Positions 1 through 64,000 of a stretch of 64,000 nucleotides of DNA are shown piece by piece. A program made the translations under genes and the position numbers. Origin of the DNA: Halorhodospira halochloris (lineage in GTDB: Bacteria > Pseudomonadota > Gammaproteobacteria > Nitrococcales > Halorhodospiraceae). Each line of letters starts with the position of its first letter. Within the stretch, counting starts at the first letter, position 1. Where the stretch lies: NCBI RefSeq assembly GCF_002356555.2, contig NZ_AP017372.2, positions 310,001-374,000 on the forward strand, read 5' to 3'. The notes beneath the pieces were generated by a model. It was not told the origin of the DNA and did no database searches. It saw only the letters and a program-made list of their open reading frames with translations.

Positions 1-1476
1 GAACTTGATTTGGAAAACGCCTGGCGGCGGGTCGAGCGGGTGACCGCAACCCCGGTCAACGAGTATGCATTAGAGATAACCCCCGGCGGCGATCGCTATA
101 CCTTCAACCGCTCCGGTGAGGGCTTGATGCTGCGCAGTTGGGACGGTAGCGAGAGTAAGCGCCTGGGTGGCGTGGCCAGTGTGCAGCAGCTGAGCTTGAC
201 CGGGGATCGGCTGGTTTATGTCTCGGGTGGCCGTGCCGGGGTGGTCAAACTCGACAACGCAAAGCACGAGCGACCGGATATCTCTGACCGGCTGCGCATT
301 GATCTTCGCGAGCAGTCACTGCAAAAGTTCCACGAGGCGGCGCGGGTAATCGAGGAGGGCTTCTATCGGCCGGACATGAAGGGGCTCGACTGGCAAGGGT
401 TGGTCGCCGATTACGAAAGCCTGATCGAACGGGCCCGAACCCCCAGTGAGTTCAGTGATATCGCCAATCAGCTCATGGGTGAGCTTGCTGCCTCGCACAT
501 GGGGGTCAACAACCCCGGTGACTATATCCAGCGCCGCGAGCCATCCGGCCGACTGGGGATTGAGCATGAGCGCGTCGAGTTGGCTGATGGCGTTAGCGGC
601 TATCGTGTCCTGAGCCTGGTCCCCGAGGGGCCGGCGGCTGAGGAGCCGATGCCCCTGCGCCCGGGGGATGTGATTACCGCGGTTGAGCAACAGCGTTTTG
701 CTGGCGATGAGTCGCTGTTGCAGGTGTTACGCGGGCGGGTCGGTAAAGAGCTGTTGATAACCTTCCGCCGTCCTGACGATGGCCCCAATGTTGAGCGTCA
801 GGCGCTGATCACACCGATCAGTTTCAGTGAGCTAGCGCGCCTGAAATACGACGACTTTAAGCGGCGCAGCCGGAATAAGGTTGCCGAACTCTCCGAGGGG
901 CGCTTGGGCTACGTGCATATCCAGGCGATGAACCACGTCTCGCTAGAGCGGTTCCAGGCCGATCTTTATGCCGCCGCGCACGGTAAGGAAGGGCTCATCA
1001 TCGATGTGCGCAACAACGGCGGCGGCCATACCACTGATCGGATCCTCACCTCGCTGATGTCGCCGGTCCATGCCTTTACTCTCCCGGCAGGTGCCGATGA
1101 GAATGAGACCGGCCACTACCCCCAGGATCGGCTTGATGCGCCACGCTATACGGCCCCGGCAAATATGCTGGCCAATGAGAAGAGCTATTCGAATGCGGAG
1201 ATCCTCGCCCACGCCTTTCGCACCTTGAATAGAGGCACCCTAGTCGGTGAGCAGACATATGGCGGGGTAATCTCCACCGGCAGCCGCACCTTGATCGACG
1301 GGGCCACGGTGCGGCGTCCGTTCCGGGGCTGGTATCTGCCTGATGGCACGGATATGGAGCATAATGGGGCCCAGCCCGATATCCACATAGAGCAGCGTCC
1401 CGAGGATGAAGTGGCCGGTCGTGACAGGCAGCTGGAGAAGGCGGTGGAGGATCTGCTTGAGCGGTTAGATTCCTGA
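1..1476 (+). CDS. Tricorn-type S41 protease homologue, C-terminal part (5' end outside window)
   Basis: Open from the first base, so the gene begins upstream of the window. The visible part holds the end of a beta-propeller, a helical C1 region, a PDZ domain (GRLGIEHERV to PGDVITAVEQ) and the C2 peptidase core with IIDVRNNGGG, a candidate nucleophile Ser in NEKSYSNAE, and a C-terminal PDGTDMEHNGAQPD segment. This order is that of tricorn proteases, which trim peptides released by other proteases. It is convergent with bchO, separated by a long palindrome. The family is secure; substrate and location are not visible because the N-terminus is missing. Confidence 0.85.
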   Translation, partial: ELDLENAWRRVERVTATPVNEYALEITPGGDRYTFNRSGEGLMLRSWDGSESKRLGGVASVQQLSLTGDRLVYVSGGRAGVVKLDNAKHERPDISDRLRIDLREQSLQKFHEAARVIEEGFYRPDMKGLDWQGLVADYESLIERARTPSEFSDIANQLMGELAASHMGVNNPGDYIQRREPSGRLGIEHERVELADGVSGYRVLSLVPEGPAAEEPMPLRPGDVITAVEQQRFAGDESLLQVLRGRVGKELLITFRRPDDGPNVERQALITPISFSELARLKYDDFKRRSRNKVAELSEGRLGYVHIQAMNHVSLERFQADLYAAAHGKEGLIIDVRNNGGGHTTDRILTSLMSPVHAFTLPAGADENETGHYPQDRLDAPRYTAPANMLANEKSYSNAEILAHAFRTLNRGTLVGEQTYGGVISTGSRTLIDGATVRRPFRGWYLPDGTDMEHNGAQPDIHIEQRPEDEVAGRDRQLEKAVEDLLERLDS

Positions 1477-1562
1477 CTTTCTAAACCTCAGGAGAGTATT
1501 ACCAGATAGCACCCAAACGCGTCCTCGGCCGCAAGTATGGGACCGTAAAGCCTCCAGGGGCG

Positions 1563-1708
1563 CCTCTAACACTCCCCTCGAGCCACAACCGGCTACCCCG
1601 GTGTGGAGGACGCCGTGAATCCATCCCTGGAGGCTTCATGGCGCCATCCCTGGCGCCAAGACCTCCACACCGGGGTAGCCGGTTGTGGCTCGAGGGGAGT
1701 GTTAGAGG
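1563..1708. repeat. Long palindrome family, copy P1
   Basis: Two perfectly complementary 46-nt arms (1563-1608 and 1663-1708) starting CCTCTAAC and ending GTTAGAGG flank a 54-nt centre that contains GGCGCC-ATCCCT-GGCGCC. The centre is almost identical in copies at 6237, 9130 and 46062. It sits between convergent genes, where the transcript could fold as a bidirectional terminator; there is no U-tract, so that role is inference. Confidence 0.9.
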
Positions 1709-1767
1709 CTACTCCAGAGACCGACTTACGGTGTCCCAATATGTGCGCTTACTGACGCGTTTGGGCG

Positions 1768-2817
1768 CTACCTGGCAAAACTCTCCTGGAGTTTAGCGTC
1801 AGCAATATTGAAAATGATCTCTAGGGTTCGGGCGGGGTCCTCCTCATGGGCAAAATGGCCTAGCCCATCAAGCCGTATTACGCTCGCCCGCGGCATCCGG
1901 TTGGCAACATCGACGGCCTCGTCTGGATCGACCAGACCGTCCTCCTCGCCTGCCACCAGCACTACCGGCAAATCAAGTTTAGATAAGTGCGGCTCGAGTT
2001 CGTAGAGCTGCCAGCGGGCCATCATGCGCAGCGCCGAGCCGATGTGTCCCGGTGTTCTAACCAGACGCGTATAGAGCTCCACCTGCCGCTCATCGAGGTT
2101 GGTGCCCATCCGCTCAAGGGCGTCTGCGACTGTTTGCTGATCTTCGACGCGCCCGGCGAAGAAGTTTGCCGCCCGGTCGCTTTCGAAGATCCAGCGGCCG
2201 ACCGGGGCGAAGAATCTACCAATCGGCCCCTGGCGGCGGATAAAGGAGCCGTTGATGCTGATCAGTGCCTGCGGGGAGATGTGCCCATCGACAACCATCC
2301 GTGCTAACAGGGCAGCCCCTGCCGAGTGGCCAACAACAAGCTCGGGCTGATAGCCGATGTGATCGAGAAGATCGCCAAGATCGGCGGCCATTTCGGTCAT
2401 GACAAACCTCTCCGCATCGGGCCTGGAGGTGAAGCCGTGGCCGGGTAGATCGAGGTTAATCACTGTGAAGTGTTCGGCAAGTTCCGCTATCAGGGGGTGC
2501 CAGGAGTGGCTGGCCGCAGCGGTGCCGTGGACAAGCAGGAGCACCGGTCCGTCGCCGTATACCTGGTAGTGCCAGTTGATGCCGTTTATCTCCACAAACC
2601 GGCTTGACTCGCGTCCCGGCCAGTCGCGGCCCTCAACATCCCAGCGCGGAAAGCGGGGCGGATCAGCATTCTCGCCATCTGCGCTCGTCTCAGCTGCTTG
2701 CTCCTGACCGCCGCTGCCTAAGCTGCACGCCACGCTGGCCCCCAGGAGTATGATGACGATGAGCAAGCCGACGAGAATTGGCGTCGGCATGCGCATAAAA
2801 AATCTTTTTATCGACAT
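1768..2817 (-). CDS. bchO: BchO-like alpha/beta hydrolase (magnesium chelatase accessory protein)
   Basis: A 349-aa alpha/beta hydrolase with an N-terminal membrane anchor (about residues 10-32), then EGRDWPGRESSRFVE, oxyanion region HGTAAASHSW, nucleophile elbow GHSAGA, acid AGEEDGLVD and base GLGHFAHEEDP. The whole run (WHYQVYGDGP, DLPGHGFTSRP, LISINGSF, LYTRLVRTPGH) follows the BchO family, found with bacteriochlorophyll genes and linked to Mg chelation. The ATG lies one base after the metK stop (TGA-T-ATG), so translation is probably coupled. Longer readings into metK are rejected because they lack the anchor-first layout. A generic hydrolase role cannot be excluded. Confidence 0.8.
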   Translation of the reverse strand: MSIKRFFMRMPTPILVGLLIVIILLGASVACSLGSGGQEQAAETSADGENADPPRFPRWDVEGRDWPGRESSRFVEINGINWHYQVYGDGPVLLLVHGTAAASHSWHPLIAELAEHFTVINLDLPGHGFTSRPDAERFVMTEMAADLGDLLDHIGYQPELVVGHSAGAALLARMVVDGHISPQALISINGSFIRRQGPIGRFFAPVGRWIFESDRAANFFAGRVEDQQTVADALERMGTNLDERQVELYTRLVRTPGHIGSALRMMARWQLYELEPHLSKLDLPVVLVAGEEDGLVDPDEAVDVANRMPRASVIRLDGLGHFAHEEDPARTLEIIFNIADAKLQESFAR

Positions 2818-2818
2818 A

Positions 2819-3982
2819 TCAAATGTTGGCTGCGCTATCTGCCAGCGTTTGGGCCATATCAGTCCTCTCCCAAGTGAATCCTGTCTCTTCGCGGCCAAAG
2901 TGGCCGTGGGCGGCGGTCTTGGCGTAGATAGGCCGCAGCAGGTCAAGGGAGCGGATTATGCCGTAGGGGCGCAAATCGAAGTGATTGCGGACCAACTCAA
3001 CCAGTTTGGCGCGGGGTAGCTTGCCGGTGCCAAAGGTTTCTACGTTTATCGAGACCGGTTCAGCGATGCCAATGGCGTAGGAAAGCTGAACCTCGCAGCG
3101 CCGCGCTAGCCCGGCAGCAACGATGTTCTTGGCGACATAACGGCAGGCGTATGCCGCCGAGCGGTCGACCTTGGAGGGGTCTTTGCCCGAGAAGCAGCCA
3201 CCGCCGACCCGCGCCACGCCACCATAGGTGTCGACGACCACTTTACGGCCGGTTAGTCCGGCGTCGCCCAGCGGGCCGCCGACCACGAAACGCCCGGTGG
3301 GGTTGATCAGGAAGCGGGTCTCGGCGCTGAGCCACTGCTGCGGTAAGACCGGTTTGACGATCTGCTCGATAACCGCCTCGCGCACCGTCTCCAGATCTAC
3401 GTCGGCGGCGTGCTGGGTGGAGAGTACCACGGTATCAATGGCCTGCGGTTGGCCGTCGGCGTAGCTGAAGGTTACCTGGGCCTTGGCGTCGGGGCGTAAC
3501 CACTGCAGCGTGGTCTCCTGCAGCAACTGGCTGTGGCGCTGCATCAACCGATGGGCATACTGGATCGGGGCAGGCATCAATGTCTCAGTCTCATCGGTGG
3601 CATAGCCGAACATCAGGCCCTGATCGCCGGCCCCTTGCTGCTCGGGATCGGTCCGATCAACCCCTAGCGCTATGTCGGGTGATTGTTGGCCGAGGGCGTT
3701 GATAACGGCGCAGGTGTTGCCATCGAAGCCGAGTTGCGAGTGGTTGTAGCCAAGCTCGCAGACCTTGTCACGAACCAGGGTCTCAAAATCGACCTCGGCA
3801 GCGGTGGTTAACTCACCAAAGAGGAGTACCATGCCGGTCTTTACCGCGGTTTCGCAGGCGACTCTGCCGTGCGGGTCGGCCTCGAGTACGGCGTCGAGGA
3901 TGGTATCGGAGATTTGATCGGCGATCTTATCGGGGTGAGCCTGGGAGACGGACTCCGAAGTAAACAAGTAGTGCTCGTCCAT
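2819..3982 (-). CDS. metK: S-adenosylmethionine synthase
   Basis: Makes SAM from methionine and ATP in the cytoplasm. At 387 aa it has the usual family length, with N-terminal [20 protein letters not shown], the hexapeptide GAGDQG in [16 protein letters not shown], and the phosphate-binding segment [19 protein letters not shown] (Cys where most homologues have Ala). A GAGGAG ribosome site precedes the ATG. It is divergent from gap and coupled to bchO downstream. I saw no recognisable SAM riboswitch in the 233-base upstream gap. Confidence 0.97.
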
Positions 3983-4215
3983 GTCGGCTCCTCTGGGTTA
4001 TGATTGGTTAAGCTCTATGATCGAATCAGCTAATAGCTTGAATCCTTAATCTTGATAAACTCTTTGCCCGCAAGCGGCTACGATCGGTTACACTGCCGCG
4101 GATAAAGATGTAGTTGCTATGCTACCAAGCTTAATGTTGTGTTGGCTTGACATCTTGACTAAGCGAATGAACGGCTGCAGGCCGGTACAAATAACCATAA
4201 GGAGGATTCTAATTC

Positions 4216-5226
4216 ATGACTATTAACGTAGCTATCAATGGGTACGGGCGCATCGGCCGTAATGTGTTGCGGGCCCTATATGAGTCGGGGCGTAATGACG
4301 AGATCCGGATAGTAGCGATCAATGATCTTGGTGATGCCGAGACCAATGCCCACCTGACCCGCTACGATACCGCCCATGGCCGTTTCCCCGGAGATGTTAA
4401 GGTCGAAGGTGGCGATCTGGTAGTCAACGGTGACCGGATTAAGGTCTGTGCCGAGCGTAACCCTGCCGATCTGCCCTGGGGCGATCTGGGCGTGGATGTG
4501 GTGATGGAGTGCACCGGCCTGTTTACCTCCAAGGAGAAGGCTGGCGCCCACATCCAGGCCGGGGCCAAGAAGGTCCTCATCTCCGCCCCTGGGGGTAAGG
4601 ATGTCGACGGCACTGTAGTCTACGGCGTCAACCAGGGCGTCCTGACCTCAGGCCATGAGGTTATCTCCAACGCCTCCTGCACTACCAACTGCCTAGCCCC
4701 GATGGTCAAGGCGATTCAAGATAAGATAGGTGTTGAGCAGGGTCTTATGACCACTATTCACGCCTATACCAACGATCAGGTGTTGACCGACGTCTACCAC
4801 TCCGACCTGCGTCGTGCGCGTAGCGCTACCCACTCGCAGATCCCCACCAAGACCGGTGCCGCGGCTGCTGTAGGGCTGGTTCTTCCGGAGCTCAACGGTA
4901 AGCTCGACGGTTTTGCTATTCGGGTACCGACCATCAACGTATCGCTGGTTGACTTAACCTTCACGGCCTCGCGCGATACTAGTGTTGATGAGGTAAATCA
5001 GGTTGTTAAGGCTGCTGCCGGTGGAGAACTCTCGGGTGTGTTGGCTTATAACGAGGATCCGCTGGTATCTATTGATTTTAACCACAATCCGGCCTCCAGT
5101 GTCTTCGATGCCACCCTTACCCGTGCCATGGGCAGCCGCCTGATCAAGGCCTGTGCCTGGTATGACAACGAGTGGGGCTTCTCTAACCGGATGCTCGATA
5201 CCACGGTAGCCATGATGCGGGCCTAA
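4216..5226 (+). CDS. gap: Glyceraldehyde-3-phosphate dehydrogenase, type I
   Basis: A 336-aa NAD(P)-dependent enzyme of glycolysis, gluconeogenesis and the Calvin cycle. It has the Rossmann start [16 protein letters not shown], catalytic Cys in [20 protein letters not shown], and the C-terminal [13 protein letters not shown] perfect AAGGAGG lies 11 bases before the ATG, predicting strong translation. It is followed at once by two stem-loops (5233-5291), so it is probably monocistronic. Confidence 0.97.
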
Positions 5227-5232
5227 TATTTA

Positions 5233-5291
5233 TCGGCCAATTTTTATTGGCCGATCGGCAAGCCCCCGTTCTGTTTTCAGGACGGGGGCTT
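5233..5291 (+). terminator. gap terminator (two adjacent hairpins)
   Basis: First stem TCGGCCAA/TTGGCCGA (5233-5254) and second GC-rich stem AGCCCCCGT/ACGGGGGCT (5261-5290) followed by a short T run, starting 7 bases after the gap stop. The second has classic rho-independent form. Confidence 0.8.
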
Positions 5292-5358
5292 TGCCTTGAG
5301 GGCACCTCTAAAAACCACCCCGGAGCCATTTCCAGAGTAGTGGAACTGCGACGCATCA
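5292..5358. repeat. Solo end of the long palindrome family
   Basis: The segment around 5303-5338 starts CCTCTAAAAA and runs into CCCGGAGCCAT, matching one outer arm of the palindromes (compare the arms of copy P5 near 43.15 kb), but no second arm follows. It looks like a truncated copy. Confidence 0.5.
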
Positions 5359-6078
5359 CTATTCGCGATGCGCAGCAGTTGCTGTCTCAGTGCCTTGCGC
5401 TAGTAGTTGATCGAGACAGTCGGGTTCGAGCAAGCGCAGGCGGCTGCTCCGCTCCTCGAATATGCCTTCGCGTTTCCAGCGAGCTAGCACGCGGCTTACT
5501 GTCTCTACTCTCAGCCCCAGCATCTGTCCAAGCTCGGTGCGCGAAAGAGGGAAGGGCATCCAGTTATCATCATCATGTTCCGCCTTCTCCTGCCAGTGCA
5601 GGAGGAAAGCCGCGACGCGCTCTTCGGCCTTGCGAGTGCCCAACTCTACGGCCAGCTCCTCCACCTCGTTGAGTGCCCTGCGCCAGCGCCCGAGTAGTGC
5701 CTCGGTAAAGCGCGGTTCCTCGGTGCGCATCCTGTCGAGCATAGGCAGCGGTAAGTAGCAGACTCTTACCGGGGTGAGTGCGATAGCGCTCTGGCGATAC
5801 GGCTCCTCAAAGATCCCCTCGATCCCCATGAGATCACCCTTGACCAGCAGTCTTACGATCTGGCTGCGGTCAGTGCCGGAGTTGCGGACAAGTTTTATTA
5901 TGCCTTCGCGCAGTGTGAAGGCAGCCTCAGGCTTATCCCCCTGCTCGTAGATAGTAGCCCCAGCTGGATACTGGACCTGGTAGGTTTGTTCAGCAAACTG
6001 ATCCACGCCCTCAGAGCTGATCTCCCCGAATAGGGCGAGCGAGCGTATTTCACAGTTGCGACAATCGTTTGGCTCCAT
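5359..6078 (-). CDS. CRP/FNR-family transcriptional regulator
   Basis: 239 aa: cyclic-nucleotide-binding-like sensor (about 20-130), dimerisation helix, and winged-helix domain with recognition helix GLRVETVSRVLARWKREGI. The E-x2-SR pattern is that of FNR-type proteins reading TTGAT-N4-ATCAA. Cysteines are C6, C9 and C107; the third N-terminal ligand of E. coli FNR (C29) is Ala here, so an oxygen-labile [4Fe-4S] cluster of the FNR kind is doubtful. A perfect FNR-type box lies 65-78 bases upstream of its start, suggesting autoregulation or control by a paralogue. Confidence 0.88.
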   Translation of the reverse strand: MEPNDCRNCEIRSLALFGEISSEGVDQFAEQTYQVQYPAGATIYEQGDKPEAAFTLREGIIKLVRNSGTDRSQIVRLLVKGDLMGIEGIFEEPYRQSAIALTPVRVCYLPLPMLDRMRTEEPRFTEALLGRWRRALNEVEELAVELGTRKAEERVAAFLLHWQEKAEHDDDNWMPFPLSRTELGQMLGLRVETVSRVLARWKREGIFEERSSRLRLLEPDCLDQLLAQGTETATAAHRE

Positions 6079-6142
6079 TTCTCCCTGCCCCCATGTGCCT
6101 GGCCGCTATAGTGATAACTATTTTTTTCTTATTGAACCATGC

Positions 6143-6156
6143 TTGATATGGATCAA
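6143..6156. promoter_or_regulatory. Perfect FNR-type operator
   Basis: TTGAT-ATGG-ATCAA is a perfect dyad matching the FNR/Anr/FixK consensus. It lies in the upstream region of the regulator starting at 6078, the only nearby gene that begins here. Confidence 0.8.
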
Positions 6157-6236
6157 GCAAATGCGCTTAATCAAATGCGAACGCTGGCTGTTAGGCTCCG
6201 CCCTGCTTGGTCCTGAGGCAGGCCCCCTTGCGGGAA

Positions 6237-6376
6237 CCTCTAAAACTTCGCCGGCGCCACCATCCGCCCCGGTGTGGAGGACGCCGTGAATCCATCCCTG
6301 GAGGCTTCATGGCGCCATCCCTGGCGCCAAGACCTCCACACCGGGGCGGATGGTGGCGCCGGCGAAGTTTTAGAGG
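6237..6376. repeat. Long palindrome family, copy P2
   Basis: Perfectly complementary 43-nt arms (6237-6279, 6334-6376) with ends CCTCTAAAAC/GTTTTAGAGG and the shared 54-nt centre. The arm interior (CGCCGGCGCCACCATCCG) differs completely from P1 but is close to P6, where a C/T change in the left arm is matched by G/A in the right arm. Confidence 0.9.
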
Positions 6377-6546
6377 CACCCTTGCAGATGATCAGTTATT
6401 GAGCAGCACCCGCGTGAGTTGGTCTCGAGAAGCGCCCGGTGCACGACTAGGTTTTGCCCGGTTGATCAACCAAGCGGATCACCCCCGAGGATTATCCCCA
6501 AGGGGTTTGAGCTGCTGAGCCTATAGTTGCCACCCGTTGACATAGC

Positions 6547-6665
6547 CGGGGGCCACGGCGCGGCGTGTGACCAATCGGTTGCGTGACGGTGAGAACCCGT
6601 CACGCGAATCGTTGGGAACACTGTTCGCTCAGCGTCTATGGAATAGATGTCCATAGTTTAGGAAC
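6547..6665 (-). repeat. Structured ~119-bp repeat, copy 1
   Basis: Its reverse complement recurs at 23371-23490 with few differences (shared GTTCC.AAACTATGGACATC start and CCACGG/GGCCCCCGG end). It contains the hairpin GCGTGACGG-TGAGAAC-CCGTCACGC, kept with minor changes in copy 2. It lies between P2 and purC; the rest of 6377-6667 has no recognisable gene. A short ORF through it matches nothing I know and probably just reflects the repeat. Confidence 0.75.
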
Positions 6666-6667
6666 GG

Positions 6668-7570
6668 TTAACTAACCACCAGGCGGCGTTCGGCTTCACT
6701 GTATTTCTCCGCGGTTTTGGCGATTACATCAGCGCTTAGACTGGGGGCAGGCGGCTCTTTGTTCCACCCCAAGGTCTCTAAATGGTCGCGGATGAACTGC
6801 TTATCAAAGGCCGGTGGAGTGGTGCCGGGTTGCCAGGCATCTGCAGGCCAAAAGCGTGACGAGTCGGGCGTGAGCAACTCATCTATGATTACCGGCTGGC
6901 CGTCCTCGCCGAGGCCGAATTCGAGTTTGGTATCGGCGATGATCAGACCACATTTCTCAGCGTGAATGCACGCATGCTCATAAACGCGCAGGGATATGGT
7001 GCGGATCTGCTCAGCTAGCTCTTCGCCGATAAGTTCCGCAGTTTGGGCGAAAGAGATCGCCTCGTCGTGCTCGCCGAGCTGAGCCTTGGTGCTCGGCGTG
7101 AAGATAGGTTGCGGCAGGCGCTGGGATTGCTGTAGACCAGCGGGTAAGGCTACCCCCGAGACGGTGCCATCTTGCTGGTAGGATTGCCAGCCGGAACCGG
7201 CCAGGTAACCTCTGACGATCGCCTCCACCGGCAGCGGGCGCAGACGTTTGACGACAACCGCCCGGTCCCCGAGCAGTTCGCTCTCTTGGGGGGTAAGAAA
7301 CTCGTGTGGGTCATCATCGAGCAGGTGGTTGTCCGCTATGCCTGCGGTGTGGCGAAACCAGAAGTTGGAGAGTCTGGTAAGCACTGCTCCTTTGCCGGGG
7401 ATCGGGTCGGGGAGGATGACATCAAAGGCCGATAGCCGATCGGTTGCGACAATCATCAGGCGATCTTCGTCAATCGCGTAGATATCTCGCACCTTACCGC
7501 TGTGAAGCAGCTCAAGGCTGGTTAGGGTGGATGAATATAAGGCGTTGTTATTTTGCATTGCGGATCTCAT
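6668..7570 (-). CDS. purC: Phosphoribosylaminoimidazole-succinocarboxamide synthase
   Basis: Ligates aspartate to CAIR in purine synthesis, using ATP. At 300 aa it has HSGKVRDIYAIDEDRLMIVATDRLSAFDVIL at the N-terminus, VEAIVRGYLAGSGWQSYQ, and IIADTKLEFGL and IIDELLTPDSSRFW further on, as in the longer SAICAR synthetase subgroup. A start four codons later (MQNNN) is equally possible. It lies 11 bases downstream of phr in the same direction, so the two are probably cotranscribed. Confidence 0.95.
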   Translation of the reverse strand: MRSAMQNNNALYSSTLTSLELLHSGKVRDIYAIDEDRLMIVATDRLSAFDVILPDPIPGKGAVLTRLSNFWFRHTAGIADNHLLDDDPHEFLTPQESELLGDRAVVVKRLRPLPVEAIVRGYLAGSGWQSYQQDGTVSGVALPAGLQQSQRLPQPIFTPSTKAQLGEHDEAISFAQTAELIGEELAEQIRTISLRVYEHACIHAEKCGLIIADTKLEFGLGEDGQPVIIDELLTPDSSRFWPADAWQPGTTPPAFDKQFIRDHLETLGWNKEPPAPSLSADVIAKTAEKYSEAERRLVVS

Positions 7571-7581
7571 TTCTTTAGGTT

Positions 7582-9036
7582 TTACCCTTTAATGCTTTGA
7601 AAGGCCTCCAGTGCCTCGCGGCGACTGCTCTGTAGATCGGTGATCGGCCACGGGTAGTCCTTGCCTAGCCTTATGCCTGCGCTGTCCAAGGTGGCTGCTG
7701 GCGCTGTCCATGGTTGGTGGATCTGTTTTTTGTTTAGCGCACCGAGCTGGGGCAGCCAGCGCCGCACATATTCGCCCTCGGGGTCGAACCGCTCGCCCTG
7801 GCGAACCGGGTTAAAGATGCGAAAATATGGCGCAGCATCCGCTCCACAGCCGGCGACCCACTGCCAGCCCATGCTATTAGAGGCCAAGTCCCAGTCTACC
7901 AGTGTATCGCGAAAGTACTCTTCGCCTAATTGCCAGGGCAGGCGCAGGTTTTTGACCAGGAATGAGCCCACTACCATGCGCACCCGATTGTGCATCCAGC
8001 CGGTGGCCCAGAGTTCCTTCATGCCTGCATCAACCAAGGGGATGCCGGTTTGGCCAAGGTGCCAGGCGCTGTAGAGTGAATTGTCCGGATCGTCGCGCCA
8101 GGGCATGGCAGCAAAGCGCCGATCCACCGGGTAGGAATGTAGGTTTGGTTGCTGGGTCAAGAGGTGATAGGCGAATTCGCGCCAACCCAGTTCAGCGAGG
8201 TAGGTCTCGACGCCGGAGTGGTTTGCAGGCCCAGAGTGGTTTTCGGGCTGAGAGTGCGCAGCCTGATGCCATACCTCGCGAATGCTCAGCTCGCCGAAGT
8301 GTATATGGGGCGAGAGCAGCGATGTGCCGGGCTGGGCGGGAAAGTCGCGCTCATCAGGGTAGGCAGCGAAGAATTCAGGGCTTAAGCGGGCTAGTCTGTG
8401 GCTGGCCGCTGTACTGCCCGGCTGCCAGTAATCGGCGAATTTGTCGTACCAGCGGACTCGATCCAGCAGGTTGAGTTGCTCGAGTTCGGCTGAGCTATTG
8501 TGGGCATGTCCGGGCGGTGGCGGCAGCGAGGTCGGGGCCGGTTTTGCCTGCGGTGGGTTAAGTTGTCCGCGAACTTGTCGCCAGAAGGGTGTGAAGGCCC
8601 TATAAGGTGTGTTTGAGCGATTACGGATAGCATGCGGGTCGGTTAATAGGCCGTCAGCCGTTATGCGCAGCTCTATCCCGGCTTGCGCAAGCTCTGCGGC
8701 GGTCTTGTTGTCGCGCTCCTCCGCCCACGGTTCAGAAATGGCGGTGCAGAGCACGAGGGAGGCAGAATTGGCCTGCGCCCAGCGCATCAAGGTCGAGGTA
8801 CTGCTGCCGCTGTCGAGGAAGAGGTCACTGCCCCTTTCGCGCAGCTCTTGACGCAGTGAGCTGAGGCTGTGGTGCAGCCACCAGCGGCTGGCCGCGCCGG
8901 CTTGCGGGCGCTCTTCATGCGGGGCATGGATGTAGAGCGGCAGGACGTAGTCGGCGATTTTAGTGGCAGCGGCAAAGGCCGGCTGGTCCTGCAGGCGCAA
9001 ATCGCGCCTGAGCCAGATAATTGCGGTTTGTGGCAT
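7582..9036 (-). CDS. phr: Deoxyribodipyrimidine (CPD) photolyase
   Basis: 484-aa flavoprotein that splits UV-induced pyrimidine dimers with blue light. The N-terminal antenna domain begins WLRRDLRLQDQPAF; the FAD domain has LLSPHIHFGELSIREVWH, WREFAYHLL, and ATGWMHNRVRMVVGSFLVKNL followed by WDLASNSMGWQWVAG. It is the first gene of a probable phr-purC unit. The upstream side (9037-9130) is short and leads into palindrome P3. Confidence 0.95.
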   Translation of the reverse strand: MPQTAIIWLRRDLRLQDQPAFAAATKIADYVLPLYIHAPHEERPQAGAASRWWLHHSLSSLRQELRERGSDLFLDSGSSTSTLMRWAQANSASLVLCTAISEPWAEERDNKTAAELAQAGIELRITADGLLTDPHAIRNRSNTPYRAFTPFWRQVRGQLNPPQAKPAPTSLPPPPGHAHNSSAELEQLNLLDRVRWYDKFADYWQPGSTAASHRLARLSPEFFAAYPDERDFPAQPGTSLLSPHIHFGELSIREVWHQAAHSQPENHSGPANHSGVETYLAELGWREFAYHLLTQQPNLHSYPVDRRFAAMPWRDDPDNSLYSAWHLGQTGIPLVDAGMKELWATGWMHNRVRMVVGSFLVKNLRLPWQLGEEYFRDTLVDWDLASNSMGWQWVAGCGADAAPYFRIFNPVRQGERFDPEGEYVRRWLPQLGALNKKQIHQPWTAPAATLDSAGIRLGKDYPWPITDLQSSRREALEAFQSIKG

Positions 9037-9129
9037 GGTTTGTTCTTTCTATGGGGCTGCTTTGTGCGTAGTCGAGGGGGCGGTATATATGTCCTCGATA
9101 TATGTCCTCGGGAGGCCTTCTATAGGTAA

Positions 9130-9270
9130 CCTCGAAAACTTCGCCGGCGCCACCATCCGCCCCGGTGCGGAGGACGCCGTGAATCCATCCCTGGAGGCTT
9201 CATGGCGCCATCTCTGGCGCCAAGACCTCCACACCGGGGCAGCCAAATGGCTCCGGGGGAGTTGCATAGG
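9130..9270. repeat. Long palindrome family, copy P3 (chimeric arms)
   Basis: It has the shared centre (9173-9226), but the arms do not match each other. The left arm is of the P2/P6 type (TTCGCCGGCGCCACCATCCG); the right arm is AGCCAAATGGCTCCGGGG and ends CATAGG. It looks like a recombinant of two copies, or a copy caught after one-sided replacement. It lies between divergent phr and djlA. Confidence 0.8.
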
Positions 9271-9400
9271 CCTCTTACAGTGGGCTTTTTAGCCTCAATC
9301 GCGCCATGGTAACAAGAATCTTACAATGGTGGGCTGCGCCTTGGGGCAAGAGTCGGGTATGATTAGCAGTTGACCAGGAGTTGCTTCAGGACTGCGGTGC

Positions 9401-10219
9401 ATGCAGCTGTACCGAATTATTCAAAATTGGTTAGGCAGAATACTGGGAGCCCTGGCTGGAGGGTTGGCTGCCGGGCCATTGGGTATAGCCCTCTGGCTCG
9501 GGATTGTGCTTGGCTTTCTGGCTGGATACGGGGTCGATGTCTGGGTGCGCGTCACTCAGGTGGTCGGTCTGGTGTGGAGCAGGTGCGGCCTAGGCTTTGA
9601 CCAACGCGTCTTCATTGGTACCACTGCCATGGTCATGGGGTATGTGGCCAAGCATGATGGCCGGGTTAGCGAGGCCGAGATCTCCGCCGCACGGCGTGTA
9701 CTCAACGAACTGCCGCTTGATGAGCTGGGGCGCAAGCGGGCCATCACAGTTTTTAACCGCGGCAAGGATCCAGGAGCACCGCTGCGCTGGATCCTGTTAA
9801 TGTTGCGCACTGTCGGCAGGCGGCGGCCGGAGGAGTTGGCTCGATTCCTCGACTTCCAGCTGCGCGTTGCAGCCGCTGACGGTCTGCCCGATGCTGGCAG
9901 AGAGAAGCTGCTGCGCTGGATATGGCGCCATGTCGGGGTTTCTGGGGTAGACCTCGATGCCCGTCTGGATGGTATGCGCCGTGGCAAATTGAACCGCACC
10001 GTGCGGCCGACCATAGACCACGCCTATAAGCTACTTGGAGTCAGTCGCAACGCCTCCTCAGAACAGGTGCGTAAGGCCTACCGGCGGGCAATAAGCAAGA
10101 GTCACCCTGATCGTATGGTCGGTAACGGCCATTCCGAACAAGAGATTGAAGAGGCCAGCGAAAGAACCAGGCAGATCCGCGCCGCATACGAGGCAATTCG
10201 CGAGGTGCGCGGCAGTTGA
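9401..10219 (+). CDS. djlA: DjlA-type membrane-anchored J-domain co-chaperone
   Basis: 272 aa: an N-terminal glycine-rich membrane segment (about 10-45), a central TerB-like helical domain (about 75-190) and a C-terminal J domain (DHAYKLLGVSRNASSEQVRKAY, HPD motif in SKSHPDRMV, ending near 268). This is the DjlA layout, in which the J domain stimulates DnaK at the inner membrane. AGGA lies 9 bases before the ATG. The next gene starts about 60 bases downstream. Confidence 0.92.
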   Translation: MQLYRIIQNWLGRILGALAGGLAAGPLGIALWLGIVLGFLAGYGVDVWVRVTQVVGLVWSRCGLGFDQRVFIGTTAMVMGYVAKHDGRVSEAEISAARRVLNELPLDELGRKRAITVFNRGKDPGAPLRWILLMLRTVGRRRPEELARFLDFQLRVAAADGLPDAGREKLLRWIWRHVGVSGVDLDARLDGMRRGKLNRTVRPTIDHAYKLLGVSRNASSEQVRKAYRRAISKSHPDRMVGNGHSEQEIEEASERTRQIRAAYEAIREVRGS

Positions 10220-10280
10220 TCGTGAAATTGAGCTTGCAAGAGGCGTGGCATTTGATCTGGACTAGAACGCGGAGGAAGTG

Positions 10281-10820
10281 ATGCAAGAAGAATTTGCGGG
10301 GCTTTCCATAGAGCTGCAAATCGCTGATATTGCCGCTCAGGATGACTGTGATGCGGTTGTCAACGCGGCCAATCCTGAGCTGCGCCCAGGCGGTGGGGTG
10401 GCTGGTGCCATCCATGATGGCGCTGGGCCAGAGCTGGAGCAGGCTTGTCGGCCCCTTGCCCCCATCGAGCCGGGCGAAGCGGTTATCACCGATGCGTTCC
10501 AATTGCCCAACCGCTATGTCATTCACTGCCTCGGGCCGGTATTCGGGGTGGACGAGCCGTCGGATGAGTTGCTCGCCGATTGTTACCGTAACTCACTGCG
10601 CTTGGCCGAAGAGCATCAGCTCAGCTCGATCGCCTTCCCGGCGATCTCCACCGGGGCGTTCTGCTTTCCTATGGTCCAGGCGGCGCGGATAGCTTTGGAG
10701 ACCCTGGTGAAGGAGGCGGGCAGTCTCCAGCATGTGAAGTTGGCCCGCTTTGTGTTGCCCAACGACCGGGCTTTGCAGGCACATGAGCGGGTTATGGCAG
10801 AACTGGTGGAGGAGACGTGA
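10281..10820 (+). CDS. Macrodomain protein (O-acetyl-ADP-ribose deacetylase-like)
   Basis: About 179 aa with macrodomain signatures: IELQIADIAAQDDCDAVVNAANPELRPGGGVAGAIHDGAG, then VIHCLGPVFGV, and AFPAISTGAFCFP for the distal phosphate of ADP-ribose. Such proteins remove acetyl or ADP-ribosyl groups. The ATG is preferred over the GTG three bases earlier because GGAGG is spaced five bases from the ATG and only two from the GTG. Its stop overlaps the start of the next gene (GTGA), so the two are coupled. Confidence 0.9.
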   Translation: MQEEFAGLSIELQIADIAAQDDCDAVVNAANPELRPGGGVAGAIHDGAGPELEQACRPLAPIEPGEAVITDAFQLPNRYVIHCLGPVFGVDEPSDELLADCYRNSLRLAEEHQLSSIAFPAISTGAFCFPMVQAARIALETLVKEAGSLQHVKLARFVLPNDRALQAHERVMAELVEET

Positions 10821-12478
10821 GTGTAGCCCTTGACTTGCAGCGTGTGGAGCAGCTCTGGGATGAGTACGCCCTGCCGGCTCTCAAATCCTTTGTCGAGATC
10901 CCGGCCAGATCTCCCCATTTCGATGCTAAATGGCAGGAAAACGGCCATCTCGATGCAGCTCTGGAGCTCGGCAAGCAGTTCTGCTTGACCCACTTGCCCG
11001 ACGCTCAAGCCGAGATAGTCCGCTTGCCAGGGCGTACCCCGCTGTTGTTCGTCGATGTGCCGGCAACGGGAGGCGGGGCGACGGCCGGCGAGACTGCGGC
11101 GACTGGCTCAGCAGGTGCTGAGACAGCTGTTGCTAGCGGTGCAACAAAGGGCGGCGCCTCTGAAGTTGGCGAGGCACCTGCCGGGGCCTCAACTGCCGGC
11201 GCCTCAACTGCCGGCGCCGCAACTGCCGGCGCCGCAACTGCCGGCGCCGCAACTGCCGGCGCCGCAACTGCCGGGGCCGCAACTGCAGGCGCCTCAACCA
11301 CCGGCGCCGCAACAGCCGGCGAAGCCGCTCCCACAGCCCTTATCTACGGCCACTTCGACAAGCAGCCAGAGAATACCGGCTGGTCGCCAGGCCTTGACCC
11401 CTGGCAGCCGGTTGTCCGCGACGGCAAGCTCTACGGGCGCGGCGCCGTCGATGACGGCTACTCACTCTTTTCGGCAGTAATCGCTATCGCCGCGCTGCGT
11501 GAAGAGGGACAGGCACACTCACGCTGTGTCTTGGTCATCGAAACTTGTGAGGAGAGCGGCAGCTTTGATCTGCTCGCTTACCTGGATGAGTTGAGTGAGC
11601 GCATCGGCCAGCCCGATTTGGTGATTTGCCCCGATGCTGGTTGCGGTACCTACGATCGACTTTGGTGTACGACCTCTCTGCGCGGCATGGTCAGTGGAAC
11701 CTTGCGGGTTGATGTGCTCGGTGAAGGTGTCCACTCCGGGGATGCCGGTGGCGTTGTGCCATCAAGTTTCCGGGTCTTGCGCGCATTGATTTCGCGTTTG
11801 GAGGATGAGCAGAGCGGCAAGATATTACCTCAGCATTGCAATGTTGCGATCCCTGAGCTGCGTCGGCAGCAAGCGGTGCATGCCGGGGAGGTGTTAGGCG
11901 AGATTACCAAGGACCGCTTCCCTTTCCTGGAAGGCGTCGAGGCGCAGTCTGATGATCCCGCCGAGCGGATCCTTGATCGCAGCTGGCGAGCCGCGGTTGA
12001 GGTGATAGGCGCTGAAGGTTTGCCGCCTGTTGAGGCCGCGGGCAATGTCCTGCGTCCCTACACTGCTACTAAGCTGGCCTTGAGGTTGCCCCCGACCGCC
12101 GATGGCCATGCCGTTGCGCAGGAGCTAGAGAGGTTGTTCACAGTGGAACCTCCGGCGAATGCTCGGGTGGAGTTCGAGGTGGATGCTGTTGCGAATGGTT
12201 GGGCCGCCCCGCAACCATCGGCGTGGCTTACCTCGGCCTTGGAGCGAGCAGCTCAGGCTTATTACGGCAAAGAGCCGGTTCACATGGGCGAGGGCGGTAC
12301 GATTCCGTTTATGAGTTGGTTGCAGGAGCGCTTCCCGAGCGCCGATTATGTGGTCACTGGGGTGGCTGGCCCCGGGTCCAATGCCCACGGCCCGGATGAG
12401 TTCCTGCATCTTGATGCGGCGCGGCGGTTGACGGCTAGCATGGGTGAGGTGGTTGCTGGTTTGGCGAAATCAAGGTAG
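10817..12478 (+). CDS. M20-family metallopeptidase (dipeptidase) with a low-complexity insert
   Basis: 553 aa zinc peptidase: metal-binding GHFDKQP, GRGAVDDGYS, CEESGS and C-terminal GEGGTIPFMSWL regions match the M20 family. Between strand TPLLFVDVPATG (about residue 80) and ALIYGHFDKQP (about 172) lies a roughly 90-residue Ala/Thr/Gly insert, partly nine 5-residue repeats. Family members normally have a short loop there. One exact GGGACAGGCAC 11-mer encodes GQAH at residue 231. The GTG start overlaps the macrodomain gene stop. The exact substrate cannot be told. Confidence 0.9.
   Translation: MSVALDLQRVEQLWDEYALPALKSFVEIPARSPHFDAKWQENGHLDAALELGKQFCLTHLPDAQAEIVRLPGRTPLLFVDVPATGGGATAGETAATGSAGAETAVASGATKGGASEVGEAPAGASTAGASTAGAATAGAATAGAATAGAATAGAATAGASTTGAATAGEAAPTALIYGHFDKQPENTGWSPGLDPWQPVVRDGKLYGRGAVDDGYSLFSAVIAIAALREEGQAHSRCVLVIETCEESGSFDLLAYLDELSERIGQPDLVICPDAGCGTYDRLWCTTSLRGMVSGTLRVDVLGEGVHSGDAGGVVPSSFRVLRALISRLEDEQSGKILPQHCNVAIPELRRQQAVHAGEVLGEITKDRFPFLEGVEAQSDDPAERILDRSWRAAVEVIGAEGLPPVEAAGNVLRPYTATKLALRLPPTADGHAVAQELERLFTVEPPANARVEFEVDAVANGWAAPQPSAWLTSALERAAQAYYGKEPVHMGEGGTIPFMSWLQERFPSADYVVTGVAGPGSNAHGPDEFLHLDAARRLTASMGEVVAGLAKSR
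11186..11320 (+). repeat. 15-bp in-frame minisatellite inside the M20 peptidase
   Basis: Nine tandem 15-bp units of the form GCCGCAACTGCCGGC, with variants GCCTC... at units 1, 2 and 8. They encode (A-A/S-T-A-G)n, residues 124-168. Near-identity of units 3-6 points to recent slippage or unequal exchange; length is kept a multiple of three. Confidence 0.95.
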
Positions 12479-12483
12479 TTGCG

Positions 12484-12655
12484 CATATAAGGGAGCGTAT
12501 ATCTGGGTGCGCACATTAGGGTGCGCATATCAGGGGGCGCAGATGGGGTGCGTATACCAGGGGGCTTATATCAGGGACCGCAGATTGCGGGCTCATGCCA
12601 GAGGGCTTATGCCAGATGGCGCTTGTCATGGCGCGCATACAAGGGGGCGCCCGGA
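12484..12655. repeat. Degenerate ~14-bp tandem repeat between M20 gene and cobB
   Basis: About twelve diverged units resembling GCGCATATCAGGGG (GCGTATATCTGGGT, GCGCACATTAGGGT, GCGTATACCAGGGGG, CTTATATCAGGGAC and so on), 12-16 bases each, beginning just after the peptidase stop. No ORF, hairpin or cobalamin riboswitch was recognised in it. Confidence 0.75.
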
Positions 12656-12709
12656 AAGCACCTTGCATGAGTCATGCGGGAATAGACAGCGAAAAGGGAG
12701 AGCAAAGCA

Positions 12710-14122
12710 ATTCCGAAAGTACCTGCTGCACTCCTGACAGCTCCCTCATCCGGTCAGGGTAAGTCCCTGATAACTGCGGCACTGGCTCGGTTGCATAAAA
12801 ACGCAGGTCGTCGGGTGCGGGTATTCAAACATGGCCCGGACTACCTCGATCCGATGGTTCTGGAGGTGGCTTCTGGAGCCCCGGTTTACCAACTCCACCC
12901 TTGGATGATCGGTTCCGACGAGTGCCGTTACCGGGTAGCTGCTGCTGCACAAGATGCCGACGTAATTCTAGTCGAGGGTGCTATGGGGCTTTACGATGGC
13001 TCGCCCTCCAGCGCCGATTTAGCAAGCCTTTTAGGCCTGCCGGTAGCGCTTGTAGTAGACGCCAAAGCCATGGCGGAAACCTTCGGAGCGATAGTTGCAG
13101 GGATTGCCGGTCACCGAGACGATATCGATATTTTCGGGGTAATAGCTAACCGTGTTGGTAGCCAAGGGCACGCCGCAATGCTGCGCTCAAGCGTACCTCA
13201 GAGCCAAGCATGGTTAGGAGCTGTGCCGCGCAGTGATGCCTTGGCCGTCGCAGACCGCCATCTGGGTCTGGTGCAGGCTGAAGAATTACACGACCTGGAT
13301 GAGCGACTAGGTACAGCAGCGGATGTCCTCGCTGAGGCAGGTTTGGGTGAATTGCCTCCGGCTGTACATTTTGCCGACCCGGAACCACTGCCCCCGCCAC
13401 CGGCACTGCTCGCCGGAAAGCGCATAGCGGTTGCTCGCGATCGCGCCTTTGCCTTCATCTATCGCGCTAACATCGAGCTGCTTGAAGCAATGGGCGCCGA
13501 ACTAGCCTATTTCTCGCCCCTAGAAGATCTTCAGGTGCCCGAAGCAGATGCCATTTGGCTGCCAGGCGGTTACCCAGAACTATACGCAGCAGAACTAGCC
13601 GCCAACAGCTCCATGCTGCAATCTTTGCGCGACCATCATCGCGGCAGGGGTGGCAGGGGGACAGGCACAGATATGGGTGGCAACGGCAGAGGCGGTAAGG
13701 GCGGTAGGGGGACAGGCACAGGAGATTTTAGAGGGACAGGCACACTAGATGGATCCAGTCGCAAAGGGACAGGCACACCAATCCTGGCTGAATGTGGAGG
13801 CCTGATGTATTGCGCTACAGAAATACATGACAAGAGCGGCGCGCGGCATGCCATGCTAGGGCTGTTGCCAGGAAAGGCGGAAATGGCTGAGCGCTTGGTG
13901 GGATTGGGCCTGCAGTATTGGCAAGCCGGTGACGAGCAGCTTCGCGGTCATACCTTCCATCATTCGCGATTCAATACTGAGGAGCAGCCAGCTGCGTACA
14001 CAAGCAGACGCAGCGGAGGGGCAGCAGAGCCAATTTTTAAAATGGGTTCATTAACGGCGACATATTTTCATGGGTACTTCCCCTCTGCACCTAAGCTAGT
14101 CGCTTGTTTTTTCAGTACTTAG
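12710..14122 (+). CDS. cobB: Cobyrinic acid a,c-diamide synthase, apparently with an ATT start
   Basis: It amidates the a and c side chains of (hydrogeno)cobyrinate using glutamine and ATP. Reading from ATT at 12710 gives PKVPAALLTAPSSGQGKS with the essential P-loop, then RVFKHGPDYLDPMVLE, and the glutamine amidotransferase domain with Cys in AECGGLMY and His in YFHGYF. The first ATG, GTG or TTG in frame (TTG 12791) would remove the P-loop, and a stop lies 27 bases before the ATT. AGGGAG sits nine bases upstream of the ATT. About 40 residues of GTGT-rich insert (317-356) precede the catalytic Cys loop. Confidence 0.88.
   Translation: MPKVPAALLTAPSSGQGKSLITAALARLHKNAGRRVRVFKHGPDYLDPMVLEVASGAPVYQLHPWMIGSDECRYRVAAAAQDADVILVEGAMGLYDGSPSSADLASLLGLPVALVVDAKAMAETFGAIVAGIAGHRDDIDIFGVIANRVGSQGHAAMLRSSVPQSQAWLGAVPRSDALAVADRHLGLVQAEELHDLDERLGTAADVLAEAGLGELPPAVHFADPEPLPPPPALLAGKRIAVARDRAFAFIYRANIELLEAMGAELAYFSPLEDLQVPEADAIWLPGGYPELYAAELAANSSMLQSLRDHHRGRGGRGTGTDMGGNGRGGKGGRGTGTGDFRGTGTLDGSSRKGTGTPILAECGGLMYCATEIHDKSGARHAMLGLLPGKAEMAERLVGLGLQYWQAGDEQLRGHTFHHSRFNTEEQPAAYTSRRSGGAAEPIFKMGSLTATYFHGYFPSAPKLVACFFST
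13658..13776 (+). repeat. Four GGGACAGGCAC 11-mers in cobB
   Basis: Exact copies start at 13658, 13709, 13733 and 13766, spaced 51, 24 and 33 bases (all multiples of three), all in the gene's sense orientation, read as GTGT. Confidence 0.97.
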
Positions 14123-14207
14123 ATACTGAAAAGGTAAGGTTAGTGTTGCATTGCCAAGTAGCCTTCTCATGCTGTTGGCAGCATAGAGCTTCTGGCAGTA
14201 TCCGTCT

Positions 14208-14242
14208 AAAGTGCCTCTCTAGATGAAGTCCAAAGGCACTTT
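14208..14242 (+). other. Stem-loop upstream of cobL
   Basis: AAAGTGCCT and AGGCACTTT form a 9-bp perfect stem around a 17-base loop, about 30 bases before cobL and 85 bases after cobB. No T run follows, so it may be an mRNA processing or attenuation structure rather than a terminator. Confidence 0.55.
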
Positions 14243-14271
14243 GGTAGCAGTGAAAGTTAAGGAAAAAACAC

Positions 14272-15672
14272 ATGGAAACAGGCCAATACGGGAATTGGCT
14301 AACGGTAATAGGCGTTGGTGAAGAGGGCGAGGCGGGTTTATCTCCGGCTGCCCGAAGTATAATCCGTAATGCCGAACTAGTGGTGGGTGGTAGTCGCCAC
14401 CTGGATTTGGTGGCAGGTCTTATAAATGGCCAACGCCTGATTTGGTCTTCGCCGCTATCAGCAACACTGCCGCAGCTGCTTGCTTGGCGAGGTCAGCGTG
14501 TGGTGGTGATGGCTTCAGGAGATCCGCTTTTTTTTGGTGTCGGCAGTACTCTGCAGCGCTACCTCCCGCTTGAGGAGATGTCCCTTATTCCCCATCCCTC
14601 CTGCGTGTCATTAGCCGCAGCCCGGCTCGGCTGGACCCAGCAAGACTGCACTACCATCTCACTCTCCGGGCGCCCACTGGAAAGTTTGCGCGCCGTATTG
14701 CAGCCAGGGCGTGGCGTCTTTGTGCTCAGCGCTGATGCTTCTACCCCTGTCAGAGTAGCAAATGCCCTAGTTGAGTGGGGATTCGGAGCCACAACTATTT
14801 GCGTCCTAGAGGCGCTTGGCGGCCCCCGCGAAGCTATCAGCCATTATTCGGCTACGGACCTCGCACAGAAAACCGAGGGACAGGCACAAAGCCCGGTAAA
14901 AAGCCCATTGAATAGTGGGAATACTGAGGGACAGGCACAGAAAGTTGGGCAAGCAGGAGGGGGTCATGGGTCTGGCTCAGAGGCAGAAGAGGAGGCAGCA
15001 GGAGGACAGGCACAAGGTTTTGTAGACCAACAAGCGAATGGCGATGTGCCAGCATTTGCCCAAATCAACCTGTTAGCCTTGGATGTGATTGCTGACAGCG
15101 GGGCTCGGATAATCCCTTTTGTGCCTGGCCTTATCGATGAGTGGTTCGAGCACGATGGTCAGATAACCAAGCGCGAAATCCGCTCCGTCACGCTTTCTAG
15201 CCTGCGTCCACAGCACGGACAAATGCTATGGGATGTTGGTTGCGGATCAGGTTCAATTGCTATCGAGTGGCTGTTGGCCGATTCTTCTACTCAGGCTGTA
15301 GCAATCGACCAAGAACCGGAACGGGCAGATCGAGCGGCCCGCAACGCTGCAGCTTTTGGTGTCCCCAGATTGGATGTTCGAACGTCTCTAGCGCCCAAGG
15401 CATTCCCTGATTTGCCTACCCCTGATGCGATCTTCCTTGGAGGGGGGCTGCGCGACATAAATGTCATTAAAGCAGCCTGGGATGCTTTGCCCGCAGGGGG
15501 AAGGTTGGTGGCCAATGCGGTTGTTATTGAAACCGAGCAGCTACTCTACCAAGGCTGGCAGAATTACGGTGGTTCTCTCACCAGGCTCTCGGTAGAGAGA
15601 CTAGGTAATGTAGGTTCGCTCCATGCATTCCGCCCTTCTATGACAGTATTGCAATGGGCAGCGGAAAAGTGA
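14272..15672 (+). CDS. cobL: Precorrin-6Y C5,15-methyltransferase (decarboxylating), CbiE-CbiT fusion
   Basis: 466 aa bifunctional corrin enzyme. The N-terminal CbiE domain (GVGEEGEAGLSP, GDPLFFGVG, HPSCVSLAAARLGW) and the C-terminal CbiT SAM-methyltransferase domain (DEWFEHDGQITKREIRS, LWDVGCGSGSIAIEW) are as in CobL of the aerobic pathway. The inter-domain linker (about 195-255) is extended by Gly/Gln/Ala/Glu-rich sequence carrying 11-mer repeats. It follows cobB in the same direction with a 149-base gap containing a stem-loop. Confidence 0.95.
   Translation: METGQYGNWLTVIGVGEEGEAGLSPAARSIIRNAELVVGGSRHLDLVAGLINGQRLIWSSPLSATLPQLLAWRGQRVVVMASGDPLFFGVGSTLQRYLPLEEMSLIPHPSCVSLAAARLGWTQQDCTTISLSGRPLESLRAVLQPGRGVFVLSADASTPVRVANALVEWGFGATTICVLEALGGPREAISHYSATDLAQKTEGQAQSPVKSPLNSGNTEGQAQKVGQAGGGHGSGSEAEEEAAGGQAQGFVDQQANGDVPAFAQINLLALDVIADSGARIIPFVPGLIDEWFEHDGQITKREIRSVTLSSLRPQHGQMLWDVGCGSGSIAIEWLLADSSTQAVAIDQEPERADRAARNAAAFGVPRLDVRTSLAPKAFPDLPTPDAIFLGGGLRDINVIKAAWDALPAGGRLVANAVVIETEQLLYQGWQNYGGSLTRLSVERLGNVGSLHAFRPSMTVLQWAAEK
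14877..15013 (+). repeat. GGGACAGGCAC 11-mers in the cobL linker
   Basis: Exact copies at 14877-14887 and 14928-14938 and a one-mismatch copy at 15003-15013; spacings are 51 and 75 bases. All are in sense orientation and read as GQAQ. Confidence 0.95.
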
Positions 15673-15852
15673 TGGTAGCTTTTGTGTCTGTGCCTGTACC
15701 CTATCTCTTTATTGTGCCTGTCCCCTATCTCTCCCTATCTCTCTCTTACAAGCATATCTGTTGGGCTGCTAGCAGCTGAGACTAGCTACCACGCACCGTG
15801 TCGATTTCTCCTTTCAGGATAGGCCCATCTCTTTTTTTGCAAACCAATAGCA
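15673..15852. other. Intergenic stretch with reverse-orientation 11-mer
   Basis: Downstream of cobL. It contains GTGCCTGTCCC at 15714-15724, a near copy at about 15690, and a CTATCTCT-rich run. No gene recognised. Confidence 0.6.
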
Positions 15853-15990
15853 GGCTCTGTGGGCCCTGTGGACGAGAGCCCTGAGAGTGTGGGCAGGCGG
15901 TGGGCAACCCGTAGGGTTGTCCACGGGCTGTCCATACGGCCCGAAGGGCTCAGGGCGGTGCGAAGCGCTCGTCCACAAGCCCACAGAGCT
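15853..15990. repeat. ~138-bp imperfect inverted repeat
   Basis: The ends GGCTCTGTGGGC.CTGTGGACGAG and CTCGTCCACAAGCCCACAGAGC pair, and the interior CCCTGAG/CTCAGGG and GTGGGCAACCC/GGGTTGTCCAC pair further, so the whole region can fold into one long hairpin. It lies between convergent cobL and the ydjM-like gene. An ORF across it is a by-product of the palindrome. Confidence 0.75.
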
Positions 15991-16074
15991 AAGTAAAGGA
16001 GCATGGCGGCGTGCCGCCGAACCGTATTAGCTTGCCAGAATCCTCCACTAAATTTGTACGAGGTTCCAAGGCCG

Positions 16075-16563
16075 CTAACAGCTTGGATAAGCCGCTATGG
16101 CGCCCGCGGCAGATAGCATGCCAATGATGATTAAAACTACCACGTATATTTCCAGCATCCCTCCGGTGCGTATCCGCAGTGGTGACTTGAACCGTTTTCG
16201 CAACGGCCATAGCAAAGGGATACCGGTTATGGTCAGCCAATCGGCTAGGAGGTGGAGCAGGTAACCGATAAGAAATGCGGCTAATAGTCCTTCAGCAAAA
16301 TAGCCCCACTGATAAAGCAGGAGGCCTCCAGCTATGAGTGCGAAGGATGAGTGAGTTATGCCTCGGTGGCTAACAAGTTTGGCCAGCGGGCGAGATATGA
16401 ATGGCAGGTTGCGACCTATCCAAGAGCGCGGGTAATCAATATCGGGTGCCAAACTGCCTAGGACAGCCGCAGAAAATGTTTCAGGCTGCAGTGGCTGTCC
16501 GGTGTATACTGCAAAAGTCGCCCATCCGACCGTTCCGATGGTGACATGAGAGATGGCCATCAT
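16075..16563 (-). CDS. YdjM-like metal-dependent membrane hydrolase (DUF457)
   Basis: 162 aa with four or five hydrophobic segments and conserved polar motifs SHVTIGTVGW, LGSLAPDIDYPRS, SHRGITHS and YLLHLLADWLT, the His/Asp pattern of the YdjM/DUF457 inner-membrane family. Biochemical function in that family is not established. The ATG overlaps the RAYT stop (ATGA), so the two are read together. Confidence 0.85.
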   Translation of the reverse strand: MMAISHVTIGTVGWATFAVYTGQPLQPETFSAAVLGSLAPDIDYPRSWIGRNLPFISRPLAKLVSHRGITHSSFALIAGGLLLYQWGYFAEGLLAAFLIGYLLHLLADWLTITGIPLLWPLRKRFKSPLRIRTGGMLEIYVVVLIIIGMLSAAGAIAAYPSC

Positions 16564-17645
16564 TGGTGATTAACCAGTTCCGTCTGTGCTGTAGTCATGG
16601 CTCCAACCTGGCGCCGCCTATAAAGACATTCAAAGCGGGTGGCTTGTTCAAGCCACTGCTTATCGGCTATCCCAAGCCGTTGCAGAATAGGTGGCAAGCT
16701 ATGGGCAAGAGCGCCTTTTTTGTGCGGCCTTATGGCTCTGCCACTGAAATCAACTAATTTAAGGTAATCATCAAAACTGCAAGGAATCCCAAGTTTATAA
16801 TCTTTTTGTAAAGCATCCTGATCAGTGGCGAGGCCTCTGCTGACGGGATTTGGTTTAGCTATTCTTGAATGCTCAATCGTATCGCAGTTATCGCTGTTAG
16901 CGGCTTCAACGGTGGAGCTTTTAAACTTAAGCAGTGGTTTTAGGGGGACTTCAAAGCGGAGAAGAGAACCAGTATCGAGCTGTTCGCGGACTGCTTGTTG
17001 AAGATTAAACCTTGGCTCAAGGCGTTCCCGTAGCCCCGTATGTTCACTGGATTCAGGAGTTGAAGCGGCATTTGCCCGGACAGGGTTTAGGTCAACATAA
17101 GCCATACAGCTTAAAAGAGCTGCATCATTGAGTAATGCTTGAGATTTAAATCTAGACTCCCAGAAGTGTCCGGAGCACTGATCCTCTTTGTTGGCCTTTC
17201 TAGCTATTGGCTCATTAAGGCATTTCATGAACCAACTCAGGCTACCTAGACGCTCCCTATAGCAACCGGCTAGTTCTGCGACTTGAGCAGTTTCAAGTTC
17301 ATCTAGCTGCTTCTTGGCAAGGTAGCGCTGAACTAGCAAGGGGCCCTTAAATAGGCAGCGCCATCTTTTAATCACATCTTCATTTGACCATGAATTAGCC
17401 TGATCTTGGTCGATTTTGACAACAATGTGATAGTGGTTAGCCATAATCGCATAGGTAACGATTTCCACGGCAAAGATTGAGCTAAGCAGCCGGATTCTTT
17501 CCTCAATGAACTGCTGTCGATGCTTATAGCACTTCCCGGTTACGTAATCTTGGCCGCAAAGGTAGCTACGCCGAACACAGCGCGACACGACGTGATAAAA
17601 AGGTGTACTGGAAAGAGAAATTTGATCACAACGAGGGCGGGGCAT
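16560..17645 (-). CDS. REP-associated tyrosine transposase (RAYT, Y1_Tnp/IS200-like)
   Basis: 361 aa single-strand DNA transposase. The N-terminus PRPRCDQISLSSTPFYHVVSRCVRR is typical; the HUH motif is ANHYHIVVKI and the candidate catalytic Tyr is in MAYVDLNPVRA; a long C-terminal extension follows. No flanking IS ends are seen. RAYTs are single-copy genes that mobilise short REP-type repeats; here the upstream gap holds five copies of the 11-mer in converging orientation, making those the natural candidates for its substrate. That link is inference. Its stop overlaps the start of the ydjM-like gene. Confidence 0.9.
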   Translation of the reverse strand: MPRPRCDQISLSSTPFYHVVSRCVRRSYLCGQDYVTGKCYKHRQQFIEERIRLLSSIFAVEIVTYAIMANHYHIVVKIDQDQANSWSNEDVIKRWRCLFKGPLLVQRYLAKKQLDELETAQVAELAGCYRERLGSLSWFMKCLNEPIARKANKEDQCSGHFWESRFKSQALLNDAALLSCMAYVDLNPVRANAASTPESSEHTGLRERLEPRFNLQQAVREQLDTGSLLRFEVPLKPLLKFKSSTVEAANSDNCDTIEHSRIAKPNPVSRGLATDQDALQKDYKLGIPCSFDDYLKLVDFSGRAIRPHKKGALAHSLPPILQRLGIADKQWLEQATRFECLYRRRQVGAMTTAQTELVNHQ

Positions 17646-17776
17646 ACAGGACTCTCCTTAGTCTGTCGATCATCGACCATCTCCTTTGGTCGCACTAATA
17701 TGCAAATCTTGTAACCGATTGTAGCAGGACATCGAAAAATATAATAGACAACGGGGTTTCGGTGGATAGCTGGATA

Positions 17777-17944
17777 GGGACAGGCACCGGGGATGGATAG
17801 GCAGGGATAGGGACAGGCACAATCTCATGAACTGACGAGGACAGGCACAGACATTGTAATCACAGTGCCTGTCCCCGCTCTCATGTCCCGTGCCTGTCCC
17901 CGCTCTCATGTCCCCACTCTCAACTCTCACCAAGTGCCTGTCCC
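17777..17944. repeat. Converging cluster of 11-mer repeats upstream of the RAYT
   Basis: GGGACAGGCAC at 17777 and 17810 (plus a one-mismatch copy near 17838), then GTGCCTGTCCC at 17865, 17890 and 17934. The two halves can pair as a large hairpin. The cluster fills the 310-base gap between the histidine kinase 3' end and the RAYT start. Confidence 0.95.
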
Positions 17945-17954
17945 TCACAAAGCC

Positions 17955-20126
17955 TCACAAACTTGGCAGCTGTTGCTCGAGGTCAGAGAGCTGGAGGGGC
18001 TTGCTGATGATGGCATCGAACTCTTTGGCGGCGGCGAGGTCGATGCTGCGGGTGTCGGCGGTAACGGCAATGGTGCGGATGTCTGCTAATTGAGGATCTT
18101 GACGAATCGCCCAGAGTATCTCTGTCCCGTGGCAGTCACCCAAATGCAAGTCGAGCAGGACTAAATCGGGTTTTTCCTCGCGCAGGGCAGCAAGGCCACC
18201 GGCGCCAGTGTCAGCTTCGCGCAAGGAAATTTGCGGGTTTTTAGCCAGCAATCCGCGTACCAGCAGACGATTGAGTTCCTGGTCCTCGATGTGCAGGACA
18301 CGCAAGGGGCGAGTCCCAGCGTTTACGCTGTCAAGCAATTCGGGCTCAAGCGCATCGCAAGTGCTACCGCCAGGCGCCTCATCGCCGGTTGCTTCTGCAG
18401 GGTTATCGCCTGGCCAAGAGGCTGCGGGTTCAGTTTGCGGGCTACTAGATTTGCCGTCATCGCAAGATTTGCACGATGTGCTTGGGGTGAGGTCAGTAGG
18501 GGCGGTTAGAGGCTTTATGTCTGGATCAGATTGCGCAGTGCATGATGTATCCAGATCTGCATAGTCAGCTCCAGTAGCTAGCGGCAAGTGGAGCCGAAAT
18601 GTACTGCCTTGGCCGGCCTTGCTAGCCACGAGTTCCAGGTTGCCTCCCATCATCTCAGCAAGCTGCTTGGAAAGGCTCAACCCAACTCCGGTTCCAGGCA
18701 CCTTGCCGTTTTGCTGGTCCGCTCGATCGAAGGCAAGAAAGATGCGCCCCTGCATTTCAGGCCTAATACCATAGCCGTCGTCAGCAATCTCGAAATGGGC
18801 CTCGTCGCCGCTAATGCTGCAGCGCAGCGTAACCGTCCCGCCGCGGTTGTTGTACTTAATACCGTTTGAAATGATGTTGCTAAGCACCTGCTTGATCCTG
18901 ACCGGGTCGCCGTAAAGGAGCGCGTAGGGCCGATCCGGGGGAGCAAAGTGTAACTCGACGCCGCGTTCAACAGCGAAAGGCCTGAGCATCGTCGCAGTCT
19001 CTCGGTAGACCGAATCAATGGTTAAAGACTCACTCCTCAGGGTAAGCCCGCCGTTCTCAAGCGCGGTGAAATCGAGCACATCGCCGAGAAGCTCGCGCAG
19101 ATGATAGCCGGCGCTGAGAATGTGACAGGCATAGTCGCGGCGCTGTTCTGAGGGTATCTCGCCATCGCGTTCCAGTAGTTGCGCGAACCCGAGCATAGCG
19201 TTGAGAGGAGTGCGCAGCTCATGGCTCATGATCGACAAAAATTCCGACTTGGCCTGATTAGCTTCTTCCGCCTTGCGGCGTGCCTGCTCGGTTTCAAAGG
19301 TGCTCTGGCGGAGAGCAACAATTAACTCATTGATACCTCGCTCCAGCGTCGCTATCTCGTCGTTGCCGCTGGCATTAAGCCGTCGTGATGTTGTCAGATC
19401 GTTGGCCATCTCCATAACGCCTTGCTCCGCACCACGCAAGGGTCTGGTGATGCTGCACGCGATTATCATGGCACCGAGTAGAAAGAGAGCCGTTAAGGCC
19501 CCGGACATGATCGCAAAACGAGTGGCCAACTCCCACGCAGCTTGGTTGACTCGCTCAATATAGACACCGGAACCAACTATCCAGTCCCAGTCATCAATGC
19601 CTTTCACATAAGAGACCTTCTCTGCTTCGCGACCTTCAGGATCGCCTGGCAGCGGCCACTCGTAGCTGTAAAAACCGCTGCCCTGGCGGTTGATTATCTC
19701 GACGAAATCGACAAAAAGGTATCTTCCCGAACGATCCTGAAAGTCGCCAACATACTCACCGTCGAGGTCCGGCATAATCGGATGGACAATAATCCGAGGC
19801 TCATGATTATTGATCCACAAATACTCACGTGAGCCATCTTCATGAAGACTGTAGCGCATCGACTCAACGGCCTGGGCGGCTCTTTTCTGGGCTTTATCAA
19901 CCGTGATTTCGCCTTCCGCCGCTCGCTCGGCATAGGACTTAATCATTGAGACAGCGCTTTCGACTACGTAGCGAGCGGCATCTTTGCGCTCTTCTAGGGC
20001 CTGGTTGCGTGCATCAAGAGTGGTTATTAGGCCAGCGGTCAGTAGGCCGAGGGGGAGTAAAACGACGAGCGTGAGGAGGCGTTTGCGAACTGAAAAAAGG
20101 CGCAGTTTGGCTAGCAAGAAATGCAT
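17955..20126 (-). CDS. Hybrid sensor histidine kinase with single Cache domain
   Basis: 723 aa: TM1 (about 14-35), an extracytoplasmic sCache_2-type sensor (REYLWINNHEPRIIVHP, GIDDWDWIVGSGVYI), TM2 (about 205-225), HAMP, HisKA with phospho-acceptor His in SIMSHELRTPLNAM, HATPase (ISNGIKYNNRGG, DDGYGI, GTGVGLSLSKQL), a low-complexity acidic linker, and a C-terminal receiver (VLHIEDQE, phospho-Asp in LVLLDLHLGD, Lys in SKPL). It probably senses a small carboxylate, judging from other sCache_2 proteins. No output partner is adjacent. Confidence 0.93.
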   Translation of the reverse strand: MHFLLAKLRLFSVRKRLLTLVVLLPLGLLTAGLITTLDARNQALEERKDAARYVVESAVSMIKSYAERAAEGEITVDKAQKRAAQAVESMRYSLHEDGSREYLWINNHEPRIIVHPIMPDLDGEYVGDFQDRSGRYLFVDFVEIINRQGSGFYSYEWPLPGDPEGREAEKVSYVKGIDDWDWIVGSGVYIERVNQAAWELATRFAIMSGALTALFLLGAMIIACSITRPLRGAEQGVMEMANDLTTSRRLNASGNDEIATLERGINELIVALRQSTFETEQARRKAEEANQAKSEFLSIMSHELRTPLNAMLGFAQLLERDGEIPSEQRRDYACHILSAGYHLRELLGDVLDFTALENGGLTLRSESLTIDSVYRETATMLRPFAVERGVELHFAPPDRPYALLYGDPVRIKQVLSNIISNGIKYNNRGGTVTLRCSISGDEAHFEIADDGYGIRPEMQGRIFLAFDRADQQNGKVPGTGVGLSLSKQLAEMMGGNLELVASKAGQGSTFRLHLPLATGADYADLDTSCTAQSDPDIKPLTAPTDLTPSTSCKSCDDGKSSSPQTEPAASWPGDNPAEATGDEAPGGSTCDALEPELLDSVNAGTRPLRVLHIEDQELNRLLVRGLLAKNPQISLREADTGAGGLAALREEKPDLVLLDLHLGDCHGTEILWAIRQDPQLADIRTIAVTADTRSIDLAAAKEFDAIISKPLQLSDLEQQLPSL

Positions 20127-20324
20127 GACGCCTATCCTTGAGGGGCGAGAATGTCGGGCATTTTCACTGATAATGCGCGCAGTATAGGCCTTGGGAAAGA
20201 TTAAAATTGCTCTACATCAATATAATAACATAGCGCTCCCGCATGCGCGTGACTCTTATGGCTGAAATCAATAATATTTATGGGTTGCGAGCGTCTTATA
20301 ATAATTTTTTCAGCGGTATAATGC

Positions 20325-20361
20325 TTACCCGTTTACCCGTTTACCCGTTTACCCGCTTACC
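20325..20361 (+). repeat. Octamer tandem repeat TTACCCGT
   Basis: About four and a half copies of TTACCCGT in the gap between the histidine kinase and the ParB-like gene, directly before a degenerate palindrome copy. Confidence 0.85.
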
Positions 20362-20515
20362 TGGAGGACCCACTAAAAAACTTCCCGGAGCCACTCAGCT
20401 CCCCTGGCCTGGAAGTCTTGCGCCTGGGATGACGCCACAAAATGTCTCCAGGGATGGATTCACGGCCCCCTACATGCAGGGGCAGCAAAAACCTCAACGG
20501 GGAGGAGTTTTAAAG
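20362..20515. repeat. Long palindrome family, degenerate copy P4
   Basis: CACTAAAAAACTTCCCGGAGCCA at one end and AACGGGGAGGAGTTTTAAAG at the other enclose remnants of the family centre (TCCAGGGATGGATTCACGG). It has lost perfect complementarity and ends 6 bases before the stop of the neighbouring gene. Confidence 0.6.
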
Positions 20516-20521
20516 TTCACA

Positions 20522-21286
20522 TCAAGGCGAAATATCGCCACGATATCCCTCCAAACCGAGCAGAATCGCCTTATGAGGCTCCGGTTCCTGGTAAGTGCGC
20601 ATACAAGACTCAATCCAGCGGCTGTGCATATGACAGACGTGTACAACGATCGAGGGAACTGTGAGAATTTGCGCCATAGCAAATCGGTGCCGGCCGTTGC
20701 CCAGGCGCACAAGCTGACCATGCCGATCAATAGCTACACGAATATCGTCCTTGGGTTTCCCGCCGAGTTCCTGCTGACCCAAAAAACCACTCGCTTTCAT
20801 GCTCTCAAAAGCATCAAACATACGCTGAAAGTAGTCTCGAATCTCCTGCTCACGTTTAATCCCCTTGCGTACCGACTTCCCACGCACCATCTTGCGGTAG
20901 AGTTTGCGGTACTCATCGGTTTGCTCAATCGGCAGGTCCTGTTCGAATATCTGATACACAGTCCGGGTATGCCTGCACGCCTCTCGCCAAGTGCTATCAC
21001 TATTTAACGGGTAGACGAGTTTATCCCAAGGCCCGGCAACCATCTGGTAGCCGCCAATTATGTTGCTGGGCACGTCGGCATAGTAGTGCCCCACCTTATC
21101 CAGCGCTACACGCACACTAAGATGCTTGGCTGGCAGCAATTGGCTACCGGGCTTGCCTGTCCCCAAGCGCTTGGCCTCAATTCGGGTCGCTATTCGAAAA
21201 AGGGGGCGCATCGCTGTGTGGGCGGCTGCTCGTCTTGACCGACGTAATCTAGCGGGAATATTCAGCGCTTGGATTTCAGATATCAA
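20522..21286 (-). CDS. ParB-like core protein, function unknown
   Basis: 254 aa. The central part GGKPKDDIRVAIDRHGQLV followed by GNGRHRFAMAQIL resembles the ParB/sulfiredoxin nucleotide-binding fold (G-x-HR motif). A second protein in this window (59093-59788) shares the same core in the same order, so this is a small paralogous family. The paralogue lies in a polysaccharide cluster, hinting at a role connected with surface glycans. A near-match to the 11-mer encodes LGTGKPG. Function is not known to me. Confidence 0.7.
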   Translation of the reverse strand: MISEIQALNIPARLRRSRRAAAHTAMRPLFRIATRIEAKRLGTGKPGSQLLPAKHLSVRVALDKVGHYYADVPSNIIGGYQMVAGPWDKLVYPLNSDSTWREACRHTRTVYQIFEQDLPIEQTDEYRKLYRKMVRGKSVRKGIKREQEIRDYFQRMFDAFESMKASGFLGQQELGGKPKDDIRVAIDRHGQLVRLGNGRHRFAMAQILTVPSIVVHVCHMHSRWIESCMRTYQEPEPHKAILLGLEGYRGDISP

Positions 21287-21436
21287 TTCGTCTATGCCTC
21301 ACGAGATTAGTTCTAGAGCTCTGGGCTCATTGGAGCTCCTCTTATACATCTGCCGCGGCTCCTGATGTCAAAGGGTTAGCGAGCTAAAGGCGGGGTTTTT
21401 AGAGGTGCCCCGCAGCGCTACCAAGTAGTCTGGTCG

Positions 21437-21919
21437 TCAGAATGGTCCTCTATCTTCAGTGCGAACCACATAGGTACCGGCAACCATATCATGCAGGCCT
21501 TGTTTACGGCTGGTTAGGCCGACCATTATATAGCCAATGCCCAAGGTCAGCACATTGAGGATCTCAGCTACATAGCGGCCTGCCGCGTGGCCAAAGCTTA
21601 TTCTGTTGCCCTCGAGGCTAGTTACCTTAAGGCCGAGAGCGCGTTTGCCTAAGGTTGCCTGCCATGTTGAGGAGTGGAAACCGGCTGTGTATACCAACCA
21701 AATGGCAAAAGCAAGAACAGAGTCAATACCCTGATAGAACAGCTCTTCCTCGTGCGTAGTTGGGGCAATCAGCACCAGCAAAAGATAGGATAGAAGGAGC
21801 ATAGGGATCAGCAGAACCAGCATGTCAATTAGTGCCGCCCCGACGCGAATCCAGAATCCCCCGTAAAGCTTTTTATCTGATTCTTGAGTTAGAGCCTGGT
21901 GGTTTTGCGCTTCGCTCAT
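21437..21919 (-). CDS. RDD-family membrane protein
   Basis: 160 aa with the RDD layout: FWIRVGAALIDMLVLLIPML in TM1 (Arg and Asp), a second TM around LAFAIWLVYTAGF, then WQATLGKRALGLKVTSLEG, and a third hydrophobic stretch. RDD proteins are small inner-membrane proteins, some implicated in ion transport. Stand-alone gene. Confidence 0.9.
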   Translation of the reverse strand: MSEAQNHQALTQESDKKLYGGFWIRVGAALIDMLVLLIPMLLLSYLLLVLIAPTTHEEELFYQGIDSVLAFAIWLVYTAGFHSSTWQATLGKRALGLKVTSLEGNRISFGHAAGRYVAEILNVLTLGIGYIMVGLTSRKQGLHDMVAGTYVVRTEDRGPF

Positions 21920-22450
21920 GGATCGACTTCCTTCAATGCTGATAACGAATGGATAACTGCATGGAAAAGTACCTTATCGTGAGAAGGTAAGGCACTGATA
22001 GAGGTTTTCGCAACCCACAGGAGAGCTTAAACAACTGATTTGCGGGGCTGCATGGTGCTCGAAAGGCGTCACCTCCCCTGAGTGTCTTTGCCTCTCTTTT
22101 TGGCAGCAGGTTGGGCTTACCAAAGTGGGAAGGTTTTTCCGGGGTTGTTTTCGACGTTACGCATACCTTAGGCGAGGATAATTGGACTAGAAGCAATGAT
22201 TAGCTTTACAGATAACCTGCATGCTATGGGCCAATGGACGTATTGGGCCTCGGTTCTAGATGACGACGATTACTTTATACACTGTTGCCCGAGATGAACT
22301 GTCCTACGGTTTGTTTTGTCGGCTAGAGATGTAGATCAGATTGCCTTGATGCCCTTGAGGGCTTCAGTAGGCAATCTAGCACGACTGATGCGCTCATTCT
22401 CGAATCCAATTACGCAAAACTCATCCTAGAAAATCAGAACAACCCATCAA
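21920..22450. other. Intergenic, no feature recognised
   Basis: About 530 bases upstream of the RDD gene and downstream of the outer-membrane protein gene. I see no gene, no 11-mer and no palindrome; short ORFs here have no recognisable motif. Confidence 0.5.
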
Positions 22451-23151
22451 TCAGAAATGGTAGACAATTTGGGCATCAACCTTTTGTTCCGCACCCCCGA
22501 GTTCAGTTACTCCATAGTACTCTTCCTCGTCGTAATCGATCACCAAACCTTCTAGACGAAATGACAGAGGCAAGTTCTTACTGAGCAGCTCGACACCAAG
22601 GCCAACTCCGAGTCCACTGAATTCCCGCTCTCTGAAAAGCTTTCCGAGTTATCGCCAGCACGAATATCCAAAGTGCCCTCGAACTCTCTCTCCGTATAGA
22701 CGGTTTTTAAATAGGCCATGCTTCTCGACGTATGCAAATAACCGAGACGAAGCGAAACTCCATACCCATCCTGTACTTCAACCGTTGCAGTGGCCTCAAC
22801 ATCATCAGACTCCAAGTCAGCTTCTAACAACTCTTCATCAGAGTTGCCGGCACTGTAGAAAAGCTCAAAACCATAATATATTGACTCCGTTGTTGCACCA
22901 CCCCCCAAAAGGATGTCGAAGGAACTGCCCATTGATCCCAAATGACCAGAGCGAAGCTCAACCGTATTTGTATCTGATTGATTAAGAAGTCCTGTCGTAA
23001 CATCTGCTTCTAATTCGTAGTGGTAACTAGTCGCTATAGCAGTACCCAAACCGATATACGGACCTTCCAGTGAGGAGGCAGAAGCTGAGCTTAGGTTAAT
23101 TAATGAGAGCGGGGCGGCTAGAGCAGCTAAGGGGAAAGTAATTTTTCTCAT
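22451..23151 (-). pseudogene. Outer-membrane beta-barrel protein, frameshifted
   Basis: Begins with a signal peptide (MRKITFPLAALAAPLSLINL, cleavage near ASASS), then alternating strands as in small OmpA/porin-like barrels. The first frame ends at 22552 in non-barrel sequence. Shifting frame near 22630 restores GLGVGLGVELLSKNLPLSF, LEGLVIDYDEEEYYG and a terminal QIVYHF with C-terminal Phe, the usual outer-membrane signature. So one base is gained or lost near a CTTTT run: either a real mutation or a read error. Confidence 0.75.
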
Positions 23152-23370
23152 TTTTTATCCTTCTATATTTGCGAGGTGAAGGCATATTCGGGACTATAAC
23201 CAGGAGTGTCGTGGGTGATTTGCCTCGAGCGTCCCATAAGGCCATAATCTCATGCAACCCAACTGCTCGCGTGTATGCCTTTTAAAAAATCTTCCTGGTG
23301 CGGCATGTGGTCGCGAGATGGCTCTGTTATTGCTAAGCGTTAATCTCCCCTGCTAATTCACAAAGGTAGC

Positions 23371-23490
23371 GTTCCAAAACTATGGACATCTATTTCATAG
23401 ACGCTGGGCGAACAGTTTTCCCAACGATTCGCGTGACGGGGTCTCACCGTCAAGCAACCGATTGGTCACGCGCCGCGCCGTGGCCCCCGG
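23371..23490 (+). repeat. Structured ~119-bp repeat, copy 2
   Basis: Reverse-complement counterpart of 6547-6665. The hairpin TGACGGGGTCTCACCGTCA is kept. The rest of the 23152-23660 gap shows no gene. Confidence 0.75.
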
Positions 23491-23660
23491 CGGGGCCCGG
23501 TAGCGGCGAGGATAGCGGGTTAGGCCGCGACGGTTGCTGCGCTATATGCGCCGCTGGCTTCATCCGAGCCACCCGAGCCCAATAAGCCCATACGTGCTTC
23601 GTCCGATTCCTTGCAGGTCAAACCCCCTCCCATTCAGCAACCGCGCTCGGAACTACTCCT

Positions 23661-25997
23661 TTAGGGGGGGGTGATGGCCCGCACGGTGCCATCATCGCTT
23701 GCGCTGTAGACAGTGTCGCCCTTAACCGCGACGCCGTTGACCGTGCCTTCATGTGCCTCGAATACCCATTGCTCTTTGCCAGTATGAGCATCTATTGCTC
23801 GGACGCTGTTATCACCACCGCGACCACCGCTGGCGCTATAGACGGTATCGCCGCTGGCCGCGACGCTACGGACCCCGCTGCTATGCCCCTCAAAGATCCA
23901 CTGTTCGCTACCGGTATCGGCATCTATGGCACGGACGGTATTATCCATACCGGCGCTGAATACAGTATCACCGTCGGCCTCAACGCCTAGAACCGGACTC
24001 GCCCCGTGACCTTCGAAGACCCAATGCTCGTTGCCGGTACTGGAATCTATGGCGCGAACGGTGCCATCGGCGCTAGCGCTGTAAACGGTATCGTCATCGA
24101 CCGCGACATCTCGGACCTCTCTATCATGCCCCTCGAAGACCCAATACTCGACCCCTTCGAGGATGGCCCTGACGGTTTCATCTTCGTCACCGCCTAGAGG
24201 CATGCTGGCTCCGGCGCTGTAGACGGTATTGCCGTCGGTCGCGACTCCGCGAACCATGCCGTCATGTCCGTCAAAAACCCACAGTTCCTCGCCGGCCTCC
24301 GCGCCATAGGCACCTATAGTGTGGCCACTGTCGCCAGCGTAAGTAGCCCGGACGATCCCGCGGCTGTCGCTACTGTAGACGGTCTCGCCGGAAACCGCTA
24401 GGCTGTGGATCGTCCCGTTATGCCCCTCGAAGACCCGCTGCTCTTCTCCAGTGTCGGAATCGATCGCGCGGATAATTCCATCCTCGCCGCCACTGTATAC
24501 GGTATGGTCAGCAACCGTGACATCTTTGACCTTAAGGTCATGCCCCTCGAAGACCCATTTCTCGCTCGCCTCTTGCGCTGCCTGCAACTTTTCCTCAGCA
24601 CGCTCCTTGCGTTCACATGTCGTACAGTTCTCCAGGTAATCAGCATAAGACTCCCCACTATCGGAGTCGCGCGCCTGAGACCACAGGCGCTCATCATCTT
24701 GCGCTGCCTGCAACTTTTCCTCAGCACGCTCCTTGCGTTCACATGTCGTACAGTTCTCCAGGTAATCAGCATAAGACTCCTCACTATCGGAGTCGCGCGC
24801 CTGAGACCACAGGCGCTCATCATCTTGCGCCGCCTGCAACTTTTCCTCGGCACGCCCCTCGCGTTCGCAGGTCGTACAGTTCTCTAGGTAATCAGCATAA
24901 GATTCCGCGCTATCTAACTCACGCGCCTCCGACCATAGCCCCGAATCCATCTCCGTTCGGTTTTGGTCTAGCTGATAGAGGCCTAGTGCCAACGGCAAAG
25001 CCACAACACCGACTATAGTCGAAGTTATCCACCACAGACGACGCTCACTGCTAGCACCCTGAGCTACCCCTAGCAAAGTGGCCAAACCAATGAAAAATCT
25101 TGCTATCCACCCCCTAGAGTTAGAGGATCCTTGACCTGAGACGGAATCAGATTGAGACGGGGCGGCATTAGTTTCCGGTGTGGGTGTAGCTGGCTCCAGG
25201 GCGTCAATTCTGTGCCCTTGCGAACTCTTTTCCCCCATAATCAAAGACAGATACTTTTTGATTATAAACCAATAGACTGCCCAAATTATCGAGCTAATAG
25301 CTAGCAAAATACAAAAAAGTATTATTATTCCTTGGGGGTATCCGTGCTGCAGCCCTATCTCCGCTGACAACCCTAACAACGCAAAAACCGCAACACCTAA
25401 ATAGCCAACCCCCCAGATGTATGCAATGTTGTCCAAATTATTTTGGGAGTGATTTTGATTTTTTATGCTGCGTTGTTTTTGGGCGGGATTACGGGAAAAC
25501 AAATCATATAATGGTGCCCAAGTGCTCGAATACGGCTGCTGACCGAAAAGACTAGAGCTCTCGGCTTGTAGCCCTCGTCCAAGCCAAACAACAGTAAAAA
25601 ACATCCAAATGATGTTCCAAATCGGTATCAGGTTAAGCCAGACGAACCAGGGGCTCATGCTGCGATGTTCAACACTGATGGATCGAGCTGCCTGATAAAG
25701 TGTGTTTAAATACAGAATCAGCACACCGAAAATGATCGCGTGGATCCATGCGAAATCCAGTATAAATGTCCCTGGGTATATAATAGAAGCCGATAATAAC
25801 GCCGCCATCAGCGGAGGCACTACCACGCAACTTACAGCTAGAATATATATAGCCACCAACATGGTAAAACCCATTGAAAAGTTTAACATGGGTCCCGCTA
25901 AATCTGGATCATAGGCGGCGTTTATAGCATATGCCATTAAAACGTACATTGCCAGCACGAATATTAAATGTCTCCAGCCCTTGCTGATAAATATCAT
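23661..25997 (-). CDS. Membrane protein with tandem YADYLENC repeats and a C-terminal beta-propeller
   Basis: 778 aa. About six membrane segments lie in the first 250 residues (including SPWFVWLNLIPIWNIIWMFF), then a short linker and another TM near 330-345. Three 42-residue repeats follow (W-x-x-AR-D/E, ESYADYLENCTTCER, RAEEKLQAAQ), resembling the F-x-x-YL...P.G repeats of caspase-like and peptidoglycan proteins. About eight 40-residue propeller blades follow (TVRAIDSSTGNEHWVFEGH, VAVDDDTVYSAS) of WD40/PQQ type. It looks like a membrane-tethered interaction scaffold; function unknown. Confidence 0.8.
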   Translation of the reverse strand: MIFISKGWRHLIFVLAMYVLMAYAINAAYDPDLAGPMLNFSMGFTMLVAIYILAVSCVVVPPLMAALLSASIIYPGTFILDFAWIHAIIFGVLILYLNTLYQAARSISVEHRSMSPWFVWLNLIPIWNIIWMFFTVVWLGRGLQAESSSLFGQQPYSSTWAPLYDLFSRNPAQKQRSIKNQNHSQNNLDNIAYIWGVGYLGVAVFALLGLSAEIGLQHGYPQGIIILFCILLAISSIIWAVYWFIIKKYLSLIMGEKSSQGHRIDALEPATPTPETNAAPSQSDSVSGQGSSNSRGWIARFFIGLATLLGVAQGASSERRLWWITSTIVGVVALPLALGLYQLDQNRTEMDSGLWSEARELDSAESYADYLENCTTCEREGRAEEKLQAAQDDERLWSQARDSDSEESYADYLENCTTCERKERAEEKLQAAQDDERLWSQARDSDSGESYADYLENCTTCERKERAEEKLQAAQEASEKWVFEGHDLKVKDVTVADHTVYSGGEDGIIRAIDSDTGEEQRVFEGHNGTIHSLAVSGETVYSSDSRGIVRATYAGDSGHTIGAYGAEAGEELWVFDGHDGMVRGVATDGNTVYSAGASMPLGGDEDETVRAILEGVEYWVFEGHDREVRDVAVDDDTVYSASADGTVRAIDSSTGNEHWVFEGHGASPVLGVEADGDTVFSAGMDNTVRAIDADTGSEQWIFEGHSSGVRSVAASGDTVYSASGGRGGDNSVRAIDAHTGKEQWVFEAHEGTVNGVAVKGDTVYSASDDGTVRAITPP
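24572..24949 (-). repeat. Three 126-bp tandem repeats inside the propeller protein
   Basis: Units start at 24572, 24698 and 24824 with exact 126-base periodicity. The first two are nearly identical at DNA level and the third is slightly diverged, so duplication is recent. Each unit encodes a C-x2-C pair (NCTTCER). Confidence 0.95.
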
Positions 25998-26507
25998 GTT
26001 AAACCCTCCAATAACAGTTGCGCTTTAACTTACTTCGGCAACTCCGCACTGCTAATGGAAATTAGCTGAGCGCATCTTTGCTGTCTAGACCGAGGGCTAC
26101 CGAATGCATCGGGAGGTGATCCTAGGTGCGTCTCGAAGACCCACAGCAATGCCCTTTCTCTCAGCGGGAAATATCATTATATTTACCGAGAAGACTATGA
26201 TTTTCTACAGAAAAGAACTGCCCGCGCGCGCATCGCACCAGCCTCGAATCTGTTACCACTTCTGTGTCTAAGGCCAGTTGCGACCATAAGAATAAACTTG
26301 GACGACTCAGCCCTCCTGCGCGAGGAGGATGAGCGCATCCGTAAGGCAGGCATGTTGTGGTGCAGGATAACGCCCGCAGACGGCTGACCCGCTACAAGCC
26401 GCTGGCACCCGCACAATTCGCGAAGGGACCATAATTAATCATTGCGTTGGCGGGTTCTTACTCATTATTATGTAATAACATTTATCAATCCTATTAGAGG
26501 AGGTGTC
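25998..26507. other. Intergenic, no gene supported
   Basis: Roughly 510 bases between the propeller gene start and a lipoprotein gene. A stretch near 26285-26370 reads LDDSALLREEDERIRKAGMLW on the + strand and may be a broken coding remnant, but I cannot name a family. Confidence 0.4.
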
Positions 26508-26900
26508 ATGACTTCGAGGTCTGCCACTATTACGGCTATCCTGGTTGGCTTTGCAATTGCTATATCAGGGTGCCAGGCACTGTGGCCAGCAGGCGATGCA
26601 AAGCCTGAGTTGGGAGAGCAGCAAGAGATTCATCAGACCCTGAACGCGATGGATCCAATCGAATACGGAGAGTACAAACTCGATATTGAGTTCGGGTCCA
26701 AAGGATGGATAGCTGAGCGGGAAGGCGAGTATTTCATGGGTGGTAGTTTAGATACCTCTGACACCTCCGAGGGGATGACTCTGACCCTCCAGCAGACTCA
26801 TCAGTACAATGAGCAGATCGGCTGGGTCGAGTTGGATGGCCGAGGGACAGAGCTGGTCCTGGAATATCAGGAAGATCCCCAGTCGCTGAACCTGCAGTAG
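26508..26900 (+). CDS. Small lipoprotein, function unknown
   Basis: 130 aa with a signal sequence and lipobox ISGC, so probably a lipid-anchored periplasmic or outer-membrane protein; the rest is acidic and beta-rich (GEYKLDIEFGSKGW, GWVELDGRGTELVLEY). The start at 26508 is chosen because AGAGGAGG lies seven bases upstream and the signal peptide follows directly. No homologous family recognised. Single gene. Confidence 0.75.
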   Translation: MTSRSATITAILVGFAIAISGCQALWPAGDAKPELGEQQEIHQTLNAMDPIEYGEYKLDIEFGSKGWIAEREGEYFMGGSLDTSDTSEGMTLTLQQTHQYNEQIGWVELDGRGTELVLEYQEDPQSLNLQ

Positions 26901-26969
26901 TAGGTTAGTGGGGTAGAACGGGATGGCCGTTTCCTTGGCAGCCCTTGTTGGCTGCGTGCGAAGGCATAA

Positions 26970-27910
26970 CTAAGCGCTGGCGGGGAAACGGTCGCCCGCA
27001 ATACTGACCTGATACATCTCGTACTCCGGATGCTGCACCTTCAGCATGGGGGCCTTAGAGACTGCGTGAGTCCAGTCTACAAACTGCCCAGCAAAACCGT
27101 CGCGCTCCGGGTCACCATCGCTTTTGAATTCATACATATCTAACGGGTCTTTGCCGTTATCCCATGGGAAATGGACTTTGCCGGCGGTGCCGTGCTCCTC
27201 TGTCTCGAAATAATACTCAGAGTGGCACTGGGCACAGACCAAAGAACGCATTTTCTGAGTAGACTTCTCCTGCCACTCTTTTCCCTGCCGTTCGAGATAC
27301 TCTTTTAGGGGGACGCTAGTCAGGGTCAAGCGCATTTTATCGTCTGGGTCGTGGCAGTTTGTGCAGCCGATGGTGTGTTCTTCCTGGTCTATGGCTTTAC
27401 GGTAATCGTGGAAGTTGGACCCCCAAAAATCGTCACCCTTGGCATCAAGCAGATCGGTCATCGCACTTGTTTTGCAGTTCCAGCAGGTAGTTGCTCATTC
27501 CGGTGATCGTGACCGCGTTTTCCGTTTGAACGTGACCGATTTTGAGGTCCTTTGCGTAAACCGCGGTCACGTTGGCTCGGAATTCCCGGTCACGTTCACG
27601 CGGAAAACGCGGTCACGATCGTCCGGAATACGCAGGTAGCTGGCAAATCAGCATCTTCGCTATAGCGATTTATGCGATCTGTGCTGGTTACGTCCTTAAC
27701 CGCGTAGCTATGGCCACGGGCACGTTCGTAATGCCATGAGAATGGGTAGCCTAGCCAGAGGTTTTTTAGATACTGCTGGGCGTGTTTGTAGCCTTTAGGT
27801 AGAGGGCTTTCGCCGTCATGCTTATCATGCGGCACCGACCCGCCATATTCAGTCATAACGCTATCATCGCGGTTGCGCTGATAGGAGCGGTATTGAGGCA
27901 GCCCCTGTTG
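26970..27910 (-). pseudogene. nrfA: Cytochrome c nitrite reductase NrfA remnant, interrupted and 5'-truncated
   Basis: The two parts encode adjacent pieces of ammonia-forming nitrite reductase. Upstream: PQYRSYQRNRD, MTEYGGSVPHDKHD, GYPFSWHYERARGHSYAVKDV up to DLPATC. Downstream: MTDLLDAKGDDFWGSNFHDY, haem motif CTNCH, haem motif CAQCH, FPWDNGKDPLDMYEF and FVDWTHAVSKAPMLKVQHPEYE. Deleting the 141-base insert plus one target copy restores DLPATCWNCKTSAMTDL, the catalytic CWNCK region. The 5' part and signal peptide are lost at about 27910, and the coding sequence also ends early at 26970. Not functional. Confidence 0.9.
27491..27631. mobile_element. 141-bp palindromic MITE inserted in nrfA with 8-bp target duplication
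   Basis: The insert is flanked by direct repeats GCAGGTAG (27483-27490 and 27632-27639). Its ends carry inverted repeats ATTCCGG..GATCGTGACCG and continue CGTTTTCCG..TGAACGTGACCG on both sides. It has no ORF. The target duplication proves insertion. The parent IS family is unassigned. Confidence 0.9.
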
Positions 27911-27940
27911 TTAAGGCTCTCGGGATAGTTGACTCGTTTT

Positions 27941-28130
27941 TTACCGGAAGACCTCTTCTATGCTGTTAGCGGTCAGTATATTGATAAGCCACTGCTGGAT
28001 TGTCGGCTCATCAGCCTGCTCGACCCTAGGGCGGTATTGCTCCGCTGCTTCCTTACCAAACTTCTGTTCGAGTAGCAAAAGAAGGGATTTACCTTCACCA
28101 GCCAATAGGCCTTCTTGGCTACCCTCCTGG
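27941..28130 (-). pseudogene. Rpn C-terminal fragment
   Basis: Reading leftward this matches the 3' end of the intact Rpn gene at 30690-31673 (GKSLLLLLEQKFGKEAAEQY to ILTANSIEEVF) almost base for base, then breaks into a palindrome copy. Confidence 0.85.
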
Positions 28131-28805
28131 GACCTTCCAGCCTTAGTGGCCTTACCTCCCCCGACCTCGTGCCGATCGCTACGCTATCGCGTTACTTCGC
28201 CAAGCCCGGCTGAAGCGCGAAATCCAGCGCTTCTGCCTCCAGCCTTAGTGGCCCTACCTCCCCCGACATCGTGCCGATCGCTACGCTATCGCGTTACTCC
28301 GCCAAGCCCGGCTGAAGCGCGCATCCTTGCGCGCACAGCCGGCGCTCGCATCCATGCGAGCGCCCTACGGGGATCTTTGGCTGCGTAACGCTGCTTCGCT
28401 AAAGGCACGAGGTCGGGGGAGGTAGTGCCACTAAGGCTGGAGGCAGAAGCGCTGGATTGTCGGCTCATCAGCCTGCTCGACCCTAGGGCGGTATTGCTCC
28501 GCTGCTTCCTGGCCAAACTTCTGTTCGAGTAACAAAAGAAGAGATTTACCTTCTCCAGCCAATAGGCCTTCTCGGCTACCCTCCTGGGACCTTCCAGCCT
28601 TAGTGGCCTTACCTCCCCCGACATCGTGCCGATCGCTACGCTATCGCGTTACTCCGCCAAGCCCGGCTGAAGCGCGCATCCTTGCGCGCACAGCCGGCGC
28701 TCGCATCCATGCGAGCGCCCTACGGGGATCTTTGGCTGCGTAACGCTGCTTCGCTAAAGGCACGAGGTCGGGGGAGGTAAGGCCACTAAGGCTGGAGGCT
28801 GGAGG
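28131..28805. repeat. ~205-bp palindromic repeats interleaved with an Rpn fragment
   Basis: A half copy (28131-28236) and two full copies (about 28237-28442 and 28588-28800). Full copies start CCTCCAGCCTTAGTGG and end with its complement, with inner stems CTCCCCCGAC.TCGTGCC and GGCACGAGGTCGGGGGAG. Between the full copies (about 28451-28580) lies a second piece of the Rpn 3' end. Short ORFs here are artefacts of the repeats. Confidence 0.8.
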
Positions 28806-28929
28806 CTGGAGGCTGTCAAAATTATCCCAGGTTAAACGCTCTTAGTCGGTTTAATTTGTCCGGTTATCAGCGTGCCAGGCGGGGTATACAAGGAAGCTCA
28901 TGCCCGAGCTAGAGTATTTTTTATACCAG

Positions 28930-29275
28930 GCTAAATAAAACGAGGCGCCAGGGATGGCAGCTTCCCTGCCCACACATCCCTAGCGCGCCCATCCCATTGC
29001 CAGCATCCGTGCCCTGACTAGCGCAATCCTTCACGCCTCCTTGTCTCGACATGCCCCTAGCCGCGCCTGGCAATCCTTTGCCCTGACCTTAAAGCAGATC
29101 GCACACATCCATGTGCTTTGACCACTGCCAAGGGGTGCTATGCGCTTCCTGCGCGGCGCGGTGGGGGCGGCTTCCATGCCCCGAATGCAGGAGCAATACT
29201 ACTCCCAAATCGTAACCTGGCCAATGGGAAAAGTTCCCTATTTATATGGGAATTTTCTGAAATTTAGCAGCTAGT
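28930..29275. repeat. Dispersed repeat family, copy at 29 kb
   Basis: GGCGCCAGGGATGGCAGC to TTCCCTATTTATATGGGA. Close copies lie at about 32210-32560 (same strand) and, reverse-complemented and partial, at 47690-47840, 49380-49560 and 52560-52890. Every copy adjoins an Rpn gene or fragment. No coding potential seen. Confidence 0.8.
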
Positions 29276-29351
29276 GGTTATCAGGATGTGAACTATATGG
29301 TGGCATAATGCGAGTAGTGGACACATTTATTACCGGAGGGAGAAGTTGACC

Positions 29352-29717
29352 ATGGCCAAGATTGCCCACGAACCAGTAAAACGCGCCATGAGCCGCATTC
29401 GTGAACTCAGTGCCGACGAGGAAGCCCGCCGGCTAGCTTTCGTCAGAGAACGGGCTCTGCGCGACGAGGTTTCGCAGCTCAATGAGGCTAGACAAGAAGG
29501 CCTGGAAAAAGGCGAGCAAATTGGCTTGGTAAAAGGAGAGCAAATTGGCTTGGAAAAAGGCGAACAAATTGGCTTGGAAAAAGGAGAGCGATTGCGCGCT
29601 GAGAAGACCGCCCGAAACCTTATAAAAACTAATGCACTAAGCGATGAACAGATCGCCCAGGCAACCGGCTTAACTCAGGGGGAAGTAGCTCAGCTTCGTG
29701 CAGAACGGCAGAAATAG
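29352..29717 (+). CDS. Stand-alone Rpn C-terminal module (RpnS-like)
   Basis: 121 aa from the ATG preceded by GGAGGGAGAAGTTGACC. It starts MAKIAHEPVKRAMSRIREL and is nearly identical to the C-terminal module of the broken full-length gene at 29785-30646, with no nuclease domain in front. The middle has four G-E-Q-I-G-L-x-K-type heptads (GLEKGEQI, GLVKGEQI), and the end DEQIAQATGLTQGEVAQLR is a short helical motif. E. coli RpnS proteins are C-terminal pieces made from an internal start that inhibit the nuclease; this would be an orphan version. Function is inferred. Confidence 0.75.
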   Translation: MAKIAHEPVKRAMSRIRELSADEEARRLAFVRERALRDEVSQLNEARQEGLEKGEQIGLVKGEQIGLEKGEQIGLEKGERLRAEKTARNLIKTNALSDEQIAQATGLTQGEVAQLRAERQK

Positions 29718-29784
29718 CACCTCGTTTAGCTGTGCTAAACTGAGCCATCTAATCTATGTGGCTAGCTCTAAGTACTCTATTTAA

Positions 29785-30646
29785 ATGGCCGAACTACTCT
29801 CCCCTACTAACGACTACGTCTTCAAACGCCTCTTTGCAGAAGCACCAGACCTGTTAGTAGATTTGATCAACGACCTGCGCCCAGATCTGCCCGATATTGC
29901 CAGTGTTGAGGTCCTTACCTTAACCCAATATTGAACCGAATGAGTTAACCGGCAAGTACATAATCCTCGATGTCTTAGCCCGCGATGGGCAAGGGCACTG
30001 CTACAATGTCTAGATACAAGTGCGCCGTTATGGAGCTTGGCACAAGCGCGGGCTCTTCTACCTAGCCCGCACACTCGGCTTGCAGCTTGGCGCGGGCGAG
30101 GACTACCAGCAACTAAGAGCCGCAGTGGGGCTGCATCTGCTCGATTTTGACCTGTTCACGGCAAATCAGGCCGAGCTTGAGCAGGCGCTATGGCGCTTTG
30201 AAATGCGCGATGAGAGACAGCCCGAGGTTACTCTCGGGAACATCTTGCAGATGAACCTGATCGAACTTAATAAGGCAGATCGTTTAGGGCTACCTGATGG
30301 CCCGCTGCGTGCCTGGATTACCTTTTTCACCCACTGGCGGGAGGAGTTGACCATGGCCAAGATTGCCCACGAACCAGTAAAACGCGCCATGAGCCGCATT
30401 CGTGAACTAAGTGCTGACGAGGAAGCCCGCCGGCTCGCTTTCGTCAGAGAACGGGCTCTACGCGACGAGGTTTCGCAGCTCAATGAGGCCAGACAAGAAG
30501 GTCGGCAAGAAGGTCGAAAAGAAGCCAACGCTGAAACCGCCCGCAACCTAATCGAAATTAACGCACTAACCGATGAACAGATCGCCCATGCAACCGGCTT
30601 AACACAAGCGGAAGTGGCGCAAATGCGTGCAGAACAGCAGGGCTAA
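29785..30646 (+). pseudogene. Rpn-family PD-(D/E)XK nuclease/transposase, nuclease part dead
   Basis: Begins MAELLSPTNDYVFKRLFAEAPDLL as in PD-(D/E)XK transposase-family proteins. A small duplication (CCTTACCTTA) at about 29913-29922 shifts the frame, and at 30011-30013 the codon for the expected catalytic Glu in YNVEIQVR is TAG. The rest (RRYGAWHKRGLFYLARTLG to the end) is open. So the nuclease is inactive twice over, while the 3' module with its own start (30353) remains intact. Confidence 0.88.
30353..30646 (+). CDS. Internal RpnS-like ORF within the dead Rpn gene
   Basis: 97 aa, MAKIAHEPVKRAMSRIREL to VAQMRAEQQG. GGGAGGAG lies six bases before the ATG, stronger than most starts in this window. 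Two RQEG-type repeats link the N-terminal helices to the terminal DEQIAHATGLTQAEVAQ motif. Because the upstream frame is dead, this module can only be made from its own start. Confidence 0.7.
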   Translation: MAKIAHEPVKRAMSRIRELSADEEARRLAFVRERALRDEVSQLNEARQEGRQEGRKEANAETARNLIEINALTDEQIAHATGLTQAEVAQMRAEQQG

Positions 30647-30689
30647 CGCTTATTTTGTTGCACGCCCCGAGAAGATGGCTGGCGTGGCT

Positions 30690-30932
30690 TTACCGGAAGA
30701 CCTCTTCTATGCTGTTAGCGGTCAGTATATTGATAAGCCACTGCTGGATTGTCGGCTCATCAGCCTGCTCGACCCTAGGGCGGTATTGCTCCGCTGCTTC
30801 CTTACCAAACTTCTGTTCGAGTAGCAAAAGAAGGGATTTACCTTCACCAGCCAATAGGCCTTCTTGGCGACCTTCCAGCCGACCCTCCTGTTTCCACTCC
30901 CTCTCCCACTCATTCATACGTTCAGCTAGCAT
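30690..30932 (-). CDS. Predicted internal RpnS start in the intact Rpn gene
   Basis: 80 aa (MLAERMNEWEREWKQEG to the shared stop). GAGGAGG (complement 30941-30947) is eight bases before this in-frame ATG. The position matches the start of the separable C-terminal module in related copies. Predicted second product of the same gene; expression not shown. Confidence 0.55.
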   Translation of the reverse strand: MLAERMNEWEREWKQEGRLEGRQEGLLAGEGKSLLLLLEQKFGKEAAEQYRPRVEQADEPTIQQWLINILTANSIEEVFR

Positions 30933-31673
30933 CTCATTTACCTCCTCAAGGTCCTGCACTTCTTCCCAATCGAAGAGTTTTGAATCAGCGAAGGGTTTAC
31001 GGCGCAGCAGCACGCGCTGTATCCAGATGGCAAACTCTCGTCGGATAGGGCGCTGCTCAGGTTTAACCAGCCACTTGCTGAGGGTAGCGACGATCGAGCG
31101 CATATCATCCGGCGTGCGGCTGTGTTCAAGCCTGAACAGGGCGTGAACCAAGCTATGCAACTCGGGTGAGTTATCTTTGCTGAGAAGCGCTCCCTCATCG
31201 AGAAGCATATAGCGCATCTGAGGCCGGTAGGCAGACAGACCGCCGGGGATGCGCTCGATCAGAGAATCAATATCGGTGGCCGCCGACCAGCGCCGCTGTC
31301 CATTATATAGCACCACGGGCAGAACAGGTGGCAGCCTCCCATCACTGGTGAGTTTACCTTGCGCGATAAGATCCTGATAGAGCAGCCCCAGATAGGTCAT
31401 CATGCGCACTGCCATGAACTGATCTATGTCGCTTTGAAACTCCAGCAGCAGGTAGACGTAAAGCCACTCTTTGCCCCAGCGTACGCGCCAAATCAGATCA
31501 TCGTGGCGATCGCGATAGTCATCGGCAGCGTAGGAACCGTTCTGCTTCTCCAGGGTAGAGAAGTCGAGCTCTTTTACCCAATCCTCGCCGACGTACTCAA
31601 CGAGCAGGTCCTTAATCATAACCGGCTGAGAGAAAAACCTCTTGTAGGCCGGGTCGTGATGATTGTTTGTCAA
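30690..31673 (-). CDS. Rpn/YhgA-like PD-(D/E)XK nuclease, intact
   Basis: 327 aa. The N-terminal HDPAYKRFFSQPVMIKDLLVEYV and nuclease core DDLIWRVRWGKEWLYVYLLLEFQS (Asp, then E-x-Q) match the Rpn recombination-promoting nuclease family. The C-terminal third has the hydrophilic RLEGRQEG linker and a leucine-rich end (LLLLLEQKFGKEAAEQY, IEEVF). Known Rpn proteins are DNA endonucleases linked to recombination and phage defence. It faces the + strand Rpn gene, 44 bases apart. It appears to be one of two full-length copies here. Confidence 0.88.
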   Translation of the reverse strand: MTNNHHDPAYKRFFSQPVMIKDLLVEYVGEDWVKELDFSTLEKQNGSYAADDYRDRHDDLIWRVRWGKEWLYVYLLLEFQSDIDQFMAVRMMTYLGLLYQDLIAQGKLTSDGRLPPVLPVVLYNGQRRWSAATDIDSLIERIPGGLSAYRPQMRYMLLDEGALLSKDNSPELHSLVHALFRLEHSRTPDDMRSIVATLSKWLVKPEQRPIRREFAIWIQRVLLRRKPFADSKLFDWEEVQDLEEVNEMLAERMNEWEREWKQEGRLEGRQEGLLAGEGKSLLLLLEQKFGKEAAEQYRPRVEQADEPTIQQWLINILTANSIEEVFR

Positions 31674-31764
31674 GTAAGCCTCCGCCGGAGCTGAGTAAAT
31701 ATAGAATCCTGCCTAGATAAATTGCACCATCGCGCCAACGTGGTCCACAGCCTCGCCGACTAAT

Positions 31765-32060
31765 AGCTCCTACCTCCCCCACCTCGTGCCGATCGCTCCG
31801 CTATCTCGTTACTTCGCCAGCCAAGCCCGGCTGAAGCGCGAAATCCAGCGCTTCTGCCTCCAGCCTTAGTGGCCCTACCTCCCCTGATCTCGTGCCGATC
31901 GCTACGCTATCGCGTTACTTCGCCAAGCCCGGCTGAAGCGCGCATCCTTGCGCGCTCAGCCGGCGCTCGCATCCATGCGAGCGCCCTATGGGGCTCTTTG
32001 GCTGCGTAACGCTGCTTCGCTAAAGGCACGATGTCGGGGAGGTAGGGCCCCTAAGGCTGG
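31765..32060. repeat. ~205-bp palindromic repeat, half and full copy
   Basis: Same family as 28131-28805: half copy at 31765-31856, full copy at about 31857-32060 with ends CCTCCAGCCTTAGTGG and CCTAAGGCTGGAGG. Confidence 0.8.
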
Positions 32061-32209
32061 AGGCTGTCAAAATTATCCAAGGTCAAGCGTGTCAACATCA
32101 CCTCAGGTTGACCGCTTTTCACCGGTTTAATTTGTCCGGTTATCACAGCGCGGGTCTTAAATCTTAAAGACGCTCATGCCCGAGCAAGAAAATGTGTTAT
32201 GCAAGGCCC

Positions 32210-32560
32210 AATAAAAACGAGGCGCCAGGGATGGCAGCTTCCCTGCCCACACATCCCTAGCGCGCCCATCCCATTGCCAGCATCCGTGCCCTGACTAGCG
32301 TAATCCTTCACGCCTCCATGTCTCGACATGCCCCCAGCCCCGCTGGCAATCCTTTGCCTTGACCTTAAAGCAGGGCGCACACATCCATGTGCTTTGGCCA
32401 CTGCTAAGGGCTGCTATGCGCTTCCTGCGCGGCGCGGTGGGAGCGGCTTCCATGCCCCGAATGCAGGATCAATACTACTCCCAAATCGTAACCTGGCCAA
32501 TGGGAAAAGTTCCCTATTTATATGGGAATTTTCTGAAATTTAGCAGCTAGTGGTTATCAG
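32210..32560. repeat. Dispersed repeat family, copy at 32 kb
   Basis: Nearly identical to 28930-29275 and followed by the same leader into a stand-alone Rpn C-terminal module, so the whole block (repeat, leader, module) has been duplicated. Confidence 0.85.
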
Positions 32561-32627
32561 GATGTGAACTATATGGTGGCATAATGTGAATGGTGGACAG
32601 ATTTATTACCGGAGGGAGAAGTTGACC

Positions 32628-33005
32628 ATGGCCAAGATTGCCCACGAACCAGTAAAACGCGCCATGAGCCGCATTCGTGAACTAAGTGCTGACGAGGAAG
32701 CCCGCCGGCTCGCTTTCGTCAGAGAACGGGCTCTACGCGACGAGGTTTCGCAGCTCAATGAGGCTAGACAAGAAGGTCGACAAGAGGGAATAAAAGAGGC
32801 TAGACAAGAAGGTCGACAAGAGGGAATAAAAGAGGGTCGGCAAGAAGGAATAAAAGAGGGACAACAAAGAGGACGACAAGAGGCTAAAGCCGAAACCGCC
32901 CGAAACCTTATAAAAACTAACGCGCTAACAGATCAGCAGATCGCTCAGGCAACCGGTTTAACACATGAGGAAATAGCTCAACTGCGTGCTGAGCGGCAGG
33001 GCTGA
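32628..33005 (+). CDS. Second stand-alone Rpn C-terminal module (RpnS-like)
   Basis: 125 aa, same MAKIAHEPVKRAMSRIREL start, same GGAGGGAGAAGTTGACC leader and same terminal DQQIAQATGLTHEEIAQLR motif as the copy at 29352. The linker is a different expansion: alternating RQEG, IKEA and IKEG units, making it the longest of the set. The nuclease domain is absent. It ends 60 bases before tRNA-Arg. Confidence 0.75.
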   Translation: MAKIAHEPVKRAMSRIRELSADEEARRLAFVRERALRDEVSQLNEARQEGRQEGIKEARQEGRQEGIKEGRQEGIKEGQQRGRQEAKAETARNLIKTNALTDQQIAQATGLTHEEIAQLRAERQG

Positions 33006-33065
33006 CACTTATGTCGTACGCATATCATCCGGTTTGCGGCTGTGTTCAAGTTTTTTATCGGTTAA

Positions 33066-33142
<77 letters not shown>

Positions 33143-33528
33143 AAGGTCGGTGGCGTGATGGTTTGGGGTAACCGCCGGTTTTAGCCGCCAACTGAAGCCC
33201 GGCCAGTCTAGCGGTTTTTTGTGCTATTCCGCAAGACAGGCTTGTAAAGTCGATAGGCAGGTCAGCTAAGGCAATATAATCACTGCGGGGACCTCTAAAC
33301 CCCCCCTGTAAAAAACCCCCGAGTCTTGCCGAACCGGTGTAAAAGAGCCGTACAGCCATCCCTAGTGCTTGATGGCTCTATCCTCCCTGGAGCTTAGACC
33401 TTCACGCTGAGGCAGAAGGGGTCCCGAGTTATTCTTTAGAGAAGCCGCAGAGGCGCCCCCCGAGACCCGGAGGAGCCTCAGAGACGTCCCAAAGATGCCC
33501 CAAAGGCGTCATTGCGCTACCCATAGGC
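33143..33528. other. Intergenic, remnant of palindrome end
   Basis: CCTCTAAACCCCCC near 33293 resembles a palindrome-family end. Otherwise a GC-rich stretch with AGAGGCGCC/GGCGTC words; no gene recognised. Confidence 0.4.
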
Positions 33529-33972
33529 TTAGGGCTCTTCATCTTGATAAGGCACCGGCCTATAACCCAAGTGCATTAACCGAAATATCCCTCCTTCGAT
33601 ATTTATAACCGGGGCATCAACCTTTTGGGACAGCAGATGGGCCGCTTGCCGAGTGCGGTTACCGGTTCGGCAGATAAGCGCAATAGGGCGGAGTTCCTGA
33701 TTTAAGTGAGGCTCTAGATGCTCTATAAAATCCTCGGTGTGGCGGTAGGTTATGGTCTTTGACCCCTCCACGATGCCAGTCTGCTGCCATTCGTAAGGCT
33801 CACGAATATCGACCAATACGCCGTTAAATTGCAATAGATCGCCTGGATCAGGGGCTACCGAGTAATAGTTGCTGTGTGCCGGATGCGGTAAGGCAAGAAA
33901 GGCTATGGTTAAGAGCAGAGCGATTGCTGGGCAGCGGTATTTTTGGTTGACATCCATCGAATTTAAGCTCAC
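33529..33972 (-). CDS. Exported rhodanese-like protein
   Basis: 147 aa with a signal peptide (ALLLTIAFLALPHPAHS) and a rhodanese domain: LVDIREPYEWQQTGI and the active-site loop ICRTGNRTRQAA with Cys. Probably a periplasmic sulfurtransferase or redox protein, sensible for a sulfur-oxidising phototroph. Its ATG overlaps the dedA stop by four bases; last gene of a glgB-glgA-dedA-rhodanese run. Confidence 0.9.
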   Translation of the reverse strand: MSLNSMDVNQKYRCPAIALLLTIAFLALPHPAHSNYYSVAPDPGDLLQFNGVLVDIREPYEWQQTGIVEGSKTITYRHTEDFIEHLEPHLNQELRPIALICRTGNRTRQAAHLLSQKVDAPVINIEGGIFRLMHLGYRPVPYQDEEP

Positions 33973-34565
33973 TTGCCTAACGTCAACGTCCTCAGACGGA
34001 AGAGTACAAAGCCGATAATCAGAGCTATGAAAGCGAATGTAATCAAGGTGCCAAAGGTGCCCAAATATTCTACCATCCTTTCCCAGTTAGCGCCGGCTGT
34101 ATAGCCACCAAGGACTAATAGGGAGTTCCAAGCGGTACTGCCGAGAAAGGTAAAGAGCAGGAACTTTGGCATAGGCATGGGCAAGAGGCCTGCGGGAACC
34201 GAGACAACGCTGCGCACGGTAGGCAAGAAGCGGCCAAAAAAGACGATCAAGGCGCCGTGACGCGAAAAGACCTTATCCATTGCCGCAATGTCGCTCCTCT
34301 TGAATAGATACCAGCGGCCACCTAGAGTTAGCCACCAAATCATCCGTTCCCGGTCAAGCCAGCGGGCCGCATAGTAAATCAGCGTCGAGCCGAAGGTTGA
34401 GCCGAGACTGGCCGCTGCCAGCGCCGCTAAGGGGTGGTAATCCCCTTGCGAGGCGGCGTAACCGAGAAAAGGCATCAACGTCTCGGGGGCGATGAAGATC
34501 ATGGCAATGAAGATGCCAATCAGCCCGAGGTGTTCAAGGATTTCTATGATTATCTCCGCTGCCAT
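33969..34565 (-). CDS. DedA-family membrane protein
   Basis: 198 aa with about five membrane segments and the DedA (VTT/SNARE-associated) motifs FIAPETLMPFLGY, GSTFGSTLIYYAARWLDRE, and FFGRFLPTVRSVVSVPAGLLPMP. DedA proteins are undecaprenyl-phosphate or lipid flippases. It overlaps glgA by 16 bases at its start and the rhodanese gene at its end. Confidence 0.92.
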   Translation of the reverse strand: MAAEIIIEILEHLGLIGIFIAMIFIAPETLMPFLGYAASQGDYHPLAALAAASLGSTFGSTLIYYAARWLDRERMIWWLTLGGRWYLFKRSDIAAMDKVFSRHGALIVFFGRFLPTVRSVVSVPAGLLPMPMPKFLLFTFLGSTAWNSLLVLGGYTAGANWERMVEYLGTFGTLITFAFIALIIGFVLFRLRTLTLGK

Positions 34566-36205
34566 CCTGTAGCCCTGATTCTCTCGTACAAATCAACGTA
34601 GGCATCAGCTGACCGATCCCATGAGTAATCGGCGCTCATGCCGCGAGCCTGTATCTTTTGCCAAGCCTCTTGATCCTGCCAATAGCTGAGGGCGCGTTCC
34701 ACGGTCGCGGCTAATGAGCCGGCATCGGCTGCCGCCGTGCAAAAGCCGTTGCCACCGGCGTGCGCATCTACATCGAGCACCGTATCAGCAAGTCCGCCGG
34801 TGGGGTTGACCAGCGGGGGAGTGCCGTAGCGCAGCGAGTAGAGCTGGTTGAGACCGCAGGGTTCGAAGCGAGAAGGCATTAGAAAGATATCACTCCCGGC
34901 CTCGATGCGGTGTGCCTGTCCCTCATCGTAACCGATGGATACGCCGACCCGACCAGGATGGGCTTGAGCTGCCTGGAGCAATGCTCGCTCCAGGGTGTTA
35001 TCGCCAGAGCCGAGAATGGCCAGGCGAGCGCCGCTGGCTAACAGCCGGGGCAATGCGCCGAGGATCAAATCGATCCCCTTTTGTTCAACCAAGCGGCCGA
35101 TAAAGCCGAGCAGGGGGGATTGGGGGTCATCGTCAAGGCCGATTTCTACCGCGATGGCCTGACGGTTTTTGGCCTTGGCTTGAGGGTCAGGGGCAGAGTA
35201 GTTGGCGGCTAGATGCGGGTCGGTAGCCGGATCCCACGTTGTGGTGTCAACGCCATTGATAATGCCGTGCAGATCACTGCTGCGCGAGCGCAGCAGGCCG
35301 TCGAGTCCCCAGCCGAATGCCGGGGTTTGAATCTCGCGGGCGTAGGTTGGGCTGACTGTGGTGATTGCATCACTGAGGGTTAGCGCGCCCTTGATAAAGG
35401 CCAACTCGCCGTAGAACTCCAGCCGTTCGGGGTTCCACATTGCAGCGGGCAACTCGAGCTGAGCAAATACGTCAGCCGAGAAAATGCCGCGGTAGGCCAG
35501 GTTGTGGATGCTAAAGACCGTCCGTGGGCGCTCTTGGTGGCTCTCGCTATAGTCCTGCAAAAATACCGGGGCTAGTGCGCTTTGCCAGTCGTTGGCGTGG
35601 AGGATATCGGCCTGCCAATCGAGCACCTCCCCGGCGGCGATGGCCGCCGCTACCCGCGACAACCAGTAGAAGCGCAAGTGGTTATCCGGCCACGGCTCCC
35701 CGCTGGCGGTGGCATATGGCGATCCAACCCGCTCGAAAAGCTCGGGATCGTCGAGCAGCCATACAGACACCTCGCTGCCCGGGAGCCGGCCTTCAATGAT
35801 CTTTTGCTTGTGGTACCGGTTGGAGGATTGTGCCTGTCCCTTTGAGGGTGCCGGGGATTGTGCCTGTCCCTTTGAGGGGGTCGGTGCCTGTCCCTTTGGT
35901 TGTGCCTGTCCCCCTCCCGGTGCCTGTCCCTCTGATTGGGAGATTTGTGCCTGTCCCTCTGATTGTGCCTGTCCCTTTGTGGAGGATGTCTGTGCCTGTC
36001 CCTTTACACTCCCGGCGCCACTGCCGAGGGAGAGGTACTTGATCGGCCCTTCAAGGCGTTCGCGGGCGCTGGGGTAAGCTGGCATCAGAAGACGCACGTC
36101 GTGGCCGCGGTCGGCTAGCGCACAGGTGAGTCCGTAAGCGACGTCGCCCAGACCGCCGGTTTTAGCCAGTGGCCAGGCTTCTGCGGTGACAAAGAGAATT
36201 TTCAA
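34550..36205 (-). CDS. glgA: Glycogen synthase with a 60-residue repeat insert
   Basis: 551 aa GT5 enzyme that adds glucose from ADP-glucose to glycogen. N-terminal FVTAEAWPLAKTGGLGDVAYGL (ADP-glucose KTGGL motif), GFIGRLVEQKG, and PSRFEPCGLNQLYSLRYGT are diagnostic. Residues about 65-128, a loop in the N-terminal half, are a low-complexity insert of GQAQ/GQAP peptides encoded by eight 11-mers. A ninth exact 11-mer lies in conserved sequence at residue 429 (YDEGQAHRIEAGSD). It follows glgB by 3 bases. Confidence 0.96.
   Translation of the reverse strand: MKILFVTAEAWPLAKTGGLGDVAYGLTCALADRGHDVRLLMPAYPSARERLEGPIKYLSLGSGAGSVKGQAQTSSTKGQAQSEGQAQISQSEGQAPGGGQAQPKGQAPTPSKGQAQSPAPSKGQAQSSNRYHKQKIIEGRLPGSEVSVWLLDDPELFERVGSPYATASGEPWPDNHLRFYWLSRVAAAIAAGEVLDWQADILHANDWQSALAPVFLQDYSESHQERPRTVFSIHNLAYRGIFSADVFAQLELPAAMWNPERLEFYGELAFIKGALTLSDAITTVSPTYAREIQTPAFGWGLDGLLRSRSSDLHGIINGVDTTTWDPATDPHLAANYSAPDPQAKAKNRQAIAVEIGLDDDPQSPLLGFIGRLVEQKGIDLILGALPRLLASGARLAILGSGDNTLERALLQAAQAHPGRVGVSIGYDEGQAHRIEAGSDIFLMPSRFEPCGLNQLYSLRYGTPPLVNPTGGLADTVLDVDAHAGGNGFCTAAADAGSLAATVERALSYWQDQEAWQKIQARGMSADYSWDRSADAYVDLYERIRATGWQRR
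34912..34922 (-). repeat. Single 11-mer in a conserved part of glgA
   Basis: Exact GGGACAGGCAC in the sense strand, encoding G-Q-A-H where family members usually have other residues (for example A-x-A/S-H). It is in the same codon phase as the eight copies upstream (918 bases from the one at 35830). Confidence 0.9.
35830..36002 (-). repeat. Eight 11-mers in glgA
   Basis: Exact copies start at 35830, 35860, 35884, 35902, 35920, 35947, 35965 and 35992; spacings 30, 24, 18, 18, 27, 18 and 27. All are sense oriented, all in one codon phase (GQAQ or GQAP). Confidence 0.98.
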
Positions 36206-36208
36206 GGC

Positions 36209-38365
36209 CTAGTCTCCCGTCCCCAGTGCTCCGTCATCATGGCTACTGCTTACCAGCACCACGGCTGCCAGAGGTGGCAAGGTCAGAGAGACAGAGTAGG
36301 GCTGACCGCTCCACGGGATCTCTTCAGCCATAACTCCGCCACCGTTGCCGAGGTTGGAGCCGCCGTAGCAGGCGGCGTCACTGTTTAATCGCTCTTGCCA
36401 AAAGCCCGGCTGAGGGACGCCAAGGCGGTATCCGAAGCGCGGAACCGGGGTGAAGTTGAGCGCGACTAGGGAGTAGTCATGGTGTTTTTCTTTGTGCCTG
36501 TCCCCTTCCTCACTGTGCCTGTCCCTCTCCAATCCATCTAAATCTCTGTGCCTGTCCCCCTGCAAATCCCCCTGATCATTGTGCCTGTCCCTTTGATCTC
36601 TGTGCCTGTCCCCCTCGCTTCGGGCATAACGGTAGTAGCTGAGGACGGACTGGTCGCTGTCGTGGCAATCGGCCCAGGCGAAGCCGCGGTGGTCGAAGTC
36701 GTAGTGGTGGAGGGCTGGGCAGCTGGAGTAGAGGGCGTTGAGGTCGGCGATCAGCTGTTGGATGCCGCGGTGGTATTCGGAGCATAGTTCGTGCCAGTCG
36801 AGGCCTCGGGTCTCTGACCACTCGTGGCGTTGGGCGAACTCGCAGCCCATGAAGAGCAGCTTCTTGCCGGGGTAGGTGAACTGGTAGGCGTAGAGGAGGC
36901 GAAGGTTGGCGAAGGCCTGCCAGTCGTCGCCGGGCATGCGTTGGAGGAGGCTGCCCTTGCCGTGCACTACCTCGTCGTGGCTAAACGGCAGGACGAAGTT
37001 CTCGGTGAAGGCGTAGAGCATGCCGAAGGTTAGCTGATCGTGGTGATAGCGCCGGTGGACCGGATCCTCGCGCATGTAGGTCAGGGTGTCGTGCATCCAG
37101 CCCATGTTCCACTTCATGGTAAAACCTAGGCCGCCGAGATAGGTCGGGCGGGTAACCTGCGGCCATGAGGTCGACTCCTCGGCTAGTACACAGGTGCCGG
37201 GTTGTTCGCCGTGGGTGACGCTATTCATCTCGCGTAGAAACGAAATCGCCTCAAGATTCTCATTGCCGCCGTAGATGTTCGGGATCCAGTCGCCGTCCTC
37301 GCGCGAATAATCGAGATAGAGCATGGAGGCGACGGCATCGACCCGGAGCCCGTCGAGGTGGAAGGTCTCTAGCCAGTAGAGGGCGCTGGCGAGCAGGAAC
37401 GAGCGCACCTCATTACGCCCGAAGTTGAAGATCAGCGTTCCCCAGTCGCGATGCTCACCCTGGCGCGGGTCGGCATGCTCATACAGCTGCGTGCCATCAA
37501 ACCGGGCCAGGGCCCATTCGTCGCGCGGGAAATGGGCCGGCACCCAATCGAGGATAACGCCGATGCCGTTACAGTGGCAGTGATCGACGAAATAGCGAAA
37601 GTCATCAGGCGAGCCGAAACGGCTGGTAGGCGCAAAATAGCCGGTCGTCTGATACCCCCACGAACCGTCAAAGGGGTGCTCGGTGATCGGCAGCAGCTCG
37701 ATGTGGGTAAAACCGAGGGCGCGGACGTGGTCGACTAGGCGGTGGGCGAGGGTGCGGTAGTCGAGGAACTGACCGTGTTCATCGAGTTGCCACGAACCTA
37801 GGTGAACCTCGTAGATAGACATTGGCTGGTGCTGCCAAAAATCCGGGTGCCGGCGGCGGTGCTCCATCCACTCCGCATCCTGCCAGCGATAGTTATCAGG
37901 CGGCTCGACAATGGCAGCCGTATTCGGGCGCAGCTCGAAACGCCGCCCGTAAGGATCGGTCTTGGTTAAGACCTCTCCGCTATCGCGATTGCGGATGGCG
38001 AACTTATACAGCGCCCCGGGTTCGACAGCCGGGATAAAAATTTCCCAGATCCCGGCCTCAGGGCGCACCTGCATCGGATGGCGAGCGGCGTCCCAGTCAT
38101 TGAAATCGCCGATCACACTGACCCGATCAGCATTCGGAGCCCACACCGCAAAGCGCACCCCGCGGCTGCCCTGGTGCTCAACCTGGTGGGCACCGAGAAA
38201 ATTCTGGGTATGCCAGTGACGCCCCTCGCTAAAGAGGTGCAGATCGAAATCGGCGAGCGTCGGGGCCTGCTCATCGCTGGAGCTAGGGGCAACAGCGCCG
38301 GGTGACGAAGGTGTTGTTGAGCGCGGCGAAGAGGTCGGTTTACTCACGGCGTTATCCAAATCCAA
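36209..38365 (-). CDS. glgB: 1,4-alpha-glucan branching enzyme with repeat insert
   Basis: 718 aa GH13 enzyme making alpha-1,6 branches. The N-terminal CBM48 domain ([23 protein letters not shown]) and catalytic sites [15 protein letters not shown] (nucleophile Asp), VLAEEST (acid Glu) and [13 protein letters not shown] are all present. In the C-terminal beta domain, between [11 protein letters not shown] and [14 protein letters not shown], lies a charged insert (residues about 580-630) of DRH-containing peptides encoded by five 11-mers. Probably first gene of the leftward glycogen operon, divergent from glgC. Confidence 0.96.
36494..36612 (-). repeat. Five 11-mers in glgB
   Basis: Exact copies start at 36494, 36515, 36548, 36581 and 36602 (spacings 21, 33, 33, 21). 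All are sense oriented and read in the third codon phase as (R/G)-D-R-H. Confidence 0.98.
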
Positions 38366-38458
38366 AAGGCTGTAACAAAAGTTGTGTTCCTAAACTACTA
38401 ACATGGTAATAGAATTAACTGAAAGATACACACCAGTCCCCACAAGGAGTCTCCGGCC

Positions 38459-39724
38459 ATGCAAGAGAACGCCTCGCCGCGCTACGTTAGCCGCCTGACG
38501 CGGAACACCTTAGCCCTGATTCTCGCCGGTGGTCGCGGGACTCGCCTCAAACATCTCACCCAATGGCGCGCCAAACCGGCGGTGCCATTTGGCGGCAAGT
38601 TTCGCATAATCGACTTTCCGCTCTCCAACTGCGTTAACTCCGGGATTCGTCGCATCGGAGTGCTGACACAATATAAGGCCCACTCGCTGATTCGCCACAT
38701 TCGCCAGGGCTGGAGCTCGCTGCGCGCCGATTTCAGCGAGTTCGTCGAACTTTTACCGGCCCAGCAGCGTATCGAGACCTCTTGGTATTTGGGCACCGCC
38801 GATGCCGTCTACCAGAGCCTGGACATCGTGCGCATGCACAACCCGGAGCTAGTGCTGATCCTCGCCGGTGACCACGTCTATAAGATGGACTACGGTCCGC
38901 TGCTCGCCTACCACGTCGAGAAGGGCGCCGATGTCACCGTCGGCTGCATCGAGGTGCCACTGGACGAGGCCAGCGCCTTCGGGTTGATGAACATCAACGA
39001 AGATAATCAGGTGGTGCGTTTCGAAGAGAAGCCGGCCGACCCCACCCCGATGCCCGGCTCGCAGACCCACTCCCTGGCCTCAATGGGCATCTACGTCTTC
39101 AATCGCGAGTTCATGTTCAAGGCGCTGGGAGTGGATGCGCGCACCAGCTCCGAGCACGACTTTGGTAAAGACATCATCCCCTCGCTCATCGACAAGGCCC
39201 AGGTCTACGCCTATCCTTTCCGTGACCCGGCTACCGGTGATCAGTCATACTGGCGCGATGTCGGAACAGTGGACGCCTTCTGGCGGGCCAACCTGGAGCT
39301 CGTCGAAGTCACCCCGGAGCTCAACCTCTGCGACCGCGAGTGGCCTATCTGGACGTTCCAAGAGCAGTTGCCGCCGGCCAAATTCGTCTTCGACGAGGAT
39401 CAACGCCGCGGCATGGTCGTCGACTCCATGGTCTCGGGTGGCTGTATCGTCGCCGGGGCCTACCTGCGCCGCTCAGTGCTCTTCTCCTCAGTGGTGGTTG
39501 ATGAGCGGACCAAGGTGCAGGATTCGGTGATCCTCCCTGAGGCGCGCATCGAGCCGGGCTGTCGTATCAGCAACGCGGTTATCGACAAGCACTGCCGCAT
39601 CGAGGCCGGCACCGTTATTGGTGAGGATCCGGAGGAGGATGCCCGGCGTTTCCATGTTACTGATTCTGGGGTGGTTCTGGTTACCCCAGATATGCTTGGT
39701 CAGGAGATCCATGTTGTCTATTGA
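38459..39724 (+). CDS. glgC: Glucose-1-phosphate adenylyltransferase
   Basis: 421 aa; makes ADP-glucose, the committed step of glycogen synthesis. [17 protein letters not shown] with [20 protein letters not shown] is the nucleotide site; GDHVYKMDY and [14 protein letters not shown] follow, with a left-handed beta-helix at the C-terminus. AAGGAG precedes the ATG. First gene of glgC-GH57-malQ; its 3' end overlaps the next gene by 14 bases. Confidence 0.97.
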
Positions 39725-41477
39725 AAAATCATCGACCACCGGGCCGTCCCCGGACAAGGTACGGGTTGTACTGTGCTGGCACATGCACCAGCCGAGCTAC
39801 GTCAATCCGGCTAGCGGCGATTACGAATTGCCGTGGACGTACCTTCACGGCATTAAAGACTATACCGACATGGCCGCACACCTTGAGGCCAATCCCCAGG
39901 CTCGCGCCGTGGTCAACTTCTCGCCGATCCTGATTGAACAGATTGAGGACTACGCCGAGCAGATCAAGGGTTTCCTGGCGAGCGGCGAGCGCTTGCGGGA
40001 TCCGCTGCTGAACGCGCTCGCGCAGCCGGTGATTTCCGCCGACCCTGAGCATCGGCGCAGCATCCTCGAGCAGTGCCGGCGCATTAACCGCCCGCGACTA
40101 GTCGACCCCTATCCGCAGTATCGGCAGCTGATGGAGTTTGCCGATTTGCTCGACCAGCAGCCGACTATGCTGCGCTATCTCGATGAGAGCTTCCACGAAG
40201 ATCTGGTCACTTGGTACCACCTGGCCTGGCTGGGAGAGACGGTGCGCGGCAGTGAGCCGCTGGCCAAGCGGCTGATCGAAAAGGGGCATGGATACTCGGT
40301 CCACGAGCGGCGCGAGCTCCTGGCCCTGATTGGCGAGCAGCTCTCGGGACTCTTGCCGCGCTATCGTAAGCTGGCTGAGCAGGGGCGGGTTGAGCTGTCG
40401 ATGACCCCCTACGGCCACCCCATCTTGCCGCTGCTCCAGGACCTCCAATCAGCCCTAGAGGCGTGGCCGGATGCGCCGATGCCGGAACAGGTTACGGCCT
40501 ATCCTGGGGGCGAGGAGCGGGCCCGCTGGCACCTCGAGCACGGGCGGGAGGTCTTCGAACGCGCCTTTGGCCAGGCGCCGCACGGGTGCTGGCCGTCGGA
40601 AGGGGCGTTGAGCGAGCCGACCGTGCGGTTGCTGAGTGAGTGCGGCTTCAAGTGGGCGGCTAGCGGCAGCGGGGTGCTGGAAAATAGCCTCAATGGCAAT
40701 GGCGTCGAGGAGCAGCAGCGTAATGGCCACTGGCACCGCGCCTACATCTTCCAGGGCGAGGCTAGCGGGGCTGGCGAGAACAGCGTCGAGCCGACGCGGT
40801 GCTTTTTCCGCGACGACGGGCTATCCGATGCTATCGGCTTCGTCTACTCCGACTGGCACGGGGATGACGCCGTCGCCAATCTCGTCGTCAAGCTCGAGGA
40901 AATCGCTGTTGCTAGCAAAGATCCCGGCAATACGGTGATCAGTATAATCATGGATGGCGAGAACGCCTGGGAGCACTACCCGGCGAACGGCTACTACTTC
41001 CTCTCCGGTCTTTACGAAAAGTTGAGCGAACATCCCCGGCTCCACTTGACCACCTTCGCTGAGGCGATTGAGCAGGTAGAGCCGATCGCCCTGGACAGGC
41101 TGGTCGCTGGCAGCTGGGTCTACGGCACCCTCTCGACCTGGATCGGTGAGGTCGACAAGAACCGCGCTTGGGAGCTGCTCGTCGCCGCCAAGCAGGCCTA
41201 CGACAGCCAAATCGATAAACTCGAGGGTCCCGCCCGGGATCGCGCCGAGCGGCAGCTGGCAATCTGCGAAAGCTCGGACTGGTTCTGGTGGTTCGGTGAC
41301 TACAACCCGCCCGACGTGGTGCGCGACTTCGACCACCTCTTTCGCATCCAACTCGCCGCGCTCTACCAGTGTCTCGGCTTAGAGCCGCCCCAAGAGCTCG
41401 ATCACCGCTTCACCCACATCGGCACCGGTAGCCCGCAGATGGGCGGGGTCATGCGTCAAGGTCGTCTCGAATCATGA
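39711..41477 (+). CDS. GH57 glycoside hydrolase (alpha-amylase/glucanotransferase type)
   Basis: 588 aa. VVLCWHMHQPSYVNP, GCWPSEGALSEPTVRLL, GFKWAASGSGVLEN and MDGENAWEHYPANGYYFLSGLY are the GH57 conserved regions. The start at 39711 inside the end of glgC is chosen because the family begins just before RVVLCWHMHQP and GGAGATCC lies right upstream; longer readings run into glgC. Probably an alpha-glucan amylase or transferase acting with glgP and malQ. Stop overlaps malQ (ATGA). Confidence 0.9.
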   Translation: MLSIEKSSTTGPSPDKVRVVLCWHMHQPSYVNPASGDYELPWTYLHGIKDYTDMAAHLEANPQARAVVNFSPILIEQIEDYAEQIKGFLASGERLRDPLLNALAQPVISADPEHRRSILEQCRRINRPRLVDPYPQYRQLMEFADLLDQQPTMLRYLDESFHEDLVTWYHLAWLGETVRGSEPLAKRLIEKGHGYSVHERRELLALIGEQLSGLLPRYRKLAEQGRVELSMTPYGHPILPLLQDLQSALEAWPDAPMPEQVTAYPGGEERARWHLEHGREVFERAFGQAPHGCWPSEGALSEPTVRLLSECGFKWAASGSGVLENSLNGNGVEEQQRNGHWHRAYIFQGEASGAGENSVEPTRCFFRDDGLSDAIGFVYSDWHGDDAVANLVVKLEEIAVASKDPGNTVISIIMDGENAWEHYPANGYYFLSGLYEKLSEHPRLHLTTFAEAIEQVEPIALDRLVAGSWVYGTLSTWIGEVDKNRAWELLVAAKQAYDSQIDKLEGPARDRAERQLAICESSDWFWWFGDYNPPDVVRDFDHLFRIQLAALYQCLGLEPPQELDHRFTHIGTGSPQMGGVMRQGRLES

Positions 41478-43033
41478 GTGGGCGTGGCCTAACAGAGCAA
41501 CGACGGGCTGGCGTACTTGCACACTTGAGCTCCTTGCCGGGTGGGCCGGGCAACGGCGACCTAGGCGCACACTCGCGCTACTTCGTAGATTGGCTAGCCA
41601 ATTGCGGCTTCAGCGTCTGGCAGATGCTACCGCTGGGACCGACCCACGAAGACCTCTGCCCCTACCAGTGCCTGTCCGTCCATGCCGCCGACCCGGGCTT
41701 CATCGACCTGCAACAACTCGTCGAAGCCGGCTACCTCAGCGCCGAGCAAGCCATACCGCCGACCGACCTCAGCCGCAGCGAACTCCTCAACTGGCGCTAC
41801 CAACGCCTGCGCGACGCCAGAGCCGGCTTCGTCGCCCGCCACGGCCAGAACGGAAAGGGACAGGCACAGGGAGAAGAGGGACAGGCACCGCCACCACCAC
41901 CGCCACCAGAAACAAACTCCGAGCTACGCGAGCTCCGGCAGTTTCGTGCCTGTCACTCTCACTGGTTGGAGGATTACGCCTTGTACATGGCGCTGCGCCG
42001 GGAGAACGAGTTCAGGCCCTGGTGGGAGTGGCCGCAGCCGTTGCGTGATCGGCAGCCGCAGGCGTTGGAGGAGGCGCGCGAGCGCCTGGGGGAGGAGTTA
42101 AATCAGGTCGTATTCGAGCAATTCATCTTTTTCCGCCAGTGGGCAGCGCTACGCGCCTATGCGGCAGAAAAGGGAGTGCTGCTATTCGGCGACATGCCGA
42201 TCTTCGTCGCCCACGATAGCGCCGAGGTATGGGCGCAGCGCGAGTACTTCGACCTTGGCGCAGATGGCCAACCGCTGAGTGTTGCCGGCGTGCCGCCCGA
42301 CTACTTCGCCGCCGATGGCCAGCGCTGGGGCAACCCCCACTACAACTGGCAGCGGATGGCAGAAGACGGCTTCAAGTGGTGGCTGCAGCGCCTGGAGACC
42401 CAGCTCGAACTATTCGACTTCGTGCGCCTCGACCACTTCCGCGGCCTAGCCGCCTACTGGTCAATCCCGGTTGAGGCAGAGACCGCCCGCGATGGCCACT
42501 GGGAACCGGCCCCAGGCCACGACCTACTTAGCGCAGTGGCCCAGCGCTTTGGCCAGATCCCGCTGGTTGCCGAGGACCTGGGCATCATCACCGACGATGT
42601 CGTGGCCCTGCGCGAGCAATTTGCCCTGCCGGGAATGAAAGTCCTGCAGTTCGCCTTCGACAGCGACTCGGCAAACCCCTACCTGCCGCACAACCACACA
42701 GCAGATAGCGTGGTCTACACCGGCACCCACGATAACGACACAACCATGGGCTGGTACGCCGATCTGGAGCCGTGGGTCACCGAGCGCATGCACTCATACC
42801 TCGGCCACCCCAACGAGCCGATGCCGTGGCCACTAGTGCGCGCCTCACTGGCCTCAGTTTCCGGCCTGGCCATCCTGCCGCTGCAAGACCTGCTCGCCCT
42901 GGGATCGGATCACCGCATGAACATCCCCGGCGTGGCCGAAGGCAACTGGCGTTGGCGCTTCGAGTGGGAGTGGTTACCGGATGACCTCAGCGGTTGGCTC
43001 TGGGAACTAAATTATCTTTATGGCCGCGTTTGA
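41474..43033 (+). CDS. malQ: 4-alpha-glucanotransferase (amylomaltase)
   Basis: 519 aa GH77 enzyme. RRAGVLAHLSSLPGGPGNGDLG, FGDMPIFVAHDSAEVWA, FDFVRLDHFRGLAAYWSIP (nucleophile Asp), LVAEDLGIITDDV and GTHDNDTTMGW are present. A roughly 25-residue insert KGQAQGEEGQAPPPPPPP (residues about 127-150) precedes FRACHSHWLEDYALYMALR; it carries two 11-mers. Start overlaps the GH57 gene by four bases; 3' end faces glgP. Confidence 0.96.
   Translation: MSGRGLTEQRRAGVLAHLSSLPGGPGNGDLGAHSRYFVDWLANCGFSVWQMLPLGPTHEDLCPYQCLSVHAADPGFIDLQQLVEAGYLSAEQAIPPTDLSRSELLNWRYQRLRDARAGFVARHGQNGKGQAQGEEGQAPPPPPPPETNSELRELRQFRACHSHWLEDYALYMALRRENEFRPWWEWPQPLRDRQPQALEEARERLGEELNQVVFEQFIFFRQWAALRAYAAEKGVLLFGDMPIFVAHDSAEVWAQREYFDLGADGQPLSVAGVPPDYFAADGQRWGNPHYNWQRMAEDGFKWWLQRLETQLELFDFVRLDHFRGLAAYWSIPVEAETARDGHWEPAPGHDLLSAVAQRFGQIPLVAEDLGIITDDVVALREQFALPGMKVLQFAFDSDSANPYLPHNHTADSVVYTGTHDNDTTMGWYADLEPWVTERMHSYLGHPNEPMPWPLVRASLASVSGLAILPLQDLLALGSDHRMNIPGVAEGNWRWRFEWEWLPDDLSGWLWELNYLYGRV
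41857..41888 (+). repeat. Two 11-mers in malQ
   Basis: Exact copies at 41857 and 41878, 21 bases apart, sense oriented, read as GQAQ/GQAP. A degenerate copy in opposite orientation (GTGCCTGTCAC) lies at 41946. Confidence 0.97.
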
Positions 43034-43136
43034 GTTGATGTGGCTTAAATCTTGGTTGATTCGCCCAGGATGCCAGTTTGATATGTCGCTAACTTGCAAC
43101 AGGCAACAGGCGCCTAGAACAGCTCCCCATTGGGAG
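43034..43136. other. Short gap between malQ and P5
   Basis: No gene or promoter recognised. Confidence 0.4.
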
Positions 43137-43334
43137 CCTCAATAAATTCTCCCCGGAGCCATATCCCCCTGGCCATATCCCCGGAGCCATTATCTGCCCC
43201 GGCGTGGAGGCTTCATGGCGCCAGGGATGGCGCCATGAAGCCTCCATGAAGCCTCCAGGGATGGATTCACGGCGTCCTCCACACCGGGGCAGATAATGGC
43301 TCCGGGGATATGGCCAGGGGGGATTTTTCAGAGG
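43137..43334. repeat. Long palindrome family, copy P5 (longest, centre inverted)
   Basis: About 198 bases between convergent malQ and glgP. Arms CCCCGGAGCCAT..CCCGGAGCCATTATCTGCCCC and their complement; the centre is in the opposite orientation to P1-P3 and P6 and has a duplicated CATGAAGCCTC segment. The position suits a shared terminator. Confidence 0.85.
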
Positions 43335-43393
43335 CAACCCCCGGGCGCCGCGCACTCCCAAGATAAAGCAGCTGCTTGAAAATGCCGGGCGTC

Positions 43394-45943
43394 TCACAAC
43401 CATCGCAAACCACCAAACTCAAAAGGGTGGCTGGCCAACGGATGGGTCGGATACATACAGATCCGGTAGTACTGCAAACCGTCGAAGCGCGGCTCGATGT
43501 CGATAGCAAAAACCGGCATGCCATCCTCCGTTTCACCCTCCGGCTGTAGCTGATAGCGCACCGTAGAGGCCGCATCCCGCGGCTCCTCCATGGCGCTGAA
43601 CCGGCACTCGATGGTGACATCATCACAGCTCAGGCCGTTAAGGTGGGCCTTGACCCGTATCGGCAGCGATTCGCCGTGGAGCAGGCTTGTGGGTGCAGCG
43701 TCGATCCGCTCCAGCCAAGTCCCACCCCAGTGCTCGCGCACCCGCTCCTTCCAGCGCGCTAGCTCCTGCGCCCCGCTTAGGCTATCGGCTTGAAGAATCT
43801 TGCTCTGCGCGCGGGCCGGGGCATAGAGCTCGCTGACATAGTCCATGACCATGCGCTGGGCATTAAAACGCGGCAATGTCGTGCGCATCGCCGCCTTAGA
43901 CATCTTCACCCATTCAGTCGCGTAGCCACTGTTGCCACGATTGAAATAGAGCGGAATCACCTCATCAGAGAGGAGGTTGAGTAAATCGCGCGCCTCTTCC
44001 CGGTCCCGATACTCAGGATCAAAGCCTGCCGAATGAGGGAGGATCGCCCAACCGTTGCCTTTCTCATAGCCCTCGTCCCACCAGCCGTCGAGCACCGACA
44101 GGTTAAGCACGCCGTTGATTGCCGCCTTTTGCCCCGAAGTGCCGCACGCCTCTAGCGGATACTCAGGATTGTTCAGCCAGACATCGACACCGGTTACCAG
44201 CTTACGCGCCTGCGCCATGTCGTAGTCTTCGAGCAGGATAATCTTACCGATCAGATCCGGGTCGAGACTCAGCTCGTGGATCCTGCGGATCATCGCCTGA
44301 CCCTTCTCATCATGGGGGTGGGCCTTACCGGCGAAGATCAAGATAACCGGTCGCTGCGGGTCGTTGAGCAGCTCCTTGAGGCGATCTATCTCATAGAAAA
44401 TCAGTAGCGCCCGCTTGTAAGTAGCAAAACGCCGTGCAAAGCCGATGACCAGCAGATCCGGATCTGGATTGCTGATATTGCTGGTCATCCGCTCAATCAT
44501 GGCATCTGACATACCGTTACGCTGGCAACGCTTCAATACTCGCTGATAGACATCGCGCAACAGCTCCGATTTAAGGCTGCGGCGCATACTCCAGAAACGG
44601 TGATCAGGCAACTCGTCAACCACTTTCCAGAAATCTTCGTTAAGCAGCTGATTGCGCCAAGCGTGCCAGCGCTGATCAAAGAGATTGGCCCACTCCTGCG
44701 CGAGAAAAGTCGGCACATGGATGCCGTTGGTTATCGAGGTTATGGGGTTCTCCTGAGCGGGTATCTCAGGCCAGATATGCTGCTCCATCTGTGAGGCAAC
44801 ACCACCGTGGATAGCGCTGACGCCGTTATGAAAGCGCGAGCCGCGCAGCGCTAGGCTAGTCATGTCAAACCCTTTCTGGCCGTTGCCCAGAGCAAGGATA
44901 TCTTCGATGGGGATGTCAGTGTCAGCCAAGTTGGGCGCTAGGTGCTCAGCTACCATTTCCGGTTCGAAGATATCGTGGCCGGCGGGTACCGGTGTGTGAG
45001 TAGTGAACACGGTCTCGCTGGCGACTGCTTCAATAGCTGTGGCCGAGTCATACCCCTCACTAATCAACTCGCGGCAGCGCTCGACAATCTGAAAGGCTGA
45101 GTGGCCTTCGTTGATATGCCAAACACTCGGAGAGATGCCGAGCTTGCGTAGCGCGCGGACACCACCGAGGCCTAGGCAAAGCTCCTGGAGGATGCGCATA
45201 TGCGCATCGCCGCCGTAGAGCTGATAGGTGATAGCGCGGTCAGCTGCATCATTTTCCGGGACCTCACTGTCGAGCAGATAGATGAGCACATGCCCGGCAC
45301 GCATCTGCCATACCCGCAGATGTATCTCCCGACCGGGGGCGTCGACGCTAACCTGCACCTGCTCGCCGTCGTCATCGAGGCACGGTGTTATCGGCAGCTC
45401 GGAGATGCTGCTCGGGGCGTAATGGGCCTGCTGATTGCCTTCGTGATCAATGGTCTGTGAGAAGTACCCCTGACGGTAGAGCAGCCCCACAGCTACTAAC
45501 GGCAGACGCAGATCGCTAGCCGCCTTGCAGTGATCTCCGGCGAGGATGCCGAGGCCGCCGGAGTAGAGCGGGACACTTTCGTGGAAGCCAAACTCGGCGC
45601 AAAAATAGGCTACCAGATCGTTATCTGGGTCGATGTACGGCGCCACTTTGCTGGTCAGCGCCGCCTGCTCGTGGTAGGTATCGTAGGCCGACAGGGTGCG
45701 ATTGTAGTCGGCAATGTAGGCCTCATCCTGAGCCGCCTCCTCGAGCTTATGCTGAGCAATACGGCGCAAGAAGACCTTGGGGTTGTGCCCGCAGGCCTCC
45801 CAGAGCTCGGGGTCGAGCTGCACAAAAAGCGCTCTAACGTGCCGATCCCAAGAGTAGTAGAGATCCTCAGCCAGCTCTTCGAGGCGGCTTAGATTAGGGG
45901 GGATATTGGGTTGAACTTCAAGGGTGAAGATGTTCTCTTTCAT
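43394..45943 (-). CDS. glgP: Alpha-glucan (glycogen) phosphorylase
   Basis: 849 aa GT35 enzyme releasing glucose-1-phosphate from glycogen. It is of the GlgP type with N-terminal PNLSRLEELAEDLYYSWDRHVRALF; AEFGFHESVPLYSGGLGILAGDH, HINEGHSAFQIVE, FTTHTPVPAGHD, and the PLP region GTSGQKAAINGVLNLSVLDGWWDEG are typical. It has its own upstream region (45944-46061) leading to P6 and completes the glycogen set, facing malQ. Confidence 0.96.
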   Translation of the reverse strand: MKENIFTLEVQPNIPPNLSRLEELAEDLYYSWDRHVRALFVQLDPELWEACGHNPKVFLRRIAQHKLEEAAQDEAYIADYNRTLSAYDTYHEQAALTSKVAPYIDPDNDLVAYFCAEFGFHESVPLYSGGLGILAGDHCKAASDLRLPLVAVGLLYRQGYFSQTIDHEGNQQAHYAPSSISELPITPCLDDDGEQVQVSVDAPGREIHLRVWQMRAGHVLIYLLDSEVPENDAADRAITYQLYGGDAHMRILQELCLGLGGVRALRKLGISPSVWHINEGHSAFQIVERCRELISEGYDSATAIEAVASETVFTTHTPVPAGHDIFEPEMVAEHLAPNLADTDIPIEDILALGNGQKGFDMTSLALRGSRFHNGVSAIHGGVASQMEQHIWPEIPAQENPITSITNGIHVPTFLAQEWANLFDQRWHAWRNQLLNEDFWKVVDELPDHRFWSMRRSLKSELLRDVYQRVLKRCQRNGMSDAMIERMTSNISNPDPDLLVIGFARRFATYKRALLIFYEIDRLKELLNDPQRPVILIFAGKAHPHDEKGQAMIRRIHELSLDPDLIGKIILLEDYDMAQARKLVTGVDVWLNNPEYPLEACGTSGQKAAINGVLNLSVLDGWWDEGYEKGNGWAILPHSAGFDPEYRDREEARDLLNLLSDEVIPLYFNRGNSGYATEWVKMSKAAMRTTLPRFNAQRMVMDYVSELYAPARAQSKILQADSLSGAQELARWKERVREHWGGTWLERIDAAPTSLLHGESLPIRVKAHLNGLSCDDVTIECRFSAMEEPRDAASTVRYQLQPEGETEDGMPVFAIDIEPRFDGLQYYRICMYPTHPLASHPFEFGGLRWL

Positions 45944-46061
45944 GGAGGTCTTAGTGTCTCGGTTGGTCCTAGGTGCTTGTTGCTGACAAGTGGTCAGCTG
46001 GTAGCGGGTAGTTTACTAGTCTTAGGATGGCGTGGCTAAGGGAATTTTTGGGGGCGCGTGA

Positions 46062-46202
46062 CCTCCGGTATTCCGCCGGCGCTACCATCCGCCCCGGTGT
46101 GGAGGACGCCGTGAATCCATCCCTGGAGGCTTCATGGCGCCATCCCTGGCGCCAAGACCTCCACACCGGGGCGGATGGTAGCGCCGGCGGAGTTTTTAGA
46201 GG
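46062..46202. repeat. Long palindrome family, copy P6
   Basis: Inner arms CCGCCGGCGCTACCATCCG and complement pair perfectly; outermost bases on the left (CCTCCGGTATT) have diverged from the right end (TTTTTAGAGG). Compare P2: the one internal arm difference is compensated on the other side. Confidence 0.9.
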
Positions 46203-46259
46203 CCACCAATACTAGCTAGTTGCTGGCGAAGATATCCTCTATATTAGCTTCGTAATATG

Positions 46260-46405
46260 ATAAGTCTATCGAAGTCCTCCGGCACCTCGATCTGCCCTTT
46301 CAGGATGCGGTTGAAGAATCCGACCCATGAAAACAACCAAATACTTCGATGCAACCAGACCCCGTCCTGACCGAGCCAGGATTGAGGACGGATGGATTCT
46401 ACGGG
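46260..46405. repeat. Duplicated segment carrying a truncated DUF4258-type ORF
   Basis: Nearly identical to 48872-49014: same leader (TCCTCCGGCACCTCGATC) and the first 20-odd codons of the 48934 gene (MKTTKYFDATRPRPDRARIED), then cut off at 46400 where an MNT gene begins. Confidence 0.8.
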
Positions 46406-46436
46406 GAAGTGGATGGAAATCCCGGAGGCATAGGCG

Positions 46437-46927
46437 ATGCGGCTGACCAGTGCAGAGCGCGAGGTCATCCTGGATGTGGCGCGCGAGGTTCTCGGTGACG
46501 ACGTCAAGGTTCGCCTGTTCGGGTTGATGTTTCCTGGGTCGAGTCTCTTAAAGACGATCCGGAGCGGGCTGAGCGACTTGATGCCTTTGTGGCGCGTTAT
46601 GGACGTATGCAGGATACGATCGGCGATCGGCTTATCCCGAGCCTGATGCGAGATATATTGGAAACGCCTGGCTCTACGCTGGACAATCTAAACCGGATGG
46701 AGAAACTGGGTATATTGGCTGCGGTTTCCGATTGGGTCGAGGCCAGGAATTTGCGGAACCGGCTTGTCCATGAGTATATGCGCGATGCCGAAGAGTTTGC
46801 TTCGGCTGTCAATCGTGCTCGTGAATGCGTGTCATTGCTGATATCGACCTACAACAATATCCTTGATTATGCAGCTCGACAGCTTGAGCCACCTGATGGC
46901 TACATGTGGCCTGAGAGATTAGTCTAA
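46437..46927 (+). pseudogene. MNT-HEPN deletion remnant
   Basis: The first 30 codons equal the MNT nucleotidyltransferase at 57823 (MRLTSAEREVILDVAREV to VRLFG), then jump, with a change of frame, into a HEPN protein: SWVESLKDDPERAERLDAFV, DTIGDRLIPSLMRDILE, and the R-x4-H motif in LRNRLVHEYMRDAEEF. MNT/HEPN pairs are toxin-antitoxin systems. The antitoxin catalytic core and the toxin N-terminus are both lost here. Internal starts could still make the HEPN part (46589-46927). Confidence 0.78.
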
Positions 46928-46933
46928 TCCTTA

Positions 46934-47164
46934 CTATAAGCCAGGTTGGCTTGCCATCATCTGCGCCTCGAAGAGGCGATCGCTATGCGTCTCCTGCGGG
47001 CTCGGATCGACGTAGCTGCCCGGGAGGGGCGTGGGAAGATCATCGCTGAGACGCTCCCGCACCTTGTCGGGAAGACTCTCCCGCAACACTACGGCAGCTC
47101 GCTCCGGCGTCTCTAGGGTCGCCTTCAACAGGGCATCGCGAGGATTAGCTGGGTGATCGGCCAT
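46934..47164 (-). pseudogene. Rpn N-terminal fragment
   Basis: MADHPANPRDALLKATLETPERAAVVLRESLPDKVRERL to DRLFEAQM is nearly identical to the N-terminus at 50388, then runs into unrelated sequence (MASQPGL). The first 70 residues only. Confidence 0.8.
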
Positions 47165-47185
47165 CGGCTCTATTCAGCCATTCGA

Positions 47186-47506
47186 TCACTGCCGATTCCG
47201 GGTGAGGGCGCCCCACTCAGAGAGAGCGGACTCAAGGCTGATGTAATTGTATTCGCCCCTGCGCAGGGCCCGGGCAATACGCTCCGGTGTGTAACCATCC
47301 TGAGGCAATCCGGGTGGGTAGACATAGACCCCACCTCCACGGGCAGCGGGCTTTAGCCAGCCGGCTTCGACCAGCCGAGCGATCCCTGCCTTTCGGGCCT
47401 TGGTGCGATCCGAGCGGAACAGGCTATCGAGATCGCGCCGAGTAAAGACGGCGCGGCCCTCATCGGCTTGGGAGTTGAGGATCTTGAGCGCAGTATTCTG
47501 ACGCAT
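47186..47506 (-). pseudogene. AbiEi-like antitoxin, C-terminally truncated
   Basis: About 106 aa. A winged-helix start (RAVFTRRDLDSLF, KARKAGIARLVEAGWLKPA) then GEYNYISLESALSEWG as in AbiEi-family antitoxins of type IV systems. It ends in TRNRQ exactly where a vapC 5' fragment begins, so the C-terminal half and any AbiEii partner are missing. Start at 47506 chosen because family homology begins there. Confidence 0.65.
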
Positions 47507-47599
47507 GGCAAGCACCCGCGGAGTACTAGACACAGAGACTAAAAAAAATGGCTTTCGTGTCCAGTTGCTGCCGTCCAAGGAACTCGGGGCGGGGGGGGG

Positions 47600-47840
47600 C
47601 GGGAGACCGAATCGTCAACGAGACCCCCGGTGGGGGTGGCTGCGTGCCGCCGCCGGGCCTCCATACCCTCCAGTTGCGGTCTTGACAACCGTTGGCTGCT
47701 AAATTTTAGAAAAATCCCATATAAATAGGGAACTTTTCCCATGTACATGGCCATGTTACGTGAGCAGTATCGTTCCTGCATTCGGGGAATGGAAGCCGCC
47801 CTACCGCGCCGCGCAGGAAGCGCTCGGATGCCCTAGGTAG
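47600..47840. repeat. Dispersed repeat family, copy at 47.7 kb
   Basis: Matches 52480-52713 along its length, and the part from 47700 is the reverse complement of the 29/32-kb copies. A piece of the Rpn gene at 53046 follows (47838-47950: ERMFT...WILLHVEVQGEPEKKFAER on the minus strand). At 47962-47985 a GGGGTCTGTCCCC palindrome follows. Confidence 0.75.
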
Positions 47841-48004
47841 TGAACATCCGCTCGGCAAATTTTTTCTCCGGCTCGCCTTGAACTTCGACGTGGAGCAGTA
47901 TCCAGGTTGGCTTGCCATCATCGGCGTAAACCTCGACAAGTTTGTCGGCATAATTTCACGGAAAAAGGGGTCTGTCCCCTTTTTGCGCTGCCTGTCCGCC
48001 GGGG

Positions 48005-48421
48005 TTAGTGCGGTATCCGGTAGACGTGCAGGCCGGGGACTTTCTCGAAGTCGCCATCCCCCGTGACGAATGCGCCCCTCGGGTCTACCGTTAGCAGGCA
48101 AGCTGCCTGGATCGCATCGGGTGTGCGCAGCCTGTATTGGGCGCGCAGCTCCGTAGCTCTGTCCAGCACGGCGGTGTCTAGCGCTATCACCGAGAGCCCC
48201 GGGTCGTCGAAGAAGCCATCCAGTCGCTCCAGTGCCTGCGTGTCGGATTCTCGCAGCGGGCGCACCCGGCACTCTAGCCGGCTCAAGGCTGAGGCCATCA
48301 GCACCGGCGTTTCGTCAGAGCCGCGTTCCAGTTCCAAAAGCACCTGCCGGGTGGCATCCCGGGTCTGCCCGTCTCCCTCCAGCAGATAGATGATGGCGCT
48401 GGCGTCCAGAAAAACACGCAT
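48005..48421 (-). CDS. PIN-domain toxin (VapC-like)
   Basis: 138 aa. MRVFLDASAIIYLLEGD supplies the first Asp, SALSRLECRV the Glu, LRTPDAIQAA the next Asp, and FVTGDGDFEKV the last: a complete PIN ribonuclease active site. Its ATG shares a base with the stop of the antitoxin gene (TAATG), so the pair is translationally coupled. Probably an mRNA or tRNA-cleaving toxin. Confidence 0.9.
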   Translation of the reverse strand: MRVFLDASAIIYLLEGDGQTRDATRQVLLELERGSDETPVLMASALSRLECRVRPLRESDTQALERLDGFFDDPGLSVIALDTAVLDRATELRAQYRLRTPDAIQAACLLTVDPRGAFVTGDGDFEKVPGLHVYRIPH

Positions 48422-48696
48422 TAATCGCGCCAGCCTTCGCGCTCCGATTGTAGTTCACGGTCCAGCTCCGCACGGTTGCGCGCTGCGCCGTATGCCTCGT
48501 CATCCCCTAGCAGGCGATCCCATAGCCTTTTTCGGGCCTGGGCACCCTCCGATAAGCGCTGGTAAGACTCCTCGCTCAGAATTACGTAGCGGGGGCGGTT
48601 GCGCTGGATGACGTGCACCGGCCCGTTTTTCAACGCCTGATCCACCGCGCTGATGCCACGGCGCTTGATCTCTTGTGCGGAAATGACGTTTTCCAT
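48421..48696 (-). CDS. Phd/YefM-type antitoxin
   Basis: 91 aa. ENVISAQEIKRRGISAVDQAL then PVHVIQRNRPRYVILSEESYQRL is the Phd/YefM DNA-binding fold; a charged C-terminal tail (ARNRAELDRELQSEREGW) would wrap the toxin. ATG at 48696 is preferred over GTG at 48714 because the family begins MENVISA. First gene of the pair. Confidence 0.88.
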   Translation of the reverse strand: MENVISAQEIKRRGISAVDQALKNGPVHVIQRNRPRYVILSEESYQRLSEGAQARKRLWDRLLGDDEAYGAARNRAELDRELQSEREGWRD

Positions 48697-48933
48697 CAGT
48701 ACGACCTCGAGCACTTAATTTAGTATCCATTTTAGCACCGAAATCGAGCAGGGAGGCTCTGGCTCTTAGCTCCCGGGGTAGCGGACGGCCCGGGGTTACG
48801 CCCAAAGGAATCCAGCCGAACCGTTCGGCACGATCCAGGTTATCGAGGGCAGGGCCTACGCGCTCGCCGTCCGTCGAGAAGTCCTCCGGCACCTCGATCT
48901 GCCCTTTCAGGATGCGGTTGAAGAATCCGACCC

Positions 48934-49170
48934 ATGAAAACAACCAAATACTTCGATGCAACCAGAACCCGTCCTGACCGAGCCAGGATTGAGGACGAAT
49001 GGATTCTACGGACCATAGAAAACCCCGAGCATGAGCACGTCCAAGAAGATCTACGAGTGCGGCGATGGGCCCGGATTCCTGAGGCTGGGGGTCGCTACCT
49101 TCGGGTAATTTTGCTTCCGGACCGAGAGACGGTCCATAATGCTTTTTTCGATAGAGGTTTCAGGCCATGA
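48934..49170 (+). CDS. DUF4258-like small protein (possible toxin)
   Basis: 78 aa. WILRTIENPEHEHVQEDLRVRRWARIPEAGGRYLRVILLPDRETVHNAFFDR follows the DUF4258 pattern (hydrolase-like beta core with RYLRV.L....TV..AF.DR). It overlaps the next gene by four bases (ATGA). Such pairs with DUF2283 are common in bacteria and are thought to be toxin-antitoxin-like; activity unproven. Confidence 0.75.
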   Translation: MKTTKYFDATRTRPDRARIEDEWILRTIENPEHEHVQEDLRVRRWARIPEAGGRYLRVILLPDRETVHNAFFDRGFRP

Positions 49171-49364
49171 AATTGCAGTATTTCGAGGATACGGACACCT
49201 TGTACATCGAGTTCCAGAGCCGAGCGATCTCGGAAACCAGAGACCTGGACGAAAACACGATTCTTGACCTAGATTCGGAAGGGAACGTTTGCGCAATTAC
49301 CTTTGAGCATGCCAGTCAGCGTACTGACGTAAACCACCTGCATGTAGAAGGCCTAGCTGCATAA
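49167..49364 (+). CDS. DUF2283 small protein (possible antitoxin)
   Basis: 65 aa: MKLQYFEDTDTLYIEF, AISETRDLDENTILDLDSEGNVCAITFEHAS is a typical DUF2283. Coupled to the DUF4258-like gene upstream. Confidence 0.85.
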   Translation: MKLQYFEDTDTLYIEFQSRAISETRDLDENTILDLDSEGNVCAITFEHASQRTDVNHLHVEGLAA

Positions 49365-49379
49365 CAAAGGGTTAGACAA

Positions 49380-49700
49380 TGGATCTGTGCGACCTATCTT
49401 AGGGTTAAGGCAAAGGATTGTCAGGCGGGGTAGGGTATGTCGAGACAGGGAGGCGTGAGGGATTACGCTAGTCAAGGCACGGATGCTGTAATGGGACGAG
49501 CGCGCTGGGGATCTGTGAGCAAGGATGCTGCCATCCCTAGAGCCCCAAGTCGTGCACTTTGGCGGCGGAGCGAGTGCAGCAAGGGGGCCTTCTCAAAGGG
49601 GCACACCAAGCCGCCAAGGCCTATTTATTACATGCTTGGGCCCTTGGAAAGCTCTTACGACGTTGGTTAGCAGGGATCGGGCTGCCAGCCTTGCGGGCCA
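49380..49700. repeat. Dispersed repeat linked to Rpn 3' ends, copy at 49.5 kb
   Basis: GATCTGTGCG.CCTATCTTAGGG to CTTGCGGG.CATACTAGTC, nearly identical to 52728-53045. In both cases it lies immediately downstream of an Rpn gene end (49703 and 53046). Its first half is also shared (reverse complement) with the 29/32-kb repeats. Confidence 0.85.
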
Positions 49701-49702
49701 TA

Positions 49703-50388
49703 CTAGTCTTCAGCGAAGACGTCCTCGATGCGTTCGGCATCAAGGATCCGGTCGAGCCACATCTCCAGTTCTCCTAGCGCTGCACGCTCAACCCGAGCCC
49801 GTGACGCCTCTTTGGCTTCCGCCCCGAACTTGCGCTCAATTTGCCGAAGTAGCGTCTTGGTGGCCGTCTGGTGACTGCCTCTCTTCTGACCTCTCTTCTC
49901 TCCTCGCTTCTCTCCTCGCTTGATCCACTCTTCAGCTACCGTCATCACCAACTCCTCCGCTCGATCCGGTCGCGTCTGCTCCAGAGCCTGACGTACGTCC
50001 TTCTCCTGGATGTAACTATACACCCTCGCAATATACACCAACAGCGGCTTCTCCAGTGGATGCCCGGGCGGCAGATCGCGCAATAGCTTGATCAGATCGT
50101 CTCGATCCAGGTCCTCGACAAACGCCCAGGCGTCGACTTGTGCTTGATGAGCACGTAGAGAAAGACCGGGCGACCATCGCGCATCTGCGCCTCGAAGAGG
50201 CGATCGCTATGCGTCTCCTGCAGGCTCGGATCGACGTAGCTGCCCGGGAGGGGCGTGGGAAGATCATCGCTGAGACGCTCCCGCACCTTGTCGGGAAGGC
50301 TCTCCCGTAACACTACGGCAGCTCGCTCCGGCGTCTCCAGGGTCACCTTCAGCAAGGCATCGTGAGGATTAGCTGGGTGATCGGCCAT
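49703..50388 (-). pseudogene. Rpn gene with frameshift and internal deletion
   Basis: The N-terminal frame (MADHPANPHDALLKVTLE, PGSYVDPSLQETHSDRLFEAQ, RPVFLYVLIKHKSTP) shifts near 50130 into DAWAFVEDLDRDDLIKLLRDL and then the C-terminal part (ARVYSYIQEKDVRQALEQT, RGEKRGEKRGQKRG, LDRILDAERIEDVFAED). The middle of the nuclease domain is also shorter than in relatives. The catalytic E/Q region is followed too soon by C-terminal sequence, so it is probably dead. Confidence 0.82.
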
Positions 50389-50473
50389 CGGCTCTATTCA
50401 GCCATTCGATCACTGCCGGTTCCGGGTGAGGGCGCATCACCTCGGAGACAGCATTTGTGTCGAGCAGGATCAT
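50387..50473 (-). pseudogene. vapC 5' fragment fused to the Rpn start
   Basis: MILLDTNAVSEVMRPHPEPAV and IEWLNRADG equal the first 29 residues of the vapC at 57393; the Rpn ATG lies in its last codons in another frame. The same junction recurs at 47160-47205. Confidence 0.8.
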
Positions 50474-50870
50474 CCTATATCTGGTGTTCTGCGAGGTAAT
50501 CCGGGTCTTGTACATCGCGCTGCACCACGGCAGTACGCACCAGCACGCTCTACCTGCTGGTGATACCGCTCTGTAGGCTCCGGGCCGAACTTCTCCTGGA
50601 GCTGTAAGAGCAGCAGCTTACCCTGGCCCTCCTGCCTCCAATGCTCGTGCCACTTATCCACCCGCTCAGCCAGCATTTTATGCACCTCCTCCAACTCCTG
50701 CGCTCGATCAATGAGCTCCCGATCCGGCTCCGGCACATGTTTGCGCCGCAGATAGACCCGACGGAACCAAGTGAGAAACGCTCTCCTTCCGGACGAAGCC
50801 AGTGAGCAGGTCGCTGACCATCCGCGGATAGGAGAAGAGCATCTTGTAGGTGTTGTCGTTTTCCTGGGGC
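50470..50870 (-). pseudogene. Rpn gene with large internal deletion
   Basis: Starts QENDNTYKMLFSYPRMVSDL and LTGFVRK (N-terminus), then at about 50790 jumps to FLTWFRRVYLRRKHVPEPDREL and the C-terminal module (LEEVHKMLAERVDKWHEHW, LLLLQLQEKFGPEPTERY). The nuclease core is missing. An in-frame ATG at 50676 preceded at eight bases by GGAGGAGG marks the C-terminal module start, as in intact relatives. Confidence 0.82.
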
Positions 50871-50878
50871 ACCGTCAG

Positions 50879-51060
50879 CCCCGCCGAGGCGACGTCCTCA
50901 TGGACTTCCTCGCCGCCGATACGCAGGCATCGGGTGCCGCGGCCATTGGCGATATTGTCGCCGGGGCAATAGTAACTTGGCGTCGCGTTGCGGCCGACGA
51001 GGAGCTTGCGTGCGCAGCACCCGCAGGTGGCGAGTCCCTGGAGGAGCGCCCCGATTTATT
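50879..51060 (-). pseudogene. Serine-recombinase zinc-ribbon fragment
   Basis: On the minus strand: GALLQGLATCGCCARKLLVG, then YYCPGDNIANGRGTRCLRIGG. The C-x2-C...C...C spacing is that of the recombinase zinc beta-ribbon domain of large serine recombinases. Nothing else of the gene is nearby. The + strand ORF here is a shadow. The next 110 bases read LTDRVRYVESPYHKRNPGDY, unassigned. Confidence 0.7.
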
Positions 51061-51169
51061 CCGTAGGCAGGTATATGATCAGTTAGGTCTTGACAACGTA
51101 ATCGCCGGGATTCCGCTTATGGTATGGACTCTCGACGTAGCGCACGCGGTCGGTCAACTCTAGAGTTCG

Positions 51170-51732
51170 TTAGATAACCGCCTCGAAGTTTGCCAGGCGC
51201 TCAGCAGTAATGACCAGTCCCTGGGCGGCCAGCGTTTCAAGATAGTCACTGACTGATTTCTCTGGGTTCTTGAGGGCCTCTCGGTGAGTCTTAGCCACGT
51301 TGACGACTGCGCCTTCGTGCAAATCCATTTGTCGCTCTACGAAAATGTCAGGGTGAAGCGCTTCGATGTCGTACTGGCCAAGCGCTTCGGCCGGGAAGTC
51401 GTCCAGGTTGAATGTAATGATATTCTGTGCGCCGACACGAATCGCGGCCGCCAAGACGTGCGGTCATCCGGGTCGGGAAGATCCAAGCAACTCTCGAGTT
51501 GCTCATACCCTTCAACCAAGCAATCCGGAACCGCCTTATTCATCAGCGCCCGCGTCCGAACAAGCTGGTTTTGGAGTTCCGGACGGTCCCGCAACACACT
51601 ATGGATCCATTCATCGTGAATCCTCTCCGTCCATTTCGCAGCAAAGAACCCCGAAACCGCTAAGCGTAGAAGAAAATCCCGTAATGGCGCGGGGTAGAGC
51701 ACGCAGGCATCATAAATGACGGTGGTGCGCAT
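51170..51732 (-). pseudogene. PIN-domain toxin, frameshifted
   Basis: MRTTVIYDACVLYPAPLRDFLLRLA to CLDLPDPDDR in one frame, then, one base shifted near 51458, HVLAAAIRVGAQNIITFNLDDFP to the C-terminus. Joined, they give a full PIN_3-type protein of about 187 aa with Asp residues in VIYDAC, PDPDDRH and NLDDFP. One missing C would explain the shift, so a sequencing error is possible. Starts directly after the stop of the HTH antitoxin. Confidence 0.8.
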
Positions 51733-52185
51733 TCAGTAGCCCATGTTGTACTCTTGTGCTTGCTCCACCAGCTCATCTAGCGCCGCTTTGCTGCTCTCAT
51801 CACGCTGGGCTTTGTACGCCATCAAGTGCTCGTACCGGATGCGCCGGTGCGTGCCCACGCGGGTAAAGGGGATGGCGCCCTGTTCAAGCAGCTTAACCAG
51901 GTGCGGGCGCGAAACATTCAATAGATCGGCAGCCTGCTGAGTGGTGAGCTCCGCATGGGTCGGAACAATGGTAACCGCGTTGCCTTGCGCCATCTCCGCA
52001 AGCAGATCCCGCAGCAGAGCGAGGGCATGCCTTGGCAGCACCAGATCCCTGCCATCCAGTTGGACCCGCGCCCTGTCGGCCTCCGGGAGCTGAGTCAGCA
52101 ACCTGCTGATTTCCTCCGCACTTGCTCGCGCAAGCGTTGCCGTAGCCTGATCCGGCAACGGCTGACGATCATCGACGGTGTTCAT
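51733..52185 (-). CDS. Excisionase-type HTH antitoxin
   Basis: 150 aa. The helix-turn-helix TTQQAADLLNVSRPHLVKLLEQGAIPFTRVGTHRRIRYEHLMAYK is of the MerR/excisionase (HTH_17) kind that pairs with PIN_3 toxins. ATG at 52185 chosen over TTG at 52203 because GGAGGAG lies nine bases before the ATG. Immediately upstream of and coupled to the PIN gene. Confidence 0.87.
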   Translation of the reverse strand: MNTVDDRQPLPDQATATLARASAEEISRLLTQLPEADRARVQLDGRDLVLPRHALALLRDLLAEMAQGNAVTIVPTHAELTTQQAADLLNVSRPHLVKLLEQGAIPFTRVGTHRRIRYEHLMAYKAQRDESSKAALDELVEQAQEYNMGY

Positions 52186-52479
52186 CACGAAGGGCTCCTC
52201 CAAGATACTGCATGCCTTTCACTCGGATCATATTCGAAACAAACGAAAGGCGCAATGCTCACGGGAAATCCGCACGGAAGGGCACCATGTATCACCGGGG
52301 ATATGCGCCCCCGTGCGTAAAACGCACGCTAGGATGCTGCCGGTCGAAACGGCGTATGGCGCAGCTTAACGGCCTGGCGTTTGCTGCGTTCACCGCGCCG
52401 ATCGTAGCCGGCGGTGGTTTGGGGGCTGCTGTGCCCCATCAGGTGTTAATCGGTCTCCCGATCCACGGCCCGCGGGCGA
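52186..52479. other. Intergenic, no gene supported
   Basis: Short ORFs only. A weak remnant near 52340-52440 cannot be assigned. Confidence 0.4.
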
Positions 52480-53045
52480 TCGGATCGTCATCGAGACCCC
52501 CTGTGGGGGCGTCTGCGTGCCGCCGCCGGGTCTCCATACCCTCCAGTTGCGGTCTTGACAACCGTTGGCTGCTAAATTTTAGAAAAATCCCATATAAATA
52601 GGGAACTTTTACCATGTACATGGCCATGTTACGTGAGCAGTATCGTTCCTGCATTCGGGGAATGGAAGCCGCCCCACCGCGCCGCGCAGGAAGCGCTCGG
52701 ATGCCCTAGGTAGTTGTCTAAGTACACGGATCTGTGCGGCCTATCTTAGGGTTAAGGCAAAGGATTGTCAGGCGGGGTAGGGTATGTCGAGACAGGGAGG
52801 CGAGAGGGATTACGCTAGTCAAGGCACGGATGCTGTAACGGGATGAGCGCGCTGGGGATGTGTGAGCAAGGATGCTGCCATCCCTAGAGCCCCAACTCGT
52901 GGGCTTTGGCGGCGGAGCGAGTGCAGCAAGGGGGTCTTCTCAAAGGGGCACACCAAGCCGCCAAGACCCATTACGTGCTTGGCCCCTTGGAAAGCTCTTA
53001 CAACGTTGGTTAGCAGGGATCGGGCAGCCAGCCTTGCGGGTCATA
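52480..53045. repeat. Dispersed repeat family, copies at 52.5-53.0 kb
   Basis: 52480-52713 matches 47600-47837; 52728-53045 matches 49380-49700. Here the two parts are joined, so this locus may show the ancestral order of the element downstream of an Rpn gene. Confidence 0.8.
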
Positions 53046-53312
53046 CTAGTCGTCAGCGAAGACGTCCTCGATGCGTTCGGCATCAAGGATCCGGTCAAGC
53101 CACATCTCCAACTCCTCGAATTCAGCATGCTCCACCCGAGCACGCGATGCCTCCTTAGTTGTCGGGCCAAACTTGCGCTCGATCAAACGTAGGAGTGTCT
53201 CGGCCGCATGCTCCTGACGGCCCTCCTGACGGCCCTCCTGAAGGCCCTCTTGGCGGCCCTCCTGACGGCCCTTTTTGATTCCGGCACGCTCAAAACTAGT
53301 CACGTATGGCAT
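53046..53312 (-). CDS. Predicted internal RpnS start in the second Rpn gene
   Basis: 88 aa from in-frame ATG (MPYVTSFERAGIKKGRQEG). AGGAGG (complement 53321-53326) is eight bases upstream. Same arrangement as at 30932 and 50676. Predicted second product. Confidence 0.55.
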   Translation of the reverse strand: MPYVTSFERAGIKKGRQEGRQEGLQEGRQEGRQEHAAETLLRLIERKFGPTTKEASRARVEHAEFEELEMWLDRILDAERIEDVFADD

Positions 53313-54041
53313 CTGGTAATCCTCCTCCAATTCATGGGCCTCGGTGATAAACGCCTCCTCCAGGTCCTCGGGCAACTGTATCAACCAGTCGATGAGACGC
53401 ATAAGCTCCTTAGTCTCATCCTTACTGTAGCCACGCTCGAGCAGCATGCGGGTCAGCCCCAGCTTAACTTCTTTGCGCTGGTGCGGATCGTGCTCGTTCT
53501 TCGCGGCCAGCTGGGCTAGAACCACACAGGCAAAGGGATTGAGATCAGCCTCCAGCTCCGCCCAGCGCTGCTGCCAGTCTAAAAGTTTAGCCACCGGGAA
53601 GCTAAACTCTAGGCGGCAGCCCAGCCGCTCGTAGCGATAAGTATCCGAGCGAAAGCTAGGGGAGGTGTCCGTGAGCACCGCTACACTGACGATATCCCGC
53701 TGGTAGCGATCATAAAGCCGATAGTGATAGGTGAACATCCGCTCGGCAAATTTTTTCTCCGGCTCGCCTTGAACTTCGACGTGGAGCAGTATCCAAGTTG
53801 GCTTGCCATCATCGGCGTAAACCTCGACAAGTTTGTCGGCATACCGCCGACCCGAATCAGCATCCCGAATAATCTGCTGAAGCTCCTTATCGCGAAAATG
53901 AGATCCCTTCGACCAGTCGATCTGTTCATGGATCTGCGGGAAGAGCAGCGCCATGGCGTGTTCAAGGTAATACTCCAGCGCCTCCTTCCACGGCGAGTCG
54001 TAGTCGCTTTTCTCACTATCCGTATGTGATGTCTGCGTCAT
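53046..54041 (-). CDS. Rpn-family PD-(D/E)XK nuclease, second intact type
   Basis: 331 aa from MTQTSHTDSEKSDYDSPWKEA. PQIHEQIDWSKGSHFRDKELQQI, YADKLVEVYADDGKPTWILLHVEVQG (E-x-Q of the core) and RMFTYHYRLYDRYQRDIVSVAVLTD define the transposase/nuclease family. RQEG repeats (KKGRQEGRQEGLQEGRQEG) link to the C-terminal helices (ETLLRLIERKFGPTTKEASRARVE, RIEDVFADD). Its sequence differs from the 30690 gene, so at least two Rpn subfamilies are present. The start at 54041 fits family alignment; the ribosome site is weak. Confidence 0.88.
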   Translation of the reverse strand: MTQTSHTDSEKSDYDSPWKEALEYYLEHAMALLFPQIHEQIDWSKGSHFRDKELQQIIRDADSGRRYADKLVEVYADDGKPTWILLHVEVQGEPEKKFAERMFTYHYRLYDRYQRDIVSVAVLTDTSPSFRSDTYRYERLGCRLEFSFPVAKLLDWQQRWAELEADLNPFACVVLAQLAAKNEHDPHQRKEVKLGLTRMLLERGYSKDETKELMRLIDWLIQLPEDLEEAFITEAHELEEDYQMPYVTSFERAGIKKGRQEGRQEGLQEGRQEGRQEHAAETLLRLIERKFGPTTKEASRARVEHAEFEELEMWLDRILDAERIEDVFADD

Positions 54042-54249
54042 TTCAAAGCTGGTTCCAGTCCAAGCCAAGCCAATTAAGATCAATATACCTGTCTATAGTC
54101 GGGGCGACTGCAGCAAAAGACAAGCCGTCAGGGAGAGGAGGGCGCCAACAGAGTGGTGGTGGCCGCCCAAAAGCCACCACCCCATAAGCGCGTCGTAAGC
54201 TGCACTAGCTGTCTTGGTGTTGTGCTAGGCTATATTGCAAGCATTAAAG

Positions 54250-54373
54250 AGGTGATCACCCACTGGCTCAAGCGTCACTTAATGCATTGACCGATGAGCA
54301 GATCGCCCAGGCGACCGGATTGAGCGTTGAGGATATCGCCAAGCTACGCGCCGATGGGCAGGGCGAGCACTGA
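54250..54373 (+). pseudogene. Rpn C-terminal tip fragment
   Basis: LNALTDEQIAQATGLSVEDI and AKLRADGQGEH are the last 30 residues of the MAKIAHEP-type module; nothing of the gene precedes it. 54042-54249 and 54374-54535 hold no recognisable gene apart from a GGTGGTGGCCGCC..CCACCACC hairpin near 54150. Confidence 0.7.
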
Positions 54374-54535
54374 CTGTAGTGCTTAAAAATTATTAAGCGC
54401 TCTGAACTGTTCTAGTGAGGCATTCCAGAGCAATGCGTGGTGGCGGAGTAGTTCTCAATGCCGGAGGCGAAGACTATCCGGCGCACCTCAGAGTGTTCTT
54501 TTAGGTAGGAGTGCGGACTTTGTTCTAATTGAGCG

Positions 54536-54694
54536 ATGCCGAGCGCCAACGACCCCGCCAAGCCACTGTACGAGACCTTGTGCGATCAGACAGCTGGCGT
54601 GCTGAAACAGCGGCTTGCCTTGCTCCCCTCTGGCGGAGCAGGTCTGAACCGCAAAGGCGATCTAGTTGAAGCGATCTACGTATCCACGCCGTGA
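54536..54694 (+). CDS. Short ORF, possible N-terminal fragment
   Basis: 52 aa MPSANDPAKPLYETLCDQT then KQRLALLPSGGAGLNRKGDLVEAI, a pattern seen at the start of some helicase-type or SAP-like modules. It ends abruptly and may be a truncated gene. Confidence 0.35.
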   Translation: MPSANDPAKPLYETLCDQTAGVLKQRLALLPSGGAGLNRKGDLVEAIYVSTP

Positions 54695-54819
54695 ACAACC
54701 AAGTGCAAGCTTTACTCGGGTATTGGAAAGCACATAGCAAATGGCCACTCAGCTCAACCTTTACAACAGAAAGCAACAGGTATAGCTTATGGCCTATAAT
54801 CAAGGCAAGAAAGCGGAGC

Positions 54820-55190
54820 ATGTGGCAAATCATTTTTACTGAGCGCTTTGAAGGGTGGCTTCGCGGGCTTAGCGATGATGATCGGGTAGCTGTTCTTGCG
54901 GTCATCAATCTTCTGAAGGAGAGAGGGCCTGAGCTGCCAAGGCCTCATGCAGACACAGTTAACGGTTCGCATTACACGAACATGAAAGAGCTCAGGATCC
55001 AGAGCCAGGGGCGACCGCTGCGAGCGTTTTTGCGTTTGATCCGCTGCGCCAGGGCGTTGTGTTGTGCGCAGGAAACAAAGGCGGGAAGGATAAACGGTTT
55101 TATAAAGACATGATCCCGGTGGCTGACAATGAGTTTGCAGCCCACCTAGAGGGACTAAACAGGAGAGACAACGATGGCACGCACTCTTGA
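54820..55190 (+). pseudogene. HigB/RelE-type toxin (phage Gp49-like), frameshifted
   Basis: MWQIIFTERFEGWLRGLSDDD, LPRPHADTVNGSHYTNMKEL, RIQSQGRPLRAF in one frame. One T is missing in the run at 55026-55030, after which FAFDPLRQGVVLCAGNKGG, KDKRFYKDMIPVADNEFAAHL, EGLNRRDNDGTHS follows in the next frame to a stop at 55188. Together a normal Gp49-like toxin. The poly-T location makes both slippage in vivo and a read error plausible. Confidence 0.82.
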
Positions 55191-55476
55191 AGATTATCTT
55201 GCTGACGAAAAACCGGAGGTCGTGCAGCGCGCAAAGGAGAAGGCCGACGAGATGCGCCTGGAGATGCATCTGGCCGAAATTCGTCAAAAATGCGAAATGA
55301 CTCAAGCACAGCTAGCAAGAATTATGGATGTGAAACAGCCGACCGTTGCCGGCCTTGAGCGTGAGGGTAAAGATCTGCGGCTGAGTACACTAAAGCGCTA
55401 TGTAGAGAGCTTGGGTGGGCGTGTGCGCCTGGATATTGAGCTTCCGGATGGCACCCATAACGACTTTCCGGTCTGA
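55174..55476 (+). CDS. XRE-family antitoxin (HigA-like)
   Basis: 100 aa; HTH at EIRQKCEMTQAQLARIMDVKQPTVAGLERE and the C-terminal strand LDIELPDGTHNDFPV. AGGAG lies upstream of the ATG. It overlaps the restored toxin 3' end by 17 bases, the usual toxin-first HigBA order. Confidence 0.9.
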   Translation: MARTLEDYLADEKPEVVQRAKEKADEMRLEMHLAEIRQKCEMTQAQLARIMDVKQPTVAGLEREGKDLRLSTLKRYVESLGGRVRLDIELPDGTHNDFPV

Positions 55477-55552
55477 CCTCCCTCCGCTTTAGCTGTAGCG
55501 TCTTAAGCGAACCAAGGGCGCTGAATCACCTCGCAATTGAAGTGCATATGTA

Positions 55553-55995
55553 CTAGCTGCTGGCGAAGATATCCTCTACGCTCTCGGCATCGAGAATTCG
55601 GTCAAGCCACACCTCCAACTCCTCGAATTCAGCATGCTCCACCGAGCACGCGATGCCTCCTTAGTTGCCGGGCCAAACTTGCGCTCGATCAAACGTAGGA
55701 GTGTCTCGGCCGCATGCTCCTGACGGCCCTCCTGACGGCCCTTTTTGATTCCGGCACGCTCAAAACTCGTCACATATGGCATCTGGTAATCCTCCTCCAA
55801 TTCATGGGCCTCGGTGATAAACGCCTCCTCCAGATCCTCAGGCAACTGTATCAACCAGTCGATGAGACGCATAAGCTCCTTAGTCTCATCCTTACTGTAG
55901 CCACGCTCGAGCAGCATGCGGGTCAGCCCCAGCTTGACTTCTTTGCGCTGGTGCGGATCGTGCTCGTTCTTCGCGGCCAGCTGGGCTAGAACCAC
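55553..55995 (-). pseudogene. Rpn C-terminal half, 5'-truncated and frameshifted
   Basis: Nearly identical to the C-terminal half of the 53046 gene (VLAQLAAKNEHDPHQRKEV, ERAGIKKGRQEGRQEH), with fewer RQEG units and one base lost in SRARVEHAEF, so the last 40 residues are out of frame. It stops abruptly at CTAGAACCACACA, followed by a ~65-base repeat shared with 56890-56950. Confidence 0.82.
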
Positions 55996-56068
55996 ACATG
56001 CAAGAAAGACAAGCCGCTAGGGAGAGGGCGATGTCGACAGCGTTGCGGTGGCCGCCCACAAGGCCACC

Positions 56069-56250
56069 TCAGGATGCCCCGCACAACGCCTCCGGCGGCT
56101 CGAAGCCGATATCATCCGGTTGCCGGCTCGCGGCGAAGAAGTCCCGATACCACCGCACCGTGCGCTCGACGCCCTCGCGCCAGGGCACCTGCGGCTCGTA
56201 GCCGAGCTCCTCCCGGCACTTGGTCAGATCCGGGCAGCGGCACCGTCTCC
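56069..56250 (-). pseudogene. NAD-dependent sugar epimerase/dehydratase, C-terminal fragment
   Basis: PDLTKCREELGYEPQVPWRE then GVERTVRWYRDFFAASRQ is the typical C-terminus of UDP-glucuronate decarboxylase/epimerase-type SDR enzymes. The upstream 100 bases are frame-damaged. Likely a remnant of polysaccharide genes related to the 58-64 kb cluster. Confidence 0.65.
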
Positions 56251-56411
56251 GGTGTCGGGATTGACGCATCGAATAGATCCATGGTGGCGGCGCAGTTATC
56301 GCTGCCGGAGGTGATGACCATCCGGCCAACTCAGCGCGTTGGAGCACGCTTCGGCGGAGCCAGACCGCCGCACTCTGTTAACGCGCGGCTTATGGCTGGC
56401 GTTATGTGCGG

Positions 56412-56439
56412 TTGATACCCGTGGCGTTACAGGTTACAC
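56412..56439 (+). promoter_or_regulatory. Sigma-70 promoter of the higA locus
   Basis: TTGATA, 17 bases, TACACT, followed 7 bases later by the ATG of the higB remnant. Good match in sequence and spacing. Confidence 0.6.
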
Positions 56440-56446
56440 TTAAGGC

Positions 56447-56480
56447 ATGATTCGAAGCTCCAAGCACAAGGGCTTGGCCG
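56447..56480 (+). pseudogene. higB 5' remnant
   Basis: [12 protein letters not shown] is the start of a HigB toxin (family MI.SF.HKGL); the rest is deleted and the reading frame runs into higA. Confidence 0.65.
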
Positions 56481-56768
56481 ATGTTGATGCACAATCCCCC
56501 CCACCCTGGTGCAGTGTTGCGTGAGCTTTGTCTAGAGCCCATGGGCCTCTCTGTAACGGCCGCTGCAGAAGCTTTGGGAGTAAGTCGAAAAACCTTGAGT
56601 GCTGTGTTGAACGGCAAAGCTGGCATTAGTCCAGAGATGGCCATTCGGCTTTCTATTGCGTTTGATACTTCGGCAGAGAGTTGGCTGAACCAGCAGTCCC
56701 AGTATGAGCTCTGGCATGCTGAGCAGCATCGTAAAGAGCTCAAGGTAAAGAAGCTTGTCGCCGCCTGA
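56481..56768 (+). CDS. higA: HigA-family antitoxin, orphan
   Basis: 95 aa: [20 protein letters not shown] then [34 protein letters not shown] is the HigA fold with its HTH. The start could be this ATG or the one six bases on. The toxin gene that should precede it is reduced to about 12 codons, while promoter and antitoxin are intact. Confidence 0.9.
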
Positions 56769-56950
56769 CTCAACATCCTCACTGCAGCCACGTTCGAGCA
56801 GCATGCGGGTCAGCCCCAGCTTAACTTCTTTGCGCTGGTGCGGATCGTGCTCGTTCTTCGCGGCCAGCTGGGCTAGAACCACACAGGCAAGAAAGAGAGG
56901 CCGCTAGGGAGAGGACGATGTCGACAGCGTGGCGGTGGCCGCATAAAAGA
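56765..56950 (-). pseudogene. Rpn internal fragment plus short repeat
   Basis: Minus-strand VLAQLAAKNEHDPHQRKEVK then LTRMLLERGCSEDV is the same segment as in the 53046 and 55553 copies; its left end is cut by higA. It begins at the same CTAGAACCACACA breakpoint as the 55995 fragment and the same GCTAGGGAGAGG..GATGTCGACAGCG repeat follows. Confidence 0.75.
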
Positions 56951-56961
56951 CCACCTCTCAC

Positions 56962-57393
56962 TTAAAGGAGGCCATCAAGCCGCCAAGGATTGATGATTTT
57001 CAGGCCGCTTCCAGAGAAATCAGACTCGTTGCGAGTAGCGACTGCCATGCCGTTACGACGGGCTATGGCGGCGATTTGCCCATCCGGGGCCGATAGAGGA
57101 CGGCCGCTCCGGCGTCGAGATGCCATTATGAGCCCGTAATAACGGGCAGACGCCTCATCAAAGTCGAGGACGCGTTGTGCGAAGGCCTTGTGGATGAAGG
57201 TCTCAAAGCGCGCGCGAAGGTCTTCACGGCGCTGACTCTCGGGCATGGCATGAAGGCCGTACTCGATCTCGGCGATGGTGATAGAGCTCACATATAGTGA
57301 ACCGCCATCGGCTCTATTTACCCATTCGATTACTGCCGATTCCGGGTGCGGGCGCATCACCTCGGAGACAACATTTGTGTCAAGCAGGATCAT
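56962..57393 (-). CDS. vapC: VapC-type PIN toxin
   Basis: 143 aa: MILLDTNVVSEVMRPHPE, SITIAEIEYGLHAMPES, SAPDGQIAAIARRNG and TRNESDF give the four acidic residues of the PIN active site. FitB/VapC subfamily. ATG overlaps the vapB stop (ATGA). The first 29 codons of this gene recur as fragments at 47.2 and 50.4 kb. Confidence 0.93.
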   Translation of the reverse strand: MILLDTNVVSEVMRPHPESAVIEWVNRADGGSLYVSSITIAEIEYGLHAMPESQRREDLRARFETFIHKAFAQRVLDFDEASARYYGLIMASRRRSGRPLSAPDGQIAAIARRNGMAVATRNESDFSGSGLKIINPWRLDGLL

Positions 57394-57623
57394 CCTTTCG
57401 GCGTGACCGGGTCGTGAGGGTCATGGTGCGGAAGCTCCAGCTCCACACCGTGCGCGGGACCGAACGTAGTCCGGGCGAGATCGCCCAAGCGCTCTGGCCC
57501 CGACACGGCCGACTGCAGGATGCGCCTCACTTCCTCCTCCATAGATACGCCGTGTCGGTCGGCCCGGGCCCGCAGGAGCCGTAGCGTTTCCTCATCGAGA
57601 CGGCGGACGCTGATGCTGCTCAT
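57390..57623 (-). CDS. vapB: VapB/FitA-type ribbon-helix-helix antitoxin
   Basis: 77 aa: MSSISVRRLDEETLRLLRA then ADRHGVSMEEEVRRILQSAV is the FitA-like RHH domain; the tail FGPAHGVELELPHHDP would bind the PIN pocket. First gene of the pair. Confidence 0.92.
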   Translation of the reverse strand: MSSISVRRLDEETLRLLRARADRHGVSMEEEVRRILQSAVSGPERLGDLARTTFGPAHGVELELPHHDPHDPVTPKG

Positions 57624-57822
57624 AGCCTGCTTCCCCTTGATTTCCGGCTGCTAGCACATGATAGCAAAATGCTGAGCATAAGCCCAAAAGAATGCGGTCG
57701 GCTCGAGATGGACTAATCCCGTCAATACTGCGGGCACGCTGCCCGTTCAAGCCGAGCAGCATCCGGGTGACGTTATGATCAGCGGCTGCGGGAAGTGGAT
57801 GGAAATTCCGGAGGCATAGGCG

Positions 57823-58122
57823 ATGCGGCTGACCAGTGCGGAGCGCGAGGTCATCCTGGATGTGGCGCGCGAGGTTCTCGGTGACGACGTCAAGGTTCGC
57901 CTGTTCGGGTCGCGTGTTGATGATAGCGCACGTGGTGGCGACATCGATTTGTTAATCGAGTGCGACGAGCAGGTCCAGAACCGCGCGTCAGCGGCGAGTC
58001 GGGTAGCGGCGCTGCTGCAAATGCGGCTCGGTGATCAGCGTATCGATGTCCTGATTCTGGATCCGTCGACCACACGACTTCCGGTCCATGACGAGGCCCT
58101 TCGAGAAGGAGTGGAGATTTGA
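57823..58122 (+). CDS. MNT-type nucleotidyltransferase (MntA-like antitoxin), HEPN partner missing
   Basis: 99 aa. KVRLFGSRVDDSARGGDIDLLIE has the G-S-x10-D-x-D motif of minimal nucleotidyltransferases, which neutralise HEPN toxins by AMPylation. A HEPN gene would be expected next, but the polysaccharide cluster begins instead. The matching HEPN protein survives at 46.5 kb behind a truncated MNT start. Confidence 0.88.
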   Translation: MRLTSAEREVILDVAREVLGDDVKVRLFGSRVDDSARGGDIDLLIECDEQVQNRASAASRVAALLQMRLGDQRIDVLILDPSTTRLPVHDEALREGVEI

Positions 58123-58176
58123 GCCGGCAGGTCTAGAGACATCCCCTAAGAACTTCCCCCCAGGCCTAGCTCCCTC

Positions 58177-58935
58177 CTAGAACGTGCTATCCGAATAACC
58201 GAAGAGACGAAAATCTTCGGCGAAGAGCCGTCTGACGATATCGGCACTCTCATCATCGTAGTAGTTCTTGCATTTGGTCGCGGCCCCGGTCGGAGCAGGG
58301 CCAGAGCTTTGCAACTGCAGCTGCGACGAATCCCCGCCGATACTATCCATAATAGTTCTTAGATCATGCTCGAGGCTCTCGACGTAGCCAACGTAATCGA
58401 TGCGCTCAATGCCTATAGGCTCAATTATGCGGTGCTGAGGCATCCAGTGGATGTTCGCCAAGAGCCCCCCACGCTCCAGAAAGCGGCAGAAACCCAAAAA
58501 AGAGGCCTCGCCATTGCCATAGGCCTTGATCTCGCCACCAAAGCGGCGCATCCAGCTGTCTGCATTCGATTTGCGAGCGAATTTCTGCAGATAGGCTGAG
58601 AGGGTCCTATGGTAAGGATTACGGACTACGGTGAATATATAGTGATCATTAAGTACGGTATCGATCTGCTGCTGCGATAGATTGCTGAGCTTGTCGTAGG
58701 AGGACTTGCCCTGCCTGTCCTCATGCCCAGAGGGAAAGTGATAATCAAGGGTGCTGGATATTGTGCTGTTAGCAGCTTTCGGAATGCGAATATAGGTGTA
58801 CCCATGCCGCATGGATACGCCAATGCGCGCATCTACCGAGCGTAGCTGATAGCGCCACAACTGAGGCCGGTTACGATAAAACGGTTTCGTGGCGCAGCGT
58901 AGATCCTTGTGTAACTTGGGGATCGAAACACCCAA
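58177..58935 (-). CDS. Sulfotransferase family protein
   Basis: 252 aa. YIRIPKAANSTISSTL supplies the 5'-phosphosulfate loop for PAPS, and FTVVRNPYHRTLSAYLQKF the 3'-phosphate motif; WMPQHRII and IDYVGYVESLEHDL follow as in Sulfotransfer_2-type enzymes. Probably sulfates a surface polysaccharide. First gene on the left edge of the cluster; all neighbours to the right are on the same strand. Confidence 0.87.
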   Translation of the reverse strand: MGVSIPKLHKDLRCATKPFYRNRPQLWRYQLRSVDARIGVSMRHGYTYIRIPKAANSTISSTLDYHFPSGHEDRQGKSSYDKLSNLSQQQIDTVLNDHYIFTVVRNPYHRTLSAYLQKFARKSNADSWMRRFGGEIKAYGNGEASFLGFCRFLERGGLLANIHWMPQHRIIEPIGIERIDYVGYVESLEHDLRTIMDSIGGDSSQLQLQSSGPAPTGAATKCKNYYDDESADIVRRLFAEDFRLFGYSDSTF

Positions 58936-59092
58936 CGTGCGTTTGTGCGGGCTAGAAGGATAGACATATCAAGAATTCGCCGGAGTTAAGAATTCGCCTG
59001 GGGACATGCTGCATGATTGCATTAAGCTAATCGTAATCAGGAGCTCTCACGCCAGAGTCGCACCATCCTAGCATAGCTATGCTGGGAGTTTT

Positions 59093-59788
59093 TTAAAGAC
59101 ACCCATTAGGCCACCAACTTGGCCAGGCCAGCACCTGTCCGTAATCCTGCTCTAAGCGCGCTCTGATTTTAGCAGCAAGACTGCCAGACGTTGGTGCAGC
59201 GCGATCATCAGCAAGCGCCCATTTTGAATGGACTATATCGATAGTTACCGGTGCCCTTGTAATGCCGAGGACGCGGAGCATCGCCAGGCGGTGACTGCCC
59301 TCGCGGCACTTTACAAGCCTACCGTCACGGTCGATTCGTACAGTGATCTCATGTCCAGGTTTGCCGCCGAGAGCCGACTGCTCTTTATAGCCGTCGTGGC
59401 TCAGTTCGAGCAGCAGTTTCCACTGCCTGTCAAAGTATGAATCCAGCTCAGCCACACTTTGCATGCGAGGATTCTTGATGTAACCAAGTCTCTCCAGCTG
59501 CTCGCGCATCTGGCCATAGCAATCCGTATCTTTGTACTTGCCCCCAGAAAGCCATATCTCGCGGATTTGAGCCTCGCGGAAAGGTTCGAGTGCCTGTCCC
59601 CCTAAATCCCATGTTCCGCCACATATCCAGAAAGGCCAGCGCTTGAGGTACCCCGGCCATTCGTAAAACATCTTCAGGTACTCAATATTCAGAGGGTTGG
59701 TCTCAATAATGACCGAGCCTCTGCGCGCTAGCATTAGCCACCGCGAACTATGGTGCAGGGTCTTGGATAGGGGGTTCATTTTGTCCAA
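59093..59788 (-). CDS. ParB-like core protein of the polysaccharide cluster
   Basis: 231 aa; GGKPGHEITVRIDRDGRLV then REGSHRLAMLRVLGI matches the core of the protein at 20522-21286. The N-terminal part (WPFWICGGTWDLGG, IWLSGGKYKDTDCYGQM) differs. One exact 11-mer (59590-59600), sense oriented, encodes GQAL. Unknown function; proteins with this core may be regulators or enzymes of glycan assembly. Confidence 0.7.
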   Translation of the reverse strand: MDKMNPLSKTLHHSSRWLMLARRGSVIIETNPLNIEYLKMFYEWPGYLKRWPFWICGGTWDLGGQALEPFREAQIREIWLSGGKYKDTDCYGQMREQLERLGYIKNPRMQSVAELDSYFDRQWKLLLELSHDGYKEQSALGGKPGHEITVRIDRDGRLVKCREGSHRLAMLRVLGITRAPVTIDIVHSKWALADDRAAPTSGSLAAKIRARLEQDYGQVLAWPSWWPNGCL

Positions 59789-59819
59789 TGTGGGTAACCA
59801 ATACTTTGCTTAACCAATG

Positions 59820-60800
59820 TTACCAGCGCTCACCAGCAAGTGCGTGACGGTATAACTCATCGTAGTCCTGGGCAACACGCTCAATACGAAAATGGTCGAT
59901 TACTCGCTGCCGACACGCTCCTCTATCAAGGGTTTGGGCTTTATGAATGGCCTGTTCGAGTGCCTCGGGCTCAGGCTCAGAGATGATTCCACTAATGCCG
60001 TCCTCGACCAACTCGGCAACTGAACCGCGCTGCGTGGCTACCACCGGCGTGCCGACAGCAAGGCTCTCGATAAGAACTAGGCCGAAGGGTTCGTCCCACT
60101 TGATCGGGAAGAGCAGCGCGTCAGCGTGCTGTAGCAGGTGAAGTTTGCGCTCACCGCCTACTGTTCCAGCGACCTTTAACGAGCGCACAAAGGGTAACCA
60201 AGTAGCGGGGTACTTGAGGTGCCAACCGCCGGCGAGCACTACTGGCTGCCCGCGGCGGGCAACGCGGATAGCTAAATCGGCCCCTTTCTTGCGTCGGCTG
60301 ACCTTGCCGAGAAAAAGGGCATAGCCTCCTTTGCCTGGACCTAGCGGGTACTCATCTACGGGAAGGCCGTTATAGACGAATACAGAGTGTCCGTGTCGTG
60401 TAGCGTGGTTTGCGGACAGATAGACTCGGTTGGCAAGTGGCAAGGCGCCGGTGCGGTGGTTGCCGCGAACCGTAACAACGAACGGTACACCTAGGCAGTC
60501 CAGATCCTCACCCGTTGCCCTGTCTGTCTCGGGATCAGTGGCGTGAAAATGGATAATGGTTTGGCCGGAGGCCGATGCCTCGATAGCTTCCTTCAAGGGT
60601 GTCCCGCACAATCTATCAAGCCGATAGTGCTCGAAGGTCTCGGTTGCGTGTCCACCTTGAGCAACCACGACCACCCGGTAGCCAAGCTTACTTTGTGCTG
60701 TCGCGAGCCACTCTATGCTGCGCGGCATGCCGCCGTCGCATGGTGCTCCTGGTACTGCCTTTGCAGCCAAATGGATGATGGTCGAAGGGGAGTTCGTCAC
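59820..60800 (-). CDS. Family 4 glycosyltransferase
   Basis: 326 aa GT-B enzyme. IIHLAAKAVPGAPCDGGMPR at the N-terminus, LGKVSRRKKGADLAIRVARRG, and EPFGLVLIESLAVGTPVVAT with the E-x7-E motif of retaining GT4 enzymes. Transfers a sugar from an activated donor during glycan assembly. Confidence 0.92.
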   Translation of the reverse strand: MTNSPSTIIHLAAKAVPGAPCDGGMPRSIEWLATAQSKLGYRVVVVAQGGHATETFEHYRLDRLCGTPLKEAIEASASGQTIIHFHATDPETDRATGEDLDCLGVPFVVTVRGNHRTGALPLANRVYLSANHATRHGHSVFVYNGLPVDEYPLGPGKGGYALFLGKVSRRKKGADLAIRVARRGQPVVLAGGWHLKYPATWLPFVRSLKVAGTVGGERKLHLLQHADALLFPIKWDEPFGLVLIESLAVGTPVVATQRGSVAELVEDGISGIISEPEPEALEQAIHKAQTLDRGACRQRVIDHFRIERVAQDYDELYRHALAGERW

Positions 60801-60887
60801 AGCCGCTCCGCTGGTGTTTGCTAAAAATAATGCTTAGCATAATAGCAAGCTGTCAGTTTAAGAGCTAAGCAATTTGTCGATTTGCTA

Positions 60888-62210
60888 TTATCGATTTTGG
60901 ATATGCTTGTTAAGTAAATGAGGGTCATGCCTCATAAGAACATCCAAGTCCTGTTCAGTATTGCTTGCTGAATATGTAGGCAGCCCAACCAAGTCAATCT
61001 TTTTGGCGTGGCTATACCGCAAATACTCACGGTAAATTTCTAATGCGCTTTCTTTTCGTAGTTCTCCAGGTTTTCGCTGTTCACGGATATGCTCAGGACA
61101 GTTTGTAAGTATAATACGGCTTGGTTTGGGAGCGAAAAAAGTGGCGACTCGACTTAGGGAAGAGTACGCTAGCGGCATGTTTGACCTGAGCCCAAAAAAA
61201 TTGAAATCAACAAAAAAACGGTCAAGCAGTAAGTGTTTTTTTCGGCTCCGCAACGCAAACACAAAAAAGAAATGAATCAGCGCAGTTATGCTAACAAGCC
61301 CGGAAAGCCGTTCTTCAGCAATATTCTTTTTTATTTCCAGCCTTTTCATTTTTGACCTTACAAAAAACTTTGTGACAAAATTCCTGCGATAAAGGTCTTT
61401 AAACTTATAAATGAGAAACGCATTTCCAAAATTTTCTTTCAATGCAAATATTAAAGCGGTCTTTCCGCTGCCGTCCGGCCCAGCAATAACAGTCGTACGC
61501 CTTTTAAATAGAAACTTACGTCTTTTTTTGTGTATGTAAGATTTTGCCGAGTGAAGCCAATCCTTTTCGGGCGTTACATTTGCGTCTTGCAGGTACTTTA
61601 TTGCTTTATTGTTTTGGTCTTCACTGATGCTCCCACTAAGGGCTTGGTCGACAATGCCTAAAATTAGTTGTGCCTGTTTTGTTTTTAACTTCTCGAGATC
61701 GGTTTTATATCTCTGAAGGCGAGCTATTACTTCAGGTGAGCTTATGTCTTTGTTTTTGTGGAAAAGATGCGTAATGTATAAAAGAGATCCAATATTTGTG
61801 TCTAAAGATGAGTTGCTCTGAGAGTTAACGTTAATATGTTTCAATAACTCTTGGGTTCTAACATAAAGCAAAGCGCCATATGATGATTTCTTAACCTCAA
61901 CTTTTGACCATACATCAATATCTACGCTTGCCTCAAGCTTGCGGAGAGTAATTTTGGTCTTGCTATTTTTGCTGTAACAGACGTCTATTAGGCACGCATG
62001 TCTCTTTGCTTCCTTAAAAATACACTCTATAAAATTAATCTCGTGCCGCGGATCAACAATCAGATCATAGTCACCGGTTTCAGCCTCTTCTGCGGTTAGT
62101 GGCTTATATCTGAGTAACGAAACATGCTTAAGATTGCTGTCCAAAGCGGCTCTAAGGATGCTAACTGGGTGATCAGCCGATGATGTAAGGTGCTGTGTGT
62201 TGTGATTCAT
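60888..62210 (-). CDS. Thymidylate-kinase-like P-loop protein
   Basis: 440 aa. Residues about 1-130 resemble a nucleotidyltransferase/sugar-substrate domain (DYDLIVDPRHEINFI, EASVDIDVW); a P-loop follows (VIAGPDGSGKTALIF), then LLLDRFFVDFNFFG and LTNCPEHIREQRKPGE as in dTMP-kinase folds. Similar two-domain kinases occur in surface-glycan clusters; substrate unknown. Markedly more AT-rich than the housekeeping genes. Confidence 0.7.
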   Translation of the reverse strand: MNHNTQHLTSSADHPVSILRAALDSNLKHVSLLRYKPLTAEEAETGDYDLIVDPRHEINFIECIFKEAKRHACLIDVCYSKNSKTKITLRKLEASVDIDVWSKVEVKKSSYGALLYVRTQELLKHINVNSQSNSSLDTNIGSLLYITHLFHKNKDISSPEVIARLQRYKTDLEKLKTKQAQLILGIVDQALSGSISEDQNNKAIKYLQDANVTPEKDWLHSAKSYIHKKRRKFLFKRRTTVIAGPDGSGKTALIFALKENFGNAFLIYKFKDLYRRNFVTKFFVRSKMKRLEIKKNIAEERLSGLVSITALIHFFFVFALRSRKKHLLLDRFFVDFNFFGLRSNMPLAYSSLSRVATFFAPKPSRIILTNCPEHIREQRKPGELRKESALEIYREYLRYSHAKKIDLVGLPTYSASNTEQDLDVLMRHDPHLLNKHIQNR

Positions 62211-62353
62211 ATTTATTCCATCGCAGAGCTACATCATGGATATTTTTATAAAATGTTGAAAGCATCTAATTTTATGGGCCATGAACGTCTGTTGTATGTT
62301 TAATTATTACATGCGGTTCACGAGCTGAGTGTAATAAAAGTACTCTCTAATTG

Positions 62354-63454
62354 TCAAAGGTGTGCAAGGGTCCATCTTTTTATTCGTTCTAGTTTGTGGA
62401 TTAGATTGCTCTCCTCGGGTGAGGTTTCGCGTCCCCAGCCATTGATTATGTGTGAAAACAGTTCGCAACTAAAAATTTTTACTGCGGTAACGATGTCAAG
62501 CTGGGGTCGTTTGGAATCGATAAAACTTGATGCCAGACGCTCGGAAGAAATCCAAAAGTCTTTTAGTTTTGCTTGGCTGATTTTCTGTTTGCTGCGAGTT
62601 TCTCTATAGTATAAATACATTATGTCAAAGACATGGGATCTGTAACAGGAATGCTCCCAATCTATGAAGCGAGGCCTCCCTGAGAATAGCAGTATGTTCT
62701 TTGTGCTTAAATCTCCGTGGGAAAATACCTTTTCAATTTTGGCGTCTTCTAGGCTTCTATATACTTCATTGTACCAATGGCCATAGTCCAAGACTTTTTT
62801 GTTGTTGGCCGATAACTCTATTAGCATATCATATATATGGTTCGGGCTGTGTAATATCTTTTGGGGTGAGCAAACACCTTGCGAGGTGATTTTTTGGAGT
62901 TTAGCAATAAGCTGGATAACTTCTGATTGGATATGAAAATTCTTGATGATTGAGCTAATCTGGTCGTCAGCCATCTCACCAATATGACATTGTAGGTTAG
63001 CGTCATACCGTAGTTCTGGTATTAGTTTAGCTGATGTAAGTTGTCTCAAACAGCTTGGATCATCTATACTTGATCTTAATGAATCTAAATCTGTGTCTGA
63101 AGATAAAAAACAAACTGCTTTGTTTTCGAAGTCAAAGATAATTCGGCGGCTTTTTGGTTCGCGGACGTATGCAAAAAGGCCGATATCAGGGAGGGTTATA
63201 ATCTTATCTGATGAGTAAAGATCTGCATTAATAAGTGTTTGAGTCAAAATGCATCGTGTAAGTGATGAGTAATGGGCTGCTGTTGGTGTGGCGGCAAAGC
63301 TGGTTGATATACGAGGAATTACCGCTCTTCCGTTGCGGTATGCAAATTTCCAGTCGGCGAAACTATGCTTATTAAGATTGATATAAAAGCCACGCTTTAG
63401 TTTGGCAAAGTTAGCCGAACTGATATTGATCTGATTGTTTGATGTTTGGCTCAT
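62354..63454 (-). CDS. Aminoglycoside-phosphotransferase-fold kinase
   Basis: 366 aa. KVFSHGDLSTKNILLFSG is the catalytic loop (H-G-D-x4-N) and RFIDWEHSCYRS the metal-binding D-x-E/D motif of the APH/choline kinase fold. In this setting it more likely phosphorylates a sugar or alcohol group than a drug. AT-rich; adjacent to the P-loop kinase-like gene. Confidence 0.82.
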   Translation of the reverse strand: MSQTSNNQINISSANFAKLKRGFYINLNKHSFADWKFAYRNGRAVIPRISTSFAATPTAAHYSSLTRCILTQTLINADLYSSDKIITLPDIGLFAYVREPKSRRIIFDFENKAVCFLSSDTDLDSLRSSIDDPSCLRQLTSAKLIPELRYDANLQCHIGEMADDQISSIIKNFHIQSEVIQLIAKLQKITSQGVCSPQKILHSPNHIYDMLIELSANNKKVLDYGHWYNEVYRSLEDAKIEKVFSHGDLSTKNILLFSGRPRFIDWEHSCYRSHVFDIMYLYYRETRSKQKISQAKLKDFWISSERLASSFIDSKRPQLDIVTAVKIFSCELFSHIINGWGRETSPEESNLIHKLERIKRWTLAHL

Positions 63455-63482
63455 GGTTCACGTTCATGCATCATTTAAGCAA

Positions 63483-64000
63483 TCAATGTGTATGTTCGCA
63501 TTGGTTCTTAGCATAGTAATCTCGCAGTTTGCTGCCAATGTAAAAGCTAGCCAAGCAAACACCGACGAAGAAGAAGACTGTTCGGCCGAATGATTGGTGA
63601 ACCCTGACTGTAGCTAGTAGCATGATGGCAAGAGAGGTGGCCGAGCTAATCGCAAATATCGCTGGAAATGCGGCTCGGCCGTAGTGCCTAAGTGAGGTTG
63701 CTGCCCATGTAAAGAGCCCAAGATATGTGCCGAAGTATAGTATTGCCCCGATAGCTCCAAGAGCATATAAAACTTCAATATACAGATTATGAAAATGCAC
63801 TTGTCCAGGTCGGGCTTCCTGAACAGGTTCGTAATTCATCTCGGTGCCCCATCCGAGCAGTGGTCGCTCCTTCCACGCCTCTATGCCAACACGCGGGAAC
63901 TCAATTCGGAGAGCAACCGATCTGCTTACTGGATCTTCGGCTGCAGCATCAGGATCAGTCAAATATTGCTGAATAGTTTCAACTGTTTCTATTGCACGAT
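63483..64000 (-). CDS. O-antigen ligase/polymerase (RfaL/Wzy-type), C-terminal part
   Basis: Open to the window edge, so the N-terminus is outside. RVGIEAWKERPLLGWGTEMN then VHFHNLYIEVLYALGAIGAI is the Wzy_C/O-antigen ligase signature (G.G......H.HN.y.e.l...G), followed by three or four membrane segments. Confidence 0.85.
   Translation of the reverse strand, partial: RAIETVETIQQYLTDPDAAAEDPVSRSVALRIEFPRVGIEAWKERPLLGWGTEMNYEPVQEARPGQVHFHNLYIEVLYALGAIGAILYFGTYLGLFTWAATSLRHYGRAAFPAIFAISSATSLAIMLLATVRVHQSFGRTVFFFVGVCLASFYIGSKLRDYYAKNQCEHTH

Follow-up and report, generated by a model that had tools for sequence, protein, structure and literature searches.

A short DNA motif with several dialects, concentrated around a RAYT gene in Halorhodospira halochloris and in related genomes

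The RAYT gene and the motif copies of the window

The window, that is, the whole stretch of 64,000 nucleotides from Halorhodospira halochloris that was analysed, carries a gene for a RAYT transposase of the TnpA-Y1 type, followed by the gene of a YdjM-like membrane protein and surrounded by copies of a short, non-palindromic motif. The motif family has the form R-GACA-nn-CA, and the 11-mer GGGACAGGCAC is the dialect of this genome. The RAYT locus and the copies between or away from the genes described below are as follows:

16560-17645, minus strand: RAYT / TnpA-Y1 gene, 361 aa, with NHYH (HUH motif) at residues 70-73, WE at 162-163 and YVDLNP at 183-188
16075-16563, minus strand: gene for a YdjM-like membrane protein, overlapping the stop of the RAYT gene and lacking an exact motif
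17777-17848, plus strand: three motif copies opposite to the RAYT gene, those at 17777 and 17810 exact GGGACAGGCAC, the one at 17838 with one mismatch
17865-17944, minus strand: three exact copies, GTGCCTGTCCC (at 17865, 17890 and 17934), on the strand of the RAYT gene and upstream of it
15690-15724, minus strand: two copies, 15690 with one mismatch and 15714 exact, downstream of the RAYT gene and past the YdjM-like gene
59590-59600, minus strand: outlying copy, at a distance of 42 kb from the RAYT gene

The RAYT was assigned on Pfam, motif and predicted-structure evidence. PF01797 matches the open reading frame with 24 bits (cut-off 23), and the NCBIfam model REP_Tyr_transpos with 40.3 bits, under its cut-off of 80. 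A profile search with the sequence against the PDB matched no chain up to E 0.1; the AlphaFold model (pLDDT 83) gave in Foldseek a top PDB match to 4er8, the E. coli TnpAREP, with E 6.9e-4, the sole match below 0.001. Residues N70, H71, H73 and Y183-P188 are invariant across 36 aligned RAYT sequences, and YVDLNP is present in 86 of 87 extracted RAYT rows, a set that includes the gene of the window and seven duplicates and for which NH[YFLIV]H was required. The HUH motif, the catalytic tyrosine and the Y1 fold of the TnpA-Y1 (IS200/RAYT) family are all found in this protein. As judged from its sequence, it fits subclass 2.3 of TnpA-Y1, with a single putative catalytic tyrosine: the table published for this subclass gives NHYH, WE and YVDLNP, a median of ~325 aa and prevalence in Chromatiales and Alteromonadales (Quentin et al. 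2018, PMC6006769), and the long C-terminal part and the gammaproteobacterial hosts are further likenesses to what that part of the paper describes.

The window holds 36 copies of the 11-mer with at most one mismatch (30 of them exact), versus 1.2 expected (sd 1.16), a count that was reached by none of 100 shuffled windows. The complete genome (2,834,560 bp) contains 40 exact copies and no copy of the reversed word. Thirty of the 40 are located within 30 kb of the RAYT gene, versus 0.9 expected, the copies of an array not being independent of each other, so that a binomial p exaggerates the significance; the other ten lie farther away, and in seven stretches of 5-8 kb near these outlying copies no RAYT relic was detected up to E 0.01.

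A first-pass annotation of this DNA had described the cluster of 11-mers upstream of the RAYT gene, and the three plus-strand and three minus-strand copies listed above agree with that description. It had also stated that nowhere else do the two orientations occur side by side, which proved wrong: an exact inverted pair is present elsewhere in the genome at 741435 (+) and 741464 (-), and a second site in the window, spanning 41857-41956, has copies at 41857 and 41878 (+) and at 41946 (-, one mismatch). The hairpin that had been attributed to the cluster was found, since the cluster, folded as single-stranded DNA, reaches -46.5 kcal/mol versus a shuffle mean of -27 (z -6.6); this folding arises because inverted copies are neighbours. 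The further proposal, that the repeat is a palindrome of the REP type and is recognised in hairpin form, was not sustained: in 15 regions the flanks of single copies paired no better with each other than with exchanged flanks (z -1.7 to +1.0, with RNA energy parameters), and for want of general flank pairing, hairpin recognition of single copies was rejected. In REPs and REPINs each repeat is a hairpin with a 5' GT[AG]G, and the consensus of the window lacks GTAG. Letters resembling GTAG are found upstream (5') of the core in two other genomes, G026 and G051. Single copies show no general hairpin, although a few copies elsewhere look pairable by eye and speak against a complete lack of hairpins; these include two of the four copies at locus L107, with flanks GGAAGGGG...CCCCTTTC, and the copies at L105, with AGTG...CACT.

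RAYT-centred islands, inverted ends and dialects

The association of the motif with the RAYT, which the first-pass annotation had put forward, was borne out in a set of 95 genomes, made up of 94 relatives and the genome of the window. Of those with a strong RAYT match (E <= 1e-60), 9 of 22 carry at least six 11-mers, versus 1 of the 73 others (Fisher p 3.7e-6; the thresholds were chosen after viewing the tables, and several of the genomes are close kin). The exception, G007, has six exact 11-mers and no RAYT match, and it is the only instance of the case that was expected to speak against the association, many 11-mers without a RAYT. Five of its six copies are parts of an intergenic repeat that is longer (~50 bp) and has no relation to the motif; therefore, G007 was rejected as an orphan island and the contrary case does not stand on it.

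In g10, another genus of the same order, the 11-mers are likewise gathered around the RAYT, with 30 of 37 (G030), 31 of 36 (G024) and 23 of 25 (G032) within 30 kb. Copies of the dialects described below behave in the same way in G026 (30 of 38 within 30 kb and 34 of 38 within 35 kb) and in G021 (41 of 58 within 30 kb). This 30-kb comparison covers the six genomes with full position lists, with G018, G044 and G048 outside it. Pooled over 11 regions, the density of motifs falls from 1.48 per kb at 0-2 kb from the RAYT gene, through 1.12, 0.94, 0.65, 0.28, 0.32 and 0.18, to 0.05 per kb at 40-60 kb, with a total of 389 motifs versus 7 reversed control words; these regions are ten g10 islands and the window, and some of the gene ends are accurate to about half a kb. 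The genome G028 was omitted from this count, having at least two RAYTs and widely spread copies, which span from -57 to +18 kb of one RAYT in the 80 kb that were read.

On a wider scale, a word of the GACAnnCA family is enriched at p < 1e-4 in 35 of 101 RAYT regions and the reversed family in none of the 101. Since the motif family was first recognised in these same data, the reversed family is the fair yardstick. The 101 regions comprise 79 named loci and 22 further ones, and many of the g10 regions are homologous and not independent. Among the named loci, 19 of 79 reach p < 1e-4 in their flanks and 60 do not; in a Colwellia group (L147, L164, L177 and L178) none of seven dialect words was found within 400 bp of the gene, and no enrichment was seen. 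Genomes with several RAYTs show a less clean pattern of RAYT and island. In Exilibacterium, RGACAGGCAY occurs 120 times and its reversed word 18 times; among the places listed, dense clusters adjoin RAYTs at C7, C15 and C6:368 kb, and others lie at C19 (9 copies in 0.4 kb), C4 (5) and C6:325 kb (7) with no RAYT match nearby. In Alteromonas marina 11 of 38 copies are within 5 kb around one RAYT.

Another characteristic of these loci is the arrangement of the words at the ends of the gene, which was counted for seven dialect words in the 61 of 79 named loci where the full-length gene was recovered. Within 400 bp upstream, 62 words are on the strand of the gene versus 3 on the opposite strand; within 400 bp downstream, 77 are on the opposite strand versus 7 on the same strand. 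An upstream same-strand copy is present in 42 of the 61 loci, an arrangement that the window has in common with them, and a downstream inverted copy in 44. A gene between inverted repeats is what defines a TIRYT or TIRtron, and the flanking words of the relatives can be regarded as terminal inverted repeats in this sense. The RAYT of the window has the upstream copies (17865-17944) only, with no opposite-strand copy within 400 bp downstream even if one mismatch is allowed; the copies at 15690 and 15714 are on the strand of the RAYT gene, unlike the inverted downstream copy of the 44 relatives.

Some RAYT genomes that are nearly devoid of the 11-mer use another spelling. A search for enriched 9-mers with no preset motif returned GGACAGACA in G026 (34 copies versus 0.5 expected) and GGACACCCA in G021 (37 versus 0.6). 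Genome-wide, RGGACAGACA occurs 38 times in G026 versus 1-7 times in five others, and TGGACACCCA 58 times in G021 versus 3-12 times in five others, so that each spelling is private to its genome among the six searched. Different spellings can also be found in a single genome: in Halorhodospira abdelmalekii (G002), which belongs to the genus of the window, the three RAYT loci that were read adjoin three spellings, GACACGCA with 5 copies, GACAGGCA with 4 and GACATGCA with 4, and 4 of the 5 copies of GGGACATGCA adjoin one RAYT. Contig C89 of this assembly (L106) is identical to NZ_NRRN01000089.1 (L111), also from H. abdelmalekii. In G050 two dialects are mixed and one RAYT was found.

When the dialects were placed on a RAYT tree, 6 changes were required; 500 label shuffles averaged 11.8 changes, and none went below 7. 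The tree has 80 rows, and a dialect was called (p < 1e-3) in 40 of them; the 36 rows with GG or CC were used, leaving aside 4 rows with rarer letters and the 40 with no call. The dialect follows this tree, and the variable letters of the motif differ between RAYT lineages. The regions of G030 and G026 have in common one match of 190 nt, which is inside the RAYT gene; the island follows the RAYT into different neighbourhoods.

Motif copies within coding sequences

The following copies of the window are located inside genes:

12791-14122: CobB/CbiA-like gene, with four in-frame copies at 13658-13776, plus strand
14272-15672: tetrapyrrole methylase gene, with three in-frame copies at 14877-15013 (15003 with one mismatch), plus strand
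10817-12478: M20 peptidase-like gene, with a single copy at 11506-11516, plus strand
34550-36205: GlgA gene, with eight copies at 35830-36002, minus strand, all spacings being multiples of 3
34912-34922, minus strand: single copy in GlgA, which has DEGQAHR, with no gap, in place of the DEALAHQ of a relative
36209-38365: GlgB gene, with five in-frame copies at 36494-36612, minus strand
41474-43033: 4-alpha-glucanotransferase gene, with two in-frame copies at 41857-41888, plus strand

With the lone GlgA copy at 34912 left aside, all 17 spacings between neighbours in these in-gene arrays are divisible by 3. In the cluster upstream of the RAYT gene 2 of 5 spacings are multiples of 3, as is the sole other intergenic spacing, 15690-15714. 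The eight GlgA copies sit in an in-frame insertion of net ~67 aa that is absent from four compared relatives, and the CobB/CbiA-like copies are part of an insertion of ~42 aa that is absent from three; each of these insertions was aligned residue by residue with one relative.

Replacements with no gap were seen in larger number between G021 and G026, whose homologous island spans core genes that we take to be polA, engB and those of the glmU/glmS neighbourhood. Out of 37 G021 sites, 7 were unaligned in G026, 13 had a gap within 6 nt, 3 had an ungapped GGACAG[A/T]CA in the corresponding position and 14 were gap-free replacements, all of them coding and 1-5 substitutions away from the G026 sequence. 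Of the three ungapped words, one is GGACAGACA and is located in the polA-like gene; the remaining two are GGACAGTCA, a second word of G026. In the reverse comparison, out of 34 G026 sites 14 were unaligned in G021, 15 had a gap, 1 had the other dialect and 4 were gap-free with no motif.

Once present, the word is strongly conserved between related genomes. At aligned orthologous sites the exact 11-mer was kept in 23 of 27 cases for G030/G024 (versus 5% of nearby windows), 25 of 26 for G030/G044 (4.5%), 23 of 24 for G030/G018 (11%) and 28 of 30 for G024/G044 (21%). Conservation is weaker in more distant pairs, i.e., G030/G032 (10 of 19), G030/G048 (10 of 16), G018/G032 (11 of 19) and G024/G032 (11 of 21), where 3-4% of nearby windows were kept, and also in one close pair, G032/G048 (15 of 21 versus 17%); against G028 it was 0 of 2 (G030/G028) and 0 of 3. 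The same tendency is seen at third codon positions, counted in genes that were set by a simple choice of open reading frame. Identical third positions inside the motif and in its flanks were 81/83 versus 883/1746 for G030/G024, 78/79 versus 833/1650 for G030/G044, 73/73 versus 882/1506 for G030/G018, 95/96 versus 1397/1931 for G024/G044 and 64/71 versus 986/1431 for G032/G048; in three species pairs, the motif third positions are 98-100% conserved and the flanking ones 50-59%. This conservation indicates that the word is held as DNA and not only as protein. Taken together, the replacement of coding letters and the conservation of silent sites favour point mutation, followed by selection or conversion, over transposition alone.

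Proposed recognition by the RAYT and alternative explanations

The explanation that best accounts for these observations, and that we consider probable, is that the motif is the cognate recognition sequence of the subclass-2.3 RAYT, which would act mainly near its own gene; the core of this proposal, recognition together with local action, seems likely from the comparisons given above. In most of the named relatives examined the word stands inverted at one end of the RAYT gene or at both, where it may correspond to the terminal repeats of a mobile unit. From the HUH/Y1 chemistry, which the relevant part of PMC8266576 gives as established for the E. coli TnpAREP, it would follow that the RAYT binds, cuts and joins single-stranded DNA at the word. 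Around the gene, many extra copies have arisen on either strand over ~15-30 kb each way, both intergenically and within core genes. Some of them stem from small in-frame insertions or duplications located in loops of the protein and many from gap-free replacement of coding sequence, and they are afterwards kept exact as DNA while the surrounding sequence diverges. Copies would be local because the RAYT acts mainly near its own gene, either by cis preference or by linkage; the strong localisation suggests that the action of the RAYT, or its benefit, is tied to the neighbourhood of its gene.

The least certain step concerns the reason for which copies would be favoured. Tentatively, RAYT action might help RAYT-bearing DNA to be joined, recombined or transferred; the hypothetical cause of retention that we prefer is a transmission biased in favour of the DNA linked to the RAYT. 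Still more speculative is a selfish local drive, in which the RAYT and the linked words form a self-favouring haplotype and RAYT action at the words aids the transfer or integration of RAYT DNA. If this were true, mutations that spell the word would be favoured in the co-transferred tract (~30 kb) even in essential genes, and a change in the specificity of the RAYT would re-spell the whole neighbourhood.

According to the sections of Quentin et al. (2018, PMC6006769) that deal with subclass 2.3, neither automatic nor manual searches yielded REP-like sequences for it. In contrast, the RAYTs considered here have a putative cognate motif that is non-palindromic, that is inverted at the gene ends in most of the relatives examined and that in some genomes is present many times around the gene. 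The motif gives a partner sequence to a subclass of transposases for which the published searches had found none, and with it the long-standing question of RAYT function can be tested on a short, defined substrate and on specificity variants that occur in nature. These findings also show that a DNA word tied to the protein of a mobile element can be imposed upon nearby core genes, within their coding sequence, and persist there at silent sites, with consequences for how constraint and divergence are interpreted in such regions. A literature search on the motif and the islands returned no description of them that we recognised among the matches listed.

Among the alternatives, it seems rather unlikely that the islands result from ordinary REP or TIR dispersal, in which a short end-repeat unit is copied by the RAYT, in single-stranded form, to sites close by and the copies within genes are tolerated loop insertions. 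Transposases often act in cis, which would keep such dispersal local; the GlgA and CobB arrays are indeed in-frame insertions that the compared relatives do not have, and some intergenic copies (L153 and L162) have ~20 nt in common. Against this stand the many coding copies that are gap-free replacements, and the third codon positions that stay exact over long divergence, an effect that dispersal alone does not give. The earlier suggestion that this RAYT was the source of the repeats in the glg and cob genes can be kept in part: these repeats belong to the same RAYT-centred island, but the idea that every copy is a mobilised unit is not supported, many in-gene copies being gap-free replacements. 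As described in the consulted parts of PMC2817692 (Nunvar 2010) and PMC8266576, RAYT-REP and REPIN systems also combine a transposase with a repeat family of its own, which co-varies with the RAYT, and preferential formation of REPs near a rayt has been proposed already (PMC2817692); REPs are GTAG-bearing hairpins that lie mostly between genes and throughout the genome, whereas the copies studied here are largely intragenic and local, with no general hairpin per copy. In the TIRYTs or TIRtrons, terminal inverted repeats likewise enclose a RAYT-like gene; some of these repeats contain GGGGWSAS, a pattern that GGGGACAG fits, and some form repeat families. RAYT-centred islands, dialects, core-gene replacements and silent-position conservation are features found here that the consulted parts of Di Nocera et al. 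(2013, PMC3733652) do not report.

We also regard as unlikely a process in which short, motif-bearing single-stranded fragments made by the RAYT anneal at nearby replication gaps and convert near-matches, so that uniformity would come from concerted conversion, with the end repeats of the RAYT itself as the source, and not from selection. Such a process would explain the gap-free multi-base replacements, the local decay, the uniformity of each dialect and the two-dialect island of G050. The use of the strands, on the other hand, varies between islands: copies on the RAYT strand are 17 of 34 in G026, 24 of 50 in G021 and 23 of 36 in the window, whereas six g10 islands that are homologous to each other have just 6-9 of 23-38 apiece. 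A strand bias was rejected, as it differs from island to island. In addition, the sequence that copies have in common outside the core is short in the majority of the 15 profiled regions.

A DNA mark that serves the host, in regulation, chromosome organisation or uptake, with the RAYT being incidental, is very improbable. Uptake sequences are distributed genome-wide and are conserved within coding sequence, and the presence of strongly conserved copies in core genes recalls them; the short word and the species dialects are likewise features that the part of PMC3630211 on the Neisseriaceae describes for their DNA uptake sequences. The distribution observed here is local and not genome-wide, in this genome, where the word of the window is concentrated around the RAYT, and in five others; the island moves with the RAYT to different neighbourhoods, as in G030 and G026, and the spelling is tied to the RAYT locus concerned, three loci with three spellings being present in one genome. 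Finally, coding constraint, low-complexity slippage or chance can be given practically no weight: the GlgA and CobB arrays do encode low-complexity linkers, but the shuffled windows never reach the observed count, the reversed control words are not enriched, and the copies are found between genes as well as within them, in both orientations, with their third codon positions conserved.

Divergence and dialects within islands

Between-species nucleotide identity in the islands of g10, another genus of the same order (L069-L091), tends to have its minimum near the RAYT gene. Between genomes G030 and G024, identity was 0.73 at the RAYT versus 0.82-0.84 at -19 to -27 kb, although it was 0.78 at -15 and -31 kb; for G024 and G044, the dip near the RAYT was weak. 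The lower identity near this gene may reflect either faster evolution or imported alleles.

The island of genome G050 (L188-L189) includes 34 copies of GACAGGCA and 32 of GACACCCA within a single 31.6-kb region, and one RAYT was found in this region where both dialects are present. This island looks like a dialect switch in progress.

Flanks of the motif copies

Some copies at two RAYT loci of H. abdelmalekii lie, as judged by eye, between flanks that could potentially pair, i.e., AGTG...CACT in L105 and GGAAGGGG...CCCCTTTC in L107; this is in contrast with the islands tested for pairing. The copies of regions L153 and L162 have approx. 20 nt in common outside the core (ACTAAACAAGACAGGCATGTTT and AAGCTATAAGGACACCCATCCTA), and from their sequence they would be more like mobile end-repeat units. 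In the islands of G026 and G051, GTAG-like letters are located immediately 5' of the core (TAGGGGACAGACA and GGTAGTGGACAGGCAC), possibly a remnant of the guide sequence, GTAG, that classical REPs carry.

Clusters without a nearby RAYT match and other repeats

Two same-strand dense motif clusters were detected in Exilibacterium G097, on contigs C19 (20672-21086) and C4 (348567-348901), with no RAYT match nearby; they may be either solo arrays or islands that are orphans. The Salinisphaera RAYT of L169 is accompanied by another word (TCAGGCAACA / GTTGCCTGA), with 21-22 copies in the surrounding 21 kb. Genome G007 carries an intergenic repeat of approx. 50 bp with a CCCCGCCGGGGACAGGCACCCCGGCAGGGG core (contig C44, L101, contig coordinates 18700-24201) that precedes several ORF starts; the presence of the 11-mer within this repeat is apparently a coincidence.

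Within the window, ORFs 29346-29717 and 32586-33005 have in common the protein stretch MAKIAHEPVKRAMSRIRELSADEEARRLAFVRERALRDEV, and are probably a whole or partial gene duplicate. The stretch PRCGGRRESIPGGFM, common to ORFs 6207-6518 and 43089-43403, suggests that the window contains a second family of repeats.
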